Below, piece by piece: positions 1-64,000 of a stretch of 64,000 nucleotides of DNA. The notes beneath the pieces were generated by a model. It had not been told where the DNA came from and did not search any database. It worked only from the letters and a program-made list of their open reading frames with translations. Location: positions 1 through 64,000 of the forward strand of contig CANMIP010000002.1 of the NCBI GenBank assembly GCA_947497945.1, read 5' to 3'. The translations under genes were made by a program, and so were the position numbers. How positions within the stretch are numbered: position 1 is the first letter of the stretch; each line of letters opens with the position of its first letter. Source of the DNA: an uncultured Tropicimonas sp. (GTDB lineage: Bacteria; Pseudomonadota; Alphaproteobacteria; Rhodobacterales; Rhodobacteraceae).

Positions 1-2
1 AG

Positions 3-719
3 GAGCGGCTGGTTGCCGACATGATCGAACTGGCCAGGCAATACGGGAGCTACGGCTACCGGCGCGTTGCCGTCCTGTTGCGAGATGCAGGCTGGCAGGT
101 CAGTGACGGTCGGATTGAGCGGCTATGGCGGCGGGAGGGGCTGAAGGTGCCACCGAAACAACCGAAGAGAGGCAGGCTTTGGCTGAACGATGGGTCATGC
201 GTCCGACTGCAGCCTGAGTATCGCAACCATGTCTGGTCGTATGATTTCGTGCATTGCCGAACCGATGACGGCAAAGCGTTCCGAACGCTGAACATCCTGG
301 ACGAGTTCAGCCGAGAGTGCCTCACGATCCGGGTGAAGCGAAAGCTGAACTCGACCGATGTGATCGATGCTCTGACCGATCTCTTCATCCTGCGCGGCCC
401 CCCGGCATTTGTCCGGAGCGACAACGGCCCGGAGTTCGTAGCCAAAGACGTTCGAGCTTGGATCGAGGCAGTCGGAGCCAAAACGGCTTTCATCGAGCCG
501 GGGTCACCTTGGGAGAACGGCTACGTCGAGAGTTTCAACGCCAGAATGCGGGACGAGCTGCTCAACGGCGAGATCTTCTATTCACTGAGGGAGGCCCAAA
601 TCATCATCGAAGGCTGGAGAAGGCACTACAACACCAAGCGACCCCACAGTGCATTGGGCTACAGGCCACCGGCACCGGAAACCATCATCAAGATGGAACC
701 AAGGCCGGTCATGCACTAA
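3..719 (+). CDS. IS3-family transposase OrfB, 5'-truncated by the window edge
   Basis: C-terminal part of the DDE integrase-type transposase of an IS3-family (IS407-group-like) element. The reading frame is open from base 3, so the true start lies outside the window. An HTH_21-like segment (YGYRRVAVLLRDAGW) is followed by the rve integrase core with all three catalytic acidic residues visible: Asp in WSYDFVHC, Asp in VRSDNGPEF and Glu in GYVESFNARM. The usual closing motif YNTKRPHSALGYRPP is present and the frame ends normally. The matching OrfA is not visible here, but an OrfA scrap of the same IS type lies at 27983. The DDE core is intact, so the copy may be functional if the upstream part is complete. 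Confidence 0.9.
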   Translation, partial: ERLVADMIELARQYGSYGYRRVAVLLRDAGWQVSDGRIERLWRREGLKVPPKQPKRGRLWLNDGSCVRLQPEYRNHVWSYDFVHCRTDDGKAFRTLNILDEFSRECLTIRVKRKLNSTDVIDALTDLFILRGPPAFVRSDNGPEFVAKDVRAWIEAVGAKTAFIEPGSPWENGYVESFNARMRDELLNGEIFYSLREAQIIIEGWRRHYNTKRPHSALGYRPPAPETIIKMEPRPVMH

Positions 720-1614
720 CAATCAAACCGGACCAGTCAGATCAGGCTCCTCAACCGCCCCTCTTAGATCAGTCGGAAGTCCACTCCGTTGGCTCGGAAG
801 TCCACATCATCCCAGTGGTTCTCCCGCCGGTCGCCTATTTCCATGTGGTCCGGATTAATACACCGTCGGTTATTACACCGATGACGGATCACCTCCGTAC
901 TGTTGGCGGGACAAAGGTTGAACAAGCAGAAAACGAACCGGTAGACCCGTTCCTGACGATCGAGGAAACGAACCTTCTACGGGCCTGCCGTCTTCGTGAC
1001 GTAACTGCCGTTCTGATCAACGGTGGCGTCGTCAAGAAGGGAGTTCGCCCTCGCAAGGGCCTCCTCGTAGTTGTCTTTCAGGACATCCTCAAACCACACT
1101 CTGCCATCGTCTCGAAGTTCGATAAACTGAGGAGCGGCGATTGGCGGCTTTGTGGGGACGGTACTAGGCACGACTACAGTTACAGGATTTCTTGCCTTCA
1201 AAACCGCCAGTGGAGCACTGGTGGTTATGTCGGAGACTGTGGCATCGGTAAGCGCTGGCTTGGTTGCAACGTTGTCTTCTGCTGAGTACGTATGCCAACC
1301 AGGCGACCGAAGGCCGCCGCCGTGATCAAAGGACCACCGTCGGCCTTCAGTTTCTGAGAATTCAATCTGTCGATTTCTTCCTTCAGCACACAGAATGCTG
1401 AGTACCCTTCACGATCCGTGCGCCGAGCCAGCTGTAGTTTGCCTGCGCGCAGTTCGGCGATTATCGAACCAACGCCGATATCAGACCGGTTTTTCGCGTC
1501 CTGAATGCCCTCCCACCGTTCGTCAGAATTGTTCCATGGGGACAGCCATCTCTTGCAGTTCGGCGACCAATGCCACGCCGTCCGATACCCGCCAAGGCGA
1601 CTTGACCATAGCCC
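720..1614. other. Gene-poor stretch between two IS remnants
   Basis: No ORF here has a convincing ribosome-binding site or a recognisable product. A 74-codon minus-strand frame (977-1201, TTG start) contains a protein-like stretch (FIELRDDGRVWFEDVLKDN), but I cannot assign it and regard it as a weak candidate at best. The right end of the IS3 element should lie shortly after 719, but I could not fix its inverted repeat. Confidence 0.5.
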
Positions 1615-1776
1615 CCCGTCAAATATGACATGCGACGCTACCGGCGTCGAAACCGCATCGAGACTATGTTCGGCAGGCTCAAGGACTGGCGTCGCGTTGT
1701 CACCTGTTACGACCGGTGCCCGACAGTGTTCCTATCAGCCATCGCTCTCGCGGCGATCGTCATGTTCTGGCAATGA
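1615..1776 (+). pseudogene. IS5-family transposase remnant (C-terminal end only)
   Basis: A 53-codon scrap reads PVKYDMRRYRRRNRIETM followed by FGRLKDWRRV and LSAIALAAIVMFWQ, then a TGA stop. This is the hallmark C-terminus of IS5-family (IS427/IS1031-type) DDE transposases, with the Y-(2)-R-(3)-E-like RYRRRNRIE signature. The frame upstream of 1615 is closed by a stop, so the rest of the gene is lost. A second remnant of the same family lies in opposite orientation at 25488-25870, on the other side of the lar/sugar-acid island. Confidence 0.8.
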
Positions 1777-1903
1777 GAGGGGAACGAGTCCTGAGCCTAA
1801 TCCCAAGAGATTGCGGCATGAATCCTCCCCAGTCGGCGTTTTGCAAAACCGCTATCTGCAGTACCGGAAACTCGTTCCTTCCGGAGGCGCATGGCGTGCG
1901 TTT

Positions 1904-3190
1904 TTACTTCGACAAGAGGCGTCCGGCAGCATCGAAAACCATCTCTGAAGCAGCTCCGGCGACGGAGAGCGTTTCACTTGCGTGGACATGGTCCAGAAGC
2001 GCAGGCGAAACCCAGACCCGATGGATCTCCAAGGTATTCTTTATCCTGACGATCTTTGCCGTTGGAGGCGTCACCAGGTTGCAGGTCTTCAAGGCCACCG
2101 CGATGGCATCGTGATCCGTTTCGAGCACCATGGGCAGTTTCGCCGGTGCGAGGATCGTTGCGGTGATCGCGTTCGTGTACATCGCGCCGAGGTCGATCTT
2201 CTCGACGCAGGCGCGCGTCGAGATATCTGCGCTTCCGATTCCGACTCCATTGCCGTGCGACTGTGGCGTGACATCCAGAGCGACGATCTTCTGGATCGAC
2301 GGGGCATCGAAGCCCGGCAGCCCGGAGCCAGGGCGCCCTGTCACGTTCGGGTCCAATCCCTCGCCGCTGATGTTCTTGCCGATCTCGTCTACGATCAGGA
2401 CGTCAATTTCCGGGAATAGCAGCCGCCCGATGGAGTTCTTGGCAGTTTCCAGGAGCGCCTTCTCGCGCTCCATGATCCGGTCCGCCGGGATGATTTCAAG
2501 GTCCATCAAGTCGTCGAAGGCGTTTTCGAGGATCGCCAGGCCGAACAGCACCGGCACTTGCTCCAGCAGGGCTTCCGCTGCCTGGGGAAGGACCGCGTTG
2601 AACCGGGCAAACCCATGGCTGTGCAGGGCGACCGCGCCCTTGTGCTTTGCCAACCCGATGCTGAGCATCTTCACCAGCCCGCTTTCATACCGTGCCTTGA
2701 AGTCGGCATGGGGTTTCACCTTGTTCATCACGACGATGGCGTCGGCCTCGAAGGCGTTGCGATCCGTGTAGAGCGGTGTGCCATCGGGCAGACGGGCGAC
2801 CTCGACGACCTCCATGGAAGACCGGATTTCGGCCCCCGTCGAGGCCTCGGTGATGCCGTATCCGGCAAGCACCTTGAGCTGCCCTTCGGCGGTCGCACCG
2901 CCATGACTGCCCATTGCGGGCACGATGAAGGGATGCGCCCCTTTGGATCTTAGCCCCGCAACGAGCGCAGCGACGATCTCCACAAGGCCAGCGATGCCCC
3001 GGCTTCCGACCGTGATCGCGATGCTCTTGCCGTCAAGATCCGCGTTGTCGACCTTCTCGAGTTCGGATCGAACCCGTGCCTCGATATCGCTCAGGCGCGG
3101 ACGGTCGAAATGCTGGTCGACCGGGGTCAGGGGTGGGAAGGGATAGTCCATCCCACCCTCGATGTTCACTTTGATCGGTCCGAGATCCAT
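1904..3190 (-). CDS. LarA-like nickel-dependent hydroxyacid racemase/epimerase (DUF2088)
   Basis: A 428-residue protein of the lactate racemase (LarA) superfamily. In characterised LarA, the nickel-pincer nucleotide (NPN) bound to a Lys takes hydride from and returns it to C2 of a 2-hydroxyacid. Candidate equivalents of the LarA residues are visible: R64 (VGSRG), H96 (GSHGG), H161 (NKVKPHADF), K174 in GLVKMLSIG as the likely cofactor-tethering lysine, and H183/H190/H192. No signal peptide is seen, so it is probably cytosolic. It begins 5 nt after the dctM stop, as last gene of a TRAP operon. The larC-larE-larB cofactor genes are divergent about 3.7 kb away, which strongly supports a real NPN enzyme. 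The substrate is unknown; other LarA homologues act on malate, phenyllactate and other 2-hydroxyacids, so lactate should not be assumed. Confidence 0.82.
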   Translation of the reverse strand: MDLGPIKVNIEGGMDYPFPPLTPVDQHFDRPRLSDIEARVRSELEKVDNADLDGKSIAITVGSRGIAGLVEIVAALVAGLRSKGAHPFIVPAMGSHGGATAEGQLKVLAGYGITEASTGAEIRSSMEVVEVARLPDGTPLYTDRNAFEADAIVVMNKVKPHADFKARYESGLVKMLSIGLAKHKGAVALHSHGFARFNAVLPQAAEALLEQVPVLFGLAILENAFDDLMDLEIIPADRIMEREKALLETAKNSIGRLLFPEIDVLIVDEIGKNISGEGLDPNVTGRPGSGLPGFDAPSIQKIVALDVTPQSHGNGVGIGSADISTRACVEKIDLGAMYTNAITATILAPAKLPMVLETDHDAIAVALKTCNLVTPPTAKIVRIKNTLEIHRVWVSPALLDHVHASETLSVAGAASEMVFDAAGRLLSK

Positions 3191-3194
3191 GGCG

Positions 3195-4478
3195 TCAATA
3201 CAGCGACGGAAGCGCCAGCGAGATCGCCGGTATGTAGGTAATCAGCATCAGCAACACGATCATGCCAGCAAAGAAAGGCAGGATCGCCTTGCTGAGTTTC
3301 TCGATGGTAACGCCCGAGATACTGCTCGCCACGAAGAGGTTCACACCAAGCGGCGGCGTACAGAACCCGATCGCGAGATTGACCGTCATGATGACGCCGA
3401 AGGCGATCGGATCGACCCCGAGGGCAACGGTCACCGGCAGCAGGATTGGGGTCATGATGATGATCGAGGAGATCGTTTCCATGAACATCCCGATGACCAG
3501 CAGCATGAGGTTGATCAGCAGGAGTATGATGATCGGGTTGTCGGAAAGAGACGTGAGCCACATGGCGAGATCCGAGGGAATTCGGGCAAGCGTGATGACG
3601 CGACCGAATGCGGTTGCCATGATGACCAGGATCAGGATCGTACCGCTGGTCGTTGCGCTGCTGGCCAGAAGGTCGGGCAGATCCTTGAAGCGGATATCCC
3701 GGTAGACGAACAGGCCGACAAAGGCGGCATAGAGGACAGCGACCGCCCCGGCCTCGGTGGGCGTGAAGATGCCGCTGTAGATGCCCCCCAAAATAATCAC
3801 CGGGACAAGGAGCGCCCAGACGGATTCGCGAAAGCTCACCGCCACGTGTTTCGGTGAGAAATCCTTTGTCGACTCTGCGATGGTCTCGTTGCCTCGCAAC
3901 AGGAAACGGGCGACGAGCATGAACATGATGGCGAACAGGACACCGGGGATCACGCCGGCCAGGAACAGCTTGCCGATCGATACCTCGGCCGTCACCCCGT
4001 AGATGATGAAGGGGATGCTGGGCGGGATCATCACGCCGATCATGCCCGAAGCCGCCGTGAGAGAGGCGCTGAAGCGCCGCTCGTAGCCGACCTTTTCCAT
4101 CTCGGGGATGAGGTTGGAGCCGATGGCGGCGACCGTTGCCGGCGACGAGCCGGAAATGGCCGCGAAGAAAACCGAGGCAAGCACGTTCACATAGGCGAGG
4201 CCGGCGCGGATATGGCCGATGAGCGAGTTGGCGAAGCCGACCAACCGGCGGGACATGCCGCCCTTCTGCATCACGTCCCCAGCGAGGATGAACAGCGGAA
4301 CGGCGATCAGGGGGAAAGAATCCGCCCCGGTCACGACCGATCGGGCGAGGAGGGCCATCGGCGGCGCTCCGTCCACGAAGAGCATCACACTCATGGTTGC
4401 GATCCCGAGGCAGATGCCGATGGGGACACTGATGAGCAGGCAGACAAACAAAACGGAGAAGAGGACGAGGGCAATCAT
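3195..4478 (-). CDS. dctM: TRAP transporter large permease (DctM-type), system 1
   Basis: A 427-residue, highly hydrophobic inner-membrane protein with the length and repeat architecture of DctM (about 12 membrane segments), which forms the Na+-coupled translocation pathway of TRAP importers. Typical family segments are visible: AAISGSSPATVAAIG near the first third, IPPSIPFIIYG, GIFTPTEAGAVAVLYA, and near the C-terminus a FCTPPLGVNLFV motif. It starts 1 nt after the dctQ stop and its stop lies 4 nt before the larA-like start, so the four genes form a tight operon. It presumably imports the substrate or product of the LarA-like enzyme. Confidence 0.95.
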   Translation of the reverse strand: MIALVLFSVLFVCLLISVPIGICLGIATMSVMLFVDGAPPMALLARSVVTGADSFPLIAVPLFILAGDVMQKGGMSRRLVGFANSLIGHIRAGLAYVNVLASVFFAAISGSSPATVAAIGSNLIPEMEKVGYERRFSASLTAASGMIGVMIPPSIPFIIYGVTAEVSIGKLFLAGVIPGVLFAIMFMLVARFLLRGNETIAESTKDFSPKHVAVSFRESVWALLVPVIILGGIYSGIFTPTEAGAVAVLYAAFVGLFVYRDIRFKDLPDLLASSATTSGTILILVIMATAFGRVITLARIPSDLAMWLTSLSDNPIIILLLINLMLLVIGMFMETISSIIIMTPILLPVTVALGVDPIAFGVIMTVNLAIGFCTPPLGVNLFVASSISGVTIEKLSKAILPFFAGMIVLLMLITYIPAISLALPSLY

Positions 4479-4479
4479 C

Positions 4480-4974
4480 TCAGTCGAGGCCTCCGGATTC
4501 TGGAAGTGGGGTGCGAAGCAGCGGGATCAGGTGCTGGATGACCCGGATCGAGGACAGCAGCGCGCCGATCGGGGCCGAGGCATAGAGGATGGGAATGGGA
4601 AGCCCGAGGACGACGGATTTCTGGCTGGCAACGAAAGGCTTCAGGATGAGCTTCAGGCATTCAACGGTCAGCACGCTGAAAAAGGTCAGGATCAGCAGGC
4701 TGACCAGGATGGCCATCACACGACGCCCCGTGGGGCCAAACATGTCGACCAGGACCGTGATGCGGATATGCTCACCGCGCTTGAAGGCAAGGCTGACGGA
4801 GATCCAGACGAACCAGACGAACAACCAGAGCGTCAGTTCCTCTCCCCAGGACAGCGACGCGTTCAGGACGTATCGCATGAAGACATTGCCGGCGATCAGG
4901 GCAACGATTGACGCAAGCAGAACGGCGCTCAGCACGCGCTCGGCATTGGCGTCGAGCCATTTCAGAAATGCCAC
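4480..4974 (-). CDS. dctQ: TRAP transporter small permease (DctQ-type), system 1
   Basis: A 164-residue protein with four predicted membrane segments, the accessory membrane subunit of a TRAP importer. The family pattern F(M)RYV followed by WGEEL and LFVWFVWIS is seen in the N-terminal half. I chose the GTG at 4974 because GGGAGGGG lies 4 nt upstream of it; the longer frame with ATG at 5007 has no such signal and would begin inside a hairpin (4997-5018). It sits between dctP and dctM in the usual P-Q-M order. Confidence 0.88.
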   Translation of the reverse strand: MAFLKWLDANAERVLSAVLLASIVALIAGNVFMRYVLNASLSWGEELTLWLFVWFVWISVSLAFKRGEHIRITVLVDMFGPTGRRVMAILVSLLILTFFSVLTVECLKLILKPFVASQKSVVLGLPIPILYASAPIGALLSSIRVIQHLIPLLRTPLPESGGLD

Positions 4975-4996
4975 GGGTCCCCTCCCTGTATGTGGC

Positions 4997-5018
4997 GAGC
5001 GCCCCATTCGGGGCGCCC
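4997..5018 (-). terminator. Hairpin in the dctP-dctQ intergenic gap
   Basis: GAGCGCCCC and GGGGCGCCC form a 9-bp stem (one G-U pair) around ATTC, 17 nt after the dctP stop and without a T-run. It resembles the 3' stabilising or attenuating hairpins found after the other five binding-protein genes of this window and would favour excess DctP over membrane subunits. Confidence 0.55.
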
Positions 5019-5034
5019 GGTTGGATTTGAGAGG

Positions 5035-6033
5035 TCAGCTTCCGCTTTCGGCGGCCACTGCGGCCACCCATGCATCATAGGCCTCGGCACCAACTGTATC
5101 GCGGTACTCGGCGCGGACGCTTTCGGTCTTCTCGGCGAAAACGGCACGCTCTTCGGGGCTCAGTTCGACGACGTTCACGCCGGCATCCCGGATCTTCTGG
5201 AGCTGGCCGGCTTCTTCCCCATTCACCAGCTCTTGCTGGTAGGCCGAGGCCGCCGCCATCGACTCCTGCACGAGCGCCTGATGCTCTTCCGACAGGCTTG
5301 CGAAGAAGTCCTGGCTGATCACCGGGATGTAGACAGTGAAGACATGCCCGGTCAGGGACACATGCTTCTGCACCTCGTAGAAACGCTGCGAGTCGATCAG
5401 CGCAATCGGGTTTTCCTGACCGTCGATGACGCCCTGCTGAAGCGCCGAATAGACCTCTCCGAAGTTCATCGGGGTCGGGTTCGCGCCCAGGGTGGTAAAG
5501 GTGTCCACATGCGCCGGAACCTTCATCGTGCGCAGCTTCACCCCATCCAGATCCTCGGGGGTCTTGATCGGGCGGACATTGTTGGTGACATGCCGCAGGC
5601 CGTTTTCCAGCCAGCCAAGGCCAACCAGGCCCTGGTTCTGCAGGCGCCCCAGCATTGCGTCGCCGGTCTCGCTTTCGAACGTCGCGAGCGCGATGTCCTT
5701 GCTGGAATACATGTAGGGCAGCTCGATCACGGCAAAGGCAGGATCCCAGCCGGCAAAGAAAGACGAGGGCGGCACGGCCATTTCCAGAACGCCGGTCTGA
5801 ACGCCTTCGATCATTTCGCGATCCGGCCCCATCTGCGAGGAGGGGAAGATCTGAACATCGATCTCGCCGCCGGAGCCGGCTTCGACCAGCTCCTCAAATT
5901 TCAGCAGCGCGCGATGCATGTGATATTGCTCATTCGCGCCATGGCCCACCTTGATAACGGTTTCGGCATAAGCGGCAGCGGACAGGCTGAGCGAGACGAT
6001 TGCGCCAAGCGCAAGTGTGGATTTTCCGAACAA
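5035..6033 (-). CDS. dctP: TRAP transporter substrate-binding protein (DctP-type), system 1
   Basis: A 332-residue periplasmic binding protein that captures an organic acid and delivers it to DctQM. The Sec signal peptide is clear (FGKSTLALGAIVSLSLSAAA, cleavage near AYA-ET). Family features include LGANPTPMNFGEVYSALQQG, where the conserved Arg (LRTMKVP) and Asn residues bind the carboxylate, and VIDGQENP. The start is an unusual TTG at 6033, supported by a GGGAGG ribosome-binding site; no ATG is available nearby. First gene of the dctP-Q-M-larA operon, divergent from gntR-larCEB. Co-location with a racemase suggests that the ligand is a chiral 2-hydroxyacid, which is inference. Confidence 0.93.
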   Translation of the reverse strand: MFGKSTLALGAIVSLSLSAAAYAETVIKVGHGANEQYHMHRALLKFEELVEAGSGGEIDVQIFPSSQMGPDREMIEGVQTGVLEMAVPPSSFFAGWDPAFAVIELPYMYSSKDIALATFESETGDAMLGRLQNQGLVGLGWLENGLRHVTNNVRPIKTPEDLDGVKLRTMKVPAHVDTFTTLGANPTPMNFGEVYSALQQGVIDGQENPIALIDSQRFYEVQKHVSLTGHVFTVYIPVISQDFFASLSEEHQALVQESMAAASAYQQELVNGEEAGQLQKIRDAGVNVVELSPEERAVFAEKTESVRAEYRDTVGAEAYDAWVAAVAAESGS

Positions 6034-6073
6034 TTGATCCTCCCTGGGTTCGAGCCGAAGCGGTCAGGCTTCT

Positions 6074-6099
6074 TGGCTGGTGTGTGGTATATCAGATAG
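6074..6099 (+). promoter_or_regulatory. Candidate GntR operator, copy 1 (lar/TRAP divergent promoter region)
   Basis: The 140-nt gap between dctP and gntR contains TTGGCTGGTGTGTG followed by GTATATCAGATA. This element recurs 5.4 kb away (11495-11520) between the second gntR and the lactonase gene with 20 of 26 positions identical. Because each copy lies upstream of a gene for a closely similar FCD-GntR regulator, it is a good candidate for their common operator. It also contains a TTGGCT element that could act as a -35 box toward gntR-larCEB. Confidence 0.6.
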
Positions 6100-6173
6100 A
6101 GTATAGAAATCAACGTCGATCTTTGCTAAACTGCCTGTGTCACTTCGAACCGGTCGAAAAAAGGAATGCGCCC

Positions 6174-6863
6174 ATGCAGATCAAGCGTCCCGTTTCCTTG
6201 GGAAAAATGGCCGAGGACCGGATCCGGACCGGAATCGTTCGTGGCGAGTTTCAACTTGGCGAATCCCTGCAGGAAAACCGACTCTCCGCGAGTTTCGGCA
6301 TCAGCAAGACCCCGATTCGGGAGGCACTCGCGGCGCTCGGGCGGCAAGGCCTGGTGGAGTTCTTTCCGAACCGGGGCGCGTTTGTCTTCACCCTGGACCA
6401 GGAAGAGGCCCGGCAGCTCTGCCGGTATCGGCTGATGCTGGAGAACAGGGCGCTTGAGCTGTCCAACACGCTTGACCATGACGGGCTGGTGGGCGCGCTC
6501 GAAACGGTCTGCGAGGAAATGTCGGCGGCCCTGACCGGCGACGCGTTCGACCGTTACCTTGACCTCGACACCGAGTTTCACGACGCCTTTTTCGATTTCT
6601 GTGGCAACAAGTACCTTCGCGCCGGCTATCGCCAGATCAGCGATGTCGTGGCCACGATGCGCACCCATTTGTCCAAACGTCCCGACCGGACCGATATCTC
6701 CTATCGCGAACACCGCGCGGTGCTAGAGCACGTTCGGGAGGGCGATCTTTCGGCGGCCCGCTCCGTCCTTGAACGGCATGTGACACGCGGCGAACGCTCC
6801 TACATTGATCTTGTCGGCGAGCGACAGGGTGCCGACGGAACCGCCGGATCGGGCCGGGTCTGA
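6174..6863 (+). CDS. FCD-family GntR transcriptional regulator of the lar/TRAP locus
   Basis: A 229-residue regulator with an N-terminal winged helix (about residues 10-75, containing FGISKTPIREALAALGRQGL) and a C-terminal FCD ligand domain whose metal-site residues are visible (LDTEFHDAFF, RTHLSKRP, YREHRAVLEHV, ERHV). Members usually repress uptake and catabolism genes and are released by an organic acid. The ATG at 6174 has AAGGA 8 nt upstream; the open frame further upstream is not used. It leads the gntR-larC-larE-larB operon and faces dctPQM-larA. The GntR at 10732 is strikingly similar in the FCD half. Confidence 0.92.
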   Translation: MQIKRPVSLGKMAEDRIRTGIVRGEFQLGESLQENRLSASFGISKTPIREALAALGRQGLVEFFPNRGAFVFTLDQEEARQLCRYRLMLENRALELSNTLDHDGLVGALETVCEEMSAALTGDAFDRYLDLDTEFHDAFFDFCGNKYLRAGYRQISDVVATMRTHLSKRPDRTDISYREHRAVLEHVREGDLSAARSVLERHVTRGERSYIDLVGERQGADGTAGSGRV

Positions 6864-8047
6864 TGCATATTCACCTTGATCTCCTGGGCGGTCTTGCAGG
6901 CGACATGTTTATTGCGACGATGCTGGATCTGCGGCCCGACCTCACGGAGCGCGCGCTGTCCGTCGCGGAGGAGCTGGGCCTGAGAGACAGGGTGCGTGTC
7001 GCGTGCAAACCGCACAAGGTCAGTGGGTTCACCGGCAGGCAGGTCTCGGTGACCTTGTGCGGGAGCAATGGCGCCGAGCATCATCACAGGAATTTTCGAG
7101 ACATTCGCACCTTGATCGAGACATCCCGGCTCGCGACCGGCGAGAAGGCCCGCTCGCTGGATATATTTGGCCATCTGGCGCGTGCCGAGGCCAAGGTGCA
7201 CGGGGTCTCTCCTGACGCGGTGCATTTCCACGAGGTTGGCGCGCTGGATTCGATCATCGATATCGTCACTGCGGCCCGCATCCTCGAGACCATTGGGTCC
7301 TGCAGCTGGTCGGCGAGCCCGATCCCGACCGGATCGGGGCGTGTGCAGTGCCAACACGGGATCATTCCGGTTCCGGCCCCGGCGACGATATTGCTGCTCG
7401 AGGGCATGCAGCTTGTGGATGACGGCATTCCCGGCGAGCGTGTGACCCCCACCGGGGCTGCCTTGCTGAAACATCTGCAACCGGCTTTCGCCGGCCCCTC
7501 GCAGCCCATGACACTGCTGGGCACGGGTGCCGGATTTGGGCATGCCACGCTCCCGGGAATTCCGAACATGCTCCGCGCGGTCCAATATGATGAAACCCAC
7601 GGGGCGCGCGCAGACCGGGTGGCGACAATTGCCTTTGAAGTCGACGACCAGACGCCGGAGGACCTGGCGACGGGGCTCGAGATATTGCGGGACCGCGCGG
7701 ATGTGCTGGACGTCTTCGTGGCTCCGGTGCTGGGCAAGAAGAACCGGCAGGCACAGCACGTCACCATCCTGGCGCACTCCGACACGGAGGATGCCGTGAT
7801 CGAGGCAGCGTTCGAACAGACGACGACGCTCGGCCTGCGTGTCCATCATACGCTCCGGCGAACCCTGGAGCGGCGAATGCATCAGGTCGGGGAAACGCGG
7901 GTCAAGGTCGCGGACAGGCCGGGAGGCGCGACGGCCAAGGCCGAGGCAGACGACCTTGCCGATGCCGCATCAACAGCGCTGTCCCGCGCCAGGCGCGCGC
8001 ATGAAGCAACGGGTACGGCCTTGCGCCGTAACGGAGGGACCCAATGA
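6863..8047 (+). CDS. larC: NPN cofactor nickel insertase LarC
   Basis: A 394-residue LarC: the CTP-dependent cyclometallase that inserts nickel into pyridinium-3,5-bisthiocarboxylic acid mononucleotide to finish the nickel-pincer nucleotide. The family start HLDLLGGLAGDMF is present, as are a histidine cluster H73-H75 (AEHHHRNF) and the conserved FHEVGALDSI (122-131). The C-terminal CTP-binding half is in the same frame, unlike the Lactobacillus plantarum gene, which is split as larC1/larC2 and joined by programmed frameshifting. The ATG overlaps the gntR stop by one base and the 3' end overlaps larE by 4 nt, implying translational coupling. Confidence 0.95.
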   Translation: MHIHLDLLGGLAGDMFIATMLDLRPDLTERALSVAEELGLRDRVRVACKPHKVSGFTGRQVSVTLCGSNGAEHHHRNFRDIRTLIETSRLATGEKARSLDIFGHLARAEAKVHGVSPDAVHFHEVGALDSIIDIVTAARILETIGSCSWSASPIPTGSGRVQCQHGIIPVPAPATILLLEGMQLVDDGIPGERVTPTGAALLKHLQPAFAGPSQPMTLLGTGAGFGHATLPGIPNMLRAVQYDETHGARADRVATIAFEVDDQTPEDLATGLEILRDRADVLDVFVAPVLGKKNRQAQHVTILAHSDTEDAVIEAAFEQTTTLGLRVHHTLRRTLERRMHQVGETRVKVADRPGGATAKAEADDLADAASTALSRARRAHEATGTALRRNGGTQ

Positions 8048-8832
8048 GCATCTCGGCCCTGCAATCGGTTCTTGACGATATCGGCCCCGCAACCATCGCG
8101 GTCAGCGGCGGGGTCGACAGCATGACCCTTGCCGCTTTGGCCTGCGACCGGCACGAAGCGAGCATTGTCTGCCACGCTGTCTCACCCGCGGTCCCGGAGC
8201 GGGCCACGCGGCGCGTCAAGGCGCTCGCGCAAAGCCGGGGGTGGAACCTCGCGATCCTCGATGCGGGCGAATTTGCGGATTCCGATTACCGGTCCAATCC
8301 GGTCAATCGCTGTTTCTTCTGCAAGACCCGGCTCTATGGATCCATCGCGCGCCGGTCCGACCTGCCCGTACTCTCGGGAACCAATCTCGATGATCTGCAG
8401 GATTTTCGACCCGGGCTCGAGGCCGCGCGCATGCACGCGGTGCGCCATCCCTTCGTGGACGCGGACATGCGCAAGAGTGACGTCCGCGCAGTTGCCCGTC
8501 AGTTGGGATTGGCGGAGATTTCCGATCTTCCCGCATCCCCCTGCCTGTCCAGCCGGGTCACCACCGGTCTCCCGATCGAGGCTGACGACCTGAAGGTGAT
8601 CGAACGGATCGAAGACGCGGCGCGGGCTGTTCTGGGAGAGGTGACGCTCCGATGCCGGCTCACACCGAACGGGTTCCAGCTTGCCGTCGACGAGGCTGTT
8701 CTGGCGTCGCTGAGCACCGCGACTGCCGAAGAACTGTCCGACCGGGTGTCCCACTTGCTTCGCCCGCAGGATCAATATGTCGGATTGTGGCGATACAAAA
8801 AGGGCAGCGCCTTTGTGGGGGCGCCGGCATGA
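8044..8832 (+). CDS. larE: NPN cofactor sulfur insertase LarE (PP-loop ATPase)
   Basis: A 262-residue ATP-dependent sulfur insertase that converts the two carboxyls of the pyridinium dicarboxylate intermediate to thiocarboxylates. The PP-loop SGGVDS lies at residues 21-26, a CFFCK motif at 90-94 and SPCLSSR at 166-171. C167 matches the position of the sacrificial cysteine (Cys176) of the L. plantarum enzyme, so this may be the cysteine-sacrificing rather than the [4Fe-4S]-recycling type; that reading is inference. Start ATG overlaps the larC end; the stop overlaps the larB start (ATGA). Confidence 0.95.
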   Translation: MSISALQSVLDDIGPATIAVSGGVDSMTLAALACDRHEASIVCHAVSPAVPERATRRVKALAQSRGWNLAILDAGEFADSDYRSNPVNRCFFCKTRLYGSIARRSDLPVLSGTNLDDLQDFRPGLEAARMHAVRHPFVDADMRKSDVRAVARQLGLAEISDLPASPCLSSRVTTGLPIEADDLKVIERIEDAARAVLGEVTLRCRLTPNGFQLAVDEAVLASLSTATAEELSDRVSHLLRPQDQYVGLWRYKKGSAFVGAPA

Positions 8833-9500
8833 GCGGGCATCCGGAGATCATCCTGGACGAAGACCGTCGGGCGCGCGTGGGAGTGGAGGAAGCGATCTTC
8901 TGCGCCCAGAAAACAGCCGCGCAGGTCTCGAAGATCGTGGAAATGAGCGTCTCACCCATGCGGCGGCTGTTCACGCGAGTGTCGCGCGAAACCTTCGAGG
9001 CATTGCCTGCGGACATTCAGGATCGGTTGCGCTTCGACGAGGTCTCCCGGACAGCTGTGCTCGGAGAGGAACAGGCCGTGACGGGGCCGCCACGGGCCGC
9101 CATCGTCTCGGCCGGGTCGTCCGACGCGCCGGTTGTGGCCGAAGCGGCCCAGACGCTTCGCTACCATGGTCGCGACTGTACCATCCTGTCCGATGTTGGC
9201 GTGGCGGGGCTCTGGCGGCTTCTGGAGCGGGTGGAGGAGATCGGGAAATACCCGGTTGTGATTGCGGTGGCCGGGATGGACGCAGCCTTGCCGACGGTCC
9301 TGGGCGGGCTGGTCCCGTCCTGCATCATCGGCGTGCCGACCTCGACCGGTTACGGTGCCGCGCGGAACGGCGAGACGGCCCTCGCAGCCATGCTATCGAG
9401 CTGTGCGCCCGGGCTGACCGTGACCAATATCGACAATGGCTATGGCGCGGCGATTGCCGCGCTCAGGATTCTCAGGGCACTGGACGCCGCGCAGGCGTGA
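8829..9500 (+). CDS. larB: NPN cofactor synthase LarB (NaAD carboxylase/hydrolase)
   Basis: A 223-residue LarB, a PurE-like enzyme that carboxylates the pyridinium ring of nicotinic acid adenine dinucleotide and hydrolyses the dinucleotide, the first step of NPN synthesis. The PurE-like core AGSSDAPVVAEAA (95-107) and GVPTSTGYGAARNG are visible, as is MLSSCAPG with C192, in the position of the catalytic cysteine of the family. The start is the ATG in the ATGA overlap with larE; a longer open frame upstream is only a shadow over larE. Last gene of the gntR-larCEB operon; the pathway B-E-C is complete. Confidence 0.95.
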   Translation: MSGHPEIILDEDRRARVGVEEAIFCAQKTAAQVSKIVEMSVSPMRRLFTRVSRETFEALPADIQDRLRFDEVSRTAVLGEEQAVTGPPRAAIVSAGSSDAPVVAEAAQTLRYHGRDCTILSDVGVAGLWRLLERVEEIGKYPVVIAVAGMDAALPTVLGGLVPSCIIGVPTSTGYGAARNGETALAAMLSSCAPGLTVTNIDNGYGAAIAALRILRALDAAQA

Positions 9501-9578
9501 AGCCCCCCTGCCCTGCTGGCCGGTGAATTGGGACACCACGCCTTCCCTGCAAACACGCCGGACAGGCCGGGCGGCGCG

Positions 9579-10721
9579 TCAGTCATTCCACCGCTTGGAA
9601 TAGGTGAAGTCCAGCGCGAGCACGATCACTATGCAGCTTGCCGCCGCCAGCGCCGTGCCGGTGAACCCCCAGGCCGTGTAGATCTGCCGGAAGGTGGCCG
9701 TGCCCACGAACATCGCCGCATATGTGACGCCGCTATAGAGACCAAGGATCGCGGCGCGATTGCGCGGCGAAATCGATGTGAGCCTGCCCACAAGGATTGT
9801 CATCCCGAGATGCACGCAGATCCCCCAGCAAAACGCGACGATCAGGAGCGACAGATAGGCCTGCCCGGCGATGGAGAGCACGACATAGGTCGTGATCAGG
9901 GCCCCGAACACGATCGGCCCCGCCCGCTGCCGTCCGTAGCGGTCGATATAGGGGTCGAACAGGGTGGCAGCACCGTATCCCAGTCCGTAACTGAGCGAGA
10001 TCAGCCCGGCCAATGTCGTCGACCGGCCGAGATCCTCGTGCACATGAGAACCAACGAACGCATAGAGCCCGTAAAACGCGATCATGAAAGCGGAGACGGA
10101 AAAGAGAACCGGCGCGATATTGGGAACCTTCAGCGCCTCGAATGGCGAGGGGGCGGCAACGGGGTCGGTCTCCGCACTCGGCGCCGGGATCATGCCGGAC
10201 AGCACATATGTGATCAGGAACCCGGCCGCCGAGAGGATCGTGAAGACGATGCGCCAATGCACGAGGTCGGCGAGAAAGGCCGAGACGCTCACCCCGACCA
10301 CGAGGCTGACGGTCCAGCCGGTGAGCACCTTGCCAACCGTCTCGTTCTCGCGGCCCGGCGGCGCGACATCGGCGGCGAAACCATAGATGCAGGGCAGGCA
10401 AACGCCCGCGGCGATCCCGGCAAGGGCCTGAAACAGGACAAGGCTCGACAGAGTCGGGGCGAAAGACGTCGCGGCGAGCGCAAGTGACAGGGTCGTCATC
10501 GCGACAAGCAGCGCCCTGCGCGCGCCCACCTTGCCGACATTGGGCGCAAGGAGCACCGCGCTCGCGGCGGTTGTGGCGCCGTAGAAGGCCGACGCCACGA
10601 GCACGTCAGGGGCTGTCTTGCCCGCAAAGGACTGCGCGACCGAGCCGGCGAGCGGGCTGAGCGCAAGCGAATTGGAGCCCACCACGCCAATGGCGAGCGA
10701 GAGAACGAGAACTGGATTCAT
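9579..10721 (-). CDS. Major facilitator superfamily transporter
   Basis: A 380-residue integral membrane protein with about 12 hydrophobic segments and an MFS-like cytoplasmic loop after the sixth (PSAETDPVAAPSPFEAL). The N-terminal half has FAADVAPPGRENETVGKVL in a position typical of drug/metabolite permeases. The ATG at 10721 gives an N-terminus that starts directly with the first membrane segment; the longer upstream frame runs through gntR and is rejected. It lies 10 nt after the gntR stop, so both are one transcript. The substrate cannot be read from sequence; import or export of a sugar acid would fit its position. Confidence 0.88.
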   Translation of the reverse strand: MNPVLVLSLAIGVVGSNSLALSPLAGSVAQSFAGKTAPDVLVASAFYGATTAASAVLLAPNVGKVGARRALLVAMTTLSLALAATSFAPTLSSLVLFQALAGIAAGVCLPCIYGFAADVAPPGRENETVGKVLTGWTVSLVVGVSVSAFLADLVHWRIVFTILSAAGFLITYVLSGMIPAPSAETDPVAAPSPFEALKVPNIAPVLFSVSAFMIAFYGLYAFVGSHVHEDLGRSTTLAGLISLSYGLGYGAATLFDPYIDRYGRQRAGPIVFGALITTYVVLSIAGQAYLSLLIVAFCWGICVHLGMTILVGRLTSISPRNRAAILGLYSGVTYAAMFVGTATFRQIYTAWGFTGTALAAASCIVIVLALDFTYSKRWND

Positions 10722-10731
10722 TGGATTTCTG

Positions 10732-11418
10732 CTACTTCGAGGCGGTTGAGGCATCCGCGACGGCGATATCGTCGACGGTTTCCTCATAGCTGTTCTTGGT
10801 GCGTCCGATATGCCGGAGCAGGGTCTGGTGAACCTCGTCCATGTCCCGGCTGCGGAACGCCGCGAGCAGTTCGATATGCTCGTCAAAGGACAGCTCGGTG
10901 TGCCGGGGCTTCGAGGCAAGATGCGTTCTCAGCGCGGCGATCTTGCCCGAATAGCGCCCGAAACTGTCGCGAAGATACCCGTTCTCGCAATGGCGGAACG
11001 CCGCTGCGTGGAAATCCGTGTCCAGCGCCAGATAGGACGGGATGTCATCCTCAGAAATCGTCCGCTTCATCTCCGCCACGATCTGTTCGATATCGGCAAT
11101 GAACGCGTCCGGGTTCCGTTCGAGCGCAAGCCCAAGGGCCGCGGTCTCGATCGCCATTCGGAAGTCGCAAATCTCGATAACCTCGCGGGCGCTCAAGGAG
11201 AAAACATAGGCGCCCTTCCGGGGTTCCACATCCACCAGGCCCTCATTTCGCAATTGTGCGAGCGCTTCCCGGACCGGCGTCTTCGACACGTTCAGTTCCG
11301 CGGCCAGCTGGCGCTCGGAAATCGCGGCGCCGAGTTCGAGCTTCCCGGTCACGATCTCGCTCCGAAGATGTTCAAGGACGCTCTCGGTCAGGGATTTCGG
11401 CTTTTCGAAGCGCTCCAT
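10732..11418 (-). CDS. FCD-family GntR transcriptional regulator of the sugar-acid operon
   Basis: A 228-residue regulator with a GntR winged helix (LNVSKTPVREALAQLRNEGL at about 44-63) and an FCD domain (LALDTDFHAAAF, RTHLASKPRHTELSFDEH, LRHIGRTK). Its FCD half matches that of the GntR at 6174 closely, including the RTHL-KP-T-S-EH pattern, so the two are recent paralogues. The start has an AGGAG ribosome-binding site 9 nt upstream. It is divergent from the SMP-30 lactonase operon and heads the gntR-MFS pair. Copy 2 of the shared operator-like element lies in the intergenic region. Confidence 0.92.
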   Translation of the reverse strand: MERFEKPKSLTESVLEHLRSEIVTGKLELGAAISERQLAAELNVSKTPVREALAQLRNEGLVDVEPRKGAYVFSLSAREVIEICDFRMAIETAALGLALERNPDAFIADIEQIVAEMKRTISEDDIPSYLALDTDFHAAAFRHCENGYLRDSFGRYSGKIAALRTHLASKPRHTELSFDEHIELLAAFRSRDMDEVHQTLLRHIGRTKNSYEETVDDIAVADASTASK

Positions 11419-11494
11419 TGCAAACGTCTCCTCGTCGTTTGAGCCACCATTACCCCACCAGCGGTCGGGTTGCCACTGGGGTCCGTCACCGGTG

Positions 11495-11526
11495 TTGACT
11501 GGTGTGTGATACCTGATATACCAGCA
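11495..11526 (+). promoter_or_regulatory. Candidate GntR operator copy 2 overlapping a sigma70-like promoter
   Basis: TTGACTGGTGTGTG followed by ATACCTGATATACCAG. It contains a -35-like TTGACT (11495-11500) and, 16 nt further, TATACC, reading toward the lactonase operon. The outer arms CTGGT and ACCAG are inverted. The first 26 nt match the element at 6074-6099 at 20 positions. A repressor bound here would occlude the promoter. Confidence 0.6.
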
Positions 11527-11581
11527 AACAGCAACTGTAGAATCGGATCAATTTCCGATGCTGCGCAGGGAGGAACCGAAC

Positions 11582-12451
11582 GTGCTGGCTGAACTGGTAC
11601 TGGATTGCGGGAACCACCATGGCGAAGGCCTCTACTACAACGCGCTCGACGCGCAGATGTGGTGGACGGATATCGAGGGGCGTGCGCTTTGGTCGCTCGA
11701 TCCGGTCTCCGGCGCTGCCCGCAAGATCGACATGCCGGACCGTGTCTGTTGCTTTGCGCATCGGCGTGACGGCGGCATGATCCTGGCCTTTGCCGACCGG
11801 ATCGCCTTCTTCGACCCCACCGACGGATCCTTCGAAACCTTGTCCGAATTCGAATCGAAGAACACCGAGACGCGGGCAAATGACGGGCGGACCGACCGGC
11901 AGGGCCGGTTCATCGTCGGCGGCATGAACGAGATCACCGGCAAACCCGACAGCAGCGTCATCCGGATCGATGCCGATGGCAGTATCACGACGATCATCGA
12001 CGGCGTGTCCTGCGCAAATTCGACCTGCTTCTCGCCCGACGGTCGTACCATGTATTCTACCGACACCCCCGAGCAGACGATCCGGGCCTACGAATACGAT
12101 CCCGACACGGGTGAGATCGGCAACATGCGGATCCTCGCGGATTTCGCCGACGAACCGGGCGTCCCCGATGGCTCCTGCGTAGACGCCGAAGGCGGCGTCT
12201 GGAACGCGGAATGGGAGGGGCGCCGCGTGGTGCGCATCGCGCCGGACGGATCCATCGACCGGGTGATCGAGGTGCCGGCATGGAAGCCCACCTGCTGCGC
12301 CTTCGGCGGTCCGGACATGGACATTCTCTACATCACGACATCCCGGCTGATGAGCAGCCCGGAACAGATCGCGGCCGACCCCCAGGCGGGTGGCCTGTTT
12401 GCTGTCAGACCCGGCGTGCGCGGCATCGTCGACACGCCATTTGCGGGCTGA
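11582..12451 (+). CDS. SMP-30/gluconolactonase-family sugar lactonase
   Basis: A 289-residue six-bladed propeller lactonase of the SMP-30/LRE family, which hydrolyses aldonolactones to aldonic acids with a divalent metal. Metal-site candidates are the Glu of HGEGLYY, the Asn of CANSTCFSPDG and the Asp of VPDGSCVDAEGGVWNAEW, the family hallmark. The GTG at 11582 is chosen because GGGAGGAA lies 7 nt upstream; the ATG at 11558 precedes that site. First gene of a long plus-strand operon of sugar-acid uptake and breakdown, 30 nt before an ABC binding-protein gene. Confidence 0.92.
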   Translation: MLAELVLDCGNHHGEGLYYNALDAQMWWTDIEGRALWSLDPVSGAARKIDMPDRVCCFAHRRDGGMILAFADRIAFFDPTDGSFETLSEFESKNTETRANDGRTDRQGRFIVGGMNEITGKPDSSVIRIDADGSITTIIDGVSCANSTCFSPDGRTMYSTDTPEQTIRAYEYDPDTGEIGNMRILADFADEPGVPDGSCVDAEGGVWNAEWEGRRVVRIAPDGSIDRVIEVPAWKPTCCAFGGPDMDILYITTSRLMSSPEQIAADPQAGGLFAVRPGVRGIVDTPFAG

Positions 12452-12481
12452 CGTCAGAAATATCGTCTCAGGGAGGAACCA

Positions 12482-13516
12482 ATGACGACTTTCACACTCC
12501 GATCGATGGCCAGCGCGGCCGCCTTGCTTGCAAGCACCGCAATTGCCGGAGCCGTCGACTACACGGCGCCCCAACCCATGGTCGATGGCGCGCAGGCCGA
12601 CATGTCGGCGCTCTCCAATGATGGCGATCTGCGCATCGCCTACATGCCGCCGGCGACCGAATTCAACTATTACATCGCCATCGGCGAGGGCGTGAAAGCC
12701 CTGGCAGCCGAGGCCGGTGTCGAAGTGTTCATGCTGGCACCGCAATCGGGCTCCGACATCAACGGCCAGATGGGCATGATCCAGGACGCGATCACGCAAG
12801 GCGTCGATGCCATCATCCTGTCCACCCATGACGAAGCCGCCGCCGCACCCCTGGTGAAGCGGGCGGTCGAGAACGGCATTGCCGTGGTCATCGTCAACTC
12901 CGATATCGGCAACTTCCCGACCCCGGTGCATGCCGTCGTTGGCTATTCCCAGCGCAACGGCACCCACAAGATCGGGGAGTTCCTGGTCGAAAAGGCCGCC
13001 GGCTCCGAGCTGCAGATCGGCGTGATCGAAGGGCTTCCCGGCTATCATTCGACCGAACGCGTCGGCGGCTTCCTTGATGGCATCGAGGGATCGGAAAACC
13101 TCGATGTTGTGGCCTCGATCGCCGGCGGCTGGAATGTCGAGGGCGGCAACACTGCCGGCATGGACCTGCTGCAGGCCAACCCCGACATCGATGTGCTCTT
13201 CGCCGCCAATGACTACATGATCATGGGCGCCGCCCTGGCCGCCAAGGCGCTCGGCAAGCGCGACCTGATGCTTCTGGGCAATGACGGCGACACCGCCGCA
13301 CTGGAAGAAATCGCCGGGGGTGCTGTCACCGCGACCGTCAACACGACGCCTTTCGTCATGGGTCAGATCGCCTTGCAGGTCACGCTCGACTCGCTTGACG
13401 GCAAATTCGGCGGCGGCTTCGTCGAGACGCCGACCGTCGTTGTCGATACCGAGAGCGTGGTGCCGGCTCTGCAGGATCCTGACAGCCTCTATCCCAAACC
13501 GTCGAAGAGTTACTGA
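12482..13516 (+). CDS. Sugar ABC transporter substrate-binding protein, importer 1
   Basis: A 344-residue periplasmic binding protein of the RbsB-like (Peripla_BP_4) class. The Sec signal peptide spans about residues 1-23 (LRSMASAAALLASTAIAGA). The two-lobe fold is indicated by IAYMPPATEFNYYIAIGEGV, the QDAITQGVDAIILSTHD strand and the hinge region VLFAANDYMIMGAALAAKAL. A GGGAGGAA ribosome-binding site precedes the ATG by 4 nt. It begins importer 1 (binding protein, ATPase, permease) and is followed by a strong hairpin. Confidence 0.93.
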   Translation: MTTFTLRSMASAAALLASTAIAGAVDYTAPQPMVDGAQADMSALSNDGDLRIAYMPPATEFNYYIAIGEGVKALAAEAGVEVFMLAPQSGSDINGQMGMIQDAITQGVDAIILSTHDEAAAAPLVKRAVENGIAVVIVNSDIGNFPTPVHAVVGYSQRNGTHKIGEFLVEKAAGSELQIGVIEGLPGYHSTERVGGFLDGIEGSENLDVVASIAGGWNVEGGNTAGMDLLQANPDIDVLFAANDYMIMGAALAAKALGKRDLMLLGNDGDTAALEEIAGGAVTATVNTTPFVMGQIALQVTLDSLDGKFGGGFVETPTVVVDTESVVPALQDPDSLYPKPSKSY

Positions 13517-13526
13517 CGGTTTCCCG

Positions 13527-13557
13527 AGGGCAGCCCCTCCTCCACTTGGGCTGCCCT
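13527..13557 (+). terminator. Perfect 10-bp hairpin after binding-protein gene, importer 1
   Basis: AGGGCAGCCC and GGGCTGCCCT pair perfectly around an 11-nt loop, 10 nt after the binding-protein stop and followed by CCCCTTTC. It probably acts as a partial terminator or mRNA-stabilising 3' end, giving more binding protein than ATPase. Confidence 0.7.
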
Positions 13558-13598
13558 CCCCTTTCAAAACTGATCCTGAACCGACTGGGGCACGTCTC

Positions 13599-15110
13599 AT
13601 GCCTGACCAGACCAATACCGCTGTCCCTGCATGGGAGTTGCGGAACCTGACCAAGAGGTTTGCCGGAATCGTCGCCAATGAGTCCGTCAGCCTGTCGCTG
13701 GAACGCGGCCAGATCCACGGGTTGCTCGGTGAAAACGGCTGCGGAAAATCGACCCTGATCAAGATGATGATGGGGGTCCACCAGCCCAGCGCCGGAGAGA
13801 TCCTGCGCGACGGCCATCCGGTCACCATCGCCGGTCCCACGGCCGCGCGCGCCGCCGGCCTCGCCGCCGTGTTCCAGGAATTCTCGCTGGTGCCGACCCT
13901 GACCGTGGCCGAGAATATCTGGCTGGGCAACCTGCCCGGGCATCGCGCCCGGGTGGATTGGCAGACAATGCGGGACAGCGCGACCGAGGTCATGGCCCGC
14001 CTCGCCGTTGCCATCGACCCCGAGGCCATTGTGGCCGACCTGTCGGTGGCCGATCAGCAGCTGGTCGAGATTGCCAAGGCCATCGCCACCGATGCCTCCA
14101 TGCTGATCCTCGACGAGCCAACCACGGCGCTCGGCCTCGAAGAAATCAAGGACCTGCACCGGATCCTGCGCAAGCTTGCAGCCCAGGACAAGGCGATCCT
14201 CTACATCTCCCACCGGCTGGACGAGGTGGAAGAACTTGTCGATTGCGTGACCGTCCTGAAGGATGGCCGCGTTGTCTCGACGGCCGCTGAAACAGAGGTG
14301 TCTGTCGATGCCTTTGTCGCCGCGATGATCGGTGAGATCTCCAACCACTACCCGAAAGTTGACAACGTCCGGGAAGAGGTCCTGCTGGAGGCAAAGGGCC
14401 TGCGAACCGCCAACCGCGTGCAGGATGTGAGCTTCAACGTCCATGCCGGCGAGGTCTTCGGGTTGGGCGGCGTGCTCGGCTCGGGTCGCACCGAGATTGC
14501 CCGCGCGCTCTTCGGCGTCGACCGCCTGCTCGCGGGCGAGGTCAAGGTCGACGGCCAGACATTGCGCCTGCGTTCCCCCGCCGATGCGGTGGCCGCTGGC
14601 ATCGCGCTGGTGCCGGAAAACCGCAAGGTCGACGGGCTGTTCTTCAACTTCCAGGGACAGCCGAACATGTCGATCTCCAAGCTCGCCCGGCTCGGCTCGC
14701 CCGCCGCGATGAGCCTGCGGACCGAGGAACGGCTGACCCATGAGCTCTATGACCGGCTCGAGGTATCCGCCAGCGCCAAGGACCGGCTCGTCGGCCTGCT
14801 CTCGGGCGGCAACCAGCAGAAGATCGTCATCGGACGATGGCTCTTTGCCGGCGCGCGGGTCTTCGTGCTGGACGAGCCGACGCAGGGCATCGATGTCGGC
14901 GCCCGCGCCGCTGTCTACACCCTCATCAACGAGCTGACAGCGGCCGGACATGCCGTGGTCCTCATCTCCTCCGACGACAACGAACTCCTGGCGATGTCCG
15001 ACCGCATCGGAATCGTCAATCACGGCCGGCTGGTCGATATCCGGGCCGCCTCCGATGTCCGCAAATCGGACCTCGTCCGCGCCTCTTCAGAACAGGAGAC
15101 CGCCGCATGA
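13599..15110 (+). CDS. Sugar ABC transporter ATPase (two fused nucleotide-binding domains), importer 1
   Basis: A 503-residue RbsA/MglA-like protein with two tandem ABC domains. Domain 1 has Walker A GENGCGKST (44-52), a slight variant of GENGAGKST, a Q-loop FQEFSLVPTLTV, the signature region LSVADQQLVEIAKA and Walker B LILDEPTTAL. Domain 2 has the degenerate P-loop GSGRTEIARAL usual for this class, signature LLSGGNQQKIVIGRW and Walker B VLDEPTQGIDVG. I use ATG 13599; the longer upstream frame overlaps the binding-protein gene and hairpin. The stop overlaps the permease ATG (ATGA). Confidence 0.94.
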   Translation: MPDQTNTAVPAWELRNLTKRFAGIVANESVSLSLERGQIHGLLGENGCGKSTLIKMMMGVHQPSAGEILRDGHPVTIAGPTAARAAGLAAVFQEFSLVPTLTVAENIWLGNLPGHRARVDWQTMRDSATEVMARLAVAIDPEAIVADLSVADQQLVEIAKAIATDASMLILDEPTTALGLEEIKDLHRILRKLAAQDKAILYISHRLDEVEELVDCVTVLKDGRVVSTAAETEVSVDAFVAAMIGEISNHYPKVDNVREEVLLEAKGLRTANRVQDVSFNVHAGEVFGLGGVLGSGRTEIARALFGVDRLLAGEVKVDGQTLRLRSPADAVAAGIALVPENRKVDGLFFNFQGQPNMSISKLARLGSPAAMSLRTEERLTHELYDRLEVSASAKDRLVGLLSGGNQQKIVIGRWLFAGARVFVLDEPTQGIDVGARAAVYTLINELTAAGHAVVLISSDDNELLAMSDRIGIVNHGRLVDIRAASDVRKSDLVRASSEQETAA

Positions 15111-16081
15111 ACGCGCTTCTTCGCTCCCCCATCATCGCCCCGCTGGCCGCGCTCCTGATCGTGACCGCCATCGCGGCACTCACCACGCCGCGCTTTCTCG
15201 ACACGGGCAACCTGTCGAACCTCGCGCTTCAGGTCTCGATCGTCGCCATCGTCGCCATCGGCTCGACCTTCGTGATCCTGATCGCCGGGATCGACCTTTC
15301 GCCCGGCTCGGCCATCGCGCTGCTGACCATGATCTTCGCCATATCGGTGAAATTCCAGGGCATCCCTCTGCCAATCGCCATCCTGTTGACCATCGCGCTC
15401 GGCGCGGGATTGGGGGCGTTCAACGGCTTTCTGACGGCCTATCTGCGCATTCCGGCCTTTATCACCACGCTCGCCGCCCTCTCCGCCTTCCGTGGCATGG
15501 CCTTCCTTTTCAACAACGGCTCGCCGGTCTTCTCGGTCCATGACGCGCTGGAAGGCATCTTCTACGGCACCTTCCTCGGCCTGCCGCTGCCGCTCTACTA
15601 CCTGATCGTCCTCTATGCGGCGGCCTGGTACGTGCTGCGCTATACCGCCTTCGGTCGCGCCGTTTATGCCGTCGGCGGCAATCCGAACGCGGCCGAGTTG
15701 TCCGGCCTCAAGGTGCGGCGCATCCAGTTCTTCGCCTTCATGATCGCCGGGGCCATGGCCGGGATCGGCGCTGTCCTCATGGCCGCGCGGCTCAATTCCG
15801 GCTCACCGAATTACGGCGTCGGACTGGAGCTGTCTGCCATCGCCGCCGCCGTCATCGGCGGGGCCAGCCTGGCAGGCGGACGCGGCAACATCATCAACAC
15901 GCTCATCGGCGCGCTGACCATCGTCATCGTCCAGAACGCGCTCAACCTGAACGCCGTGCCGACCTCGGTCCAGACCATCGTTCTTGGCGCCATCATCGTC
16001 ACCGCCGTCGGTCTCGACATGTGGCGCAACGAAATCGGGAACGTCCTGCATGGGCTGGCCGTGACCCGTCCCAAATCCTGA
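15107..16081 (+). CDS. Sugar ABC transporter permease, importer 1
   Basis: A 324-residue RbsC-like inner-membrane permease with about 8-10 hydrophobic segments. Family signatures are LIAGIDLSPGSAIALLTM and the conserved cytoplasmic coupling region AVGGNPNAAELSGLKVRRIQ, followed by AAVIGGASLAGGRGN near the C-terminus. It starts in the ATGA overlap with the ATPase, so the two are translationally coupled, and completes importer 1. A VOC protein gene follows after 19 nt in the same operon. Confidence 0.94.
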   Translation: MNALLRSPIIAPLAALLIVTAIAALTTPRFLDTGNLSNLALQVSIVAIVAIGSTFVILIAGIDLSPGSAIALLTMIFAISVKFQGIPLPIAILLTIALGAGLGAFNGFLTAYLRIPAFITTLAALSAFRGMAFLFNNGSPVFSVHDALEGIFYGTFLGLPLPLYYLIVLYAAAWYVLRYTAFGRAVYAVGGNPNAAELSGLKVRRIQFFAFMIAGAMAGIGAVLMAARLNSGSPNYGVGLELSAIAAAVIGGASLAGGRGNIINTLIGALTIVIVQNALNLNAVPTSVQTIVLGAIIVTAVGLDMWRNEIGNVLHGLAVTRPKS

Positions 16082-16100
16082 ATCCAAAGGAGCAAACCAA

Positions 16101-16598
16101 ATGACCGCCAACACCTTCTCCCATATCGGGATCACCGTGCCGGACCTTGAAAAGGCCGTCGAGTTCTACACCAAGGCCTTCGGCTTCTACCTGATCATGC
16201 CGCCCACCGAGATCCAGCAGGATGACAGCGCCATCGGCGAGATGTGCGACGATGTCTTCGGCCCGGGCTGGGGCTCCTTCCGCATCGCCCACCTCTCCAC
16301 CGGCGATGGCATCGGGGTCGAACTGTTCGAGTTCCCGAAGACCGAACAGGAAGACCGCCCCTTCGAATACTGGCGCCCGGGCCTGTTCCATTTCTGCATC
16401 CAGGACGAGAACCTGGAGGAGCGCGTGAAGGTCATCGAGTCCCTCGGCGGCAAGCAACGCATGCAGCAGGTCCGCAAATACTACCCCGGCGAGAAGCCTT
16501 ACCGGATGGTCTATTGCGAAGACCCGTTCGGAAACATCTTCGAACTCTACTCCCATTCTTACGAACTCACCTACTCCGCCGGCGCCTATCAGGACTGA
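16101..16598 (+). CDS. VOC (glyoxalase/bleomycin-resistance) family protein
   Basis: A 165-residue vicinal-oxygen-chelate protein. Two beta-alpha-beta-beta-beta modules are apparent: FSHIGITVPDLEKAVEFYTK at the start and FHFCIQDENLEERVKVIESL in the middle. Likely metal ligands are H8, E105 (GVELFEFP region), H127-like in LFHFC and the Glu of DPFGNIFELYSH. Such proteins isomerise, epimerise or cleave small substrates on a metal. Its place between the importer 1 permease and a hydroxyacid dehydrogenase suggests a step in the same catabolic pathway, but the reaction cannot be read. AAAGGAG lies 8 nt before the ATG. Confidence 0.85.
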   Translation: MTANTFSHIGITVPDLEKAVEFYTKAFGFYLIMPPTEIQQDDSAIGEMCDDVFGPGWGSFRIAHLSTGDGIGVELFEFPKTEQEDRPFEYWRPGLFHFCIQDENLEERVKVIESLGGKQRMQQVRKYYPGEKPYRMVYCEDPFGNIFELYSHSYELTYSAGAYQD

Positions 16599-16623
16599 TC
16601 GCCGGAACGGAAAGGAGCATGCC

Positions 16624-17616
16624 ATGACCGACAGACCCAAGGTTGTCATCACCGACTTCGATTACGGTGACAACGACATCGAAAAAGCCATCATCGAAGC
16701 TGCCGGCGGCCAGGTCGTCGGCCTCCAGGCGAAATGCGAAGAAGACCTCTTCGAGCACGCCGAAGACTGCTTCGCCATGATCAACCAATATGCGCGAGTC
16801 GGCGCCAAGACGATCGCGCATATGAAACAGTGCAGGGTCATCGCCCGCTATGGCGTCGGCGTCGACATTGTCGACGTCAAGACCGCCACCGAGCGCGGCA
16901 TCATGGTGACCAACGTGCAGGATTACTGCACCGACGAGGTCGCCGACCACGCCGTTTCGCTCTGGTTGACGCTGGCGCGGAAACTGCCGCAGTTCAACGC
17001 CTCCACCCATGCCGGCAACTGGTCCTGGCGCTCCGAGCGGCCGGTCTATCGGCTGCGCGGACGGACGATGGGCATCGTCTCGCTGGGCAAGATCGGCCAG
17101 GCGATTGCCGAACGGGCCAAGCCGTTCGGCGTCCGGATCATCGCCTATGATCCCTATCTCGACCCCGCCGTGGCCCGCGAGATGGGCGTCGAGCTGGTCG
17201 ACAAGGCGACCTTGGTGGCTCAGTCCAACTACATCCTCATGCAGGCGCCGATGACGCCCGAAACCCGGCATTTCCTGTCGGATGCGGAGTTCGCGGCCAT
17301 GAAGCCCGGCGGCATCCTTGTCCTGACCGGGCGCGGCCCGACCGTGGACAACAAGGCGCTCTACCGCGCGCTCACCGAGGGCACGCTCGCTGGCGCCGGG
17401 CTCGACGACCCCGAGGAAGAACCCGCCAAGCGGGCGCAGTGGGATCCGGCGGACAACCCGATCTTCACGCTGCCGAATGTCATCGTGACCCCCCACACCG
17501 CCTATTACTCCGAGGAATCCATCCAGCAGGCGCGCGAGACCGCCGCCTCCGAGGTCGCCCGCGCGCTGCGCGGCGAGCGTCCGAAGAACCTGCTGAACCC
17601 GGAAATCCTCGCCTGA
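16624..17616 (+). CDS. C-terminal-binding-protein-like D-2-hydroxyacid dehydrogenase
   Basis: A 330-residue NAD(P)-dependent D-isomer-specific 2-hydroxyacid dehydrogenase of the CtBP-like branch. Catalytic candidates are R237 (LTGRGPTVD), E264-E266 (DDPEEEP) and H291 (VTPHTAYYSEES); CtBP-like proteins share the YYS-ES tail. The Rossmann loop reads GIVSLGKIGQAIAE (from residue 150), with Ser where the first Gly of GxGxxG usually stands. It would oxidise a D-2-hydroxyacid or reduce a 2-oxoacid. It lies between VOC and RraA-like genes. Stereospecificity makes a link with the LarA-like racemase in the same island attractive. Confidence 0.88.
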   Translation: MTDRPKVVITDFDYGDNDIEKAIIEAAGGQVVGLQAKCEEDLFEHAEDCFAMINQYARVGAKTIAHMKQCRVIARYGVGVDIVDVKTATERGIMVTNVQDYCTDEVADHAVSLWLTLARKLPQFNASTHAGNWSWRSERPVYRLRGRTMGIVSLGKIGQAIAERAKPFGVRIIAYDPYLDPAVAREMGVELVDKATLVAQSNYILMQAPMTPETRHFLSDAEFAAMKPGGILVLTGRGPTVDNKALYRALTEGTLAGAGLDDPEEEPAKRAQWDPADNPIFTLPNVIVTPHTAYYSEESIQQARETAASEVARALRGERPKNLLNPEILA

Positions 17617-17641
17617 CACATCGCGACAAAGGACACGCAAA

Positions 17642-18313
17642 ATGCTGAAAGTATACAACGATTTCGAACGCAACCCGGAGCTGCTGGCGAAGTTCGACGA
17701 GGTCATCAAATGCCTCTCCGCCACCGCCGTCTTCGCCGACAGCCAGTACCGGACCGGCGTGATGGATAGCGGCATCAAGCCCGCCTTCCGCGCAAAGGTA
17801 TGCGGCCAGGCGCTGACCGTCCAGCTCTCCAAGGGCGACCTCGTGGACCCGCTCAAGGCGCTGGAGATGGGCCAGGCCGGCGACATCATCGTCGTCGATG
17901 CCGGTGGCGACCTGAACACCTCTGTCTGTGGCGGGCTGATGGGCGGACTGGCCCAGAATGTCGGCATACGGGCGATGATCGTGGATGGCTGCGGCCGGGA
18001 CACGGATGAGCTCGAAGATATCGGCTGGCCAATCTGGACCCGCGCCATCACCCCGCGCGGCACCCACACCATGTTCTCCGAACGCAAGGAAGAGCTGTCG
18101 ATCAACGTCCCGATCGCCTGCGGCGGCGTGCCGGTCAATCCCGGCGATTTCATCGTTGCCGACCTGATGGGCGTCGTGGTGATCGCCCAGGACAAGGCCG
18201 AGGAGATCGTCAAGCTGGCGGGCGAACAGGCCGAGCGCGAGCAGAAGACCCGCGAATGGGTCGCCCAGGGCAAAACGGTTCAGGATCTGCTCAATGAATT
18301 CGGCCGGATCTGA
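17642..18313 (+). CDS. RraA-family protein, probable metal-dependent pyruvate-type aldolase/decarboxylase
   Basis: A 223-residue RraA-like protein. The motif G-X20-R-D that marks the 4-hydroxy-4-methyl-2-oxoglutarate aldolase / oxaloacetate decarboxylase members is satisfied exactly (G98, R119, D120 in VDGCGRDTDE). True RNase E regulators lack catalytic relevance here, and the operon context is catabolic. A class II aldol cleavage releasing pyruvate, or a 2-oxoacid decarboxylation, is therefore likely; the substrate is unknown. The gene overlaps the following kinase gene by 20 nt, so they are expressed together. Confidence 0.85.
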   Translation: MLKVYNDFERNPELLAKFDEVIKCLSATAVFADSQYRTGVMDSGIKPAFRAKVCGQALTVQLSKGDLVDPLKALEMGQAGDIIVVDAGGDLNTSVCGGLMGGLAQNVGIRAMIVDGCGRDTDELEDIGWPIWTRAITPRGTHTMFSERKEELSINVPIACGGVPVNPGDFIVADLMGVVVIAQDKAEEIVKLAGEQAEREQKTREWVAQGKTVQDLLNEFGRI

Positions 18314-19217
18314 CCCGCGCCTGATCGGCATCGATTGGGGGACAACCTCCTTTCGAGCCTATCTGCTCGGCGCCGGCGGAGAGATTCTCCGCCGGCTCGA
18401 GGCAAGGCGCGGCATCCTGCATGTGGAGGGTGGCGATTTCGAGGGCTTCTTCCGTGAACAGGTCGAGCCATGGCTGGGGGAGTGGGATCTTCCCGTCATC
18501 GCCTCGGGCATGATCACCAGCCGCAATGGCTGGATCGAAACGCCTTATCTGGACCTCCCGGCCGGGCCGGCGGAGCTTGCGGAAAACCTCACGGTTCATC
18601 GCCTGTCCAGCGGGCAGGAGCTCCGCTTCATCACCGGCGCGACAGCACTGGATGCGACGGGCGCGCCGGACGTGATGCGCGGCGAAGAGGCCGAGATTGT
18701 CGGGCTTCTGGACCTCGGGGTCTCGGACGGGTTGATCGTCATGCCGGGCACGCATTCCAAATGGGTGCGCGTCGAGAGCGGGCGCATCGCCTCTTTCGAA
18801 ACCTTCATGACCGGTGACGTGTTCTCGGCCCTGCGAGAGGCAACCATTCTCGGCAAGCTCATGCAGGGCACCAACCCCGCACCGCAAGCCTTCGAACGCG
18901 GCGTCCGCGCGGGGCATGGCACGCCCGAGGCGCTGCTGCACCGGCTGTTCCATGCCCGCACATTGCCGCTGACCGGCGTGATCGGCGAAACCGAGACCGC
19001 GGATTTCCTCTCCGGCCTGTTGATCGGGACGGAGATCGGCGCGGCCACGTCCGGGAGCCAGACGGACAGGGTCGCGATTGTCGGGCGCAGCGATCTCGCG
19101 CAGCGCTACGCGGATGCGATGGAGATCGCCGGGATCGGTACCACGCAAGTCCCCTCGGATCTCGCGGCGCGGGGGCATTACGCCATCGCCAGAATGGCCG
19201 GATTGGTGGAGACCTGA
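18294..19217 (+). CDS. dgoK: 2-dehydro-3-deoxygalactonokinase
   Basis: A 307-residue DgoK-family kinase that phosphorylates 2-keto-3-deoxygalactonate at O6. The ATPase fold start LIGIDWGTTSFRAYLL is diagnostic, followed by ASGMITSRNGWIETPYLDLP and MPGTHSKWVRVE, all conserved in DgoK. Length is normal for the family. The KDPGal aldolase gene (22830) in the same operon supplies the next step, so the De Ley-Doudoroff branch for galactonate-like acids is probably present. The ATG overlaps the RraA gene; the next ATPase gene begins right after the stop. Confidence 0.92.
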   Translation: MNSAGSDPRLIGIDWGTTSFRAYLLGAGGEILRRLEARRGILHVEGGDFEGFFREQVEPWLGEWDLPVIASGMITSRNGWIETPYLDLPAGPAELAENLTVHRLSSGQELRFITGATALDATGAPDVMRGEEAEIVGLLDLGVSDGLIVMPGTHSKWVRVESGRIASFETFMTGDVFSALREATILGKLMQGTNPAPQAFERGVRAGHGTPEALLHRLFHARTLPLTGVIGETETADFLSGLLIGTEIGAATSGSQTDRVAIVGRSDLAQRYADAMEIAGIGTTQVPSDLAARGHYAIARMAGLVET

Positions 19218-19218
19218 C

Positions 19219-20739
19219 ATGACCCCGCTTCTCGAACTCACCGCCGCAAGCAAGTCCTTCGGACCAACCCGCGCCCTCACGGAGCTGAATTTCCAGCTCC
19301 TGCCCGGCGAGGTCCACGCGCTGGTGGGCGAGAACGGGGCGGGCAAATCCACCGCGCTCGGCCTGATGTATGGCGTGATCGCCCCCGATACCGGCAGCGT
19401 GACCGTCGGCAGCCAGGCGCAGCAGTTCCGCTCCACCGCCGATGCCCGCGCTGCCGGCGTCGCCTGCGTCTTCCAGGAGCTCAGCCTTGCCGGCGGCTTG
19501 ACCGTTGCCGAGAACATCTTTGCCGGCCATCCCCGCCAGCGTCTCGGGCTTGTCGACTGGCCCCGCCAGCGCACCGATGCCGCCGCCCTGCTGGACGAGT
19601 TCGAGCTTGATATCGATGTCCGCAAGACCGTGGACAGCCTCGCCGTCAGCGCCCGGCAGGTCGTCGAGATCGCCAAGGCGCTCTCGCTCGACGCCCGGAT
19701 CCTGCTGCTGGACGAGCCGACCTCGGCGCTTGCCCCTGATGAGGTGGACGCCCTTTTTGCCATCATCGAGAAGCTCAAGGCGCGCGGCATCGGCATCCTC
19801 TATGTCAGCCATCACCTGTCGGAGATCTTCCGCATCTCGGACCGGATCACGGTGATGCGCGACGGTCGCAAGATCGCGACACATCACACGGCGGAGACCA
19901 CCGAAAAGGAGATCGTCTCGCAGATGGTCGGGCGCCTCGCGACCGCGGAACGGGTGCGCAACAAGCGCCCGATCGGCGAGCCAATGTTCCGTGCGCAGGA
20001 AATGGGGCTTCCGGGGATCTATGATGACCTGACATTCGATGTCCGCGCCGGCGAGATCGTCGGGCTGGCCGGGCTTCTCGGCTCGCGGTCAAAGCTGATC
20101 GCGCGCGCCGTTGCCGGCCTGCTGCCGCCCTCGGTGGGCTCGATGGAGCTGGGAGGGGCGACCTTCGCTCCGCGCTCGCTGCGCGATGCCATCGAGGCCG
20201 GAATCGCCTTCGTGCCCGAGGAACGCAAGACCGAAGGCCTGTTCCTGGGCGAATCCAACCTTGGCAACCTCGCCGCTGCCAACCTGAAACGGTTCCGCCA
20301 TTTTGGGCTGTTCCAGCGCAAGGCCGCCGCCGAGGCAACGCAGGACGCTATCGGCCAGCTCGAGATCAAAACATCCGGACCGGAGCAACCGACCGGCGCG
20401 CTGTCGGGCGGCAACCAGCAGAAGGTGCTGCTCGCCAAGTGGCTGGAGACGCAGCCCCGGCTGCTGGTTCTGAACGAGCCGACCAAGGGCGTCGATATCG
20501 GCGCCAAGCTGAAGATCCACGAGGAGCTGGAGCGCTGCGCATCGGGCGGGATGGCAATCCTTGTGGCCTCATCGGACTTCCACGAGTTGCTCGCGCTTTG
20601 CGACCGGATCCTGGTGGTGCGCGACGGACGGATCGTCGGCGAGACGGATCCGGCGAATTTCAACGAGGACGACCTGCTGTCAGTCGCCTCCGGGGTACAG
20701 CCCGCGCCGGCCCCTGACCTTGAGGGATCACCATCATGA
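19219..20739 (+). CDS. Sugar ABC transporter ATPase (two fused domains), importer 2
   Basis: A 506-residue RbsA-like ATPase. Domain 1 shows Walker A GENGAGKST, Q-loop FQELSLAGGLTV, signature region LAVSARQVVEIAKAL and Walker B LLLDEPTSALAPDE. Domain 2 has a degenerate P-loop (GLLGSRSKLIARA), signature ALSGGNQQKVLLAKW and LVLNEPTKGVDIGA, where Asn replaces the Walker B Asp. The ATG at 19219 follows the dgoK stop by one base; the longer frame upstream is a shadow of dgoK. Its stop overlaps the permease start (ATGA). It is a different sequence from the importer 1 ATPase, not a recent copy. Confidence 0.93.
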   Translation: MTPLLELTAASKSFGPTRALTELNFQLLPGEVHALVGENGAGKSTALGLMYGVIAPDTGSVTVGSQAQQFRSTADARAAGVACVFQELSLAGGLTVAENIFAGHPRQRLGLVDWPRQRTDAAALLDEFELDIDVRKTVDSLAVSARQVVEIAKALSLDARILLLDEPTSALAPDEVDALFAIIEKLKARGIGILYVSHHLSEIFRISDRITVMRDGRKIATHHTAETTEKEIVSQMVGRLATAERVRNKRPIGEPMFRAQEMGLPGIYDDLTFDVRAGEIVGLAGLLGSRSKLIARAVAGLLPPSVGSMELGGATFAPRSLRDAIEAGIAFVPEERKTEGLFLGESNLGNLAAANLKRFRHFGLFQRKAAAEATQDAIGQLEIKTSGPEQPTGALSGGNQQKVLLAKWLETQPRLLVLNEPTKGVDIGAKLKIHEELERCASGGMAILVASSDFHELLALCDRILVVRDGRIVGETDPANFNEDDLLSVASGVQPAPAPDLEGSPS

Positions 20740-21713
20740 CGATCGCCATTTCATCCGGGCAGGACCGGTCGAGCCTGCTCGAGAAGATCGCCCGCACCCG
20801 CGAACTGACGCTGCTTGCGCTGATCGCGCTCATCATCGTGGCGATGACATTTGCCTCGCCGCATTTTCTCTCCGTCGCCAATTTCCGCGCGATCTCCATC
20901 GGCATGACGCCCAATGCTATCATCGTCATCGGCATGGCGATCCTGCTGGCCTCGGGTGGCTTCGACCTCTCGGTCGGCTCCGTCATGGCGCTGTCGAGCA
21001 CGGTCGTCGCGCTGTTGCTGCTCGCCGGTTGGTCGATCCCGATGGCGGTAGCGGCCGCCCTGTTGGTCGGCGCCTGCACCGGGCTCGTCAATGGCGGGCT
21101 GGTGACCGGCTTCGGCATCAACCCGCTGGTGGCCACGCTGGGAACGATGTCGATAGCGCGCGGGATCGCGCTGGTCATGACCGAAGGCTTCTCGGTTTCC
21201 AGCCTGCCCGCCGAGTTCGGCGCGGTCGGCAAGGCCTCCCTGGCCGGGCTCCCCGTCCTGTTCTGGCTGACCATCACCATGGTCATCGCCTTCGATCTTG
21301 CCGTGCGCCACAGCGCCTTTTTCCGGCAGGTCTATTTCATCGGCGCCAACGAGCGCGCCGCCGCCCTGTCGGGGATCGCCGTCAGCCGCGTCCGCATCGT
21401 CGCCTATGTCATCACCGGCATCCTTGCCGCCCTCGCGGGCGTGCTTCTGGCCTCCCGCCTGATGAGCGGCACACCGACGGCGGGCAGCGGGCTAGAGCTG
21501 CAGGTTCTGGCCGCGGCGGTGATCGGCGGTGCCAGCCTCAAGGGCGGCGAAGGAACGATCCTCGGCGCCTTCCTCGGCGTCGTCTTCGTGGCGCTGATCA
21601 ACAACGCCATGACCATGCTCGCCGTCTCCGTCTACTGGCAGATGATCATTATCGGCGCCGTGCTGGTGATCGCCGTGGCGCTCGACATGATGATGCGCCG
21701 CCGCGCCGGCTGA
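20736..21713 (+). CDS. Sugar ABC transporter permease, importer 2
   Basis: A 325-residue RbsC-like permease with the family motifs LASGGFDLSVGSVMALSS, IGANERAAALSGIAVSRVRI (coupling loop) and AAVIGGASLKGGEGTILGAF. About nine hydrophobic segments are visible. It starts in the ATGA overlap with its ATPase and is followed after 28 nt by its binding-protein gene, so importer 2 is ordered ATPase-permease-binding protein, unlike importer 1. Confidence 0.93.
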   Translation: MTIAISSGQDRSSLLEKIARTRELTLLALIALIIVAMTFASPHFLSVANFRAISIGMTPNAIIVIGMAILLASGGFDLSVGSVMALSSTVVALLLLAGWSIPMAVAAALLVGACTGLVNGGLVTGFGINPLVATLGTMSIARGIALVMTEGFSVSSLPAEFGAVGKASLAGLPVLFWLTITMVIAFDLAVRHSAFFRQVYFIGANERAAALSGIAVSRVRIVAYVITGILAALAGVLLASRLMSGTPTAGSGLELQVLAAAVIGGASLKGGEGTILGAFLGVVFVALINNAMTMLAVSVYWQMIIIGAVLVIAVALDMMMRRRAG

Positions 21714-21741
21714 CCCTTTCACGACACCAGAGGAGGAAACC

Positions 21742-22737
21742 ATGACACCCAAATTTCACCTGAACAGGCGACAGGCCCTGATGGCCGGCGCCACCGGCGT
21801 CGCAGGCTCGATGCTCCCCAGCTTTTCCCGCGAGGCGCTCGCGGCAGGCGCGGGCATGGAATATGTCTTCCTGTCCATCGTGACCCAGGTGCCCTTCTGG
21901 CGCGACCACCGGGACGGGCTGGATGCCGCCTCCGAGGCGCTTGGCGTGAAGACAACCTTCACCGGGCCGCTCGATTTCGACACCGCCGCCCAGGCCCGCC
22001 AGCTTGACGAGCTGATCGTTCGCCGCCCGGCCGGCATCCTGATCTTCCCCGGCGATGTCGGTGCGCTGGAGCCCGGGATCGCGCGCGCAACCGAGGCCGG
22101 CATTCCGGTCGCCATGATCATCGGCGACGCGCCCAATTCCGGTCGGATGACGCATCTCGGCATCTCGAATTTCGAGGCCGGCAAGGAAGGCGGCAAAATG
22201 CTGGCCGAGGCCGTTGGCGGCAAGGGCAAGGTCCTGCTCGGCACCTTCCCCGCTCCTTCCGTCCTTGAGCGGGTCGAGGGCTACAAGGCCTATTTCGCCG
22301 AACATGCCCCCGAGATCGAGGTTGTCGATGTCATCAACGACAAGGCCGATCCCGCCTATGCGCCGACGGCCTATGCGCAGGCCATTCTCGCCAACCCCGA
22401 TATCGTCGGGATCGGCGGCACCGATGGCGACAGTGGCAAGGGCGCGGCGATTGCAGTGACCGAAGCAGGGCGCGTCGGCGAGATCAAGATCGTCGGCATG
22501 GACCGCAATACCGACATGCTGCCCTATATCGAGGACGGAACAATCGTCGGCGCCATCGCCCAGAAATCCTTCGCGGAGCTCTTCCTTGCCGTCCATCTCC
22601 TGCATTGGCTGAACACCGATGGCATGAAGGTGCTTCCGGACTGGAAAGCCGCTTCCGTCAACCCGCTCCCCGAACAGATCGTCACCGGCATCATGAAGAT
22701 CACGCCGGAGAACGTGGCCCAGTTCCGGCACAGCTGA
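21742..22737 (+). CDS. Sugar ABC transporter substrate-binding protein, importer 2 (probable Tat export)
   Basis: A 331-residue Peripla_BP_4-type binding protein. The N-terminus NRRQALMAGATGVAGSMLPS carries a twin-arginine-like RR followed by a mildly hydrophobic stretch and an ALA cleavage site, so Tat export is likelier than Sec; the binding proteins of importers 1 and 3 have plain Sec signals. Lobes are marked by FLSIVTQVPFWRDHRDGLD, GILIFPGDV and IVGIGGTDGDSGKGAAIAV. A GAGGAGG ribosome-binding site precedes the ATG. A hairpin follows 40 nt after the stop. Confidence 0.9.
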   Translation: MTPKFHLNRRQALMAGATGVAGSMLPSFSREALAAGAGMEYVFLSIVTQVPFWRDHRDGLDAASEALGVKTTFTGPLDFDTAAQARQLDELIVRRPAGILIFPGDVGALEPGIARATEAGIPVAMIIGDAPNSGRMTHLGISNFEAGKEGGKMLAEAVGGKGKVLLGTFPAPSVLERVEGYKAYFAEHAPEIEVVDVINDKADPAYAPTAYAQAILANPDIVGIGGTDGDSGKGAAIAVTEAGRVGEIKIVGMDRNTDMLPYIEDGTIVGAIAQKSFAELFLAVHLLHWLNTDGMKVLPDWKAASVNPLPEQIVTGIMKITPENVAQFRHS

Positions 22738-22777
22738 TCACAACGGGCTGCCTGCGATCCGCCGGGCGGGGTGCAGG

Positions 22778-22802
22778 CGGCCCGACCGCTTCGGCCGGGC
22801 CG
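22778..22802 (+). terminator. Hairpin after binding-protein gene, importer 2
   Basis: CGGCCCGACCG and CGGCCGGGCCG form an 11-bp stem with one A-C mismatch around CTT. It lies between the binding-protein stop and the KDPGal aldolase gene and is followed by GGGGCAAAAAC rather than a T-run, so it is an attenuator or stabiliser rather than a strong terminator. Confidence 0.55.
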
Positions 22803-22829
22803 GGGCAAAAACCAACAAGGTAGGACATC

Positions 22830-23438
22830 ATGCAAGACCGGGAAATCATCGCCATCCTCCGAGGCGTTCGCCCTGATGAGGTCGTCGATATCGCCACGGC
22901 AATCCTTGAGGCTGGCATCACCCGCATCGAGGTTCCCCTGAACTCGCCCGACCCGTTCGACAGCATCCGAAACCTCTCGGACGCGATGGGAGACCGGGCG
23001 TTGATCGGGGCCGGAACGGTGTTGACGCCCCAGGATGCAGAGAGGGTCGCCTCTGTCGGTGGTCAGATGGTGGTCTCGCCCGATTGCAACGCGGCAGTGA
23101 TCGACGCGACCAAATCCGCCGGAATGGCCTCCTTTCCCGGCTGCCTGACACCGAGCGACTGCTTTCTGGCCCTGCGGCACGGTGCAGACGGGCTGAAGAT
23201 CTTTCCGGCTTCGGTTCTGGGCGTCTCGGGCCTCAAGGCATTGCGCGCGGTACTCCCCGGAGACGCCAAGGTCTACGCCGTCGGCGGCGCTGGCCCGCAG
23301 AACTTCGGCGAGTGGCGCGATGCCGGCGCCACAGGCTTCGGCATCGGAACGGCAATCTACCAGGCCGGCGACAGCGCGGAGCTGGTCTCTGCCAAGGCCG
23401 GGACGATCGTCCGCGCCTATGATGCAGCCTTCACCTGA
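22830..23438 (+). CDS. dgoA: 2-dehydro-3-deoxy-6-phosphogalactonate aldolase
   Basis: A 202-residue class I aldolase of the KDPG/KDPGal family that cleaves 2-keto-3-deoxy-6-phosphogalactonate to pyruvate and glyceraldehyde-3-phosphate. The Schiff-base lysine is K123 (GLKIFPAS), the general base E34 (TRIEVPLNSPDP); R11 and the TVLTP loop bind substrate. The IEVPLNSP version and absence of the KDPG-type TLRT motif favour KDPGal over KDPG specificity. It follows importer 2 and works with the dgoK product. Confidence 0.9.
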   Translation: MQDREIIAILRGVRPDEVVDIATAILEAGITRIEVPLNSPDPFDSIRNLSDAMGDRALIGAGTVLTPQDAERVASVGGQMVVSPDCNAAVIDATKSAGMASFPGCLTPSDCFLALRHGADGLKIFPASVLGVSGLKALRAVLPGDAKVYAVGGAGPQNFGEWRDAGATGFGIGTAIYQAGDSAELVSAKAGTIVRAYDAAFT

Positions 23439-23543
23439 CACGCGCCGCAGGAGGACCGCGCACTGCGAGCCGGGCAACGGCAGCACGGGACCACCTGCGC
23501 GGGTCGATCCTTCAACCTCACACCGACCAAACACGCAGGAACC

Positions 23544-24458
23544 ATGGCAGATATCTGGGAAAAGGTGACACTGGCGACCGGCGATCTGACGCTGACATGC
23601 CTGCCGGGTATCGGCGGCAGGCTCTGGGATGTCACCCACAAGGGACGCTCCATCCTGTTTCAGAACCCGGACCTGACAGGCGTCACGCCCGACCTTGGCG
23701 CACTCCAAGACCTGCCGACACGATCCCCCCAGTTTCGCTTTCCGCTCTGGGGCGGCGAGAAGACCTGGATTGCTCCGGACAGGGACTGGATTGACCAATC
23801 CCCCTACCCCATCCTGGACTCAGGCCCATACAACCTGATTTCCTCAGATGCGCGCTCCGTTCACATGCAGAGCCAGGTCTGCGACACAAGCGGCCTGCAG
23901 ATCGACCGCGAAATCCGCCTGCTGTCACCGGAGGGCTGGACGATCCGGCACCGGGTCAAAAACTGTGGCACATCCAGCCGCGAAACCGGGATCTGGTCGG
24001 TCCTGATGCTGAAACATGCCGGCCGGATCGGGTTGCGGCCCGAGACGGACAGCGCGATCCCAACGGTTTTCGGAGATGCGACGGGCCGTGTCCGGCGCCT
24101 GGATGACGCCGTGGTCTTTGGCTGCACGGCACCGCAGGAGTTCAAATGTGGCGCGTCGAACGCCTCCGGCCTTGTCGTGATCGGCTTGGGAGACGACGCC
24201 GACCCGACCATGTTGACCTGTCGGTCGGCACCCAGCGGTGCCGAGACACGCTTCGCACATGGACATGGCTTCGAAGTGTTCAACTCGGGCGATTACCCTT
24301 ATTTCGAGGCCGAATGGCATTCGCCTGTCAGCATCCTCGAACCGGGCGCATCGGCAAGCTTTGAACAGCACTTCGCCATTCGAAGGGACCTGTCGACCGA
24401 AACGACGGCAGCACCCCCGTCTTCACTGGAACAGGAGATCGCGAGATGCATGTATTAG
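23544..24458 (+). CDS. Galactose-mutarotase-fold protein, aldose epimerase-like
   Basis: A 304-residue cytosolic protein that looks like the beta-sandwich of the mutarotase superfamily: PGIGGRLWDVTHKGRSILFQNP at the start, GGEKTWIAPDRDW in the first third and a final FEVFNSGDYPYFEAEWHSP sheet. The catalytic His/Glu pair of true aldose-1-epimerases is not obvious, so mutarotase activity is uncertain; related DUF4380-type proteins are uncharacterised. It overlaps the next gene by 13 nt and sits 105 nt after the aldolase gene. It probably interconverts anomers of the imported sugar or sugar acid. Confidence 0.65.
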   Translation: MADIWEKVTLATGDLTLTCLPGIGGRLWDVTHKGRSILFQNPDLTGVTPDLGALQDLPTRSPQFRFPLWGGEKTWIAPDRDWIDQSPYPILDSGPYNLISSDARSVHMQSQVCDTSGLQIDREIRLLSPEGWTIRHRVKNCGTSSRETGIWSVLMLKHAGRIGLRPETDSAIPTVFGDATGRVRRLDDAVVFGCTAPQEFKCGASNASGLVVIGLGDDADPTMLTCRSAPSGAETRFAHGHGFEVFNSGDYPYFEAEWHSPVSILEPGASASFEQHFAIRRDLSTETTAAPPSSLEQEIARCMY

Positions 24459-25255
24459 TCACGGGAGCCGGCGGGCACCTCGGCCGAAAGCTCTTCGATC
24501 ACCTCGAGGCGCAACCGGGGTTCGACGTCTCCGGGCTGGACATCCGGCCCGTAGACCATCCGCGGATCCACGTCGCCGATTTCGCCGACACGCCCAGCTG
24601 GGCGGAACATTTTGCCGGTGTGGATGTGATCGTGCATCTGGCCGGGGACCGCGAGCCCAACGCCTCCTGGGCATCGAGCATTCACAACAATATGGATGCC
24701 ACGATCGTGCTCTATCATCACGCCGTCGAACAGGGCGTTTCCCGGGTCGTGCTGGCGAGTTCGAACTGGATTCACGGCGACAAACGGTTCTCCACCGACA
24801 CCCTCGACAGCCAGACCCCGCCCGGCCCGGTGAATGCCTATGGGATGTCAAAGCTCTTCTGTGAGCGCACAGGCGCCTATTTCGCAAAATATCACGACCT
24901 GTCAGTCATTTGCCTTCGCATCGGCTGGACGCAATGGACACATGACAACAAACCCGGGCCGCATATGGCGATGGGGCGGTGGGGGCAGGAAATGTGGTTG
25001 AGCGACCGGGATTTCCTGAACGGAATGCTCGCGGCGATCACCGCCCGCAACGTGTCCTTTGCCGCGCTGAACCTGATGTCGGACAATCCGGGAATGCGTT
25101 GGAACATCACGGAGACGCGAGAGACAATCGGCTATGAGCCCCGCGATGGGGAGCCGGCGACCATTCCAGCCAGCCAACGTATGACCTCCTGGTTGAAAAA
25201 GACCTTAACTGTCACCCTGCCGAGGGCGATCAACACGCATTTCCCGGACTGGTGA
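24446..25255 (+). CDS. NAD-dependent epimerase/dehydratase-family (extended SDR) dehydrogenase
   Basis: A 269-residue extended short-chain dehydrogenase, similar in size and motifs to uronate dehydrogenases. The nucleotide loop TGAGGHLG lies at 6-13, LAGDREPNASW around 65-75, catalytic serines S105/S106 (LASSNWIHG) and the YGMSK pair Y132/K136. Uronate dehydrogenases oxidise hexuronates to aldarolactones, which would feed the SMP-30 lactonase 13 kb upstream; that pathway link is inference. AGGAG lies upstream of the ATG inside the preceding gene. Last gene of the operon. Confidence 0.85.
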   Translation: MHVLVTGAGGHLGRKLFDHLEAQPGFDVSGLDIRPVDHPRIHVADFADTPSWAEHFAGVDVIVHLAGDREPNASWASSIHNNMDATIVLYHHAVEQGVSRVVLASSNWIHGDKRFSTDTLDSQTPPGPVNAYGMSKLFCERTGAYFAKYHDLSVICLRIGWTQWTHDNKPGPHMAMGRWGQEMWLSDRDFLNGMLAAITARNVSFAALNLMSDNPGMRWNITETRETIGYEPRDGEPATIPASQRMTSWLKKTLTVTLPRAINTHFPDW

Positions 25256-25264
25256 ACTCTGTCG

Positions 25265-25282
25265 CGTGAATCTTGGTTCACG
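25265..25282 (+). terminator. Weak hairpin after the sugar-acid operon
   Basis: CGTGAA and TTCACG form a 6-bp stem around TCTTGG, 10 nt after the SDR stop. There is no T-run. It is the only terminator candidate seen at the operon's 3' end. Confidence 0.35.
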
Positions 25283-25487
25283 GGTTTGCGCGTGCCGTCC
25301 GGTCAAAACAACGAATCCGATGAATGATTCAGGCGGTCACGGGCGTCCGCTTTCCGTACCGGATCGTCCGCTCGCAATTGCAGACGCATGTCTCCGCCAT
25401 CGCTTCAAGAAATGCGTTGCTCGTTTTGATTGAGGTACAAAAAATCTGTATTCCTATCGTATTATTGGGCTCCAGACTCATTGAATT

Positions 25488-25870
25488 TCACAGCCAGTAG
25501 ATCACAGTCGCTGCGAGAGCGATGACTGAGAGGAAGACCTTTGGTCATCTGTCACAACGAGTGGCAACCCGCTGCCGGTCCTTCAGCCGCCCAAACAAAA
25601 TCCCGACTCGGTTGCGGCCTTTGCATCTGCGCTTGTCATGGCGGACGGGTTTGTTGCGAAACTTTCGACCGGGGATGCAGGCGCGTATCCCCTTGTCTTT
25701 CAAGGCATACCGAAACCAGTCGGCGTCCTCTCCCTGGTATGCGATCAACCCGTCCGCAACGGGACAGCTGTCCGGAAGCACCGCTGCCCCGGTGTAATCG
25801 CTGACTTGGCCAGCGGTCATGAAGACCCGGATGGGGCGGCCCGAAGCGTCCGTGACGGAGTGCTGCTCCC
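25488..25870 (-). pseudogene. IS5-family transposase remnant with an in-frame stop
   Basis: C-terminal half of an IS5-family DDE transposase. Readable segments, in order, are HSVTDASGRPIRVFMTAGQ, the Asp region VADGLIAYQGEDADWFR, IRACIPGRKFRNKPV and GRNRVGILFGRLKDRQRVAT. An in-frame TGA then stands where family members have Cys (DRCPKVFLS), and reading resumes as PKVFLSVIALAATVIYWL to a normal stop at 25488. Homology ends abruptly near 25870, so the N-terminal half is missing. It is the mirror-image partner of the scrap at 1615-1776. Confidence 0.82.
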
Positions 25871-25962
25871 GTGACGTACAAAGGCAAATCAGGTTTGACG
25901 GGGCTTCCGCAGCCAAGGATACTTGATATGCGCGCCGCAATTCGCCGTTCTTTGGAGGAACC

Positions 25963-27825
25963 ATGTCAGGGGATGAATTCTATGGCTGCCCGTGCTGCAG
26001 CGGGACACTCGGCGGGCTCTTTGCCGTCAACAAGTCGGTGCGCCACCTGAAGGAACAGGCCGAGGGCGGGAAAGGATGGTCCTGCAACTGGGGCATCGAC
26101 TGGCTGTCCCTCAGTCGGCGGGACTTGCTGAAGTCCGGCGCCGCGGCGGCAAGCCTCGCGGCGCTGATGCCGCAAGAGGGTCAGGCACAGACCGCCTCGC
26201 AGGCGCAGACCACCACCGTCTTCACCAACGGGACCGTGCTCACCGTCGATGACGATTTCTCGGAAGTCGAGGCTATTGCCATCCGCGGCAACCGCATTCT
26301 GGCCGTGGGCACCGATGGAGAGGTCCGTGCCGCGGCCGGCGACGCGGCCAGGATCGTCGATCTCGAAGGCAAGGCCGTCCTTCCGGGCTTCATCGAAGCC
26401 CATACCCATGTCATTTCGGGCTCCGTTGTCGACTCCATCATGGATTATGTCGGCATGGCCCGGTTCACGACGGTTGCCCAAGTGCTGAACCATATCGCAT
26501 CGCGCGCCGCGGAGACGCCCGCTGGCGAATGGCTGGTCTTCCGCAACTTCGACCCCGCGGTGCAGGAAGGTCCCGACGCACTGACATTTGCCGAGCTCGA
26601 CCCGATCTCCACCGAGCATCCGATCTTCGTGCTGAACGCCTCGGGGCACCTGGCTTACGCGAATTCCAGGGCTTTCGAAGTGTCGGGGATCACCAGTGAT
26701 GTCGAAGACCCGCCGGGCGGCGCGTTCGTCCGCGACGCGGACGGCAACCTGACCGGCTTCATGAAGAACAACGTGGCCTTCCTGCAGATCGCCTCGAACT
26801 ACCCGGCGATGATGGAGGCCGATCCCGTGGAAGGCCTGATCGGCTTGCTCGACAAGTGGGCGCCGGTTGGCCTGACAACGGTCTCGGAGCTGAGCCTTGG
26901 CGCGCTCGCGCAGTCGCCGGCGGATGCGCAGGTCATGGCCGCGGCGGCGCAATCGGGGCGTCTCAAGGCGCGCATCCGTGCCTATCCCTTCTACACGCTT
27001 GGAACGGAGGTCTGGGACGATGCTGGCATTGCCCAGGGCGATGGGAACCCGCTTGCCCGCATCGCGGGTTACAAGCTGGTCGCCGATGGCTCCAACCAGG
27101 GTTTCACCGGGTTGCAGCGTGAGCCTTACCTGAACAGCGACAGCCGTGGCCTTGCCTACATGGAACCGGACGAGTTGATCGCGGTGGCGCTCGACCGGGC
27201 CGGGAAGGGCTGGCACCTCGCGATCCACGGCAATGGCGATGCTGCCATCGACAATATCCTCGACACCTGCCAGGCATTGGCCGATGCGGGTATCGACATG
27301 TCCATGCTACGCCCGCGGATCGAGCATTGCTCGATCCTGCATGACGACCAGATCGAGCGGATGCGCGAATTTGGCGTGTCGGCGAGCTTCCTGATCGGAC
27401 ATGTCCATTACTGGGGCGTCGCGATGCGGGATGATGTCTTCGGAGCGGAGAAAGCCCAGCTTCTGGACCGTTGCCGCAGCGTCGAGGCGGCCGGAGTCAG
27501 CTTCACCCTGCATTCGGATTTCATGGTGACCGATCCGAACCCGCTGCACATGATCGAGATGGCCGTGACGCGTCGGACATGGAAGGAACCGGACTTCGTG
27601 CTGGCGCCCGACGAGCGGATTTCCGTCGAATCCGCCATTCGCGCCATGACGTCCGAAGCAGCCTGGCAACTCTTCTCCGATCAGGAGGTCGGCAGTCTCG
27701 AAACCGGCAAGTTCGCCGACATGGTCATTCTCGACAAGGATCCGCGCCGCGTCGATCCGGACAGGATCAAGGACATCAATGTCGTCGCGACCTGGATGGA
27801 CGGGAAGCAGGTCTATCCGTCCTGA
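25963..27825 (+). CDS. Tat-exported amidohydrolase family protein (YtcJ-like)
   Basis: A 620-residue metal-dependent hydrolase of the amidohydrolase family 3 (YtcJ-like) type, with an N-terminal composite domain, the zinc motif GFIEAHTHV (H147, H149), a KLVADGSNQGF segment, HGNGDAA and RIEHCSILHD metal-site histidines, and the C-terminal GKFADMVILDKDP. An internal twin-arginine signal SRRDLLKSGAAAASLAAL (RR 52-53) is preceded by 50 residues carrying a CPCC cluster (C9, C11, C12) and C41. This suggests periplasmic export and a cysteine-rich leader. TGGAGG lies just upstream of the ATG. The substrate (amide, lactam or cyclic imide) is unknown. It stands alone between IS remnants. Confidence 0.88.
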   Translation: MSGDEFYGCPCCSGTLGGLFAVNKSVRHLKEQAEGGKGWSCNWGIDWLSLSRRDLLKSGAAAASLAALMPQEGQAQTASQAQTTTVFTNGTVLTVDDDFSEVEAIAIRGNRILAVGTDGEVRAAAGDAARIVDLEGKAVLPGFIEAHTHVISGSVVDSIMDYVGMARFTTVAQVLNHIASRAAETPAGEWLVFRNFDPAVQEGPDALTFAELDPISTEHPIFVLNASGHLAYANSRAFEVSGITSDVEDPPGGAFVRDADGNLTGFMKNNVAFLQIASNYPAMMEADPVEGLIGLLDKWAPVGLTTVSELSLGALAQSPADAQVMAAAAQSGRLKARIRAYPFYTLGTEVWDDAGIAQGDGNPLARIAGYKLVADGSNQGFTGLQREPYLNSDSRGLAYMEPDELIAVALDRAGKGWHLAIHGNGDAAIDNILDTCQALADAGIDMSMLRPRIEHCSILHDDQIERMREFGVSASFLIGHVHYWGVAMRDDVFGAEKAQLLDRCRSVEAAGVSFTLHSDFMVTDPNPLHMIEMAVTRRTWKEPDFVLAPDERISVESAIRAMTSEAAWQLFSDQEVGSLETGKFADMVILDKDPRRVDPDRIKDINVVATWMDGKQVYPS

Positions 27826-27982
27826 CCGGCTGATGCGCGAACGCCCACAGGGCATTGAAACGGTGTCCTGGGCCCGTGCAGCAGTTGGACGGCCCAAAGA
27901 TTACCGGTTTTCCGATGGATCTGGGCGACCTGTCTTTGTCCCTGATACCGGGCCACTGCTTTGGCTGGGACAGGGGGACGAG

Positions 27983-28092
27983 ATGGCTCGGAAACGGTAT
28001 TCGGACGAGGACGTCCTGAAGCTGCTGCGTGAGGTCGAACTGAAGCTGGCGGATGGCAAGGACGTGCGAACGGCATGTCGTACAGTCGAGCC
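27983..28092 (+). pseudogene. IS3-family OrfA remnant (N-terminal part)
   Basis: An ATG-initiated frame reads MARKRYSDEDVLKLLREVEL, then KLADGKDVRTACRT, the typical first helix-turn-helix portion of OrfA from IS407-group IS3 elements. Homology stops at about codon 37, after which the frame runs into unrelated sequence. It matches the element type of the OrfB at the left window edge and shows that the same IS once inserted here. Confidence 0.75.
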
Positions 28093-28611
28093 AAGAGCCC
28101 CTCGGTCTTCTGTCGCGTTCTTGCGACGGTCTGTGCACCGAAGCCGCACTGCGAGGTCGTAAAAGCGGAGGACATGCGCAAAACACGGGCCAGGGTCCGG
28201 GGAGTCGAGGCCGGAAACGAGGCGCAGCTATCATCCACCAGAGGTGTCCTCAGTGAAATCATCGAGAGCATTGCAGATCGCATGAGTGTTGCGGATGCCG
28301 CTGAGAGGAACGTAGCCGCAGATTTTCGTGACAGCGCAGGCAGGATGGTTCCACCGCGAAGCGTCTGCGCGCGCCTGAACGATCCTGTTCTTCGCCCGCA
28401 GGAATGCGGAAATCCCTCTGGCGGGTTTGTCTGGACACCGGCCCCGTTACCCAGGACCCGCCCCCCTGCCCTTTCAGGCTTTTTCCTCTGTCAGTCCCGC
28501 TTCAAGGCTCAAAAAGAAACGTCTGGCACAAAATGGCCAGTTTTGCATTTGTGAGTTCTGTAGCCTTGCAATTGAACGATCGCACAACCGCAACCTCACG
28601 GAGATATACGC
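28093..28611. other. Gene-poor stretch with no assignable coding sequence
   Basis: Several short open frames occur but none has both a ribosome-binding site and a recognisable sequence. The segment around 28240-28380 has a protein-like frame (VLSEIIESIADRMSVADAAE) that may be debris of a lost gene. The 3' end should contain the promoter of the channel gene at 28612. Confidence 0.4.
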
Positions 28612-29304
28612 ATGCCAGATATTGTCCCTCTGAGCGACAGCATCACCGCAATCATCTACTTTGGCGACGTGGTGTTTGCTGTTAGCGGAGCGTTGACGGC
28701 CGCGCGATACCGCATGGACATTATCGGCTTTGTCCTGATTGGCACCATCACGGGGATCGGTGGCGGGACGACGCGCGACCTCCTGATCGACCGGCCGGTC
28801 TGGTGGACCCAGAACCCGTCCGAGCTGAGCCTCTGCGTTCTGGCATCCCTTGTAACATTCTTTTTTTATCAGCGTGTTGCGCGCTATTCCAGCATGATCT
28901 GGGCAGACGCCCTGGGGTTGTCCGCTTTTTGCGTCGCCGGCGCCCACATCGCCCTGAATTACGGTGTCGCTCCTGAAGTTGCCGTTTTCATGGGGATGCT
29001 CACCGCGGTCGGCGGCGGATTGCTCCGCGATATCATCACCAACTCGCGCCCCATGATCACCGAAGGTCAGCTCTATGCCAGCGCGGCCCTTGTGGGATCG
29101 TTCGCCTATGTCCTGCTTTCCAAAACGGAGAGTCCGGACGTTTTGAATCAGGCCCTCGCGTTTTGCGCTGCGTTCGGAATGCGGGCAGCGGCGATCGTCT
29201 TCAACATTCGCATGGGCCCGCCCGGGAATTTCATCCGAATTGGCAAGCCTGTTTCTGACAAATCCGCAGAGGAGGCACGACAGAACCAACCCACGCAGGA
29301 GTGA
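28612..29304 (+). CDS. Trimeric intracellular cation (TRIC/UPF0126) family membrane protein
   Basis: A 230-residue inner-membrane protein with about seven helices arranged as an inverted repeat. Each half carries the family motif: GIGGGTTRDLLIDRPVWW in the first and GGGLLRDIITNSRPMI in the second. Bacterial members (YicG-like) have been described as cation channels or glycine transporters. The hydrophilic C-terminal tail (from about residue 205) is rich in Glu/Gln. The next locus, a D-aminoacylase pseudogene, follows after 32 nt on the same strand, so the two may once have been one operon for amino-acid handling. Confidence 0.9.
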   Translation: MPDIVPLSDSITAIIYFGDVVFAVSGALTAARYRMDIIGFVLIGTITGIGGGTTRDLLIDRPVWWTQNPSELSLCVLASLVTFFFYQRVARYSSMIWADALGLSAFCVAGAHIALNYGVAPEVAVFMGMLTAVGGGLLRDIITNSRPMITEGQLYASAALVGSFAYVLLSKTESPDVLNQALAFCAAFGMRAAAIVFNIRMGPPGNFIRIGKPVSDKSAEEARQNQPTQE

Positions 29305-29336
29305 AAAAACGGTTCAGCCTTGGAGAGGAAACGAAA

Positions 29337-30838
29337 ATGCCTGACCCAAGCACAACCTATGACCTGGTCGTCCTGAACGGTCGGGTGATCGACCCGGAAA
29401 CCAGGCTGGATGCGGTTCGGAATGTCGGGATCAATGGCGGCACCATCGAAGCCGTGACCGATCACCCCATTGCCGGCGAGAAACGATCGATGCCACCGGG
29501 CTGGTCGTCGCCCCGGGTTTCATCGACATGCACAATCACAACTCGGGCGTGCCGTTTGGAGAGAAACTGGCCTTGCGGGACGGGGTTACAACCCCGCTGG
29601 AGCTTGAGGCCGGCGTTTCACCTGTGGGGGAGTGGTATGACAGGCTCGCCGGAAAATGCCGGACCAACCAAGGCGCCTCTTCCGGTTCTGTGGGCGCACG
29701 CGAGCGCACGTTCAACCCGGCCTTCAAGACCCAGTTCACCGGGGACATCGTCTATGACCTCTTCGGGCCGCCAAAACAGAGCGGGATTTCGGGAAAATGG
29801 TCGACGCAAGTGCCGACAGACGCGGAAATCGACAAGATCGGAGATCTGATCGAGCAAGGTCTGAAAGAAGGGGGACTCGGCGTCGGTCATTGCACCGGGT
29901 AAATGGTTGCCGGCTGCACGACCAAAGAATCGATCCGGGTCCAGGAACTGGCTGGCAAGTACGGACGCGCGGTGTTCATTCACGCGCGGTTTTCCAGCCA
30001 GATGCCCCCCGACCAGCGGCCTGCTGGGATTCCTGGAGCAAATGGCGTCCCAGGAAATCTATGGCGGCGGCCTCCTGCTGATGCATATGTCTGCGCAAGC
30101 GTTGCGGGACACCCAACGCGGGCTGGACCTGATCGACAAGGCCAAGGCCAAGGGCCTTTCGGTGGTTGGAGAGATCTACCCCCATGATTTCGGCGGTACG
30201 ATCCTCATGGCAGCCTATCTGCACCCCGACAATTATGGTTCGAACATGGGGCGCTCCTGCAGCGACATCATCGAAACCGCGACGGTCACGCCGCTGACCA
30301 AGGAACGGTATGACGAGTTGATGAAGACAGCGCCAACCGCCAACGTGATGTTCTACAACGCGCAGACGGAAGACGTTTGCAAAGGATTGGCCCATCCGAC
30401 ATCGGTGCAGGGCAGCGATGCGATGCCCTATGTGATGAAGTCTGACGGCAGTCCCGCCCTGGCGTGGGATGTGCCCTTCGAGGCGGTCAACGCCCCCCCC
30501 GTGGCGCCGGCGCGCACGCGAAACTCCTAAAACTGCTGCGCGAAAAGAAAATCGATATCCCGCTCTCGCTGGCCATCGCGAAGATGACCAACATGATTGC
30601 CGATTTCCTCGTTGAAAATGGCGTCGCGCAGATGAAACGCAAGGGCCACATTCAGGAGGGCACGGACGCCGACATCACGATCTTTGACGCCGACACGGTT
30701 GCCGACAGGTCGACAATACCGGACGGCGGCTTGCCTTCTGCGGGCATTCCCAGGGTCATCGTGAACGGAACCATCGTCGTGCGCGTCTCGGTCAATGTCG
30801 ACGACGTCTTCCCCGGCCCACCGGTCCGAGTGATCTGA
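29337..30838 (+). pseudogene. Broken D-aminoacylase / N-acyl-D-amino-acid deacylase
   Basis: The pieces add up to a near-complete amidohydrolase of the D-aminoacylase type. The N-terminus is YDLVVLNGRVIDPETRLD, the metal motif APGFIDMHNHNSG, the middle part IYPHDFGGTILMAAYL and the C-terminal GHIQEGTDADITIFD. Four lesions break it: a one-base deletion near 29481-29484 (GEK-TIDATG region), a TAA at 29900-29902 where a Tyr is expected, an indel at a C6 run (30005-30010), and an indel at a C8 run (30493-30500). The two homopolymer lesions could be sequencing errors, but the other two argue for a real pseudogene. The family hydrolyses N-acyl-D-amino acids. Confidence 0.85.
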
Positions 30839-30860
30839 CAGGCCGCCACTGAACCGGATA

Positions 30861-30893
30861 CGAGCCGCCGCAACGGTTGCGAGCGGCGGCTCG
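30861..30893 (+). terminator. Perfect 11-bp hairpin between pseudogene and cobW-like gene
   Basis: CGAGCCGCCGC and GCGGCGGCTCG pair without mismatch around an 11-nt loop, 22 nt after the pseudogene stop. No T-run follows. It probably ends or attenuates the upstream transcript. Confidence 0.5.
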
Positions 30894-30920
30894 CACCCCC
30901 TGTCTTCGAGGACAATCAGC

Positions 30921-32147
30921 ATGACCAACCCCGCTCCGATGACGATCATCAGCGGCCTTCTCGGCGCCGGGAAAACCACGCTGCTCAATCATGTGCTGAG
31001 CGAAAACCACGGTGTCCGGGCAGCCGTTCTGGTCAACGACTTCGGCGCAATCAACATTGATGCCAAGCTTGTTGTCGGCGTAGAGGGCGAGACCGTTGAT
31101 CTCGCAAATGGTTGCATCTGTTGCACAATTCGTAGCGATCTCATCGCGGCCTGCCTGCAGATCCTCGATCGCCCCGATCCCCCCGAGGTCCTCATTGTTG
31201 AAACCAGTGGCGTTTCGGACCCGAAGGAAGTGCTTCTGACCTTTGACGATCCCGCCTTGCAGGCGTTGATGGCCATCGAATGTCTCATCGCGGTTGTGGA
31301 TGCCGAGCTGTTTCCCAGCCTCCTCGAAGGCGACATGCGGGATCTTGCCATCGGCCAGGTCCACGCCGCAGATGTCGTCGCGCTGAACAAGATCGACCTG
31401 GTGGACGCCCGGCATCGTTTGGCTGTCCGCGACATGATCCGGGAGACAAGCCCGACGTCGCGGATTGTGGAGACAAACCAGGGACAGATCCCCCTGGCAC
31501 TGGCGCTTGGGGCAAGCGCGCTATTTCCAACGGAGAACCGCGCCGCCAGTGCACAAGATCATGCGACAGGAAAAGAGCATCACCGCCACGACACAACACA
31601 CGGGTTTTCGACCCGGAGTTTCAGGACCGACCAACCGATTTCCCTGACAAAGCTTCGGACCTTGATCGAGGGATTGCCAGAGACCGTTTATCGCGCGAAG
31701 GGAGTCGTTCAGCTGGAAGAGCTTCCTCACGAAAAGATCGCCTTTCAAATGGTAGGAAAGCGCTACAGTTTTCGTGACACAGCCCCCTGGGAAAACGAGC
31801 GACCCATTTCGGAAATCGTGTTGATCGCATCCCGAAACGGTTTCGACGCAGAGATCCTTCAAACACGGTTCGAGGCATGCATCGGAACCGGAGATGAATG
31901 CCAATCGCCGATGTTGCGCCTGGCCCGAAAGCTTGAACTGACCAATTGGTGGACCAGAATCTGGCAACACGCAGTTTCTGCTGAGAAATCCCGGGAACGG
32001 CTACATCGCGCCGGCATGGCCGGTTCACACAATGCCTCGATCAGGCGGCTTGGGGTCTGGTCCCGCCATAGTTCAGCGTGCCGAACCTTACCAGGCAGGA
32101 TTTCGGACGCCGACATGGACGACCCACAGGGGACTTCGATCGATTGA
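30921..32147 (+). CDS. CobW/COG0523-family G3E GTPase, putative metallochaperone
   Basis: A 408-residue P-loop GTPase of the G3E class. The P-loop GLLGAGKT is at 12-19, the metal-binding CICC motif at 65-68 (NGCICCTIRSDL), the Walker B-type ETSGVSDP follows, and NKIDL provides guanine specificity. A His-rich linker (KEHHRHDTTHG) precedes the CobW_C domain (LPETVYRAKGVVQLEE, then WENERPISEIVLI). The last 60 or so residues (after WWTRIWQHAV) are Arg-rich and unlike the family, which suggests that the original stop was lost by decay or read-through. Members deliver Zn, Co or Fe to client enzymes. The adjacent zinc amidohydrolase, now broken, is a possible former client. Confidence 0.87.
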   Translation: MTNPAPMTIISGLLGAGKTTLLNHVLSENHGVRAAVLVNDFGAINIDAKLVVGVEGETVDLANGCICCTIRSDLIAACLQILDRPDPPEVLIVETSGVSDPKEVLLTFDDPALQALMAIECLIAVVDAELFPSLLEGDMRDLAIGQVHAADVVALNKIDLVDARHRLAVRDMIRETSPTSRIVETNQGQIPLALALGASALFPTENRAASAQDHATGKEHHRHDTTHGFSTRSFRTDQPISLTKLRTLIEGLPETVYRAKGVVQLEELPHEKIAFQMVGKRYSFRDTAPWENERPISEIVLIASRNGFDAEILQTRFEACIGTGDECQSPMLRLARKLELTNWWTRIWQHAVSAEKSRERLHRAGMAGSHNASIRRLGVWSRHSSACRTLPGRISDADMDDPQGTSID

Positions 32148-32170
32148 AGGTGCAGCCGCGGTACCGTGGA

Positions 32171-33283
32171 TCATTCCGGTCCTTTAACAGAGAACGGGCG
32201 ATAGGGCTGGTCCAATCCGGCGTAGTTTGGGCCGAATGCCTCGAGCCCCTTGGGGGAGGTGAACGCCTCCGGGGCATGGACCAGTATAACCGCCACATTC
32301 TGCCCCGTCCGGTAGTTCGGGTTCGTCACCGGAAATCCGGTGTCGGTGTCGAGCATGCAGATCAGGTCCGGGATCGTGGCATGGACCTCTCCGTCCAGTC
32401 GGGCGACGAGGTTTTCGTTCTTCAACTCGACCTGGTAGCGGTGCCCCTCGAAGTGGCCCCTGCCCTCTATCTCGAAGCTGCCGAAGGTGAAGCCATCCCG
32501 GGTGCTCCAGTCGTTTGTGCCGATCGTGCCGCGGAAGGCGACGGCGCCGCCGCTGCGTGCGGCCACAGCCTCGGCCACGTCCGCGCCCGCTTCCAGCGCC
32601 TTTCGCCAGGCGCGACCAAGGTCCCAGGCCATGGAGATGGCGCCCGGGATGACGGCGTCACGAAGCTCGCTCATCTCCAGCGCATGGTCGATCGCGGCGA
32701 TGTCGTTTCGGCTGACCTTGGCGAGCGCCCGCACCACGCTCTCGGCGCGCAGGTCGTCGATCACGTTTTCGCACAGGATGCACTCGCCGAACTCATTTGC
32801 CATCATGATGGGTTCGGCAGGCAAACCGTTGATGTAATAAGTGGAATGGGTGATCTCGGGCACCGCCCGCCCGGCCGGATCAGCGTCCAGGATGTAGCCG
32901 CCGTTCATTGCCGCCGCATAGAAGGCACAGGCTGTGTTGGAGCCACCAAGCTCGCAGGAGATCGTGCCATAGAACCGGCGGCCAAGGTATCTCTCGAACC
33001 GGCGATAGGCCAATAGGATTGGGTGTTCATCAATGCGTGGCAGGCGATTGTATTGCCGTTCCTCTGCCTCCGGCAGGGGCGATATCGCTCCAAGCAAGTA
33101 GGGCGTGCAGACAAGCGCATCATCCGGCACCTCATCGAGGCCGACGAGGGTGAACGCCTTACCCTTGGCCAGCGCATCGTCGATCAGGGCAAAACCTTCG
33201 GAAAGCTCGCCGCCGCCGCCGGTGCCAAGGATCGCGGCGCCATGGAGGATGTCGGAGAGGTCCTGACGGGTCAGTGTTTGCAT
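32171..33283 (-). CDS. DUF917 family protein
   Basis: A 370-residue protein of the DUF917 (S-methyl thiohydantoin desulfurase-like) family. The N-terminal ILGTGGGGELSEG loop is the family hallmark, with CTPYLLGAISPLPEAEE and ANEFGECILCENVIDD further on. Members are often paired with hydantoinase-type enzymes or amino-acid importers, and their own reaction is poorly known. It lies 22 nt after the second ABC permease in the potDABC-like operon, so it probably acts on the imported compound in the cytosol. Confidence 0.85.
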   Translation of the reverse strand: MQTLTRQDLSDILHGAAILGTGGGGELSEGFALIDDALAKGKAFTLVGLDEVPDDALVCTPYLLGAISPLPEAEERQYNRLPRIDEHPILLAYRRFERYLGRRFYGTISCELGGSNTACAFYAAAMNGGYILDADPAGRAVPEITHSTYYINGLPAEPIMMANEFGECILCENVIDDLRAESVVRALAKVSRNDIAAIDHALEMSELRDAVIPGAISMAWDLGRAWRKALEAGADVAEAVAARSGGAVAFRGTIGTNDWSTRDGFTFGSFEIEGRGHFEGHRYQVELKNENLVARLDGEVHATIPDLICMLDTDTGFPVTNPNYRTGQNVAVILVHAPEAFTSPKGLEAFGPNYAGLDQPYRPFSVKGPE

Positions 33284-33305
33284 CTGTTCAATCCTGTTGA
33301 AGCGA

Positions 33306-34097
33306 TCAGTCGCGCCGGGCGCCGAGCAGTTTGAGAAGGTCCGTCACCATCGACAGCGCAAGCAGCGACAGCACGGTGATGAAGGCGAACCCCATCGCGG
33401 CAGAAGCGACGACGGGCGAATAGCCGTAACGGACATTGTTGAAGATCCGGATCGGCAGGGTTTCGACGGCGAAACCGGAGACCATGTAGGAGATCAGGTA
33501 CTCGTTGACCGAGATGATCGCGACGAGCACGTAGCCGGTGACGACATAGGGCGCCACCAACGGGAAGATCACCTTGGCGAAGGTCTGCCATGGGGTCGCG
33601 CCCATGATCCGGCTGGCGTCGATCACGTCGTCGCTGAGCGCCGCGAAGCCGCGCGAGATGACAACCAGTGGAAGGGTGACGAAGAACACCCCGTGGGAGA
33701 TGATGGTTGCCTCCATCCGCCCGTACCAGCCGGCCTCGGCCCAGAAGACGCTTGCGCCCATTGCGATAATGATGGGCGGCAGCAGGAAGGGCCCGATGCC
33801 GAGCGCGAAGATGGCCCGGCCGAAACCACTGTTCAGCCGCCAGAGCACGTAGTTTGCAGCCAGCGCGATAGAGACGGCGATCAAGGCCGCAAAGAACGCG
33901 ATGGTGAAGGAGTTGCCTATCGGGATCAGCCAGTCGCTTTGCGTCAGCAACATCATATACCACCTGCCCGAGAACTCGGTCGGCGGGAAGGCGATGTTGC
34001 TTTCGGCGTTTATGGAGACGCCGAAGACGACCGCGAAAGGGAGGATCAGCCCGGCGGCAATGGTCCAGAGGAAGAGGCGCTTGAGCATACCGGTCAT
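33306..34097 (-). CDS. ABC transporter permease, PotC-like
   Basis: A 263-residue inner-membrane permease with six hydrophobic segments and the BPD_transp_1 EAA-type loop DDVIDASRIMGATPWQTFAK, where the conserved Ala and Gly contact the ATPase. The first membrane segment is at the very N-terminus (LFLWTIAAGLILPFAVVFGV). It overlaps the previous permease gene by 4 nt (ATGA). Order and size match PotC of polyamine/opine-type importers. Confidence 0.92.
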   Translation of the reverse strand: MTGMLKRLFLWTIAAGLILPFAVVFGVSINAESNIAFPPTEFSGRWYMMLLTQSDWLIPIGNSFTIAFFAALIAVSIALAANYVLWRLNSGFGRAIFALGIGPFLLPPIIIAMGASVFWAEAGWYGRMEATIISHGVFFVTLPLVVISRGFAALSDDVIDASRIMGATPWQTFAKVIFPLVAPYVVTGYVLVAIISVNEYLISYMVSGFAVETLPIRIFNNVRYGYSPVVASAAMGFAFITVLSLLALSMVTDLLKLLGARRD

Positions 34098-34939
34098 TTC
34101 GCGCCCTCCTTGCGGGTGGCAAGGGCGAAGCCGCCAATCAGCAGGACGGTGAAGACCAGCATGATGACCGCAAGCGCCGCACCGAGCGGCATATTCGCCT
34201 GTTCGACCGCCTTGTCGGTGATGATAACGGACATGTTCCAGTCCTGCGGGCGGCCGAGCATGGTCGGCATGACATAGACACCGAGATAGAAGACGAACAT
34301 CGTCACCAGCGACGAGGCCAGCGCGGGACGGAAGATCGGCAGGACAACCTTGAAGAAGACCTTCGCGGGCGGTGTGCCCAGCGTCTGGGCGGCCTCCTCA
34401 ATGGCGCGGTCGCGCTGCGAGAGCTGCGGATAGAACATCAACGCCACGAGCGAGAAACCAAGCGAGACCATGCCGATCAGCATCGCCAGTCGGGACGGCG
34501 ACAGCGAGCGTGGGTTCTCCCAAAGCCCGAGCCAACCGAGCAAGCGCGGGATGCCGGCGCTTTCGGACATCAGGATCACCCAGGCGAAACCGATGACGAC
34601 CTCCGACAGGCACATCAGCGCCAACAGGCCGATGACCCAGACAAGTTGCCACTTCCGGCGCATGCCGACGATGATGAAGATGGCCGGGAAGGCCAGCGCG
34701 ACGGTCAGCAGCGAGGCCAGTGCGGAGGTCCAGATTGAGCGGAGAGAGACGGAATAATAGAAGGAAGAGAAGAACTTGCCGTAATTCTCCCAGACGAAAT
34801 CGACCTTGTAGAAGCCCAGCGGGTCGCGCAGGTAGAAGCTGACAACAACCATGAAGGCGAGTGGGCCAAGAAAGAAGATCGTCATCATCCCCAGCGGGTA
34901 GAGGCCGATCAGATGCGGGGCGATGGCAAACCGTTTCAT
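34094..34939 (-). CDS. ABC transporter permease, PotB-like
   Basis: A 281-residue permease with six membrane segments and the EAA loop RAIEEAAQTLGTPPAKVFFK. The ATG at 34939 is taken from the ATGA overlap with the ATPase gene; a longer upstream frame is a shadow. The N-terminus HLIGLYPLGMMTIFFLGPLA and the long periplasmic loop after helix 1 (YLRDPLGFYKVDFVWENY) are as in PotB. Confidence 0.92.
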   Translation of the reverse strand: MKRFAIAPHLIGLYPLGMMTIFFLGPLAFMVVVSFYLRDPLGFYKVDFVWENYGKFFSSFYYSVSLRSIWTSALASLLTVALAFPAIFIIVGMRRKWQLVWVIGLLALMCLSEVVIGFAWVILMSESAGIPRLLGWLGLWENPRSLSPSRLAMLIGMVSLGFSLVALMFYPQLSQRDRAIEEAAQTLGTPPAKVFFKVVLPIFRPALASSLVTMFVFYLGVYVMPTMLGRPQDWNMSVIITDKAVEQANMPLGAALAVIMLVFTVLLIGGFALATRKEGAK

Positions 34940-35985
34940 GACGGGATCACCCAGGCATGGTCGAGATTGATGAGGATCTCGGCTGTGTCGCCCTCGCCAA
35001 AGGCCGGCGGACGGTCGGATATCATCGTGTCGATGATCGTGTGACCCGAGACGGTCAGTTCGGTCTCGATCTGGGCGCCCAACAGGCGGACGAACTCGAC
35101 CGTGCCGACCATTCCGGTGCCGGTTGTACCCGCAGGCGCAAGTTGGAGGTATTCGGGACGGATCGACAGCTTCCTGCGTCCATGCAGGCTGGCCATGTCT
35201 CCCGTGGGACGCCCGAGGGAAATCCCGTTCCACATCACATCTGCACCCGGGGTGAATTCCACCTCCAGCACGTTGTTGGTTCCGACGAAGTTTGCCACGA
35301 ATTCCGAACGCGGACGGGCATAGACCTCGGTCGGGGTCCCCGCTTGTTCGATTACACCACCATTGAGGATCACGATCCGGTCGGCGATGGACATCGCCTC
35401 GTTCTGGTCATGGGTGACGAAGATCGTGGTCACGCCAAGCTTGCGCTGAAGCTTTTTCACCTCGATCTGCAAGTGCTCCCGCAACCCTGCATCCAGCGCC
35501 GAAAAGGGCTCATCCATCAGGAAGAGAACCGGCTCGATTGCCAGCGCCCGGGCAATCGCGACCCGTTGGCGCTGCCCGCCCGACAGGGCCGACACCGGAC
35601 GGTCATACAGGCCCGGCAGGCCCACCAACTCGGTCAGCTCATCGGCCCGCGCGCGGCGCTGTTCCTTCGCCACGCCACGGACATCCAGACCATAGGCGAT
35701 GTTTTCCCCCACACTCAGATGCGGAAACAGCGCCAGGCTCTGGAAGACCATCCCGATATTGCGCCGATGGCAGGGCACCGCGCCGAAATCCGCACCATCG
35801 ACCAGGATGTCCCCGGCCGTGGGCTGCTCAAGCCCTGCAAGGATGCGCAACAATGTGGTCTTCCCGCAGCCGGAGGGCCCGAGAAGACAGATGAACTCTC
35901 CCGACTCTATCCCGAGGTTCACGTCGTCAAGCGCAGTGAACTCGCCATAGGTCCGGCGAATGCGGTTGAAGCTTACCTGGGCCAT
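34936..35985 (-). CDS. ABC transporter ATPase, PotA-like
   Basis: A 349-residue ATPase with an N-terminal ABC domain and a C-terminal TOBE regulatory domain. Walker A LGPSGCGKTTLL, Q-loop MVFQSLALFPHL, signature ALSGGQRQRVAIARAL, Walker B VLFLMDEPFSALDAG and the switch His of FVTHDQNEAM are all intact. The C-terminal RKLSIRPEYLQL is the TOBE entry. The ATG at 35985 is preceded by AAAGGA; the longer frame has no such site. It is separated from the binding-protein gene by a strong hairpin. Confidence 0.94.
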   Translation of the reverse strand: MAQVSFNRIRRTYGEFTALDDVNLGIESGEFICLLGPSGCGKTTLLRILAGLEQPTAGDILVDGADFGAVPCHRRNIGMVFQSLALFPHLSVGENIAYGLDVRGVAKEQRRARADELTELVGLPGLYDRPVSALSGGQRQRVAIARALAIEPVLFLMDEPFSALDAGLREHLQIEVKKLQRKLGVTTIFVTHDQNEAMSIADRIVILNGGVIEQAGTPTEVYARPRSEFVANFVGTNNVLEVEFTPGADVMWNGISLGRPTGDMASLHGRRKLSIRPEYLQLAPAGTTGTGMVGTVEFVRLLGAQIETELTVSGHTIIDTMISDRPPAFGEGDTAEILINLDHAWVIPS

Positions 35986-36068
35986 GAAGCTTGTCCTTTC
36001 CCGGGGGGCGAGCGAAACGGCTTCCGCCGCACCACGCCCCGCCATTCCTGTTGGCGGAAAAACCCTCG

Positions 36069-36109
36069 GCGAGGGCAGGATCATCCCTCCAGAACGATCC
36101 TGCCCTCGC
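36069..36109 (-). terminator. Perfect 14-bp hairpin between potD-like and potA-like genes
   Basis: GCGAGGGCAGGATC and GATCCTGCCCTCGC form a 14-bp perfect stem around a 13-nt loop, 8 nt after the binding-protein stop. It is the strongest stem in the window and probably limits transcription into the ATPase and permease genes or protects the binding-protein mRNA. Confidence 0.7.
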
Positions 36110-36117
36110 CCGGAGCC

Positions 36118-37170
36118 TTACCGGGAGATCATCTCGAGATACTTGTCGGCCAGCCAGTCGCCTTCGCGCAGGTGGATTTCCGTCTGCACGCGGATCGGTT
36201 CCAGGTCGTTGGAAACGGCAGAGAACTCCTCCTCCGTCAGGTCCATCAGCTCGCGTTTCGCCACCGGGGCGACGCCAAGCACACGGGCCATCTCGGCCTG
36301 GACGACCGGCTGGGACATGTAGTCGATGAATTTCTGTGCGGCCTCGCCATGCTTGCTGTCGCGCGGCACGATCCAGTAGGCATCGCTCAAGACCCCGCCT
36401 TCTTTCGGGAAGGTCGAGGCGATCGGGTTGCCGTCATAGATCGACAGCATCGCCACATCGTGGAAATAGGTGCCGCCGTTGAACTCGCCCGATTCCAGCC
36501 CCTGTTGGAACTGGCCTTCGTCGCGGTACCACAGGCGCACATTCGGTTTCAGCTCGGCGATCTTGGCGATAACCTGCTCCAGCCCCTCGCGGGTCTCCAT
36601 GATCTCGTAGCCGCCGAAATGGGTCACAGCAGTGATCTCCAGCAGGCCGGAATTGACGGCCGAAGCCATGCCCAGCTTGCCGTCCCAGTCGCCAGTCCAC
36701 AGCTCGGCCCAGCTTTCCGGTGCCTCGGCGCGGAAGTCGGTATTGGTCACGAAGGTCGACCAGAAGCTCAGCGCGGCAACGGCGAAGGTACCGTCATCAT
36801 CCGCCTTCACGAACCCGTCCTTCAGGAAATCTGTCGACGGCATCGCCTGCGGGTCCAGCGCGGCCCAGAGCCCGATGGTCCGCCCGCGCGCCAACACCTC
36901 GTCGGACACAAGCGACAGGTCCGCCGGCGCCTTCTTTGCCCGCGCGGCAGAGGTCAACTGCGTCAGCCAGGCCTGGTCGGCCGGTTGCGCAATGGAGCGC
37001 ACCTCGATTCCGGTGGTTTCCGTGAAGCCAGGGTAGATCTCCGCCGCGAGGGTTTCCTCGAAAAACCCGCCCCAACTGGAAACGGTGATTTCCTCGGCCT
37101 GGGCTGCGCCGGCTGCAAACGCGAGCCCGGTCACAGCGATGGCCGTCATTCCACGAAACATGCCAGTCAT
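36118..37170 (-). CDS. ABC transporter substrate-binding protein, PotD-like
   Basis: A 350-residue periplasmic binding protein of the spermidine/putrescine (PotD/PotF) class. The Sec signal is FRGMTAIAVTGLAFAAGAAQ with cleavage near AQA-EE. Family features: ITVSSWGGFFEETLAAEIYP at the mature start, SLVSDEVLARGRTIGLW, and MVFQ-type ligand loops are replaced by FWSTFVTNTDFRAE. GGAGAG is positioned well before ATG 37170; the open frame further upstream is not used. It is divergent from a LysR gene. Confidence 0.93.
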   Translation of the reverse strand: MTGMFRGMTAIAVTGLAFAAGAAQAEEITVSSWGGFFEETLAAEIYPGFTETTGIEVRSIAQPADQAWLTQLTSAARAKKAPADLSLVSDEVLARGRTIGLWAALDPQAMPSTDFLKDGFVKADDDGTFAVAALSFWSTFVTNTDFRAEAPESWAELWTGDWDGKLGMASAVNSGLLEITAVTHFGGYEIMETREGLEQVIAKIAELKPNVRLWYRDEGQFQQGLESGEFNGGTYFHDVAMLSIYDGNPIASTFPKEGGVLSDAYWIVPRDSKHGEAAQKFIDYMSQPVVQAEMARVLGVAPVAKRELMDLTEEEFSAVSNDLEPIRVQTEIHLREGDWLADKYLEMISR

Positions 37171-37392
37171 ATCAATCTCTCCTTGGCACACGGGAAACGG
37201 TCCCGCACCGGTGCCGGCCGAGACATGTCCAAGGGAAAGTGCGTGCTTGATCACCTGTGTGGGTAGCTGCAAAAGTCGCATCGGGCAATCCCCCGATTTC
37301 GGCCGGAGTCGCCTGCGTCCGGTACGTGACGCGATTATAGGCTGTATTTCCAGACAGATGCGCAGCTTCTGGGCGAGAAAGGGACCGACAAA

Positions 37393-38310
37393 ATGAGATT
37401 GTCCGATGTCGACCTGCGGTTGCTGCGTGTTTTCAAGGCGGTCGCCGAATCCGGCGGTATCGTGAAGGCGCAGGGTGTGTTGGGAATCAGCCAGCCAACG
37501 ATCTCTTCGCATATCGCGAATCTCGAGAAGCGGCTGAATGCCCGGCTCTGCGAGCGCGGTCCGCAGGGTTTCTCGCTGACCTTCGCCGGGCAGGAGGTTC
37601 TGCAGGAAACAGAGCGGATGTTGACCTACCTGGACGGCTATGTCGCCCGCCTCGACGAGATCGGCAAGTCCGGCGAACAGATCGTACGGGTCGGCCTGAT
37701 CGATTGCATGGCAACCGATCCGAACTGCCCCCTGCAACAGGCGATCCGGAAAGCGAGCCAGAAGGTCAAGGGACTGAAGCTGCGGCTGGGAATCCACGAC
37801 TTCCTCGATTGCCAGACCGAGCTGCGCTCCGGACAGCTGGACCTTGCCATCATGGGTTTCGACGAGAGTGTCCCTGCGGATATCGAAGCCATCCGCCTCT
37901 ATGACGAAGCCAGCAGCCTGTATTGTTCGCCCGATCATCCATGCGCCTCGGCAGGCTCATGGGAAGAGGCGCTCAATATACTGAAAGAAAGCGAAATTTC
38001 GGCCCAAAGCTTCGCGCAGGACCCGATCGGAATGGACCTCGACCCAGCGCTTCTGAGCGATACCACGAGCTCCGCTCTCTGGCATATCGAGGCCACGGCA
38101 CATCTCGTTCTGGCAGGCACGCATGTGGGGCTCATGCCTGTCCACTACGCCGCCCACTGGGTCGACCGCGGGCAGATGGTCATGGTCTCGCCGGAATGTC
38201 CGCAGGTGACGTCGAACATCCATCTGGTGCGGATGAAGGGGCAGGATCTGAGCCCGGCGGCGCAGTGCCTGTGTGATGAGCTTATCGAAGGCTGCGCTGC
38301 GGATGCATAG
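37393..38310 (+). CDS. LysR-family transcriptional regulator of the pot-like importer
   Basis: A 305-residue LysR regulator. The winged helix occupies residues 1-65 (RLLRVFKAVAESGGIVKAQG, then SQPTISSHIANLEKRL), with the co-inducer domain beginning near GEQIVRVGLIDC. It lies divergently 222 nt from the binding-protein gene it most likely controls, the classical LysR arrangement. AAAGGGA precedes the ATG. The effector is presumably the imported compound. Confidence 0.92.
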   Translation: MRLSDVDLRLLRVFKAVAESGGIVKAQGVLGISQPTISSHIANLEKRLNARLCERGPQGFSLTFAGQEVLQETERMLTYLDGYVARLDEIGKSGEQIVRVGLIDCMATDPNCPLQQAIRKASQKVKGLKLRLGIHDFLDCQTELRSGQLDLAIMGFDESVPADIEAIRLYDEASSLYCSPDHPCASAGSWEEALNILKESEISAQSFAQDPIGMDLDPALLSDTTSSALWHIEATAHLVLAGTHVGLMPVHYAAHWVDRGQMVMVSPECPQVTSNIHLVRMKGQDLSPAAQCLCDELIEGCAADA

Positions 38311-38688
38311 GCGAACGCCGATACAAGCATAGGAACGACAGGATGCTCTTTCGACCGGGTTCCTTTTACGGTGAGGGTGCTTTGATCGGCCTGGACATGT
38401 CCGGGAACAGTGCGTGACTTGAATACCTTGACCATACCGCGATGTGCGAGCCTCGTATCGCGACTCCAGTTCGTGTATGCGGCCGCAGCAATCCGACGCC
38501 TGGATTGTTCTTGGAGCGTTCGCGGAGAACGGCTCCTTTCCGCCCTTCCTCACCGATGCAGCATCGACCAAAACGCGCGACCCCGTGTTCGAAGGAAACC
38601 TCGTGACCGACCCTGTGTCCGCCGTCATATAAAATGGAACATCAACGCGGCTTGAGCATTTGAGGCTCAGGCTCGTTTGCGTGATTGA
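38311..38688. other. Non-coding stretch between LysR gene and IS3 remnant
   Basis: Only short frames without ribosome-binding sites are present. The right part (about 38630-38688) probably belongs to the 3' end of the IS3 element on the minus strand. No promoter or repeat could be fixed. Confidence 0.45.
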
Positions 38689-39312
38689 TTATGCGGCTTG
38701 TTTTTGATGTTGCAAGCGGCGGTGTCGGGTTGTCCGTTTCTTGATCTTCTCCCTTTCTCTGACGATTGCCTTGTCGCTTCCGAAGTAGACGTCGACGGGT
38801 GTGACGTTGTTCAGGCTCTCGTGGTATCGCTGGCTGTTGTAGTCGTCGACGAAGGCGCCGATCTGACGTTCGAGATCAACGGGAAGATAGTAATTCTCCA
38901 GCAGGACCCGGTTTTTCATCGTCTGATGCCAGCGCTCGATCTTGCCTTGGGTTTGCGGATGGAACGGCGCGCCGCGAACGTGATCCATCTTTTGATCTCC
39001 CAGCCACATGGCCAGATCGCCGGAGATGTAACAGGACCCCCTCGCCATTGGGCTCGAACCAATGGCGCCTACAATGGCTCGATCGCTGAGCAGGCGCGGC
39101 ATGTGCCGAACGACGGCCTGGTCGCAGCCAGACGCGGTGAGAGCCAGCTCAATGGTGTCCGTCACGTCCTCGGCCCGCATGGTCGTGCAGAGCTTCCAGG
39201 CGGCACTGTCGCTGCTGTAATCAGAACGATGTTCGCGGAAAGGCCGAACGCCGCGCGCGCGGAACTCAGCCGTGTAATTCGGGGAAACTTTCTTCTCTGT
39301 CATGGGGCTCAC
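38689..39312 (-). pseudogene. IS3-family internal-deletion derivative: OrfA start fused to OrfB end
   Basis: A 207-codon frame begins with the OrfA N-terminus MTEKKVSPNYTAEFRARGV (then REHRSDYSSDSAAWK) and after about 38 residues jumps directly to the OrfB catalytic region LCTTMRAEDVTDTIELALTA. The last part keeps QTQGKIERWHQTMKNRV with the catalytic Glu and the YNSQRYHESLNNVTP motif. The second catalytic Asp region is disturbed: LLSD is followed by about 15 extra residues before SCYISGDLA. About 1 kb of the original element is deleted. The frame is open by chance but cannot encode a working transposase. Confidence 0.82.
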
Positions 39313-39320
39313 CTTTTGAG

Positions 39321-39353
39321 AGTCTTACTCTCCGGTAAACCCGGGGCGGTTCA
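39321..39353 (-). repeat. Terminal inverted-repeat end of the IS3 remnant
   Basis: On the minus strand the sequence TGAACCGCCCCGGGTTTACC, followed by GGAGAGTAAGACTC, ends just upstream of the fused orfA/orfB frame. TGAACCGCCCCGG-type tips are typical of IS3-family left ends. The partner repeat at the other end was not found. Confidence 0.55.
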
Positions 39354-39665
39354 ATCCTCCGTTGTTCAAATCCTCAAATCTGTCCCACAGGTGCTGACGT
39401 CAGACAGCTGCAGGTGTCGGGAGTGAAGGTGAAGAAGGGATTTGATCATCGATGTGAACGCCAATGCCTTGGCAGGTGCGCCCATCGGTCCAGTTCGGCG
39501 GCGGTGAAGAGAGACGGGATGGTTTTCTTTGCGGCAGTGCCTTGAAGGTGTCGAGCAACGTGGCCTTGCGAGGATCCGGATATGCTGTCGGAAGCGTTTC
39601 AATGAATTGTGCCATGTGTTGAATGGCCTTCAACGAAATGTTCCACTTTGTGCAGGAACAGGGCC
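39354..39665. other. Non-coding stretch downstream of LysR regulator 2
   Basis: A minus-strand frame here (for example HMAQFIETLPTAYPDPRKAT around 39550-39620) looks protein-like and may be a scrap of a lost gene. It has no start site and I cannot assign it. No terminator hairpin was found. Confidence 0.35.
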
Positions 39666-40562
39666 TCAAAGGATTCCGGCTCCCCGGATGTCTTCCTGCG
39701 CGAAGTCGATCAATGTGCGAAGTTTGCGTGGGAGTGTCCGGCCTTCGAGATAGACCGCCACGATCGGGATTGTCTCGCTGTTGTAGTCTTCCAGCACCGT
39801 AGCCAGTCGCCCGTCCTCGAGCGCGTCGCAGAAGGCGAATTTCGGCCCGTAGGTGATCCCGTGTCCGGCCGCGGCGAGTTCGCAGGCTGCACGCGCCGAG
39901 TTCACCCGGAAGTTCCCGGAGACAGGCACGACCACCTCCGCCCCCTCCTTGCGAAATATCCACCGGTTCGGTGCACGGCGGTTGGTGTCGAGGATGCAAG
40001 CGTGATCCGCCAGGTCTTCGGGTCGCTCGGGGCGCCCGCGCCGTTCGAGATAATCAGGGCTGGCGGCTACATGGGTCTGGAAGCTCCCCAGCTTGCGAAC
40101 CTTCACGGAGAGCGTCTCTGTGATGCCGACACGAAAGGCGAGGTCGATGCCTTCGGTGGCGAGATCCGAAAAGCTGTCGGTCAGGCGCAGGTCGATCGAG
40201 AGCCCCGGATGGAGCGCGGCGAAACGGCCAAGCATCTTGTTCACGTAGGTCTCGCCGAAGGTCACGGGGGCAGAGATCCGTATGGTGCCGGCGAAACCGC
40301 GGCTGTCCTCGGTCACGTCTGCCAGCATGTCGTCGAACTCGTCCATGAGCGCCGGCGCCCGCGCCATCAGATCTTCGCCCGCCGCCGTCAGTCCGACCTT
40401 GCGGGTCGTCCTTTGAAACAGGCGCACGCCAAGATGGGCCTCCAGAGCGCCGACATATTTCGATGTCAGCCGGTTGGAGATCCCCAGTTGGTCGGCCGCA
40501 GCAGTGAAGGAGCCGGTCTGCGCAGTGGCCACGAAAGCCTTCAATCCGTCGATCAAGTCCAT
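39666..40562 (-). CDS. LysR-family transcriptional regulator
   Basis: A 298-residue LysR regulator of the CrgA/AaeR-like group. The DNA-binding domain is at residues 1-60 (FVATAQTGSFTAAADQLGIS, then LFQRTTRKVGLTAAGE) and the effector domain starts at GTIRISAPVTFGE. It is divergent from the DoxX-dioxygenase pair with a 151-nt gap. In many proteobacteria such a LysR regulates exactly this pair in response to catechols, quinones or electrophiles; control here is inference. Confidence 0.92.
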   Translation of the reverse strand: MDLIDGLKAFVATAQTGSFTAAADQLGISNRLTSKYVGALEAHLGVRLFQRTTRKVGLTAAGEDLMARAPALMDEFDDMLADVTEDSRGFAGTIRISAPVTFGETYVNKMLGRFAALHPGLSIDLRLTDSFSDLATEGIDLAFRVGITETLSVKVRKLGSFQTHVAASPDYLERRGRPERPEDLADHACILDTNRRAPNRWIFRKEGAEVVVPVSGNFRVNSARAACELAAAGHGITYGPKFAFCDALEDGRLATVLEDYNSETIPIVAVYLEGRTLPRKLRTLIDFAQEDIRGAGIL

Positions 40563-40713
40563 TCGATGCTCCCTTTATTCAGAACGTTTCGTGGGCAGTC
40601 ATTCAACAATGACGCCATTTCGTTGAACCTCGACAAGCCCTAACTTGCTTTCAGATCGACACAACAGCCCGCCGCGCCGAGGCGGACGGGCAACCGAACA
40701 AGGACCAGACCCG

Positions 40714-41136
40714 ATGATCGACCGGAACACCGCTCCCTACGCCGCGCTCGCCCTGCGCATTGCCACTGGCACCGCTTTCCTCGCCCACGGGCTGCTCAAG
40801 CTGCTCGTCTTCACCATCCCCGGCACCGTGGGCTTCTTCGAAAGCCTCGGCCTGCCCGGCATCTTTGCCTACCTGACCATCATCGCCGAGATCGGCGGGG
40901 GCACCGCACTGATCCTCGGCATCGCCACCCGGCTCGTCTCGCTCGCCGTCCTGCCGGTGCTGCTCGGCGCGGTCTGGGCCCATTCCGGCGCCGGCTGGCT
41001 CTTCTCCAACGAAGGTGGCGGCTGGGAGTTCCCGCTCTTCTGGGCCACAGCCCAGGCCTCGCTCGCCCTGCTCGGCAATGGTGCCTTCGCGCTGAAACTG
41101 CCGGTCGTCGACAGGGCCCTCGGTCAATTCGCCTGA
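40714..41136 (+). CDS. DoxX-family membrane protein
   Basis: A 140-residue protein with four hydrophobic helices and the DoxX start ALRIATGTAFLAHGLLKLLV. DoxX-like proteins are quinone-interacting membrane subunits in oxidoreductase or redox-stress systems. The ATG at 40714 is preceded by AAGGACC; a longer upstream frame has no such signal. It is followed after 48 nt by a DODA-type dioxygenase gene, a common pairing. Confidence 0.9.
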   Translation: MIDRNTAPYAALALRIATGTAFLAHGLLKLLVFTIPGTVGFFESLGLPGIFAYLTIIAEIGGGTALILGIATRLVSLAVLPVLLGAVWAHSGAGWLFSNEGGGWEFPLFWATAQASLALLGNGAFALKLPVVDRALGQFA

Positions 41137-41184
41137 TCCCCCGGCGCCGCCCTTGGGCGGCGCGCCTTCCACAGGAGTTATCCG

Positions 41185-42006
41185 ATGGGCGTTGCCCAAC
41201 CCCTCCAATCGCTTCGCGACCGCCTAACGGCATCCGACCGGATGCCGGTGGTGTTCCTCGGCCATGGCAACCCGATGAACGCCCTCGAGGATACGGTGTA
41301 CTCAAGGAGCTGGTCGGATCTTGGCCAGACCCTGCCCCGCCCGCAGGCGATCCTTGTCGTCTCCGCGCATTGGATGACGCGCGGCACCACGCTGGTCGAT
41401 GTCTCGGCCCTACCACGGATCATCCATGATTTTCGAGGCTTCCCGCAGGAGCTTTTCGACCAGCAATACCCGGCACAGGGCAGTCCGAAGCTTGCCCGCG
41501 ATGTGGTTGCCCTGCTTTCCAGTCACCACGCTGAGGAAGACGAGACATGGGGGCTCGATCACGGCGCCTGGACCGTGTTGAAGTTCCTGTATCCCGAGGC
41601 GGACGTGCCAGCCTTCCAGCTCTCCATCGACATGAGCCAGGATTTCGACTGGCATCTGGAGGTCGGCCGGACACTCTCGGACCTGCGCGACAGGGGCGTC
41701 CTGATCCTCGGCTCTGGCAATATCGTGCACAATCTCGGCGCGCTCAGCCGGAGCAATACGCCTCCCGATTTTGCATTGGAATTCGATACCCGCTTTGCCG
41801 AGCGACTGACCGAGCGGGACTTCGCGGCCCTGGCGGACCGCAAGGGCATGGGCAGCCTGCTGCACAAGGCGCACCCGTCCTTCGACCACTACCTCCCCGC
41901 GCTCACGATTGCCGGAAGCTCCGACGACCGCGACGCGTTGACCTTCATGACCGACAGTTTCGACCTCGGTTCGATCTCCATGCGCTCCTTCGTTTTCCAC
42001 GCCTGA
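41185..42006 (+). CDS. ygiD: 4,5-DOPA-extradiol-dioxygenase-like protein (YgiD/LigB family)
   Basis: A 273-residue class III extradiol ring-cleavage dioxygenase homologue. Metal-site candidates are H27 (FLGHGNPMNAL), the His of VVSAHWMTRG, and the conserved SGNIVHNL and KAHPSFDHYLPAL histidines; DHGAW carries a further conserved His. E. coli YgiD opens the catechol ring of L-DOPA in vitro, but physiological substrates are unclear. It forms an operon with the DoxX gene under a divergent LysR. Confidence 0.9.
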   Translation: MGVAQPLQSLRDRLTASDRMPVVFLGHGNPMNALEDTVYSRSWSDLGQTLPRPQAILVVSAHWMTRGTTLVDVSALPRIIHDFRGFPQELFDQQYPAQGSPKLARDVVALLSSHHAEEDETWGLDHGAWTVLKFLYPEADVPAFQLSIDMSQDFDWHLEVGRTLSDLRDRGVLILGSGNIVHNLGALSRSNTPPDFALEFDTRFAERLTERDFAALADRKGMGSLLHKAHPSFDHYLPALTIAGSSDDRDALTFMTDSFDLGSISMRSFVFHA

Positions 42007-42718
42007 GACGGGACAAATCGATGCTTTTGAACGGAACGTGGAGCGAGGACCGGCGCCCCGTCCAGCAAACAGGTGAAAGGTGCCGGTTCGTTCGTCTGGT
42101 CTCGGGCCATCGCAACCGGATCACGCCGGATGATCGACCGGGCACCACCGGCAAGGGCGGACTCGAGGCGAAATCCGATCGCTACCACCTCCAAGTCGCA
42201 CTGATCTGCTCTTGGGCGTTGCGCACACCGAACGCCCGAAAGCTGCCCCCCTGCGCTCAAGGAATACCACGTTGAAACCTCACGAAATCCGGTGAGCGAC
42301 ACCACCCCTTCGATCTAACCGAGAGATGGCTTGCTCGCGGCCGAAAGCACAGATTGCCGTCGATTGAAAAGGCCCAATAGTCGTCCAGACACGGCCATTC
42401 CCAATGGAACAGCTGTTGGATCAGCGCTGAACGACAGTCACACGCGCCATTGCCGCGCCAGCGTCGTCTCAGGGGGCGTTGATGATGTGACCGCTTCCCG
42501 ACAGCATCGATGCGCCAAGGCGGGTTTGCGATAATCCACAAAGGAGAGCGGTCATATCTTCAACGCGTTCCAATGCGAACAAGACCTGCTCAGGGTCATT
42601 GACCAACGTTGGGAGCGGTTACAGCATCAAAGCCATATCCACGGACCATTTCAGTGCTGTCCGCCTGGGCTGGCCCGGAAGGCGGGCCTCGGCGTCAGGT
42701 CACGCTTTACCCGCCTGG
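42007..42718. other. Gene-poor 0.7-kb stretch between convergent units
   Basis: I see no frame with a ribosome-binding site or recognisable product. It separates the plus-strand dioxygenase gene from the minus-strand ABC ATPase gene. Apart from the short hairpin at 42672-42688 no terminator is evident. The lack of structure and the nearby IS debris suggest a decayed insertion. Confidence 0.45.
42672..42688 (-). terminator. Short GC hairpin downstream of importer 3 ATPase gene
   Basis: GGCCCG and CGGGCC form a 6-bp stem with a 5-nt loop, 31 nt beyond the ATPase stop on the minus strand. No T-run follows, so it is a weak terminator candidate. Confidence 0.35.
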
Positions 42719-44215
42719 CTAAATTCTTGCGCCGGCCATATCGGCAAGCATTTGGTCCTTGTCGAACTCCGGATAGTTATACCGGGCGATGCTCTTGCCT
42801 TGATACATGGTAATGACGCGATCGGCGAGCATGGTGACCTCGTCGATCTCATAGGACAGGAGCAATACACCAACACCGCGTCCGGCAAGGTCTTCGATGA
42901 TCCGGTAGATATCCGCCTTGGCATGGACGTCGATGCCACGGGTCGGCTCGAGCAGTATGAGCAGTTTCAGATCGTCGTCGAGCCAGCGCGAGAAGCAGAT
43001 CTTCTGCTTGTTGCCCCCTGACAGGAAGCGGATCTCCTGATCCGGAGACGATGTCTTGGTCGAGGTATCGCGGATCGCCTTGTCCACGACCGCCTCGATG
43101 TGCCCACGGCTCAGGACACCGCCGCGCAGGGCCTTCTCCAGGAAGGGCAGCGCGATGTTGTCGCGCACCGAAAGCGCGGGCAGGATGCCGTTCTTGTCCC
43201 TGTTCTCGGTGACCAGCCCCATCCCCTCGCGAACGGCCACCGCTGGCCCCCGGCCGGGTACAAGCGGACTCCCGAGATAAGACACGGTGCCGGTATAGTC
43301 TCCATCCAGGCCGAACACGGACTTGGCAAGCTCCGGGGCCCCGCACCCGCGCAACCCGGTCAGCACGACGATCTCTCCGGGGCGTACCTCGAAGGACACG
43401 TCTTCGAACGAACCGGGCTTGCTCAGGGCATCGACCGTCAGAAGCGGCTCTCCCGCGATCTCCTTGTGCGGCTTCTCGAAATGCGCGAGTTCCCGGCCGG
43501 TCATCGAGCGGATCACGGCGGGTTCACTCGTCTCGGCAATGCGCTCCGACAGCACGATCTCGCCGTCGCGCATGACGGTCACACGCTCGGCAATCCCGAA
43601 AATCTCCGGCATGTGGTGCGAGATGTAGATGATCGCGATCCCTTCCTGCTTCATACGCTCGATAAAGCCGAAGAGGCGCTCCTTGTCTTCCTCCGACAGC
43701 GCCGACGTGGGTTCATCCATCACGATCAGCCAGGAGTTGGACATCAGCGCGCGGATGATCTCCACGATCTGTTTCTCGCCGGAATTCAGCTCTCGCACCG
43801 GCATGTTGGGATCGAGCATGAGGCCGAACCGGTCGAGTTCGGCCTTGACCCGGCGCGCCATCTCCCGCTTGTCGAGAAACGGGGTGCCGGCGCGCTTCAA
43901 CTCCCGGCCAAGGAAGATGTTCCCGGCAACGGTCAGTTCATTGATCAGCGACAGTTCCTGGTGGATCATCGAGATGCCGGCATTGTCGGCATCCACGGGC
44001 GTTTTGATGGTCACTGCCGCGCCGTCGACCTCGATCGTGCCTTCATCGGAAGAGTAGATACCGCCAAGCACCTTCATCAGCGTGGACTTGCCGGCACCGT
44101 TGAGCCCGACCAGAGCATGCACCTCGCTCGCGTGACAGGAGAAATCCACGTTGTCGAGCGCCTTCGTGGCGAAGAAACTCTTGGTAATCCCCTTCATGTC
44201 GATCCGGTTGCTCAT
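42719..44215 (-). CDS. Sugar ABC transporter ATPase (two fused domains), importer 3
   Basis: A 498-residue RbsA-like ATPase. Domain 1: Walker A GLNGAGKST, Q-loop IHQELSLINELTV, variant signature LNSGEKQIVEIIRAL and Walker B LIVMDEPTSAL. Domain 2: degenerate P-loop GLRGCGAPELAK, signature FLSGGNKQKICFSRW, and LLILLEPTRGIDVHA, where Leu replaces the Walker B Asp. Domain 2 is probably a non-hydrolysing site. It overlaps the upstream permease gene by 4 nt (ATGA). Last gene of the GMC-permease-binding protein-permease-ATPase array. Confidence 0.92.
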   Translation of the reverse strand: MSNRIDMKGITKSFFATKALDNVDFSCHASEVHALVGLNGAGKSTLMKVLGGIYSSDEGTIEVDGAAVTIKTPVDADNAGISMIHQELSLINELTVAGNIFLGRELKRAGTPFLDKREMARRVKAELDRFGLMLDPNMPVRELNSGEKQIVEIIRALMSNSWLIVMDEPTSALSEEDKERLFGFIERMKQEGIAIIYISHHMPEIFGIAERVTVMRDGEIVLSERIAETSEPAVIRSMTGRELAHFEKPHKEIAGEPLLTVDALSKPGSFEDVSFEVRPGEIVVLTGLRGCGAPELAKSVFGLDGDYTGTVSYLGSPLVPGRGPAVAVREGMGLVTENRDKNGILPALSVRDNIALPFLEKALRGGVLSRGHIEAVVDKAIRDTSTKTSSPDQEIRFLSGGNKQKICFSRWLDDDLKLLILLEPTRGIDVHAKADIYRIIEDLAGRGVGVLLLSYEIDEVTMLADRVITMYQGKSIARYNYPEFDKDQMLADMAGARI

Positions 44216-45195
44216 GCCGCTTTCCCCTTCTGTGTCAGGGTATCGAGAAGAACCACGCCCAGCAGGATCAGGCCCTTGATGAGGCTCTGCAGGTAGGGGT
44301 TCGTGCCGGTCAGGACGAGACCGTTGATGATGATGCCGTAGAGAAGCACCCCGAGGATCGTTCCCAGCAACTTGCCGCGCCCGCCGAAGAGCGACGTGCC
44401 GCCGAGGATCACCGCCGTGATGGCGTCGAATTCCAGATAAAGGCCGGCCCAGGGTTGGCCCGAGGACACCCGGCCGACGGTGATGATGGCCGAGAGACCG
44501 GCCAACGCGCCGGACAGGACATAGACCCAGACCAGCGTGCGTTCAGGGCGGCGCCCGAGCACGAAGGCCGTGTTTGCATTGGCGCCGGCGGCATAGACAT
44601 CGCGTCCGAAGGGCGTCTGGTAGAGAAGGACGGACAGCGCGATGAAGACCAGGGCCACGAACGGGATGACGACCGGCATGTTGCCCCAGCTGACCCCGCC
44701 CAGCCAGAGGAAGGCCGCGTTGTCGACATTGATGGAGTTGGCGTCATAGAGCACCAGCGCCAGTCCACGGGCCAGCGCGTAAGTCGCCAGCGACACCATG
44801 AATGGCGAGAGCTTGAGCCGCCCGATGAAGAAGCCGTTGATCCCGCCAATGAGCATGCCCGCCAGGATCGAGGTTGCGAAGCCGAGTGCCGCGCTGCCGG
44901 TTGTGACCAGCGTCAGCACGCCCACCGCGCCGGAGAAAGCCACGTTGGAGCCGATGGAAAGGTCGATGCCGCCCGTGAGCATGATGAATGTCATGCCCAT
45001 TGCCAGCAGGAACAGCACGGCGATAGAGCGCAGAAGGATGCCGATATTGGTCAGCGAATAGAAGTTCTCGTTGGCGATGGAAAACCCGACCGAAGCGATC
45101 ACGATCAGCCCAATCAGCACGAGATAGCGCAGCATCAGACTGTCGATCGCCTTTTTCGGCGTCCCGGATGCGAGCGTGGCGGTGCTTGTCATCAT
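44212..45195 (-). CDS. Sugar ABC transporter permease B, importer 3
   Basis: A 327-residue RbsC-like permease with LTGGIDLSIGSNVAFSGAVG and the AAGANANTAFVLGRRPERT coupling loop, then AVILGGTSLFGGRGKLLG. Two start codons (ATGATG) occur; I use the first, 5 nt after GGGAA. It is separated from the binding-protein gene by a hairpin. A second, different permease gene (46348) precedes the binding protein, so importer 3 probably uses a heterodimeric channel. Confidence 0.92.
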   Translation of the reverse strand: MMTSTATLASGTPKKAIDSLMLRYLVLIGLIVIASVGFSIANENFYSLTNIGILLRSIAVLFLLAMGMTFIMLTGGIDLSIGSNVAFSGAVGVLTLVTTGSAALGFATSILAGMLIGGINGFFIGRLKLSPFMVSLATYALARGLALVLYDANSINVDNAAFLWLGGVSWGNMPVVIPFVALVFIALSVLLYQTPFGRDVYAAGANANTAFVLGRRPERTLVWVYVLSGALAGLSAIITVGRVSSGQPWAGLYLEFDAITAVILGGTSLFGGRGKLLGTILGVLLYGIIINGLVLTGTNPYLQSLIKGLILLGVVLLDTLTQKGKAA

Positions 45196-45215
45196 GCAGT
45201 TCCCTGGGGAGTGAT

Positions 45216-45242
45216 CCACCGGTCCGATCAGCGGACCGGTGG
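45216..45242 (-). terminator. Perfect 11-bp hairpin after binding-protein gene, importer 3
   Basis: CCACCGGTCCG and CGGACCGGTGG pair perfectly around ATCAG, 11 nt after the binding-protein stop. On the minus strand no T-run follows it. It fits the attenuator/stabiliser pattern seen after the other binding-protein genes. Confidence 0.65.
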
Positions 45243-45253
45243 TTTTTAGCGTC

Positions 45254-46288
45254 TTACTTCACGGAGTCCGGTCCGAACTCGAGATAGCCCTTCGCGGCCA
45301 CTTCGAGCGCCTGCGGCACGTAGTAGACCTGCACGTCTTCGGGGAAACCGTGCTCGAGTGCGATCTTGTGGTTCTCCTCGGTCAGAACCAGCGGCGTGAA
45401 GAAGTCATAGACCTTTTCCGGCGTCTCGCCCTTGTGGATGCGATAGGCCATCTGCACGAAGTTCCAGCCCTCGCGTGTGCCCGAAAGCAGGATATCGGCC
45501 ATGACCTGCCCGCTCTCCATCTGCTGGATGATCGGGATGTCTCCGTCATAGCCATAGAACTGGATGTCGGTGTTGCCGGCATTGGTGGCAATGGCGATCG
45601 AGGGGTACATGTAGGCGTCGGTCACGCCGGAAATCGCGTTCAGGTCCGGATATTGGGTGAACCAGTTTTCGGCGATGGTCTGGGCCTTTACGGTGTCCCA
45701 GTCGGCGGGTTGCTCGGCCACGACCTCGACGTTGTCGCAGGTGGCGATGCCCTTGAGGATGCCCTCGCGGCGGGCTTCTCCGGAGGGGTTGCCGGCCTGG
45801 CCGAGCATGACGCCGACCTTGAAGGGCTCACCCTTGGACAGCGCGCACATTGCCATGCCCTGATTGGTGCCATTCGCAACATCGCCAAGCGTGAAGCTGT
45901 AATCTGCGCTCTCCATCGGCGAGTGCACGGCAATCCAGGTGATCCCTTCGGCCTGGGCCTTGGCGACCAGGGGCTCAAACGCATCGACATTGATCGCGTT
46001 GACGAACATCACGTCCGGCCTCTCGTTGATCGTGACCTCGGTCTGCTGGATCATCTTCTCCAGCGACCCCTCGGCGGAGAGCCAGCGGCCAGAAACCTTC
46101 ACGTCCTCGAATGCCTTGTCATAGGCAGCAATCGCGTCTTCGAAGCCGGTCAGCCACGCGACGTGGTAGGGCGCGACATGCCCGTCATTGATGAAGACGA
46201 TGTCGAGCGTATCGTCAGCAGCGAGCGCGGCCCCTGCCCCGAAGGCTGTCGCGAGCGCGAGCCCGGCCGTCATTGTCTTGAGTTTCAT
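45254..46288 (-). CDS. Sugar ABC transporter substrate-binding protein, importer 3
   Basis: A 344-residue RbsB-like periplasmic protein. The Sec signal is KLKTMTAGLALATAFGAGAA with ALA-AD cleavage. Ligand-lobe segments are IVFINDGHVAPYHVAWLTGF, DVMFVNAINVDAFEPLVAKA and ISGVTDAYMYPSIAIATNAG. AAGGAGGAG precedes ATG 46288 strongly; the longer open frame is a shadow of the permease gene. Two cysteines (C168 and C188 region, MCALSKG and IATCDNVE) may form a disulfide. Confidence 0.92.
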   Translation of the reverse strand: MKLKTMTAGLALATAFGAGAALAADDTLDIVFINDGHVAPYHVAWLTGFEDAIAAYDKAFEDVKVSGRWLSAEGSLEKMIQQTEVTINERPDVMFVNAINVDAFEPLVAKAQAEGITWIAVHSPMESADYSFTLGDVANGTNQGMAMCALSKGEPFKVGVMLGQAGNPSGEARREGILKGIATCDNVEVVAEQPADWDTVKAQTIAENWFTQYPDLNAISGVTDAYMYPSIAIATNAGNTDIQFYGYDGDIPIIQQMESGQVMADILLSGTREGWNFVQMAYRIHKGETPEKVYDFFTPLVLTEENHKIALEHGFPEDVQVYYVPQALEVAAKGYLEFGPDSVK

Positions 46289-46347
46289 TGCGTTTCTCCT
46301 CCTTGATTTGGTTTTTCTGCCGTTCGTCCGGCCATTGTTCTTGTCGG

Positions 46348-47304
46348 CTATTGCGCTTCGATCTGCCTCGACTGCCACAGCACCCAGTTCGCCCCGAGCG
46401 CAGCCAGGATGACCGTGCCCTTGAAGACCTGGTGCCAGACATCCTCGACATTGAGCAGGTTGAGCGCGTTGTTGATGACCCCGATGAAAAGCAGCCCCCA
46501 GAAGGCACCACCGATGGTGCCGCGCCCACCGAGGATGAGCACGCCACCTATGATGATCGCGGCGATGCCGTCGAGCAGCAGCCCGTTGCCGTCGAGGCCG
46601 GGCTGCACGAACCCCATGCGGGAGCTGAGGATGATTCCGGCAAAGCCCGAGCAGAGCGCCGAGAACATGAAGATGCCGATCTTGACCCGGTCCACCTTGA
46701 TCCCGGCGAGGCGGGCATTCTCCTCCGAGTTGCCGATGGCGATGACATAGGCTCCCCATCGGGTGTGGTTGTAGACGATGTAGGCGGCGAGATAGAGCGC
46801 AACGAGGAACAGGAAGCTCCAGTAGAAGCCCATGAATTTCTCGGCGCCGACAAATTTGAAGAAGCCCCCCATGAGGAAGATCTGCTGGCCGCGCGGGATG
46901 ATGAGACCGGAAAGCCCCTGCGCCACGAAGAGCATCGACAGCGTCACGATGAAGGCGGGAAGCTTCAGCTTCGACACCATCACGCCGTTGAAGAACCCCG
47001 CCATCAACGAGAAGGCGATCACCGCGACGATGCCGAGCGCCACGCCACCGGTGAGCCCGAAGAACACGCCGAGCACGATGGCCCAGAGCACTGATCCCAT
47101 CCCCAGAGACAGATCGATATTGCCTGAAACGACAACGAAGAACTGCCCGAGCGCGATCAGCCCGATCGGCACGATCTGGCGCGAGATCGCCGACATGTTA
47201 TCCAAGCTGAGAAAGCGCGGGCTGATGAGATAGAACACCAGTGCCAGCGCAAGCGTGACGAAGATGATGTTCTTCTCCCGCAACAATCTTCCGACATCAG
47301 GCAT
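46348..47304 (-). CDS. Sugar ABC transporter permease A, importer 3
   Basis: A 318-residue RbsC-like permease with VVSGNIDLSLGMGSVLWAIV, the coupling loop AIGNSEENARLAGIKVDRVK and AIIIGGVLILGGRGTIGGAF. It differs clearly from permease B (44212). It starts 42 nt downstream of the GMC oxidoreductase stop and is first of the importer 3 genes. Confidence 0.92.
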   Translation of the reverse strand: MPDVGRLLREKNIIFVTLALALVFYLISPRFLSLDNMSAISRQIVPIGLIALGQFFVVVSGNIDLSLGMGSVLWAIVLGVFFGLTGGVALGIVAVIAFSLMAGFFNGVMVSKLKLPAFIVTLSMLFVAQGLSGLIIPRGQQIFLMGGFFKFVGAEKFMGFYWSFLFLVALYLAAYIVYNHTRWGAYVIAIGNSEENARLAGIKVDRVKIGIFMFSALCSGFAGIILSSRMGFVQPGLDGNGLLLDGIAAIIIGGVLILGGRGTIGGAFWGLLFIGVINNALNLLNVEDVWHQVFKGTVILAALGANWVLWQSRQIEAQ

Positions 47305-47346
47305 GCAATCCTCCCGCGCGCATCCGGCACTCCAGAGCGTTCATCT

Positions 47347-48966
47347 TCAAAGCTTTCCCATCACCACGTCGGCGCAACGGTCGCCGAAGAGCATTGCCGG
47401 GGCCATCGTGTTGCCGGCGGTGATCTCCGGCATGATCGAGCAATCGGCCACCCGCAGCCCCTCCATGCCGCGCACTTTCATCCGGGCGTCGAGCACCGCC
47501 ATCGGATCGCCATCGGCGCCCATCTTTGTCGTGCCCACTGGATGGAAATTGGTCTTCACAACGCGCTTGATATGCGCGGTGAAGTCGGCGTCATCGTCGT
47601 AATTGGCCGGGGCGACGATCTCCTTGACCCTGTCGCCAAGCGGTTTCTCCAGCATCACGTCCCGGAAATAGCGCAAGCCGGTCTTCATCGCCTCCATGTC
47701 CTCCGGGTCGCCCAGGAAGTTCGGATTGACCAGCGGCATGTCCGATGGATCGGCCGAACGAAGCCGCACATCACCCACCGATTTCGGCTTCAGAAGCACC
47801 ACCTGGATCGACATGCCATACCCATCGCCAACCCGCGCCAGGTCATCGTCGTCGAGATAGAGAACCGGGATCATGTAGGCTTCGTGACTGGGCTCGGCAT
47901 CGGGATCGGTCGGGTTGACGAAGCAGGCCGCCTCCAGCCCTGTCGTGGTGATGCGCCCGCGCCCGAACGTCTTGAACTCGATGCCGTTGAGCAGCATCCG
48001 CAAGCCCTTGTCCTGGCCGTAATAGCCATGTTTCCCGTTGGCCCGCGCCACGACCGAAGCGTCGGGGTGGTCCTTGAGGTTCTGGCCGACGCCGGGCATG
48101 TCCTGCACCACGTCGATGCCATGCTCGCGCAGGTGATCCGCCGGCCCCAACCCCGAAAGCATCATGATCTTCGGCGTCATGTAGGCGCCGGCGGTCAGGA
48201 TGATCTCGCCATCGGCGCGCACCTCCTTCTCACCGTCCTTGTCCTTGTAGACGACGCCCACGGCACGGTCGTTCTCGATCACGAGCCGTTGCACCTCAGC
48301 CTGCAGCCGGAGGGTGAGCTTCGGATTATCCTTGACCGGATCGAGGAAGGCATAGGCCGCCGAGTAGCGCTGCCCCTTGTTGTGGATGAACTGGAAATAG
48401 CCCGCGCCGCGTTGCGTCGCACCGTTGAAGTCGGGGTTGTAGGGCTCACCCTTGGCTTGCAGCGACTGCACGAACCAGCGGGCGCAATCGTCGATATAAC
48501 CGGGATAGGAGACCGGAAGCCTGCCCTCGGTACCGTGGAATTCGTCATTGAACTGCTGGTTGGCTTCCATACGAATGTAGTGGGGAAGGATGTCCTCCCA
48601 GGCCCAGCTCAGCGCATCGTTGTTGCCCCGCAGCATCTCGTGCCATTCGTCATAATCCGACGGCCGGGCGCGCACATAGGCCTGTCCATTCACCGAGGAG
48701 CCTCCCCCAAGCACGTTGCCTTGCGGGATCTCGGTCGTGCGGCCGGCAAGCTGTGGCTGCGGCGTCGAGACATGGGTCTTGAAGAACTTCGAACCGCCCT
48801 TCAGCAGCTTGAACACACCGGGCGGCATGTCGATGAACGGATGACGGTGCGAATAGCCCGCCTCCAGAACGAGAACGCGTGCGCCGCCATCCTCGACAAG
48901 GCGTGCAGCCGCCACGCATCCGGCCGTACCGCCACCAACTACGATGTGATCGAACGTCTCAACCAT
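47347..48966 (-). CDS. GMC-family FAD-dependent alcohol/choline-type oxidoreductase
   Basis: A 539-residue flavoprotein of the glucose-methanol-choline family. The FAD-binding motif VGGGTAGCVAAARL is at the start, followed by VLVLEAGYSH, the GMC signature 1 GNVLGGGSSVNGQAYVR, signature 2 in ILTAGAYMTPKIMMLSGLGP, and the catalytic His region NFHPVGTTKMGAD. It oxidises a primary or polyol-type alcohol. The ATG at 48966 has AGGAGG 5 nt upstream; a start at 48987 lacks this. It leads the importer 3 operon, so its substrate is probably imported by that system. Confidence 0.93.
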   Translation of the reverse strand: MVETFDHIVVGGGTAGCVAAARLVEDGGARVLVLEAGYSHRHPFIDMPPGVFKLLKGGSKFFKTHVSTPQPQLAGRTTEIPQGNVLGGGSSVNGQAYVRARPSDYDEWHEMLRGNNDALSWAWEDILPHYIRMEANQQFNDEFHGTEGRLPVSYPGYIDDCARWFVQSLQAKGEPYNPDFNGATQRGAGYFQFIHNKGQRYSAAYAFLDPVKDNPKLTLRLQAEVQRLVIENDRAVGVVYKDKDGEKEVRADGEIILTAGAYMTPKIMMLSGLGPADHLREHGIDVVQDMPGVGQNLKDHPDASVVARANGKHGYYGQDKGLRMLLNGIEFKTFGRGRITTTGLEAACFVNPTDPDAEPSHEAYMIPVLYLDDDDLARVGDGYGMSIQVVLLKPKSVGDVRLRSADPSDMPLVNPNFLGDPEDMEAMKTGLRYFRDVMLEKPLGDRVKEIVAPANYDDDADFTAHIKRVVKTNFHPVGTTKMGADGDPMAVLDARMKVRGMEGLRVADCSIMPEITAGNTMAPAMLFGDRCADVVMGKL

Positions 48967-48979
48967 GTTTCCTCCTAAA

Positions 48980-49064
48980 GGGTGCAACCAGATGCACCCG
49001 CAGACCGGGAACAGGTTTGTTCCGCCGGCCCTGCAACGCGTGACACTCCCCGTCGCGTTGCAGG
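48980..49064 (-). promoter_or_regulatory. Three consecutive inverted repeats upstream of the GMC gene
   Basis: Within 85 nt there are GGGTGCA-N6-TGCACCC (48980-48999), GGAACA-N4-TGTTCC (49008-49023) and CCTGCAACGCG-N13-CGCGTTGCAGG (49030-49064). The first ends 3 nt before the ribosome-binding site and could mask it in RNA; the others look like operators or mRNA stems. No regulator is assigned to them. Confidence 0.5.
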
Positions 49065-49093
49065 ATCAAGGTGCAGACCCCGCCCAAATATTG

Positions 49094-49126
49094 CAAGTAT
49101 AAAATTCACTTTCCAATGTGAAAGTG
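49094..49126 (-). promoter_or_regulatory. Candidate IclR-regulon site C / promoter upstream of the GMC operon
   Basis: AT-rich island in GC-rich DNA. On the minus strand CACATTGGAAAGTG leads into AATTTTATACTTG and matches the element at 56253-56279 at 19 of 27 positions; TATACT is a good -10 box toward the GMC gene. It overlaps a perfect inverted repeat CACTTTC-N6-GAAAGTG (49107-49126). The nearest candidate regulator is the IclR protein at 51734. Confidence 0.5.
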
Positions 49127-49272
49127 ACGAAGGGCAGCAAAACGCCTCGCAAGGCTGCGGGCCCGCGGTCCCCGACCCACGCCGGGACCACGGCCAAACC
49201 ACCCTGTGGCTCACCGGGGCCTCAAGGGCCTTGCCCGGATCCGGCCGTGGGACCGGAGCGCATGTTTCGGGA

Positions 49273-50430
49273 TCAGAGGCCGAACTCTCGGAGGATGGCG
49301 TCATTGTCCATGCCGATATCGGGCGCTGCCCGATCCGAGTGACCGCGCCTGCCATTGATCCGGACAGGGGAGCGCATGAGGTTCAACTCGGTACCAAGCG
49401 CATCTCGAACCGTCTGCACCATGTCCAGATGGACAAAGGCGTCTTCCGAGAGCATCTCCGGCCAGGACAGGACCCTCGCCACCCAGATCCCCTTCGGCTC
49501 CAGGAGCGACACCCAGTGCTCCGTTGTCTCGACAGCAAGGCGCGCCGCGATGATGCCCTTGATCTCGTCCCGCCTGCGGAACCAGGCTCCCTGGTCGTCC
49601 GCAAATGGCCTGAGCGCTTCGAGATCGAGCAACTCCGCCAAGGCACCGATCGGCATCATTGCCACGGCGAGAAAGCCGTCCTGCGTCGGATAGACACCAT
49701 AGGGCGCCGGCAAGGCCGGATGGGCGGAGCGGAAACCGGCCCTCTCCGGAGGCCGGCCACCATCATTGAGATGGGTCGCCAGGACCTCGAACTGGAGATC
49801 CAGCATCGCTTCGAGCAGGCTCGTCTCGACATGGGCGCCGTTGCCGGAAATACCCCTCCCGACCAGCGCAGCCAGGATGCCCTGCGCGGCTGCCGCGCCC
49901 GCCATCATGTCCGCCACGGCAAGCCCGAACGGCACCGGCCCGTCACCGGCGCTGCCATTGAGCCACATCACACCCGAACGCGCCTGCGCCAGAAGATCCT
50001 GCCCGGGCAAGTCCCGCCAGGGGCTGTCGGGCCCATATCCGGAGATCGAGGTATAGACGATGCGCGGGTTGATCTCGCGTATCCGGTCGTAGTCCAACCC
50101 GAGCCGCTCGATCACGCCTGGCCGGAAATTCTGCACGAAGACATCCGCGCGGCTGACCAGTTTCTTCAACCGCTCGACATCAGCACTGTCCTTGAGGTTG
50201 AGCGCGAGGCTCTCCTTGCCGCGGTTGATGGCGTGAAAGACAGTCGATTCTCCGTCGATCACCGTGTCGGAGAAATAGAGGTTGCGCGTCAGGTCGCCGC
50301 CATCCGGGCGCTCGATCTTGATCACCCGCGCCCCGAGATCCTGCAGCCGCAGCGTGGCATATGGCCCCGCGAGGAACTGGCTGAGATCCACCACGATGAG
50401 GCCGTCAAGAGGTTGGAAGCCGGTATCCAT
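49273..50430 (-). CDS. CaiB/BaiF class III CoA-transferase, copy 1
   Basis: A 385-residue family III CoA-transferase that moves CoA between carboxylic acids. The N-terminal LIVVDLSQFLAGPYATLRLQ and GARVIKIERPDGGDLTRN are family hallmarks; the catalytic Asp is in LPGQDLLAQARSG. C-terminal cap motifs PYGVYPTQDGFLAVAM and WSRELLEP-like WVSLLEPKGIWVARV are present. It lies 26 nt after a second, related CoA-transferase gene, so the pair may act together (for example as partners with different acyl specificity). Confidence 0.92.
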   Translation of the reverse strand: MDTGFQPLDGLIVVDLSQFLAGPYATLRLQDLGARVIKIERPDGGDLTRNLYFSDTVIDGESTVFHAINRGKESLALNLKDSADVERLKKLVSRADVFVQNFRPGVIERLGLDYDRIREINPRIVYTSISGYGPDSPWRDLPGQDLLAQARSGVMWLNGSAGDGPVPFGLAVADMMAGAAAAQGILAALVGRGISGNGAHVETSLLEAMLDLQFEVLATHLNDGGRPPERAGFRSAHPALPAPYGVYPTQDGFLAVAMMPIGALAELLDLEALRPFADDQGAWFRRRDEIKGIIAARLAVETTEHWVSLLEPKGIWVARVLSWPEMLSEDAFVHLDMVQTVRDALGTELNLMRSPVRINGRRGHSDRAAPDIGMDNDAILREFGL

Positions 50431-50456
50431 AGTCCTTACCCCGCGTGGTCCCGGCG

Positions 50457-51632
50457 TTATGCGAGACCGAGTTCATTCAGAAGGGTGTCGCTGTCCGCGC
50501 CGAGCGCCGGAGCCCCCAGCGGAGACGGCAGCCGGGAGCCATCGAGGCGCATCGGGCATTGCACCATCTTCATTTCGGACCCCGCGCCGTTGCGCACGGT
50601 CTGCAGCATGTCGAGCTCCGCAAAGCCCTCGCTTTCGGCAAGGCGCGGCCAATCAAGCACCTCGGCACACCACACGTCGGCCGGCTCCAGTAGCGCCAGC
50701 CACTCTGCTGTCGTCCGTTCGGAAATGCGCGCCTGGAGGAGCGGCTTGATCTCGTTTGCACGCTTGAGGGCATCCGACTGATCGAACGCGCCGAGCGCCG
50801 GCAGGGCGAACAGCTCCGCCAGACGCTTCAGCGGCGTCATTGCAACGGCGAGATGTCCGTCTTTCGTTGCGTAGATACCGTACGGGGCAGCGCCATAGAC
50901 ATTCGCGTTGGAAATCTCGGTTCGCCGCGGCTGGGTCCGCTCACCATTGAAGAAGCAGGTCAGTTGCTCGAACTGGAGATCCATGCCCGAACTGAGCAGG
51001 TCAACCTCGATCAGCCCGCCCTTGCCGGTCCGGCCGCGGCGCAACAGGCAGGCGAGAATGCCCTGCACGAGGTTCAGCGCCGTGGCGATATCGTAGAGCG
51101 CGAAGCCCACAGGCACTGGCCCATCCGCATCATTTCCCTGCAGCCAGGTGATGCCCGAGAGCGACTGCGCCAGCAGATCCTGGCCCGGCTTGTCGCGCCA
51201 CGGGCCGGTCGTGCCGTATCCCGTGACCGAAGCATAGACGAGCTTGGGGTTGAGTTCCGAGACAACATCATATCCCAGGCCGATCCGCTCCATCACACCG
51301 GGACGGAAATTGTGAATCATGACATCGGCGCTGGCGATCAGCGCTTTCACCGACTTGAGATCGCCGGCGTCCTTCAGATTTGCCGCGAAACTGCGCTTGT
51401 TGCGGTTGATCGAATGAAAGAGCAGGGAGTCGCCGTCGAGCCATTGGTCGTTGACGGCGAGGGAGCGGCACAGGTCGCCCCCTTGTGGCCGCTCGACCTT
51501 GATCACATCCGCGCCAAGATCGGCCAGACGCATGGCGGCGTAAGGACCCGCAAGGAACTGCGCAAAATCGAGAACCCGAACACCTTCGAGCGGCAGGTCG
51601 GCGGGGGAGGATGGCGTGACAGACATGATCAT
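50457..51632 (-). CDS. CaiB/BaiF class III CoA-transferase, copy 2
   Basis: A 391-residue paralogue of the neighbouring CoA-transferase, with VLDFAQFLAGPYAAMRLADL, VIKVERPQGGDLCRS and the catalytic Asp in KPGQDLLAQSLSG. PYGIYATKDGHLAVAMTPLK and LLEPADVWCAEVL mark the second domain. Either ATG 51632 or ATG 51626 could be the start; neither has a strong ribosome-binding site. The candidate IclR site A overlaps the start region, so it may have its own regulated promoter, 101 nt after iclR. Confidence 0.92.
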   Translation of the reverse strand: MIMSVTPSSPADLPLEGVRVLDFAQFLAGPYAAMRLADLGADVIKVERPQGGDLCRSLAVNDQWLDGDSLLFHSINRNKRSFAANLKDAGDLKSVKALIASADVMIHNFRPGVMERIGLGYDVVSELNPKLVYASVTGYGTTGPWRDKPGQDLLAQSLSGITWLQGNDADGPVPVGFALYDIATALNLVQGILACLLRRGRTGKGGLIEVDLLSSGMDLQFEQLTCFFNGERTQPRRTEISNANVYGAAPYGIYATKDGHLAVAMTPLKRLAELFALPALGAFDQSDALKRANEIKPLLQARISERTTAEWLALLEPADVWCAEVLDWPRLAESEGFAELDMLQTVRNGAGSEMKMVQCPMRLDGSRLPSPLGAPALGADSDTLLNELGLA

Positions 51633-51656
51633 ATCCGAAAGTTATTTTCGAATATC
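51630..51656 (-). promoter_or_regulatory. Candidate IclR-regulon site A at the start of the CoA-transferase genes
   Basis: ATATCCGAAA-N5-TTTCGAATAT (51631-51655) is a palindrome with 9 of 10 pairs matching. It contains AAAGTTATTTT, found again exactly at 56261-56271, and its right half read on the minus strand, ATATTCGAAA, recurs exactly at 56273-56282. IclR-family operators are palindromes of about this size. Confidence 0.55.
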
Positions 51657-51733
51657 AAAGTAGCTTTCAGCGCAGACGCCGTCAATCGGGCGTTGCGAGC
51701 CGCCCGTCTTTTTCTTCATCCATGCTGAGATTT

Positions 51734-52558
51734 CTATCCGGCGACGTCGGTGACCGAGAGCGGCACACCTCCGAGAGAGTGCGTGAGTTCTTCGCCCACG
51801 GCGCAGAGCATCTCCAGCGATTCCTCCGCCGTCATCGGCGGAGTCGACTGGTCGATGAAGCCTATCGTGAGCGCGGCCACGATGCCACGCTTGTCGAAAA
51901 CAGGCACACAGAGGTTGCGCACACCATGCACCATTTCCGAGGGCCAGTCCTCGTAGCCCTTGCGACAGATCACGTCGAAGCGCTCGCGCAACCCTGCCTT
52001 TTCATCGACAGCAAGCCGGGAGATATAGCGCCGCTGGGTCTCCTTGCCCGAAAAGGCGAGGATGACATTGCCGGTCGATGTCTTCACGGCCGGGAACATG
52101 CCCCCCGTGCGCACCCCGTAGCTTGCCGGCCGGGGGCTTCGAACGGAGGCGAGGACCAGCACGTTGGACCGGTTCACGATCCCCAGATGGCAGGACTGCT
52201 CGGTCTGGAAGGCGATGCGCTCGAGCAGCGGAATGGCGTTGCGCACCAACCGTTCGGTGGGCTCATGCCGGTGCGACAACTCGAAAAGCCGCATGGAGAG
52301 AGAATACCGGCCGCTGTCGGGGTCCTGCTCGATGTAATCCCGCTCTGCGAGATAGATCACAACGCGATAGATCTCGCCCATTGTGCGGCCGAGAGTCTCG
52401 ACGATCTCGTTCATCGTCAGGCCGAGCGGAGACCCTGCGAGCGCCTCCAGGACATCGAGCGCCTTTTCAACGGCCGGAACCGAGGACTTTTCCTTGGAGC
52501 CCGCCGGGGCTGCATGCTTCTCGGTCTTGCTTGGCATTCGTCCTCGGCGGGCTTTCAT
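51734..52558 (-). CDS. IclR-family transcriptional regulator
   Basis: A 274-residue IclR regulator. The N-terminal winged helix runs from about 25 to 90 (SVPAVEKALDVLEALAGSPL, then RTMGEIYRVVIYLAERDYI), followed by a GAF-like effector domain (CHLGIVNRSNVLVLASV, GVRTGGMFPAVKTSTGNVIL, VHGVRNLCVPVFDKRG). The ATG at 52558 overlaps the enoyl-CoA hydratase stop (ATGA), indicating coupled translation, although ATG 52537 with GAGGA is an alternative. It lies in the middle of the catabolic array and is the best candidate to control sites A-C. Confidence 0.92.
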   Translation of the reverse strand: MKARRGRMPSKTEKHAAPAGSKEKSSVPAVEKALDVLEALAGSPLGLTMNEIVETLGRTMGEIYRVVIYLAERDYIEQDPDSGRYSLSMRLFELSHRHEPTERLVRNAIPLLERIAFQTEQSCHLGIVNRSNVLVLASVRSPRPASYGVRTGGMFPAVKTSTGNVILAFSGKETQRRYISRLAVDEKAGLRERFDVICRKGYEDWPSEMVHGVRNLCVPVFDKRGIVAALTIGFIDQSTPPMTAEESLEMLCAVGEELTHSLGGVPLSVTDVAG

Positions 52559-53301
52559 CAGCCGCCGCCCTGCTGCTTGTCGCGATCATTCTTGGCAAAA
52601 CACAATGACATGAGTTCATTGTCATAGGAAAGGCCCGATTGCACAGGGTGGTCCATTGCGAAGCGAACGGCCGATTTCACGGCCTGGGTCGCGACCGTGT
52701 TGTGTTCGGCAATGCGCGCGGCGATCTCCATCGCCTTGGCGACTTCCTCGCCCGGCTCGACAAGCCACTCGACCATTCCCATATCAAGGGCGTCCTGCGC
52801 CGAGAACCGGTCGCCGGTCAGAAGGTAGCGCATCGCATTCCCGTAGCCGCAGAGCCGCACCATGTGCTGCGCCGCGCCCCCGGCACCGTTCCAGCCAAGG
52901 GTCACCTCGGGGGCGGCGAAGGTCGCCGAGCGCGCCGCGACCCGCAGGTCACATGCCAGCGCGACTTCCAGGCCGCCACCAAGCGCCCATCCCTTGATCG
53001 CGGCAATCGCCGGCTTCCGGAGTGCCCGGATCGGCGGAATGTAATCGTAGCGATTTCGCCAGGCCCAGAAATCCTCGTATTCTTCCAACGCCGAGATGTC
53101 AGATCCCGCGCAGAAGGCCCGTTCGCCGGCACCGCTGAAGACCACCGCGTGGATCTCGGGGTCGGCATTGACCTGCTCGCAGCAAGCGCCGATCTCGCGA
53201 TACATCCGCGGGGTCAGCGCGTTGTGCTTGGCCGGTCGGTCCAGAGTGACATGGCCAATGGCCCCTTCCTTCTCAAGGTGAACGCAGCCTTCGGTGGACA
53301 T
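52558..53301 (-). CDS. Enoyl-CoA hydratase/isomerase family protein
   Basis: A 247-residue crotonase-fold enzyme acting on an acyl-CoA thioester. The oxyanion-hole elements are FCAGSDISALEEY and LGGGLEVALACD, and PEVTLGWNGAGGAAQHM supplies the second acidic residue of the hydratase pair. With two CoA-transferases beside it, it probably handles the CoA ester they make. It begins 14 nt after dctM of TRAP system 2 and overlaps iclR. Confidence 0.92.
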   Translation of the reverse strand: MSTEGCVHLEKEGAIGHVTLDRPAKHNALTPRMYREIGACCEQVNADPEIHAVVFSGAGERAFCAGSDISALEEYEDFWAWRNRYDYIPPIRALRKPAIAAIKGWALGGGLEVALACDLRVAARSATFAAPEVTLGWNGAGGAAQHMVRLCGYGNAMRYLLTGDRFSAQDALDMGMVEWLVEPGEEVAKAMEIAARIAEHNTVATQAVKSAVRFAMDHPVQSGLSYDNELMSLCFAKNDRDKQQGGG

Positions 53302-53314
53302 CTGGGAACCTCCC

Positions 53315-54595
53315 TCAGTTGAATGACAGGTTGGGCAGCCACAGCGACAGCGCCGGCACGAAGGTCAACACGAGCAACATGGCGAAGAGCAGCGCATAGA
53401 ATGGCAGCGCCGCCTTGATGAAATCGGCGATCGAGACGCCGGTGATTGCGCAGGTGGTGAACATCAGCGTTCCAAGCGGCGGCGTTACACCGGCGATTGT
53501 CAGGTTCAGCACCATGACGATCCCGAAATGCACCGGGTCGACGCCGACCTTGGAGATCACCGGCACCAGGATCGGGGTGAGCAGGATCAACGCGGCAGAG
53601 CCTTCGATGAACATGCCTGCGAGGATCAGCAGGAGGTTGATTATCAGCAGGAGCAGATAGGGGTTCTCCGTCAATGCCAGCATGGCTTCGGCGACCGCCG
53701 ACGGTATCTGCTCCCAGGTCATGTAGTAGCCGAAACCGTTGGCGGCACAGATCACCAGCAGGACGATGGCCGTTGCCTGCGTGGTTTGCTGAAGGATCGT
53801 CCAGGCGTGCCGAACCTTCAGCTCGCGATAGAGCACGCCGACAATTGCCGCGAAAAGCGCCGCCATCGCGCCGGCCTCGGTCGGGGTGAAAAAGCCAAAG
53901 CGGATGCCGACGACGATGCCGACCGGAACCATCAACGCCAGGGAAGCGCCGCGCAACGCTGTCGCCCGTTCCTCCCAGGTTGTACGCCTTGCAAGCGCCG
54001 GCTTCAGCTTCAGGCGGTGCGCCATGAAGGCGACCAGCCCCATCATGGCGGCGCAGAGCAGGATGCCGGGCACGATGCCGGCCAGAAAGAGCTTGCCGAT
54101 GGAGACGTCGCCCATGAACCCGTAGAGGATCAGCCCGATGCCGGGCGGAATGATGACGGAGATGATCGACGACGATGCGGTGACGACCGAGGAGAACGCC
54201 CGGTCATATCCGCGCCTGGACATTTCGGGCACCAGCACCTTGGCTTGCATGGCGGCGTCGGCATTTGCCGATCCGGCGACGCCGCCGAGCAGGGTCGAAA
54301 GCAGCACGTTGACCTGCGCAAGGCCGCCGACCCAGTGGCCGGTCATCGCCTCCGCAAACCCCATCATCCGCCGCGTTATGCCGGCATAGTTCATGACGAC
54401 GCCGGTCATGACAAAGAGCGGCACCGCAAGCAGCGGAAAGGAATGGGTCACGGACACCATGCGCTGGATGAACAATTCGGGCGGCATGGAGCCGGAAAAG
54501 ACGAAGAAGGACAGCCCGGCGGCCCCGATAGCAAGCGCGACCGGGACCCCGAGGGCAATGGTGACGAGCAGGATGACGATGGGCAGGAAGTCCAT
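53315..54595 (-). CDS. dctM: TRAP transporter large permease (DctM-type), system 2
   Basis: A 426-residue DctM subunit with about 12 membrane segments. Family segments: LLGGVAGSANADAAMQAKVL, IIPPGIGLILYGFMGDVSIG, FGFFTPTEAGAMAALFA and GVTPPLGTLMFTTCAITGVS. The start overlaps the dctQ stop by one base. It clearly differs from system 1 DctM. It delivers an organic acid for CoA activation by the neighbouring enzymes. Confidence 0.95.
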   Translation of the reverse strand: MDFLPIVILLVTIALGVPVALAIGAAGLSFFVFSGSMPPELFIQRMVSVTHSFPLLAVPLFVMTGVVMNYAGITRRMMGFAEAMTGHWVGGLAQVNVLLSTLLGGVAGSANADAAMQAKVLVPEMSRRGYDRAFSSVVTASSSIISVIIPPGIGLILYGFMGDVSIGKLFLAGIVPGILLCAAMMGLVAFMAHRLKLKPALARRTTWEERATALRGASLALMVPVGIVVGIRFGFFTPTEAGAMAALFAAIVGVLYRELKVRHAWTILQQTTQATAIVLLVICAANGFGYYMTWEQIPSAVAEAMLALTENPYLLLLIINLLLILAGMFIEGSAALILLTPILVPVISKVGVDPVHFGIVMVLNLTIAGVTPPLGTLMFTTCAITGVSIADFIKAALPFYALLFAMLLVLTFVPALSLWLPNLSFN

Positions 54596-55089
54596 TACAG
54601 GACCTCCGCGGCATCTTCATCTTTCCCGGCCAGCAGGCCCGGAGAAAAGATGTCGAGCAGCGCCCCCAGCGTCATGATCGAAAAGGCTATGAAGGGTGCC
54701 AGGTAAACATAGGAAAACGGGATATCCATCACCGGGGACATGCGCGTCGCCCCCTTGCCCATCATGATGAAACTCAGCCAGGCCGAGTAGCCGACGAAGG
54801 AAAGCACCACCAGGTCGGAGAGTATGCGCGCAATGCGCTGTGCCGGTGGCGGCAGCGAGTCCACCAGAAGCGAGACGCGAATGTGCTGGTTCTTGCGAAA
54901 GGCCGTCAGGGCCCCGATGAAGACCACCCAGGTAAAGAGGATACCCGACAGCTCGGTCGTCCACACGGCCGGTTTCGCGGTCACGTAGCGCGTCAGCACC
55001 CCCCAGAGCACCGAGCCCAGAAGCACCGCCATGGCAATGTTGGTGACGATCCCCTCGGCACTGTCCAGGAAATTCCGGATCTGTTTCAT
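54595..55089 (-). CDS. dctQ: TRAP transporter small permease (DctQ-type), system 2
   Basis: A 164-residue four-helix accessory subunit with WGVLTRYVTAKPAVWTTELS and ILFTWVVFIGALTAFRKNQH, as expected for DctQ. I use the ATG at 55089, which has a G-rich ribosome-binding sequence (GGGGGGCGGAG) directly before it; the upstream frame from 55128 lies within the hairpin and is rejected. The stop overlaps the dctM start. Confidence 0.9.
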   Translation of the reverse strand: MKQIRNFLDSAEGIVTNIAMAVLLGSVLWGVLTRYVTAKPAVWTTELSGILFTWVVFIGALTAFRKNQHIRVSLLVDSLPPPAQRIARILSDLVVLSFVGYSAWLSFIMMGKGATRMSPVMDIPFSYVYLAPFIAFSIMTLGALLDIFSPGLLAGKDEDAAEVL

Positions 55090-55108
55090 CTCCGCCCCCC
55101 TATGGGTC

Positions 55109-55135
55109 CGGCCCGATGCTCCGCGCACCGGGCCG
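55109..55135 (-). terminator. Hairpin in the dctP-dctQ gap, system 2
   Basis: CGGCCCG and CGGGCCG form a 7-bp perfect outer stem with GC-rich inner pairing possible, 12 nt after the dctP stop. It is the system 2 counterpart of the hairpin at 4997-5018. Confidence 0.5.
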
Positions 55136-55147
55136 CCTCATGACGCA

Positions 55148-56146
55148 TCAGTTGTCCAGGATCTCGCGAACCTGCTCGTAAAGACCCGGCGTCCAGTCCG
55201 GGAACTTGGTGTAGGTCACGGCCGTCTTCTCCTGGAACGCCGGAACATCGACATCACGATTGAAGGTCACACCTTCTGCCTCGAGCTTCTTCACCCACTC
55301 TTCCTGCGAGTTCAGCATCAGGTCGGTCATGAACACACCGGCAGCGACAGCTTCCTCGACGAGAACCGTCTGGATGTCTTCGGGAAGCATGGCGAAGTAA
55401 TCGGAGTTGATCACGAGGCCGGTGAATCCCTTGAAGTGACCGGTCAGCGAAATGACCTTCTTCACCTCGTGAAGCTTTGCGCCGTAGATCGACGGCAACG
55501 GCGCCTCGGCCCCTTCGACAACCCCGGCAGAGAGGCCCGAATAGACCTCGGCCCAGGCAAGCTGCGTCGGACGCGCGCCCATCGAGTCGAAGGTCTCGAC
55601 CCACATGATGTTCGGCGGCGTGCGGAACGTCATGCCGGCGATATCGTCGGGCGTGGAGATCGGCTTGTCGGAGATCAGGTGACGCGACCCGAAAAGCCAG
55701 TTCAGAGACAGCAGTTCGATCTGGCTCTCGCTCCGCAGACGGTTCTTCATGTCGGCATAGAGATCCGACTCGATGATCTTGGTGAAGTCCCGCGGGTCTT
55801 CCATCAGGTACGGCCCGCCAAGAACCCCGAAATCGGCCACGAAGTCCGACAGGTAGCCCGGGTCCGAGATCGTCATGATCGGAGCGCCAGCGCGCATCTG
55901 CTCATAGACCTCGGAATTCGTACCAAGCTGGGCGTTCGGAAAGATCGTTATCTCGACCTTTCCTTCGGTTCGCTCGCCCACTTTCGCGACGAATTCCTCC
56001 ATCGCCTGCTGGATCGGCTCCTTGTCGGACGTCACATGTCCAAGGCGAATTTCGTAGTCGGCAGCAAGCGCCGGGGATACCGCGGCCATGCAGGCCACAG
56101 CGGTGGCAGCAAGGGTCCCACGGAAGAATGGGGTTGTCACGATCAT
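55148..56146 (-). CDS. dctP: TRAP transporter substrate-binding protein (DctP-type), system 2
   Basis: A 332-residue periplasmic binding protein with a Sec signal (TLAATAVACMAAVSPALA, then ADYE). Typical DctP features are MTFRTPPNIMWVETFDSMGA with the ligand-binding Arg, PTQLAWAEVYSGLSAGVVEG and FKGFTGLVINSDYF. AGGAGGAGG stands 4-5 nt before ATG 56146. First gene of a minus-strand operon dctPQM-ech-iclR, divergent from the plus-strand operon at 56312. Confidence 0.94.
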   Translation of the reverse strand: MIVTTPFFRGTLAATAVACMAAVSPALAADYEIRLGHVTSDKEPIQQAMEEFVAKVGERTEGKVEITIFPNAQLGTNSEVYEQMRAGAPIMTISDPGYLSDFVADFGVLGGPYLMEDPRDFTKIIESDLYADMKNRLRSESQIELLSLNWLFGSRHLISDKPISTPDDIAGMTFRTPPNIMWVETFDSMGARPTQLAWAEVYSGLSAGVVEGAEAPLPSIYGAKLHEVKKVISLTGHFKGFTGLVINSDYFAMLPEDIQTVLVEEAVAAGVFMTDLMLNSQEEWVKKLEAEGVTFNRDVDVPAFQEKTAVTYTKFPDWTPGLYEQVREILDN

Positions 56147-56240
56147 TGGTTCCTCCTCCTTCGAGCAAATCACTGTTGGCTGCCTACAGAGCAACCAGAC
56201 CAGCCGCGGCCCGGCGACCGGATCACGTCTGGAAGCTCTC

Positions 56241-56282
56241 ACATTTCACTTGCAAATGTCAAAGTTATTTTTATATTCGAAA
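56241..56282. promoter_or_regulatory. Candidate IclR-regulon site B in the divergent promoter region
   Basis: An AT-rich patch in the dctP2/56312 gap holds ACATTT-N7-AAATGT, AAAGTTATTTT (shared exactly with site A) and ATATTCGAAA (half-site of A). A plus-strand promoter is suggested by TTGCAA (56250-56255) and TATATT (56272-56277) spaced 16 nt; on the minus strand TTGACA (56262-56257) could be a -35 box for dctP. A bound regulator would control both directions. Confidence 0.55.
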
Positions 56283-56311
56283 TTCAAATTCCAGCCCGAC
56301 AGGAGAGTACC

Positions 56312-57421
56312 TTGATCAAACTTGCCGGAATGACGTGGGATCATGCGCGGGCCTATGATTGTCTTGTTGCAGCATCCGACCGGTTTGCCTCCGAGCGCGG
56401 GATCGAGCTGTCCTGGGCACGGCGCTCGCTGCAAGCCTTTGCCGATGAGCCGATCATCGACATCGCAAAGGCCTATGACCTTGTGATCCTCGACCACCCC
56501 CATGTGGGCCAGATCGCCGAAACGGGTTGCCTCCTGGCGCTGCCCGACTTCCCGGACCCGGCCGAAACATCGCTTGGGGGGTCGGTCGAAAGCTATGTCT
56601 GGAAGGGAAAGACCTGGTCCTATCCCATCGATGCTGCCTGCCAGATGGCCGTGGCGCGTGCCGACCTTTGGGGGGCTTTCCCGAAGCACTGGGAAGACGT
56701 TCTCGACACGCCGGAGCAGTTCAATATCGTCACGCCGCTCAAACCCGTCGACGCCTTCGACCTTATGCTCACCCATCTCGCATCGCGTGGGGAAGAAGGC
56801 CTGCCAGTGTCGGCGGAGGCCTTCTGTTCGGAGGAAAACGGCCTCTACTCGCTGAAAATCCTCAAGGCGCTCTTCAAGATGGGTCCGTCCGAACAGGCCG
56901 ACTGGAACCCGATCAAGGTGCTGGAGATCCTCTCGACGACCGACGCCTTCACGGCCTCCCCGGCACTGTTCGGCTATATCAACTACGCCCGCCCCGGTTT
57001 CCGCCCGCGCCAGCTGACCTATCGCGACCTCCCTACGTTTCGGGGCAGCTCGGCGCGGCGCGGGATCCTCGGCGGCGCCGGGATTGGCGTGTCTGCCTTC
57101 TGCAAGCATCCCGAGGAGGCCATCGCATTTGCCCAATGGGTGACAAGCGAAGAGATCCAGTCCTCCACCTATATCGAGAACGAGGGCCAGCCGGCCCACC
57201 TGGGCACATGGAACCGGCTGCGCCACGAGCCGCGCTACGCGGGCTTCCTCGACGGCGCCTACGAGACAATCACCAATGCCTGGACCCGCCCGCGCGACGA
57301 GTGGTTCCTGCATTTCGTCGATGATGTCTGCGAGATTTTCCCTGACTTCTTCCTCAAGGACCGTTCCGAGGAAGTCATGCTCGCCGACATCAACGCGCTT
57401 TTCCGCAAACATACGAACTGA
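56312..57421 (+). CDS. Solute-binding-protein homologue without a signal peptide
   Basis: A 369-residue protein resembling family 1 extracellular solute-binding proteins: YDLVILDHPHVGQIAETGCL, WSYPIDAACQMAVARADLW, KHWEDVLDTPE and a late AIAFAQWVTSEEIQSSTYIE. It starts KLAGMTWDHARAYDCLVAAS with no hydrophobic leader, so it should stay in the cytosol. The start is TTG at 56312 with AGGAGAG 4 nt upstream; no in-frame ATG upstream would add a signal. No ABC permease genes accompany it. It may be an intracellular ligand carrier or sensor for the CoA-transferase pathway. First gene of an operon with an SDR and an alcohol dehydrogenase. Confidence 0.75.
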   Translation: MIKLAGMTWDHARAYDCLVAASDRFASERGIELSWARRSLQAFADEPIIDIAKAYDLVILDHPHVGQIAETGCLLALPDFPDPAETSLGGSVESYVWKGKTWSYPIDAACQMAVARADLWGAFPKHWEDVLDTPEQFNIVTPLKPVDAFDLMLTHLASRGEEGLPVSAEAFCSEENGLYSLKILKALFKMGPSEQADWNPIKVLEILSTTDAFTASPALFGYINYARPGFRPRQLTYRDLPTFRGSSARRGILGGAGIGVSAFCKHPEEAIAFAQWVTSEEIQSSTYIENEGQPAHLGTWNRLRHEPRYAGFLDGAYETITNAWTRPRDEWFLHFVDDVCEIFPDFFLKDRSEEVMLADINALFRKHTN

Positions 57422-57442
57422 TCGAGGCCAAGGAGGCCAGTC

Positions 57443-58159
57443 ATGAAGAACATCGTCATCACCGGAGGCAGCAAAGGCCTTGGCGTCGAACAGGTGCGCC
57501 GCTTTCTGGAAGAGGGATGCAGGGTCTATGTCGTGGCCAACATGCGCGGCGATCTCGACGAGATCGAGGGCGACGTGATCTACAAGGAGACGGATCTCAG
57601 CAACTGGTCGGACACCTCCTGGCTGGACGAGATCCATGCGGATTGCGGCAACATCCACGGACTGGTGAACAATGCCGGCATGCACCTGAAGAAGGCGATG
57701 TGGGATGTTGAGCCCGAGGAGCTGGACCTGGTTCTCAACATCAACGTCAAGGCGATGTTTGCCGCCTGCGGCCGCTACGCCCAGCTACAAAAGCAGCAGG
57801 GCGGCGCGATCGTCAATATCTCGTCGATGGGCGGGTTGATCGGATTGAAGACCGCCGCGGCCTACGTTACCGCCAAGACCGCCGTTCTGGGCGTCACCCG
57901 CTCGATGGCAGTGGATGCGGCCGAGTTCGGCATCCGCACCAACGCGGTCTGCCCCGGCTTCATCGACACCGATATGACGCGGGCAATCCTCGCCAAGGAT
58001 CCGGCACGGCGCGAGAAAATCGAGGGCCGCATCCCGGGCGGCAAGTTCGGCACCGCGCGCCACATCGCCAACGCCATCCACTTCCTGATCTCCGATCAGG
58101 CCGAACATATCAACGGCGTCGCCCTTCCAGTCGACAATGGCTACTCCATCGGATCGTGA
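57443..58159 (+). CDS. Short-chain dehydrogenase/reductase
   Basis: A 238-residue classical SDR oxidoreductase. The cofactor loop TGGSKGLG is at 7-14, NNAG at 76-79, and the catalytic Ser-Tyr-Lys are S127/S128, Y141 and K145 (AAAYVTAK). PGFIDTDMT follows as usual. An Asn-Met-Arg after the second strand (VANMRGD) does not show a clear Asp, so NADP may be preferred; this is uncertain. AAGGAGG precedes the ATG. The substrate is probably an alcohol or 3-hydroxyacyl group in the pathway of the adjacent CoA enzymes. Confidence 0.92.
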   Translation: MKNIVITGGSKGLGVEQVRRFLEEGCRVYVVANMRGDLDEIEGDVIYKETDLSNWSDTSWLDEIHADCGNIHGLVNNAGMHLKKAMWDVEPEELDLVLNINVKAMFAACGRYAQLQKQQGGAIVNISSMGGLIGLKTAAAYVTAKTAVLGVTRSMAVDAAEFGIRTNAVCPGFIDTDMTRAILAKDPARREKIEGRIPGGKFGTARHIANAIHFLISDQAEHINGVALPVDNGYSIGS

Positions 58160-58163
58160 GACA

Positions 58164-59192
58164 ATGACATACCAGGCAAGCAAACTGACGGCGGCACAAT
58201 CCGTCGAAATCGTCGATGCGGAGCTTCCGTCCCAAGTGCCCGAGGGCTATGTCCGCCTCAAGCTCGCCACCGCGAGCCTCTGTGGCACGGACCTGCATTA
58301 CTTCAAGAACTTCTCCAATGCCGGCTTCCAGCTACAGAACGCTCTGTCGCTCGGTCATGAGGCCTGTGCGACGGTGATCGACGCCAATGGCGCTGATCTG
58401 GCCGCAGGCCAACTGGTGGCGCTCAATCCGATCATCTTCTGCGGCGAATGCGAGAATTGCGGAAAGGGGCTGGTGAACCTGTGCACCTCGAAGAAGTTCC
58501 CGGGGTCGGCCACCACGGTGCCGCATATCGATGGCTTCTTCCGCGAGTATTTCGACTTCCCGGCCTTCTGCTGCCATACGGTTCCCGAGGGCACCGACCC
58601 CGACCACCTGACATTCGCCGAGCCGCTGGCCTGTTCCATGCATTCGGTGAATGTGGGCGAGGTCGGTCCGGGCACGAAGGTCTGCATCACCGGTTGCGGC
58701 CCGATGGGCCTGCTCGCCGTGGTCGCGGCAGCTTCCAAGGGAGCGCAGGTCGAGGTGACGGATGTGCGCGAGGCGGTTGTCGAACTTGCCTGCGAGGTCG
58801 GCGCCTCCAAGGGCTACGTGACCGGCAAGGACGATCTCGCCGCGCTCGACAGCGCCTATGACGTGGTGATCGAGGCCTCGGGAAGCCCCCACGCCTTCAA
58901 CCAGGCACTGGAACTGGTGAAACGCCAGGGCAAGCTGGTGATCCTGTCGAACATCCAACCCTCCGAGACGCCGGTCAACCTGCACAAGATCATGCTGAAG
59001 GAGGTCTCGGTCATGGGCTCCTTCCAGTTCAACAAGGAATTCCGCGAGGCCGTCGAACTGGTCACCTCAAGGAAAGTCGATTTCGACAAGCTCATCGCAG
59101 CGAGATTTCCGCTGGGCCAGACCGCAGACGCCCTGCAATACATGGCCGACGGCAAGGCTTTCGGAAAGATCCTCCTGAAACCGGAGCAATGA
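58164..59192 (+). CDS. Zinc-dependent medium-chain alcohol dehydrogenase (idonate/sorbitol dehydrogenase-like)
   Basis: A 342-residue MDR alcohol dehydrogenase. Catalytic zinc ligands are C40, H65 and E66 (SLGHEA); the structural zinc lobe is CGECENCGKGLVNLC. The Rossmann loop TGCGPMGLLAVVAA follows, and EVTDVRE shows the Asp typical of NAD-specific enzymes. The nearest well-known relatives are L-idonate 5-dehydrogenase and threonine/sorbitol dehydrogenases. Starts 4 nt after the SDR stop (ATG 58164); the ATG at 58137 lies within the SDR gene without a signal. Confidence 0.91.
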   Translation: MTYQASKLTAAQSVEIVDAELPSQVPEGYVRLKLATASLCGTDLHYFKNFSNAGFQLQNALSLGHEACATVIDANGADLAAGQLVALNPIIFCGECENCGKGLVNLCTSKKFPGSATTVPHIDGFFREYFDFPAFCCHTVPEGTDPDHLTFAEPLACSMHSVNVGEVGPGTKVCITGCGPMGLLAVVAAASKGAQVEVTDVREAVVELACEVGASKGYVTGKDDLAALDSAYDVVIEASGSPHAFNQALELVKRQGKLVILSNIQPSETPVNLHKIMLKEVSVMGSFQFNKEFREAVELVTSRKVDFDKLIAARFPLGQTADALQYMADGKAFGKILLKPEQ

Positions 59193-59198
59193 TCTCTG

Positions 59199-59222
59199 AG
59201 GCTTCCGCTTCGGCGGAAGCCT
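59199..59222 (+). terminator. UUCG-tetraloop terminator after the alcohol dehydrogenase gene
   Basis: AGGCTTCCGC-TTCG-GCGGAAGCCT is a perfect 10-bp stem closed by the very stable TTCG loop, 6 nt after the stop and followed by TCTCCTG. It is the first of three hairpins in the convergent gap. Confidence 0.75.
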
Positions 59223-59226
59223 TCTC

Positions 59227-59252
59227 CTGCAGCCCTCCTCCACTGGCTGCAG
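59227..59252. terminator. Second hairpin of the convergent gap
   Basis: CTGCAGCC and GGCTGCAG pair over 8 bp around a 10-nt loop (CTCCTCCACT). Confidence 0.5.
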
Positions 59253-59256
59253 GCGA

Positions 59257-59284
59257 AAGCGCCGGTCCGATCGGACCGGCGCTT
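59257..59284. terminator. 28-nt perfect palindrome, probable bidirectional terminator
   Basis: AAGCGCCGGTCCGA is followed directly by its exact reverse complement. It is symmetric, so it works for both convergent operons: downstream of the alcohol dehydrogenase (plus) and of the enolase-superfamily gene (minus). Confidence 0.7.
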
Positions 59285-59319
59285 CCCTGTTCCGGCGTGG
59301 ACGGGGACGACCGCAGGTC

Positions 59320-60420
59320 TCAGCCGTGCATGGACCGGTGCGCCGCTTCCAGCTTGTCCCAATCGAATGTCACCCCGATACCCGGCAGGTTCGGGGCCAC
59401 GGCCATGTGGTCCTCGATCACGAGCGGCCGGGTTGTGTAACGGTCGATCGGGAAGGAATGCACCTCGAGCCAGCCTCCGTGGGCCTGCGAAGAAACGAGG
59501 CTTACATGAAGCTCCTGCATGCCGTGGCTACACACGGGAATACCGGCCGTCCGGCTCAGCTCGGCCACGCGCAGCCAGCCTGTGACGCCTCCGCAATTGC
59601 TGGCATCCGGCTGCACAAAGCTCAGGCTCGCATCCTCGAAGGCATATTCGAACTCGTGGATCGTATGCAGGTTTTCCCCCATCGCAAGCGGCATGTTCGT
59701 CTCACGCGCAATGCGGCCAAACCCCTTGTAATCGTCCGGGATCGTCGGCTCCTCGAACCAGAGAAGACCGAACGGCTCGAATGCCTTCGCCGCCTCAATC
59801 GCCTGATCGACGCTCATCGAGTAGTTGGCATCGACCATGAAAGCGGTCTGCGGACCGATCAGCTCCCGCACCGCCCGGATGCGCTGCACATCCTCCTCGA
59901 GGCTCGGCTGGCCGATCTTGATCTTCACACCGTTGAATCCGGCGTCCAGGTAGCCGCGGATCGAGGCCAGCAGCTTGGGGAGCGGGAAGTTCAGATCGAT
60001 CCCGCCGCAATAAGCCTTGCAGCGATCCGTAGCACCTCCGGCAACCTTCCAGAGTGGCGCACCGGCCGCCTTGCAGCGCAGATCCCACAGCGCGATATCG
60101 ATGGCGGAGATGGCAAAGGAGGCAATACCGCCGCGCGCGACGTAATGCACATGCCATTGCATCGCATCGTAAAGCGCATCGATCGGTTCGGCCGCCTTGC
60201 CCAGCAGGAACGGTGCGAGGTCATGTTCGATCATTGCCACGACAGCGCGCCCGCCCTTGCCACCGGTATAGGTATAGCCGGTGCCCTCGGTACCATCGGC
60301 AAGCCGCACCGTCGCCGTGACCAGCTCGAAATGGGTGTGATCGCCATGTTTGGCGTCCGTCAGCACCTCGTCCAGCGGCACATCGAAAAGCCGGACCTCC
60401 ACTGCTTCGATGATGTTCAT
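59320..60420 (-). CDS. Mandelate racemase/muconate lactonizing enzyme-family (enolase superfamily) protein
   Basis: A 366-residue enolase-superfamily enzyme. The KxK base is K166/K168 (GVKIKIG), magnesium ligands are D197 (MVDANY), E223 (WFEEP) and E249 (MGEN), and H299 (CSHGM) is the second acid/base. This set fits the mandelate racemase subgroup, whose members racemise 2-hydroxyacids or dehydrate sugar acids. GGGAGG lies before ATG 60420. It precedes two cupin genes and an aldehyde dehydrogenase on the minus strand in an apparent operon with ABC importer 4; sugar-acid dehydration is the likeliest role. Confidence 0.92.
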
Positions 60421-60454
60421 TCCTGCCTCCCAGGTTGATGCGGCTCTGATTGCA

Positions 60455-60850
60455 TCAGGCCGGCGCGCCGTAGAAATCCACGCCGAACCAGACAAAATCC
60501 TCGTCGCTCTCATTGATCCAGCCGTGCCGCGCGCCGGGCGGAAAGACGACCAGTGTCCCCGCCTCGAAGGGGACCTGTCCGGTCCGTCCCCCCGCCTCGT
60601 CGTAGAGCACGAGATGCCCCCTGCCGGAGACCACGAAAAGCGCGGTGTGGAAATCGCCCGCATGAACCGGGACTTCCGCCCCGGGCGGGACGATCCCGCG
60701 GCCACATTTCGCCCCGACCTCCTCGATCTCGGCACACACCCCAAAGGTGAAATTCAGTGCCTCGTAGGGTTCCAGATAGTCGGAGGGCTGTTTCTCCGGG
60801 ATCAGGACCCCGCCTTCTCCCGATTTCAGAACAAAACTGTCGCCAAGCAT
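60455..60850 (-). CDS. Cupin-domain protein (cytosolic paralogue)
   Basis: A 131-residue single-domain cupin. Motif 1 is represented by [20 protein letters not shown] with two His ligands, motif 2 by [16 protein letters not shown]. No signal peptide is present. ATG 60850 follows AAGGAG by 5 nt; a GTG two codons earlier is possible. It is about half identical by eye to the secreted cupin encoded next to it (both end with [10 protein letters not shown]). Such small cupins often isomerise sugars or sense ligands; the function is unknown. Confidence 0.85.
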
Positions 60851-60923
60851 GACCACTCCTTGAGTTGGGTATCGAGGCCCATTGCGAGGCCTCCTGTGCA
60901 GTTCCGGAAGAGACGTTTATCGC

Positions 60924-61376
60924 CTATTCCTGTTTTCCGGGCAGATCTATTCCGAACCAGACGAAATCCTCGTCGCTCTCCACGATCCAGCCATGCTGTG
61001 CGTTGGGAGGAAAGATCAGGAGCGTGCCGGGGGCGTAGGGCATCGTGCCAGTCGGCTCCTGCGCCTCGTTGAAGAGCGTGAGCTGGCCGGTGCCGGATTC
61101 GACATAGACCGCGTAGAGGTTCGGCCCTGCATGAGCAGGCACCTCCTTGCCGGCAGGCACAACGCCACGGGCAAAGGTGACGCCAGCATCCGGCAGTTCG
61201 GTGAAAACGCCATAGGAGAAGTTCATCCCCTCGATGGCCTGCATTTCCACGGCGGCTAGCGCCTCGGGCGTCAGCACTCCGCCGTCGCCATATTTCAGGA
61301 TAAAGGTTTCTCCAGCCATCGCCGTTCCTCCAGTCATGGCAAGGGTCATCGCAGCCGCAAATGCGATGCGTCTCAT
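60924..61376 (-). CDS. Cupin-domain protein with signal peptide (periplasmic paralogue)
   Basis: A 150-residue cupin with a clear Sec signal (RIAFAAAMTLAMTGGTAMA, then GETF). The mature part aligns along its whole length with the cytosolic cupin: VLTPEALAAVEMQA, FSYGVFTELPDAGV, VPAGKEVPAHAGPNLYAVYV and [18 protein letters not shown]. Putative metal His residues are kept. It is upstream of the cytosolic copy in the same minus-strand series. Confidence 0.85.
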   Translation of the reverse strand: MRRIAFAAAMTLAMTGGTAMAGETFILKYGDGGVLTPEALAAVEMQAIEGMNFSYGVFTELPDAGVTFARGVVPAGKEVPAHAGPNLYAVYVESGTGQLTLFNEAQEPTGTMPYAPGTLLIFPPNAQHGWIVESDEDFVWFGIDLPGKQE

Positions 61377-61451
61377 TGCTCGTCTCCCAGGTTGCGTTTC
61401 TTGAGTGGCGCGGACGGACCGACCGCTCGCGCGCCAACCGGCCCCGGAGGG

Positions 61452-62888
61452 TCAGTATTTCATGTAGACCGTGCGTTTCTGCAGGAAGCAGTCGATGCCA
61501 TGCACCCCATCCTCGCCGCCCAGACCCGAAAGCTTGTGACCACTATGATAGCCCTGGATGTATCCGATGATTCCCTGGTTCATGAAGATCGTGCCGGTCT
61601 CCATGCGCTGGATCGCGTCCTGCTGGATCGACGGGTTCTGCGTCCACAAATAGGCCGAGAGGCCATCGGGGCGGGAATTGGCAATCGAGAGCGCTTCCTC
61701 GTAGTCGCCCACGCGCACGATCGGCAGGACCGGTCCGAAGGTTTCCTGCGCGACGCAGGGCGTCTCCGGCCTGGCATTGAGCAGAACCGTCGGCTCGTAC
61801 CAGTTGCCGGTCTCGAACTCCGCCCCCTGGGGACGATTGCCGCCAAGCGCAATTTCAGCACCACTGGCAACGGACTCGGCGACCAGCCGCTCGGTGCGGT
61901 CACGGGCTGCGGCGGTGGTCATCGGTCCCATTCCGGCATTGGTCATCGGGTTGCCGGGCTTCACCCTGGCAGCATGCGCCATCACCTTCTCGGTGAACTC
62001 ATCGGCCACCTCTTCCTCGACCAGGACAGCTTCGGCACAGATGCAGACCTGGCCGCAATTGGCGTAGCGGGCGATGGAGGCAGCTTCGGCAGCCTTGTCG
62101 ATATCGGCGTCTTTCAACACCACGAAGGGGGCGTTGCCGCCGAGTTCCAGCACCAGCGCCGCGAGATTTTCCGACGCGGATTTCGCAATCGCCTGCCCGC
62201 CCGGCGTTGAACCGGTCATCGAGACAAGACGCGTCATGGGGGAGGTCACCAGCTTCGAGGCCATCTCGATGCCGGTGCCGCTCAGCATGTTGACCACGCC
62301 AGCCGGAATACCCGCCTTGAGTACGAGCTTGCAGAACTCGGACGCCGTGACCGGCGTCACCTCGTTCGGCTTGAGGATCATCGTGTTGCCCGTGGCAAGC
62401 GCCGGGCCAAGTTTCCGGCCGATCAGCGCCAATGGGTAATTGTAGGCGCAGAGCCCGATGGTCACACCATAGGGGACACGATAGATGAAAAGCTGCTCGT
62501 TGGGCTGATCCGACGGGAAGATATCGCCACGCAACCGACGCGCGGCCTCGGCAGCGTAGGCCATGTAGCGGATCGTGTCGTCAACCTCGAAGCCGGCCTC
62601 GGCCAAGGTCTTGCCTTGCTCGCGCACAAGCAGGTGGGCGAAACGCTCCTTCTCTGCCTTGAGGGCGTCGCAGAGCTTGTAGAGGTATTCGGCGCGGGTC
62701 TGCGCGGGCAGGAGCGCCCAGGTTTTCTGCGCCTTGTAGGAGCTTTCGAGGGCGGCCTGGGCGTCTTGCGCTCCACAGTCGGGCATTTCGGCCCAGAGCT
62801 CACCATTGGACGGGTCTTCGACCGAAAAGCGCTTTCCGGACGCGCTGTCGACCCACTCGTTGTCGATGAAGCAGCGGTAATATTCCAT
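61452..62888 (-). CDS. NAD(P)-dependent aldehyde dehydrogenase
   Basis: A 478-residue aldehyde dehydrogenase similar to lactaldehyde/glycolaldehyde or succinate-semialdehyde types. The catalytic Glu is in [10 protein letters not shown], the catalytic Cys in [11 protein letters not shown], and the cofactor site in [12 protein letters not shown] and [12 protein letters not shown]. The second C of GQVCIC is an odd neighbour but the catalytic position is kept. GGGAGGATC precedes ATG 62888; the much longer frame reaching 63911 is a shadow of the permease gene. The substrate may be the product of the enolase-superfamily enzyme pathway. Confidence 0.93.
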
Positions 62889-62947
62889 CCTGATCCTCCC
62901 AAGGCATGGTCGCGACGCCGCAGCGTCCCTGTTCGATAGTCCGGGGC

Positions 62948-63949
62948 TCAGCCGGGAATGGCAGCCCCCTGAATGCGTGCCGCACGCGCCGCCTCGACGG
63001 CCTTTTGTTGGCGCACGGCGGAGATACGGTCGACGGCGACGGCGGCGAGAAGGACCGAGCCGCGCACGATGTCGTAGATGTAAGGCGACGCGTTCATCAG
63101 GTTCAGGCCATTGTCGATCAGGACAAGGAATACCGCGCCAATGACAGAGCCGGTGACCGTGCCCGATCCGCCCGTGAGCTTCGTTCCCCCGAGGATGACT
63201 GCCGCAATCACCGTGAACTCGATGCCGATGCCGATCCCCGATTGCAGCCCGCCGACCCGGGCCAGAAGGATCAGCGCGGCGATGCCCGTGACAAACCCCG
63301 AGGCCGCGTAGACCGCAATGGTGACCCGGTTCACCGGCAGGTTGGATTCCGTCGCAGACCGCGCCGAGTTGCCGATGGCACGGGTGTAGACGCCGAAACG
63401 GGTGCGGGTGAACGCATAGACACCGATGACGAAGACCGCGATCAGGATCAGGATCGGCACCGGGATCGAGAAGATCTTTCCATTGCCGAGAAAGCCCATT
63501 TCGCGCGGAACCGGGATGTTCTGGGCGCCCGTCAGGTGGATCGCCGCGCCACGATAGATCGAATAGGTCGCCAGCGTCGTGATCAGAGGCGAGATCCGAA
63601 ACTTCACCACAAGAACACCGTTGAGCGCCCCGAGACCCGTCGCGCAGGTCATCGCGGCCGAAAAAGCGATCAGGTAGCTCTCCGTATCGATCATCAACTG
63701 GGCAAAGAGCGCCGAGGTGAAGAACAGGATCGCACCGACCGAAATGTCGATACCCGCCGTCAGGATGATGAAGGTCATGCCGATGGCCATGATCGCGGTG
63801 ACGGAACTCTGCACCAGGATAGATTGCAAGTTGGAGAGGGTCAGGAAGACCGGGGAGACCGCCGTCAGGATGCCGGCCAGCACGATGGTCGCGACGGCAA
63901 TTGCCATCCATTTCTGCCGTGCGAACACTCTGCGAATTGCATCAGGCAT
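62948..63949 (-). CDS. Sugar ABC transporter permease, importer 4
   Basis: A 333-residue RbsC-like permease with [20 protein letters not shown], the coupling loop [20 protein letters not shown] and [20 protein letters not shown]. The ATG at 63949 ([12 protein letters not shown]) is preferred over the ATG at 63973 because it follows GGGAGCAACGGCA and overlaps the upstream ATPase stop by 8 nt. The C-terminal tail is Ala/Arg-rich. Importer 4 continues beyond the window edge. Confidence 0.92.
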
Positions 63950-64000
63950 TGCCGTTGCTCCCGTTCCCGGCACTCGCGGCCAGCGAGATGATCTTGACCG
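63942..64000 (-). CDS. C-terminal end of an ABC ATPase, importer 4 (cut by window edge)
   Basis: The last 18 codons before a TGA read [18 protein letters not shown] in the frame that overlaps the permease start by 8 nt, the usual spacing for a sugar ABC ATPase preceding its permease. The fragment is too short to prove identity by itself; position is the main evidence. Confidence 0.55.
   Translation of the reverse strand, partial: VKIISLAASAGNGSNGNA

Follow-up and report, generated by a model that had tools for sequence, protein, structure and literature searches.

A group 22 nickel-pincer isomerase encoded with a TRAP importer and cofactor biosynthesis genes is a candidate sugar-acid C2-epimerase

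Introduction

D-Galactose and D-galactonate are degraded by the De Ley-Doudoroff pathway, which includes galactonate dehydratase, 2-keto-3-deoxygalactonate kinase (DgoK) and KDPGal aldolase. Many groups of the LarA superfamily of nickel-pincer (NPN) isomerases have no known function. The residues that follow the second histidine are Phe-Phe in LarA, Tyr-Lys in malate racemase and Glu-Ser in the gluconate epimerase GntE2, and in the LarA-like groups 12, 13 and 16 of Desguin et al. the catalytic and cofactor residues are not conserved (PMC7583248). The same paper notes that activity could often not be predicted from gene context. We found no reported activity for NPN isomerase group 22, which is absent among the 13 proteins of Table 1 of PMC7583248; the group numbering of the NCBIfam model NF052515 is apparently that of this paper (Desguin et al. 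2020). For LarE, which acts in cofactor synthesis, a CXXC-C motif has been described for the [4Fe-4S] type (PMC9283937).

Gene organization

The window, by which we mean the whole 64,000-nucleotide stretch analysed from an uncultured Tropicimonas sp. (contig CANMIP010000002.1), contains the following eight-gene unit and intervening site:

1904–3190, minus strand: larA-like gene, NPN isomerase group 22, 428 amino acids (ORF list, NF052515, alignment, predicted fold)
3195–4478, minus strand: dctM, TRAP large permease (family profile match, PF06808)
4480–5007, minus strand: dctQ, TRAP small permease (family profile match, PF04290)
5035–6033, minus strand: dctP, TRAP solute-binding protein, TTG start (PF03480, structure searches)
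6082–6097, no strand: conserved palindromic operator-like site in the dctP/gntR divergent promoter (site conservation)
6174–6863, plus strand: gntR, FCD subfamily, regulator 1, ATG at 6174 (GntR and FCD profiles)
6863–8047, plus strand: larC, nickel insertion, LarC1 and LarC2 parts in one ORF (both parts over cut-off)
8044–8832, plus strand: larE, sulfur insertase, CXXC (C90, C93) plus C167 (LarE profile)
8829–9500, plus strand: larB (LarB profile)

The ORF coordinates and families bear out the predicted arrangement, in which a tight dctP-dctQ-dctM-larA operon (intergenic gaps of 27, 1 and 4 bases) faces gntR-larC-larE-larB with overlapping starts (6863/6863, 8047/8044 and 8832/8829). All three TRAP subunits were recovered by profile match. 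All three enzymes of NPN biosynthesis are likewise encoded as anticipated, since LarB (246.7 bits, cut-off 175), LarE (220.3 bits, cut-off 150) and LarC each exceed the cut-off of their NCBIfam equivalog, and the motifs originally quoted for them are present in the translations. A genome-wide profile search returned a single match each to Lar_N and LarC. The eight genes co-occur in 5 of 73 compared loci (L004, L005, L008, L009 and L012), and because of this recurrence the unit is more than a chance association. The distribution of the group 22 gene is patchy: counting the genome of the window each time, 2 of 60 relatives and 11 of 292 genomes from the order carry it.

The LarA-like protein

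By sequence, the LarA-like protein is a member of a group already named in NCBIfam (NF052515, NPN_iso_grp_22; 519.6 bits, cut-off 400). Searched against solved structures, the group 22 profile gave nine matches, none of them LarA, and the single sequence matched 2yjg only weakly (E 0.026); profile-profile alignment and the predicted fold were therefore used. The alignment comprised 61 sequences, the window and 60 of the 73 loci, with L031 (in-frame stop) and L075 (fragment) excluded and L009, L016, L027, L044, L046, L048, L053, L061, L068, L069 and L070 omitted for size; the canonical alignment drew on 16 of 20 picked loci, L090 having no ORF bearing the motif and L080, L083 and L089 being left out. 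The counterparts of the NPN-binding LarA residues R75, K184 and H200 are R64, K174 and H190, those of the catalytic H108 and H174 are H96 and H161, and all five are invariant (61 of 61). The cofactor Lys and His (K174, H190) are thus retained, as the original prediction had it, and the loss that it named as a refuter did not occur, as judged by profile alignment rather than superposition.

LarA Asp72 has no counterpart. Its position coincides with a gap of two residues in the profile alignment, and the residue three before the Arg is V in 33 sequences, A in 24 and another residue in 4, but never D. Lactate racemase proper was therefore rejected as an identity for this protein. The position of LarA Lys298 is also a gap, and K272 is invariant although its placement is not proven; with Asp72 lacking a counterpart and Lys298 a clear one, the mechanism could differ. 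The second His (H161) is followed by Ala-Asp here, and across the 61 sequences mostly by Thr/Ala/Asn and then Asp/Ala/Ser, a pattern nearer to the Glu-Ser of GntE2 than to the pairs in LarA or malate racemase. An AF2 model (pLDDT 94.9) has a predicted LarA fold, the 12 top entries of the fold comparison all being LarA-superfamily structures (Z 18.9–20.3) and the next entry having a Z of 5.9. The assignment as an NPN-type isomerase is supported by sequence.

The wider cluster

The original prediction also held that the module is self-contained. This part does not stand, since the unit belongs to a larger cluster, probably one regulon; an NPN-type isomerase with its own LarB, LarC and LarE, importer and regulator does stand. 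Downstream of larB the window contains:

10732–11418, minus strand: second GntR/FCD regulator (Pfam profile)
11511–11526, no strand: weak copy of the operator-like site between gntR2 and the lactonase gene, score within random range (weight matrix)
11558–12451, plus strand: SMP-30/gluconolactonase-like lactonase (profile match)
12482–16081, plus strand: ribose-class sugar ABC importer 1, comprising binding protein, ATPase and permease (profile matches)
16101–16598, plus strand: conserved small protein, which we take to be glyoxalase/VOC-like, 82% identical to its L153 counterpart (comparison with L153)
16624–17616, plus strand: D-2-hydroxyacid dehydrogenase (HADH), below all NCBIfam cut-offs shown (profile match)
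17642–18313, plus strand: RraA-like aldolase/decarboxylase family protein, below all NCBIfam cut-offs shown (profile match)
18294–19217, plus strand: DgoK-like 2-keto-3-deoxygalactonokinase, PF05035 297.7 bits (profile)
19078–22737, plus strand: ribose-class sugar ABC importer 2, comprising ATPase, permease and binding protein; 19078 is an ORF bound, start not proven (profiles)
22830–23438, plus strand: KDPGal aldolase (DgoA), NF006600 269.3 bits, cut-off 207 (profile)
23544–24458, plus strand: conserved protein with no Pfam or NCBIfam hit, presumably related to aldose 1-epimerases from inspection by eye (profile searches, comparison with relatives)
24446–25255, plus strand: NAD-dependent sugar dehydrogenase-like protein, 132 bits to NF041293, cut-off 400 (profile)

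In relatives from its branch the unit adjoins a conserved HADH-RraA-DgoK-DgoA operon. The order is the same in L005, L006, L010 and L012; it also occurs in L008 and L009, where HADH is cut by the locus end, and is whole in L153 (same genome as L008). ABC importer 2 lies between DgoK and DgoA in the window, and of the four enzymes L007 has just RraA and HADH. Among the four, RraA shows the highest conservation in the branch (82–86%).

Profiles for three dehydratase families (IlvD/EDD, enolase-type and UxaA-type) had zero matches in nine stretches of this branch from seven genomes, which include window positions 1–30000 and the short contig L005, and the classical route to KDGal is therefore incomplete in these stretches. 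The galactonate dehydratase profile has 15 matches in the genome of the window, some being two pieces of one gene and one lying at 59524–60306 of the window. None of the 15 passes the cut-off of 311 (best 247 bits), and one of five relatives has a match above it. Three IlvD/EDD genes are present on other contigs of the same genome.

The operator-like palindrome

A weight matrix trained on six dctP-gntR sites found further, untrained copies before the HADH operon in L005 (26.5), L006 (26.5) and L010 (25.8), where the best of 60 composition-matched random sequences reached 15.8, 16.3 and 20.5, respectively. Copies also precede sugar-uptake or lactonase operons in L008 (26.5; random maximum 16.9), L153 (22.6 and 21.2; 18.3) and L154 (22.6, 20.5 and 19.7; 16.3). 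The second site of the window (12.1) is inside the random range; those of L004 (15.1; random maximum of 60, 20.7) and L007 (18.0 and 16.5; 22.3) are weak, the stretch of L012 itself contains no untrained site, and one of the L008 sites (21.2) is inside an ORF. Of the five stretches obtained from a pattern search for co-regulated dehydratases in six genomes, L153 and L154 continue the clusters of L008 and L012. Sites are also present in the further stretches L155–L157, one of which, L156, gives TRAP-like and GntR-like matches. The remaining short palindromes in the promoters lacked conservation and were set aside.

Across six genomes the one-mismatch pattern occurs at many places outside the loci, yet more often than the reversed control, and the sites alone therefore do not define a regulon. 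In the genome of the window the sole match is the site at 6083. A looser pattern has three matches at two places in the window versus 0.52 expected, with as many in 2 of 100 shuffles, although it is circular in being derived from the same sites. Ten further loci from the same order represent other group 22 branches (40–46% identity) rather than orthologues; a site scoring 21.8–24.0 lies beside a GntR gene in six of them (L122–L127) and is absent from four.

Other group 22 branches and importers

Other group 22 branches adjoin aldonate/altronate-type dehydratases and TRAP or TTT importers, and TRAP or TTT linkage is not peculiar to the window locus. L125 has UxaA-like dehydratase-LarA-LarC downstream of IlvD-DHDPS-RraA, in L119 LarA has TctC upstream and UxaA-like, Ldh_2 and IlvD genes close by, and in Bacillota loci larA has adjacent dehydratase-family genes. 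On a quick tree (the window and 69 of 73 loci, without L009, L016, L031 and L075) TRAP linkage is weakly clustered, 36 of 500 label shuffles being as low. Neighbour genes were counted in the window and 70 of 73 loci (without L009, L016 and L075), and the counts are lower bounds because the automatic choice of ORFs fell on the wrong strand in some GC-rich loci (among them the window and L005 at dctP, and L006, where TRAP genes are nonetheless seen). The literature searched, which did not extend to the gene contexts in Table S1 of PMC7583248, contained no joint mention of LarA or lactate racemase with a TRAP transporter; a co-mention of DUF2088 and 'trap' was discarded because the word there denoted a column and a mass-spectrometer part.

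The structure matches of DctP do not fix its ligand, although the second Foldseek entry is 7bbr/7bco, titled sugar acid binding protein DctPAm (Z 38.7, 30% identity). In these comparisons the isethionate binder 8t9t scores slightly above it (Z 39.4), and sialate binders come close behind (2cey, Z 37.0).

Discussion

We propose, with a probability of roughly 0.6, that the group 22 nickel-pincer enzyme of this locus is fed by the TRAP importer, controlled by GntR and epimerizes an aldonate-type sugar acid at C2. The sugar acid would enter through the importer encoded in one operon with the enzyme and, where the wider operons are present, the sugar dehydrogenase and lactonase may also make it inside the cell. 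LarB, LarE and LarC of the divergent operon would make the cofactor for the LarA-like protein, which would invert C2 of the acid, and the GntR/FCD regulators, acting on the shared palindrome, may switch importer, isomerase, cofactor synthesis and downstream enzymes together. The resulting C2 epimer would be used by the HADH, RraA-like, DgoK and KDPGal aldolase set, or by a dehydratase encoded elsewhere, yielding pyruvate and triose phosphate. The original prediction left the imported substrate as a 2-hydroxyacid or a sugar acid; of the two, a sugar acid is likeliest, as enzymes of sugar-acid metabolism recur around larA.

It is possible, though not probable, that the proposal applies in a narrower form, with D-talonate/D-galactonate or another C2 pair interconverted only to feed a dehydratase encoded elsewhere, DgoK and KDPGal aldolase finishing the route and HADH and the RraA-like protein being side branches. 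The presence of DgoK and KDPGal aldolase in the window, the 15 galactonate dehydratase profile matches and three IlvD/EDD genes of the genome, and the dehydratase-family genes that adjoin larA in other branches are consistent with this. However, those 15 matches all fall below the cut-off, only one of five relatives has a match above it, the three dehydratase families are unmatched in the nine stretches, and the conservation of RraA would be odd for a side branch. Somewhat more doubtful is a dehydratase-free route, in which the isomerase would equalize the C2 epimers of a 2-hydroxy-3-deoxyaldonate or aldonate, a D-specific HADH would give the 2-keto acid, and the RraA-like protein, or DgoK with KDPGal aldolase, would release pyruvate. 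Both epimers of a mixture would then be consumed without an aldonate dehydratase. The combination of HADH, RraA and DgoK with a nickel-pincer isomerase and no dehydratase is not described in the titles or abstract openings of the literature searched.

TRAP importers often carry small hydroxyacids. HADH closely resembles glyoxylate reductase and phosphoglycerate dehydrogenase, and some LarA relatives prefer glycerate (PMC11770544), so we considered a racemase acting on lactate, malate or glycerate alongside a partner resembling hydroxypyruvate reductase or glyoxylate reductase. We regard it as unlikely, given that the malate racemase model scores 28.7 bits against a cut-off of 500, that the residues after His161 are unlike the lactate or malate pattern, and that sugar-acid enzymes recur around larA in distant branches. 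That the protein binds no nickel-pincer cofactor and has an unrelated function, like groups 12, 13 and 16, is highly improbable. This would fit a Pfam Lar_N score that is low (32.6 bits, cut-off 23.3) and close to that for DUF362 (28.2, cut-off 24), as well as the lost Asp72, but the five cofactor and catalytic counterparts are invariant, LarB, LarC and LarE adjoin larA in a genome with no other Lar_N or LarC match, and larC is next to larA in other branches too.

Group 22 thereby gains a concrete and testable candidate role, C2 epimerization of sugar acids. Its partner enzymes and importers are named, and a conserved site in the promoter may link the making of the cofactor to uptake of the substrate. 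Should the dehydratase truly be missing, the cluster would encode a way of degrading sugar acids that has not been described.

Comparison with known systems

The cluster shares a lactonase, DgoK, KDPGal aldolase and a sugar dehydrogenase-like protein with the De Ley-Doudoroff pathway, whereas it has no galactonate dehydratase match and adds HADH, the RraA-like protein and LarA. Lactiplantibacillus plantarum LarA with larBCE has the same fold (Z 18.9–19.3), the counterparts of R75/K184/H200 and H108/H174, and LarB, LarC and LarE. As originally predicted, the window protein is not that enzyme, having no Asp72 counterpart and 16–18% identity over the structural alignment, and it is accompanied by a TRAP importer and sugar-acid genes; the window LarE carries CXXC-C (C90, C93 and C167 in the sequence) in the manner of the [4Fe-4S] type rather than the sacrificial one. 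The D-gluconate 2-epimerase GntE (LarAH19, LarAH20) shares the superfamily fold (4nar, a T. maritima protein, Z 19.3), the NPN residues, small polar residues after the second His and a sugar-acid gene context. GntE is nevertheless a different group; GntE2 is reported to have counterparts of Asp72 and Lys298 (PMC7583248), and the window protein lacks that of Asp72. The window protein has a score over the equivalog cut-off of NF052515 group 22 itself and the same conserved residues across the 61 sequences, to which the window branch adds the arrangement of TRAP, larCEB and GntR genes and the HADH-RraA-DgoK-DgoA operon.

A TRAP-larA operon facing its cofactor genes

The original prediction described a TRAP-larA operon facing a divergent gntR-larC-larE-larB operon, and the open reading frame coordinates and overlaps agree with that layout:

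6033 down to 1904, minus strand: dctP-dctQ-dctM-larA operon, with intergenic gaps of 27, 1 and 4 bases
6174-9500, plus strand: gntR-larC-larE-larB operon, with overlapping gene ends

The three TRAP subunits all match their Pfam families, LarC, LarE and LarB each score above their own NCBIfam cut-off and contain the motifs that had been quoted for them, and the gene upstream of larC matches the profile of a GntR regulator with an FCD domain. A profile scan of the 5.79-Mb genome returned one Lar_N match and one LarC match, both inside this unit, and the cofactor operon therefore most likely serves this single LarA-like enzyme. Adjoining larA at the contig start is a transposase-like ORF (21-719), presumably IS3-like from its motifs; in the near relative L004 (L-numbers denote loci from other genomes) different ORFs lie downstream of larA.

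The LarA-like protein

With NF052515, 'nickel pincer cofactor-dependent isomerase, group 22' (cut-off 400), the LarA-like protein reaches 519.6 bits; with the model for malate racemase, whose cut-off is 500, it reaches 28.7 bits. Its predicted model (pLDDT 94.9) matches 12 structures at Z 18.9 to 20.3, all of the LarA superfamily, with 308-330 residues aligned at 3.5-5.5 Å; the next entry has Z 5.9. In a profile-profile alignment against a set of 16 canonical LarA relatives (probability 96%), R64, H96, H161, K174 and H190 lie opposite R75, H108, H174, K184 and H200 of Lactiplantibacillus plantarum LarA and are invariant in 61 of 61 aligned sequences. By alignment, the protein thus has both the cofactor site and the acid/base pair of histidines. 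LarA Lys298 falls at an alignment gap, and the invariant K272 may or may not be its equivalent. The catalytic Asp72 of LarA has no counterpart, falling in a two-residue gap of the alignment, and the position three before the Arg is Val in 33, Ala in 24 and another residue in 4 of the 61 sequences, and never Asp. The protein is accordingly judged from its sequence not to be a lactate racemase proper.

Distribution of group 22

A genome scan for relatives yielded 73 loci. The complete eight-gene unit is found in L004, L005, L008, L009 and L012 (Roseobacteraceae/Paracoccaceae), and TRAP, larA and gntR genes are present in the stretches available for two Granulosicoccus loci, L006 and L010. The window, L004, L005, L006, L007, L008, L010 and L012 form one clade of eight (SH-aLRT 100) in a quick tree built without L009. 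In a Bacillus branch (L020, L024, L026, L027 and L069), larA likewise has TRAP genes next to it. Neighbours were counted in 71 loci, the window among them; many loci are short contigs, so the figures are lower bounds. Directly upstream of larA and co-directional with it stands a TRAP gene in at least 12 loci and tctA, a TTT gene, in at least 2, and the co-directional gene directly downstream belongs to a dehydratase family in at least 10 (IlvD/EDD 5, enolase-type 4, UxaA-type 1). The larA-like gene is patchy, occurring in 2 of 60 relatives and, across the order, in 11 of 292 genomes, the genome itself being counted in both. The control genome of Haloferax volcanii, a culturable archaeon, encodes a protein above the group-22 cut-off, on which a literature search found nothing.

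A wider, probable sugar-acid cluster

Downstream of the unit, the window contains the following genes:

within 11558-25255: SMP-30 lactonase, two ribose-class sugar ABC importers, small conserved protein, D-2-hydroxyacid dehydrogenase (HADH)
within 11558-25255: RraA-like protein, 2-keto-3-deoxygalactonokinase-like protein (DgoK), KDPGal aldolase (DgoA), conserved protein, sugar dehydrogenase-like protein
16101-16598: the small conserved protein, directly before HADH

The order HADH-RraA-DgoK-DgoA is preserved among relatives of this branch, with identities of 82-86% for RraA, 66-72% for HADH, 49-55% for DgoK and 38-46% for KDPGal aldolase. L153 and L154, which continue the L008 and L012 clusters within the same genomes, also encode the lactonase, the binding proteins of both ABC importers, the conserved protein that has no assignment and the sugar dehydrogenase, the shared proteins being 49-74% identical. 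The small protein, which we take to be glyoxalase/VOC-like, was found in four stretches (the window, L012, L153 and L154), two of which come from one genome, and is 82-90% conserved among them. An MFS transporter gene (9579-10919) lies downstream of the second GntR/FCD gene, gntR2, on the same strand, and a large amidohydrolase-family gene (25963-27825) follows the sugar dehydrogenase-like gene.

A shared promoter palindrome

The window and six loci have TCTGrTrTATCAGA-like palindromes in common in the promoter between dctP and gntR. A weight matrix trained on six such sites, excluding the near copy in L004, found untrained sites ahead of the HADH operon in L005 (26.5), L006 (26.5) and L010 (25.8), ahead of an operon for a sugar-binding protein in L008 (26.5), and, in L153 (21.2 and 22.6) and L154 (20.5, 19.7 and 22.6), at the promoters of lactonase/gntR2 and ABC2. 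The highest scores in 60 random sequences per locus were 15.8, 16.3, 20.5, 16.9, 18.3 and 16.3, respectively, and 15 random 64-kb sequences of window composition reached 18.3. One further L008 site (21.2) falls within an ORF, and the scan gave no untrained site in the L012 stretch itself. The second copy in the window, at the gntR2-lactonase promoter, is suggestive in position but not in score (12.1, inside the random range), as are those of L004 (15.1) and L007 (18.0 and 16.5). One-mismatch matches exceed the reversed control clearly in five of six genomes and modestly in the sixth, and lie mostly outside these loci. The case for a site putatively shared by the operons therefore rests on position and conservation combined. 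On a different contig of the L006 genome (L156, 2781-9572), related promoter sites (19.2 and 19.1) accompany TRAP-like and GntR-like genes; no larA was found in that stretch.

Proposed pathway

We propose that a sugar acid would enter via the TRAP importer, that LarB, LarE and LarC would make the nickel-pincer nucleotide for the group-22 enzyme, and that this enzyme would take a hydride off C2 and return it to the opposite face, the resulting epimer passing to the HADH/RraA/DgoK/KDPGal aldolase set. C2 epimerisation of an imported sugar acid is the most likely working of the system. The substrate class is suggested by the genes found around larA in several branches; weaker pointers are the small polar residues after His161 and DctP. 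The model of DctP resembles the sugar-acid binder 7bbr (Z 38.7, second in Foldseek), but an isethionate binder (Z 39.4) and sialate binders (Z 37.0 in one example) are equally close, so DctP alone cannot decide the ligand.

Profiles for IlvD/EDD, enolase-type and UxaA-type dehydratases, which do match in other group-22 branches, had no match in this branch across nine stretches drawn from seven genomes (window 1-30000, L004, L005, L006, L008, L010, L012, L153 and L154). A dehydratase encoded elsewhere may act in trans: the genome has candidates at other locations, none above the galactonate dehydratase cut-off, and one of five relatives, a Granulosicoccus genome, has a galactonate dehydratase above cut-off on a different contig. 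Alternatively, the LarA-HADH pair would act on a substrate for which dehydration is unnecessary, for instance a 3-deoxyaldonate, and convert it to the 2-keto acid, which we consider improbable.

An independent set of ten loci of the same order, from other group-22 branches, points to similar biochemistry with different parts. In L125 (877-11650), a run of UxaA-like dehydratase, LarA and LarC genes follows IlvD-DHDPS-RraA downstream on one strand; a GntR-like gene lies on the opposite strand between the two runs, aldehyde dehydrogenase and HpcH/HpaI aldolase genes are close by, and there is a promoter site similar to the palindrome. At L119 (713-10341), LarA is preceded upstream by genes for a TctC receptor and a GntR-like protein, and UxaA-like, Ldh_2 and IlvD genes lie nearby. 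Elsewhere, in a Cytobacillus locus (L020), galactonate dehydratase and alpha-ketoglutaric semialdehyde dehydrogenase are above cut-off, and galactarate dehydratase and IlvD relatives below it; L014 has a DHDPS-family gene. At L011 (899-12223), a group-22 larA occurs with 2-hydroxyacid dehydrogenase, 2-oxoacid dehydrogenase complex and FAH-like genes.

Comparison with known systems

In the study of Desguin et al. (PMC7583248), 354 relatives fall into 25 groups, and the 13 proteins tested there include no member of group 22 by the numbering of their Table 1; the NCBIfam group number appears to follow theirs. The terms 'group 22' and 'LarAH22' are absent from the main texts of PMC7583248, PMC11770544 and PMC12611868, and 'group 22' from that of PMC11796402. 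Among the papers searched, none pairs LarA or lactate racemase with the terms for a TRAP transporter; gene contexts by group sit in a supplementary table of PMC7583248, and we do not claim the link as unpublished. The window LarE (8044-8832) has C90, C93 and C167 in a CXXC-C pattern, suggesting a [4Fe-4S]-type enzyme unlike the sacrificial LarE of L. plantarum. Desguin et al. found gluconate epimerisation in groups 19 and 20, and the gluconate epimerase described in the main text of PMC7583248 has small polar residues after its second His, resembling those of the LarA-like protein after His161.
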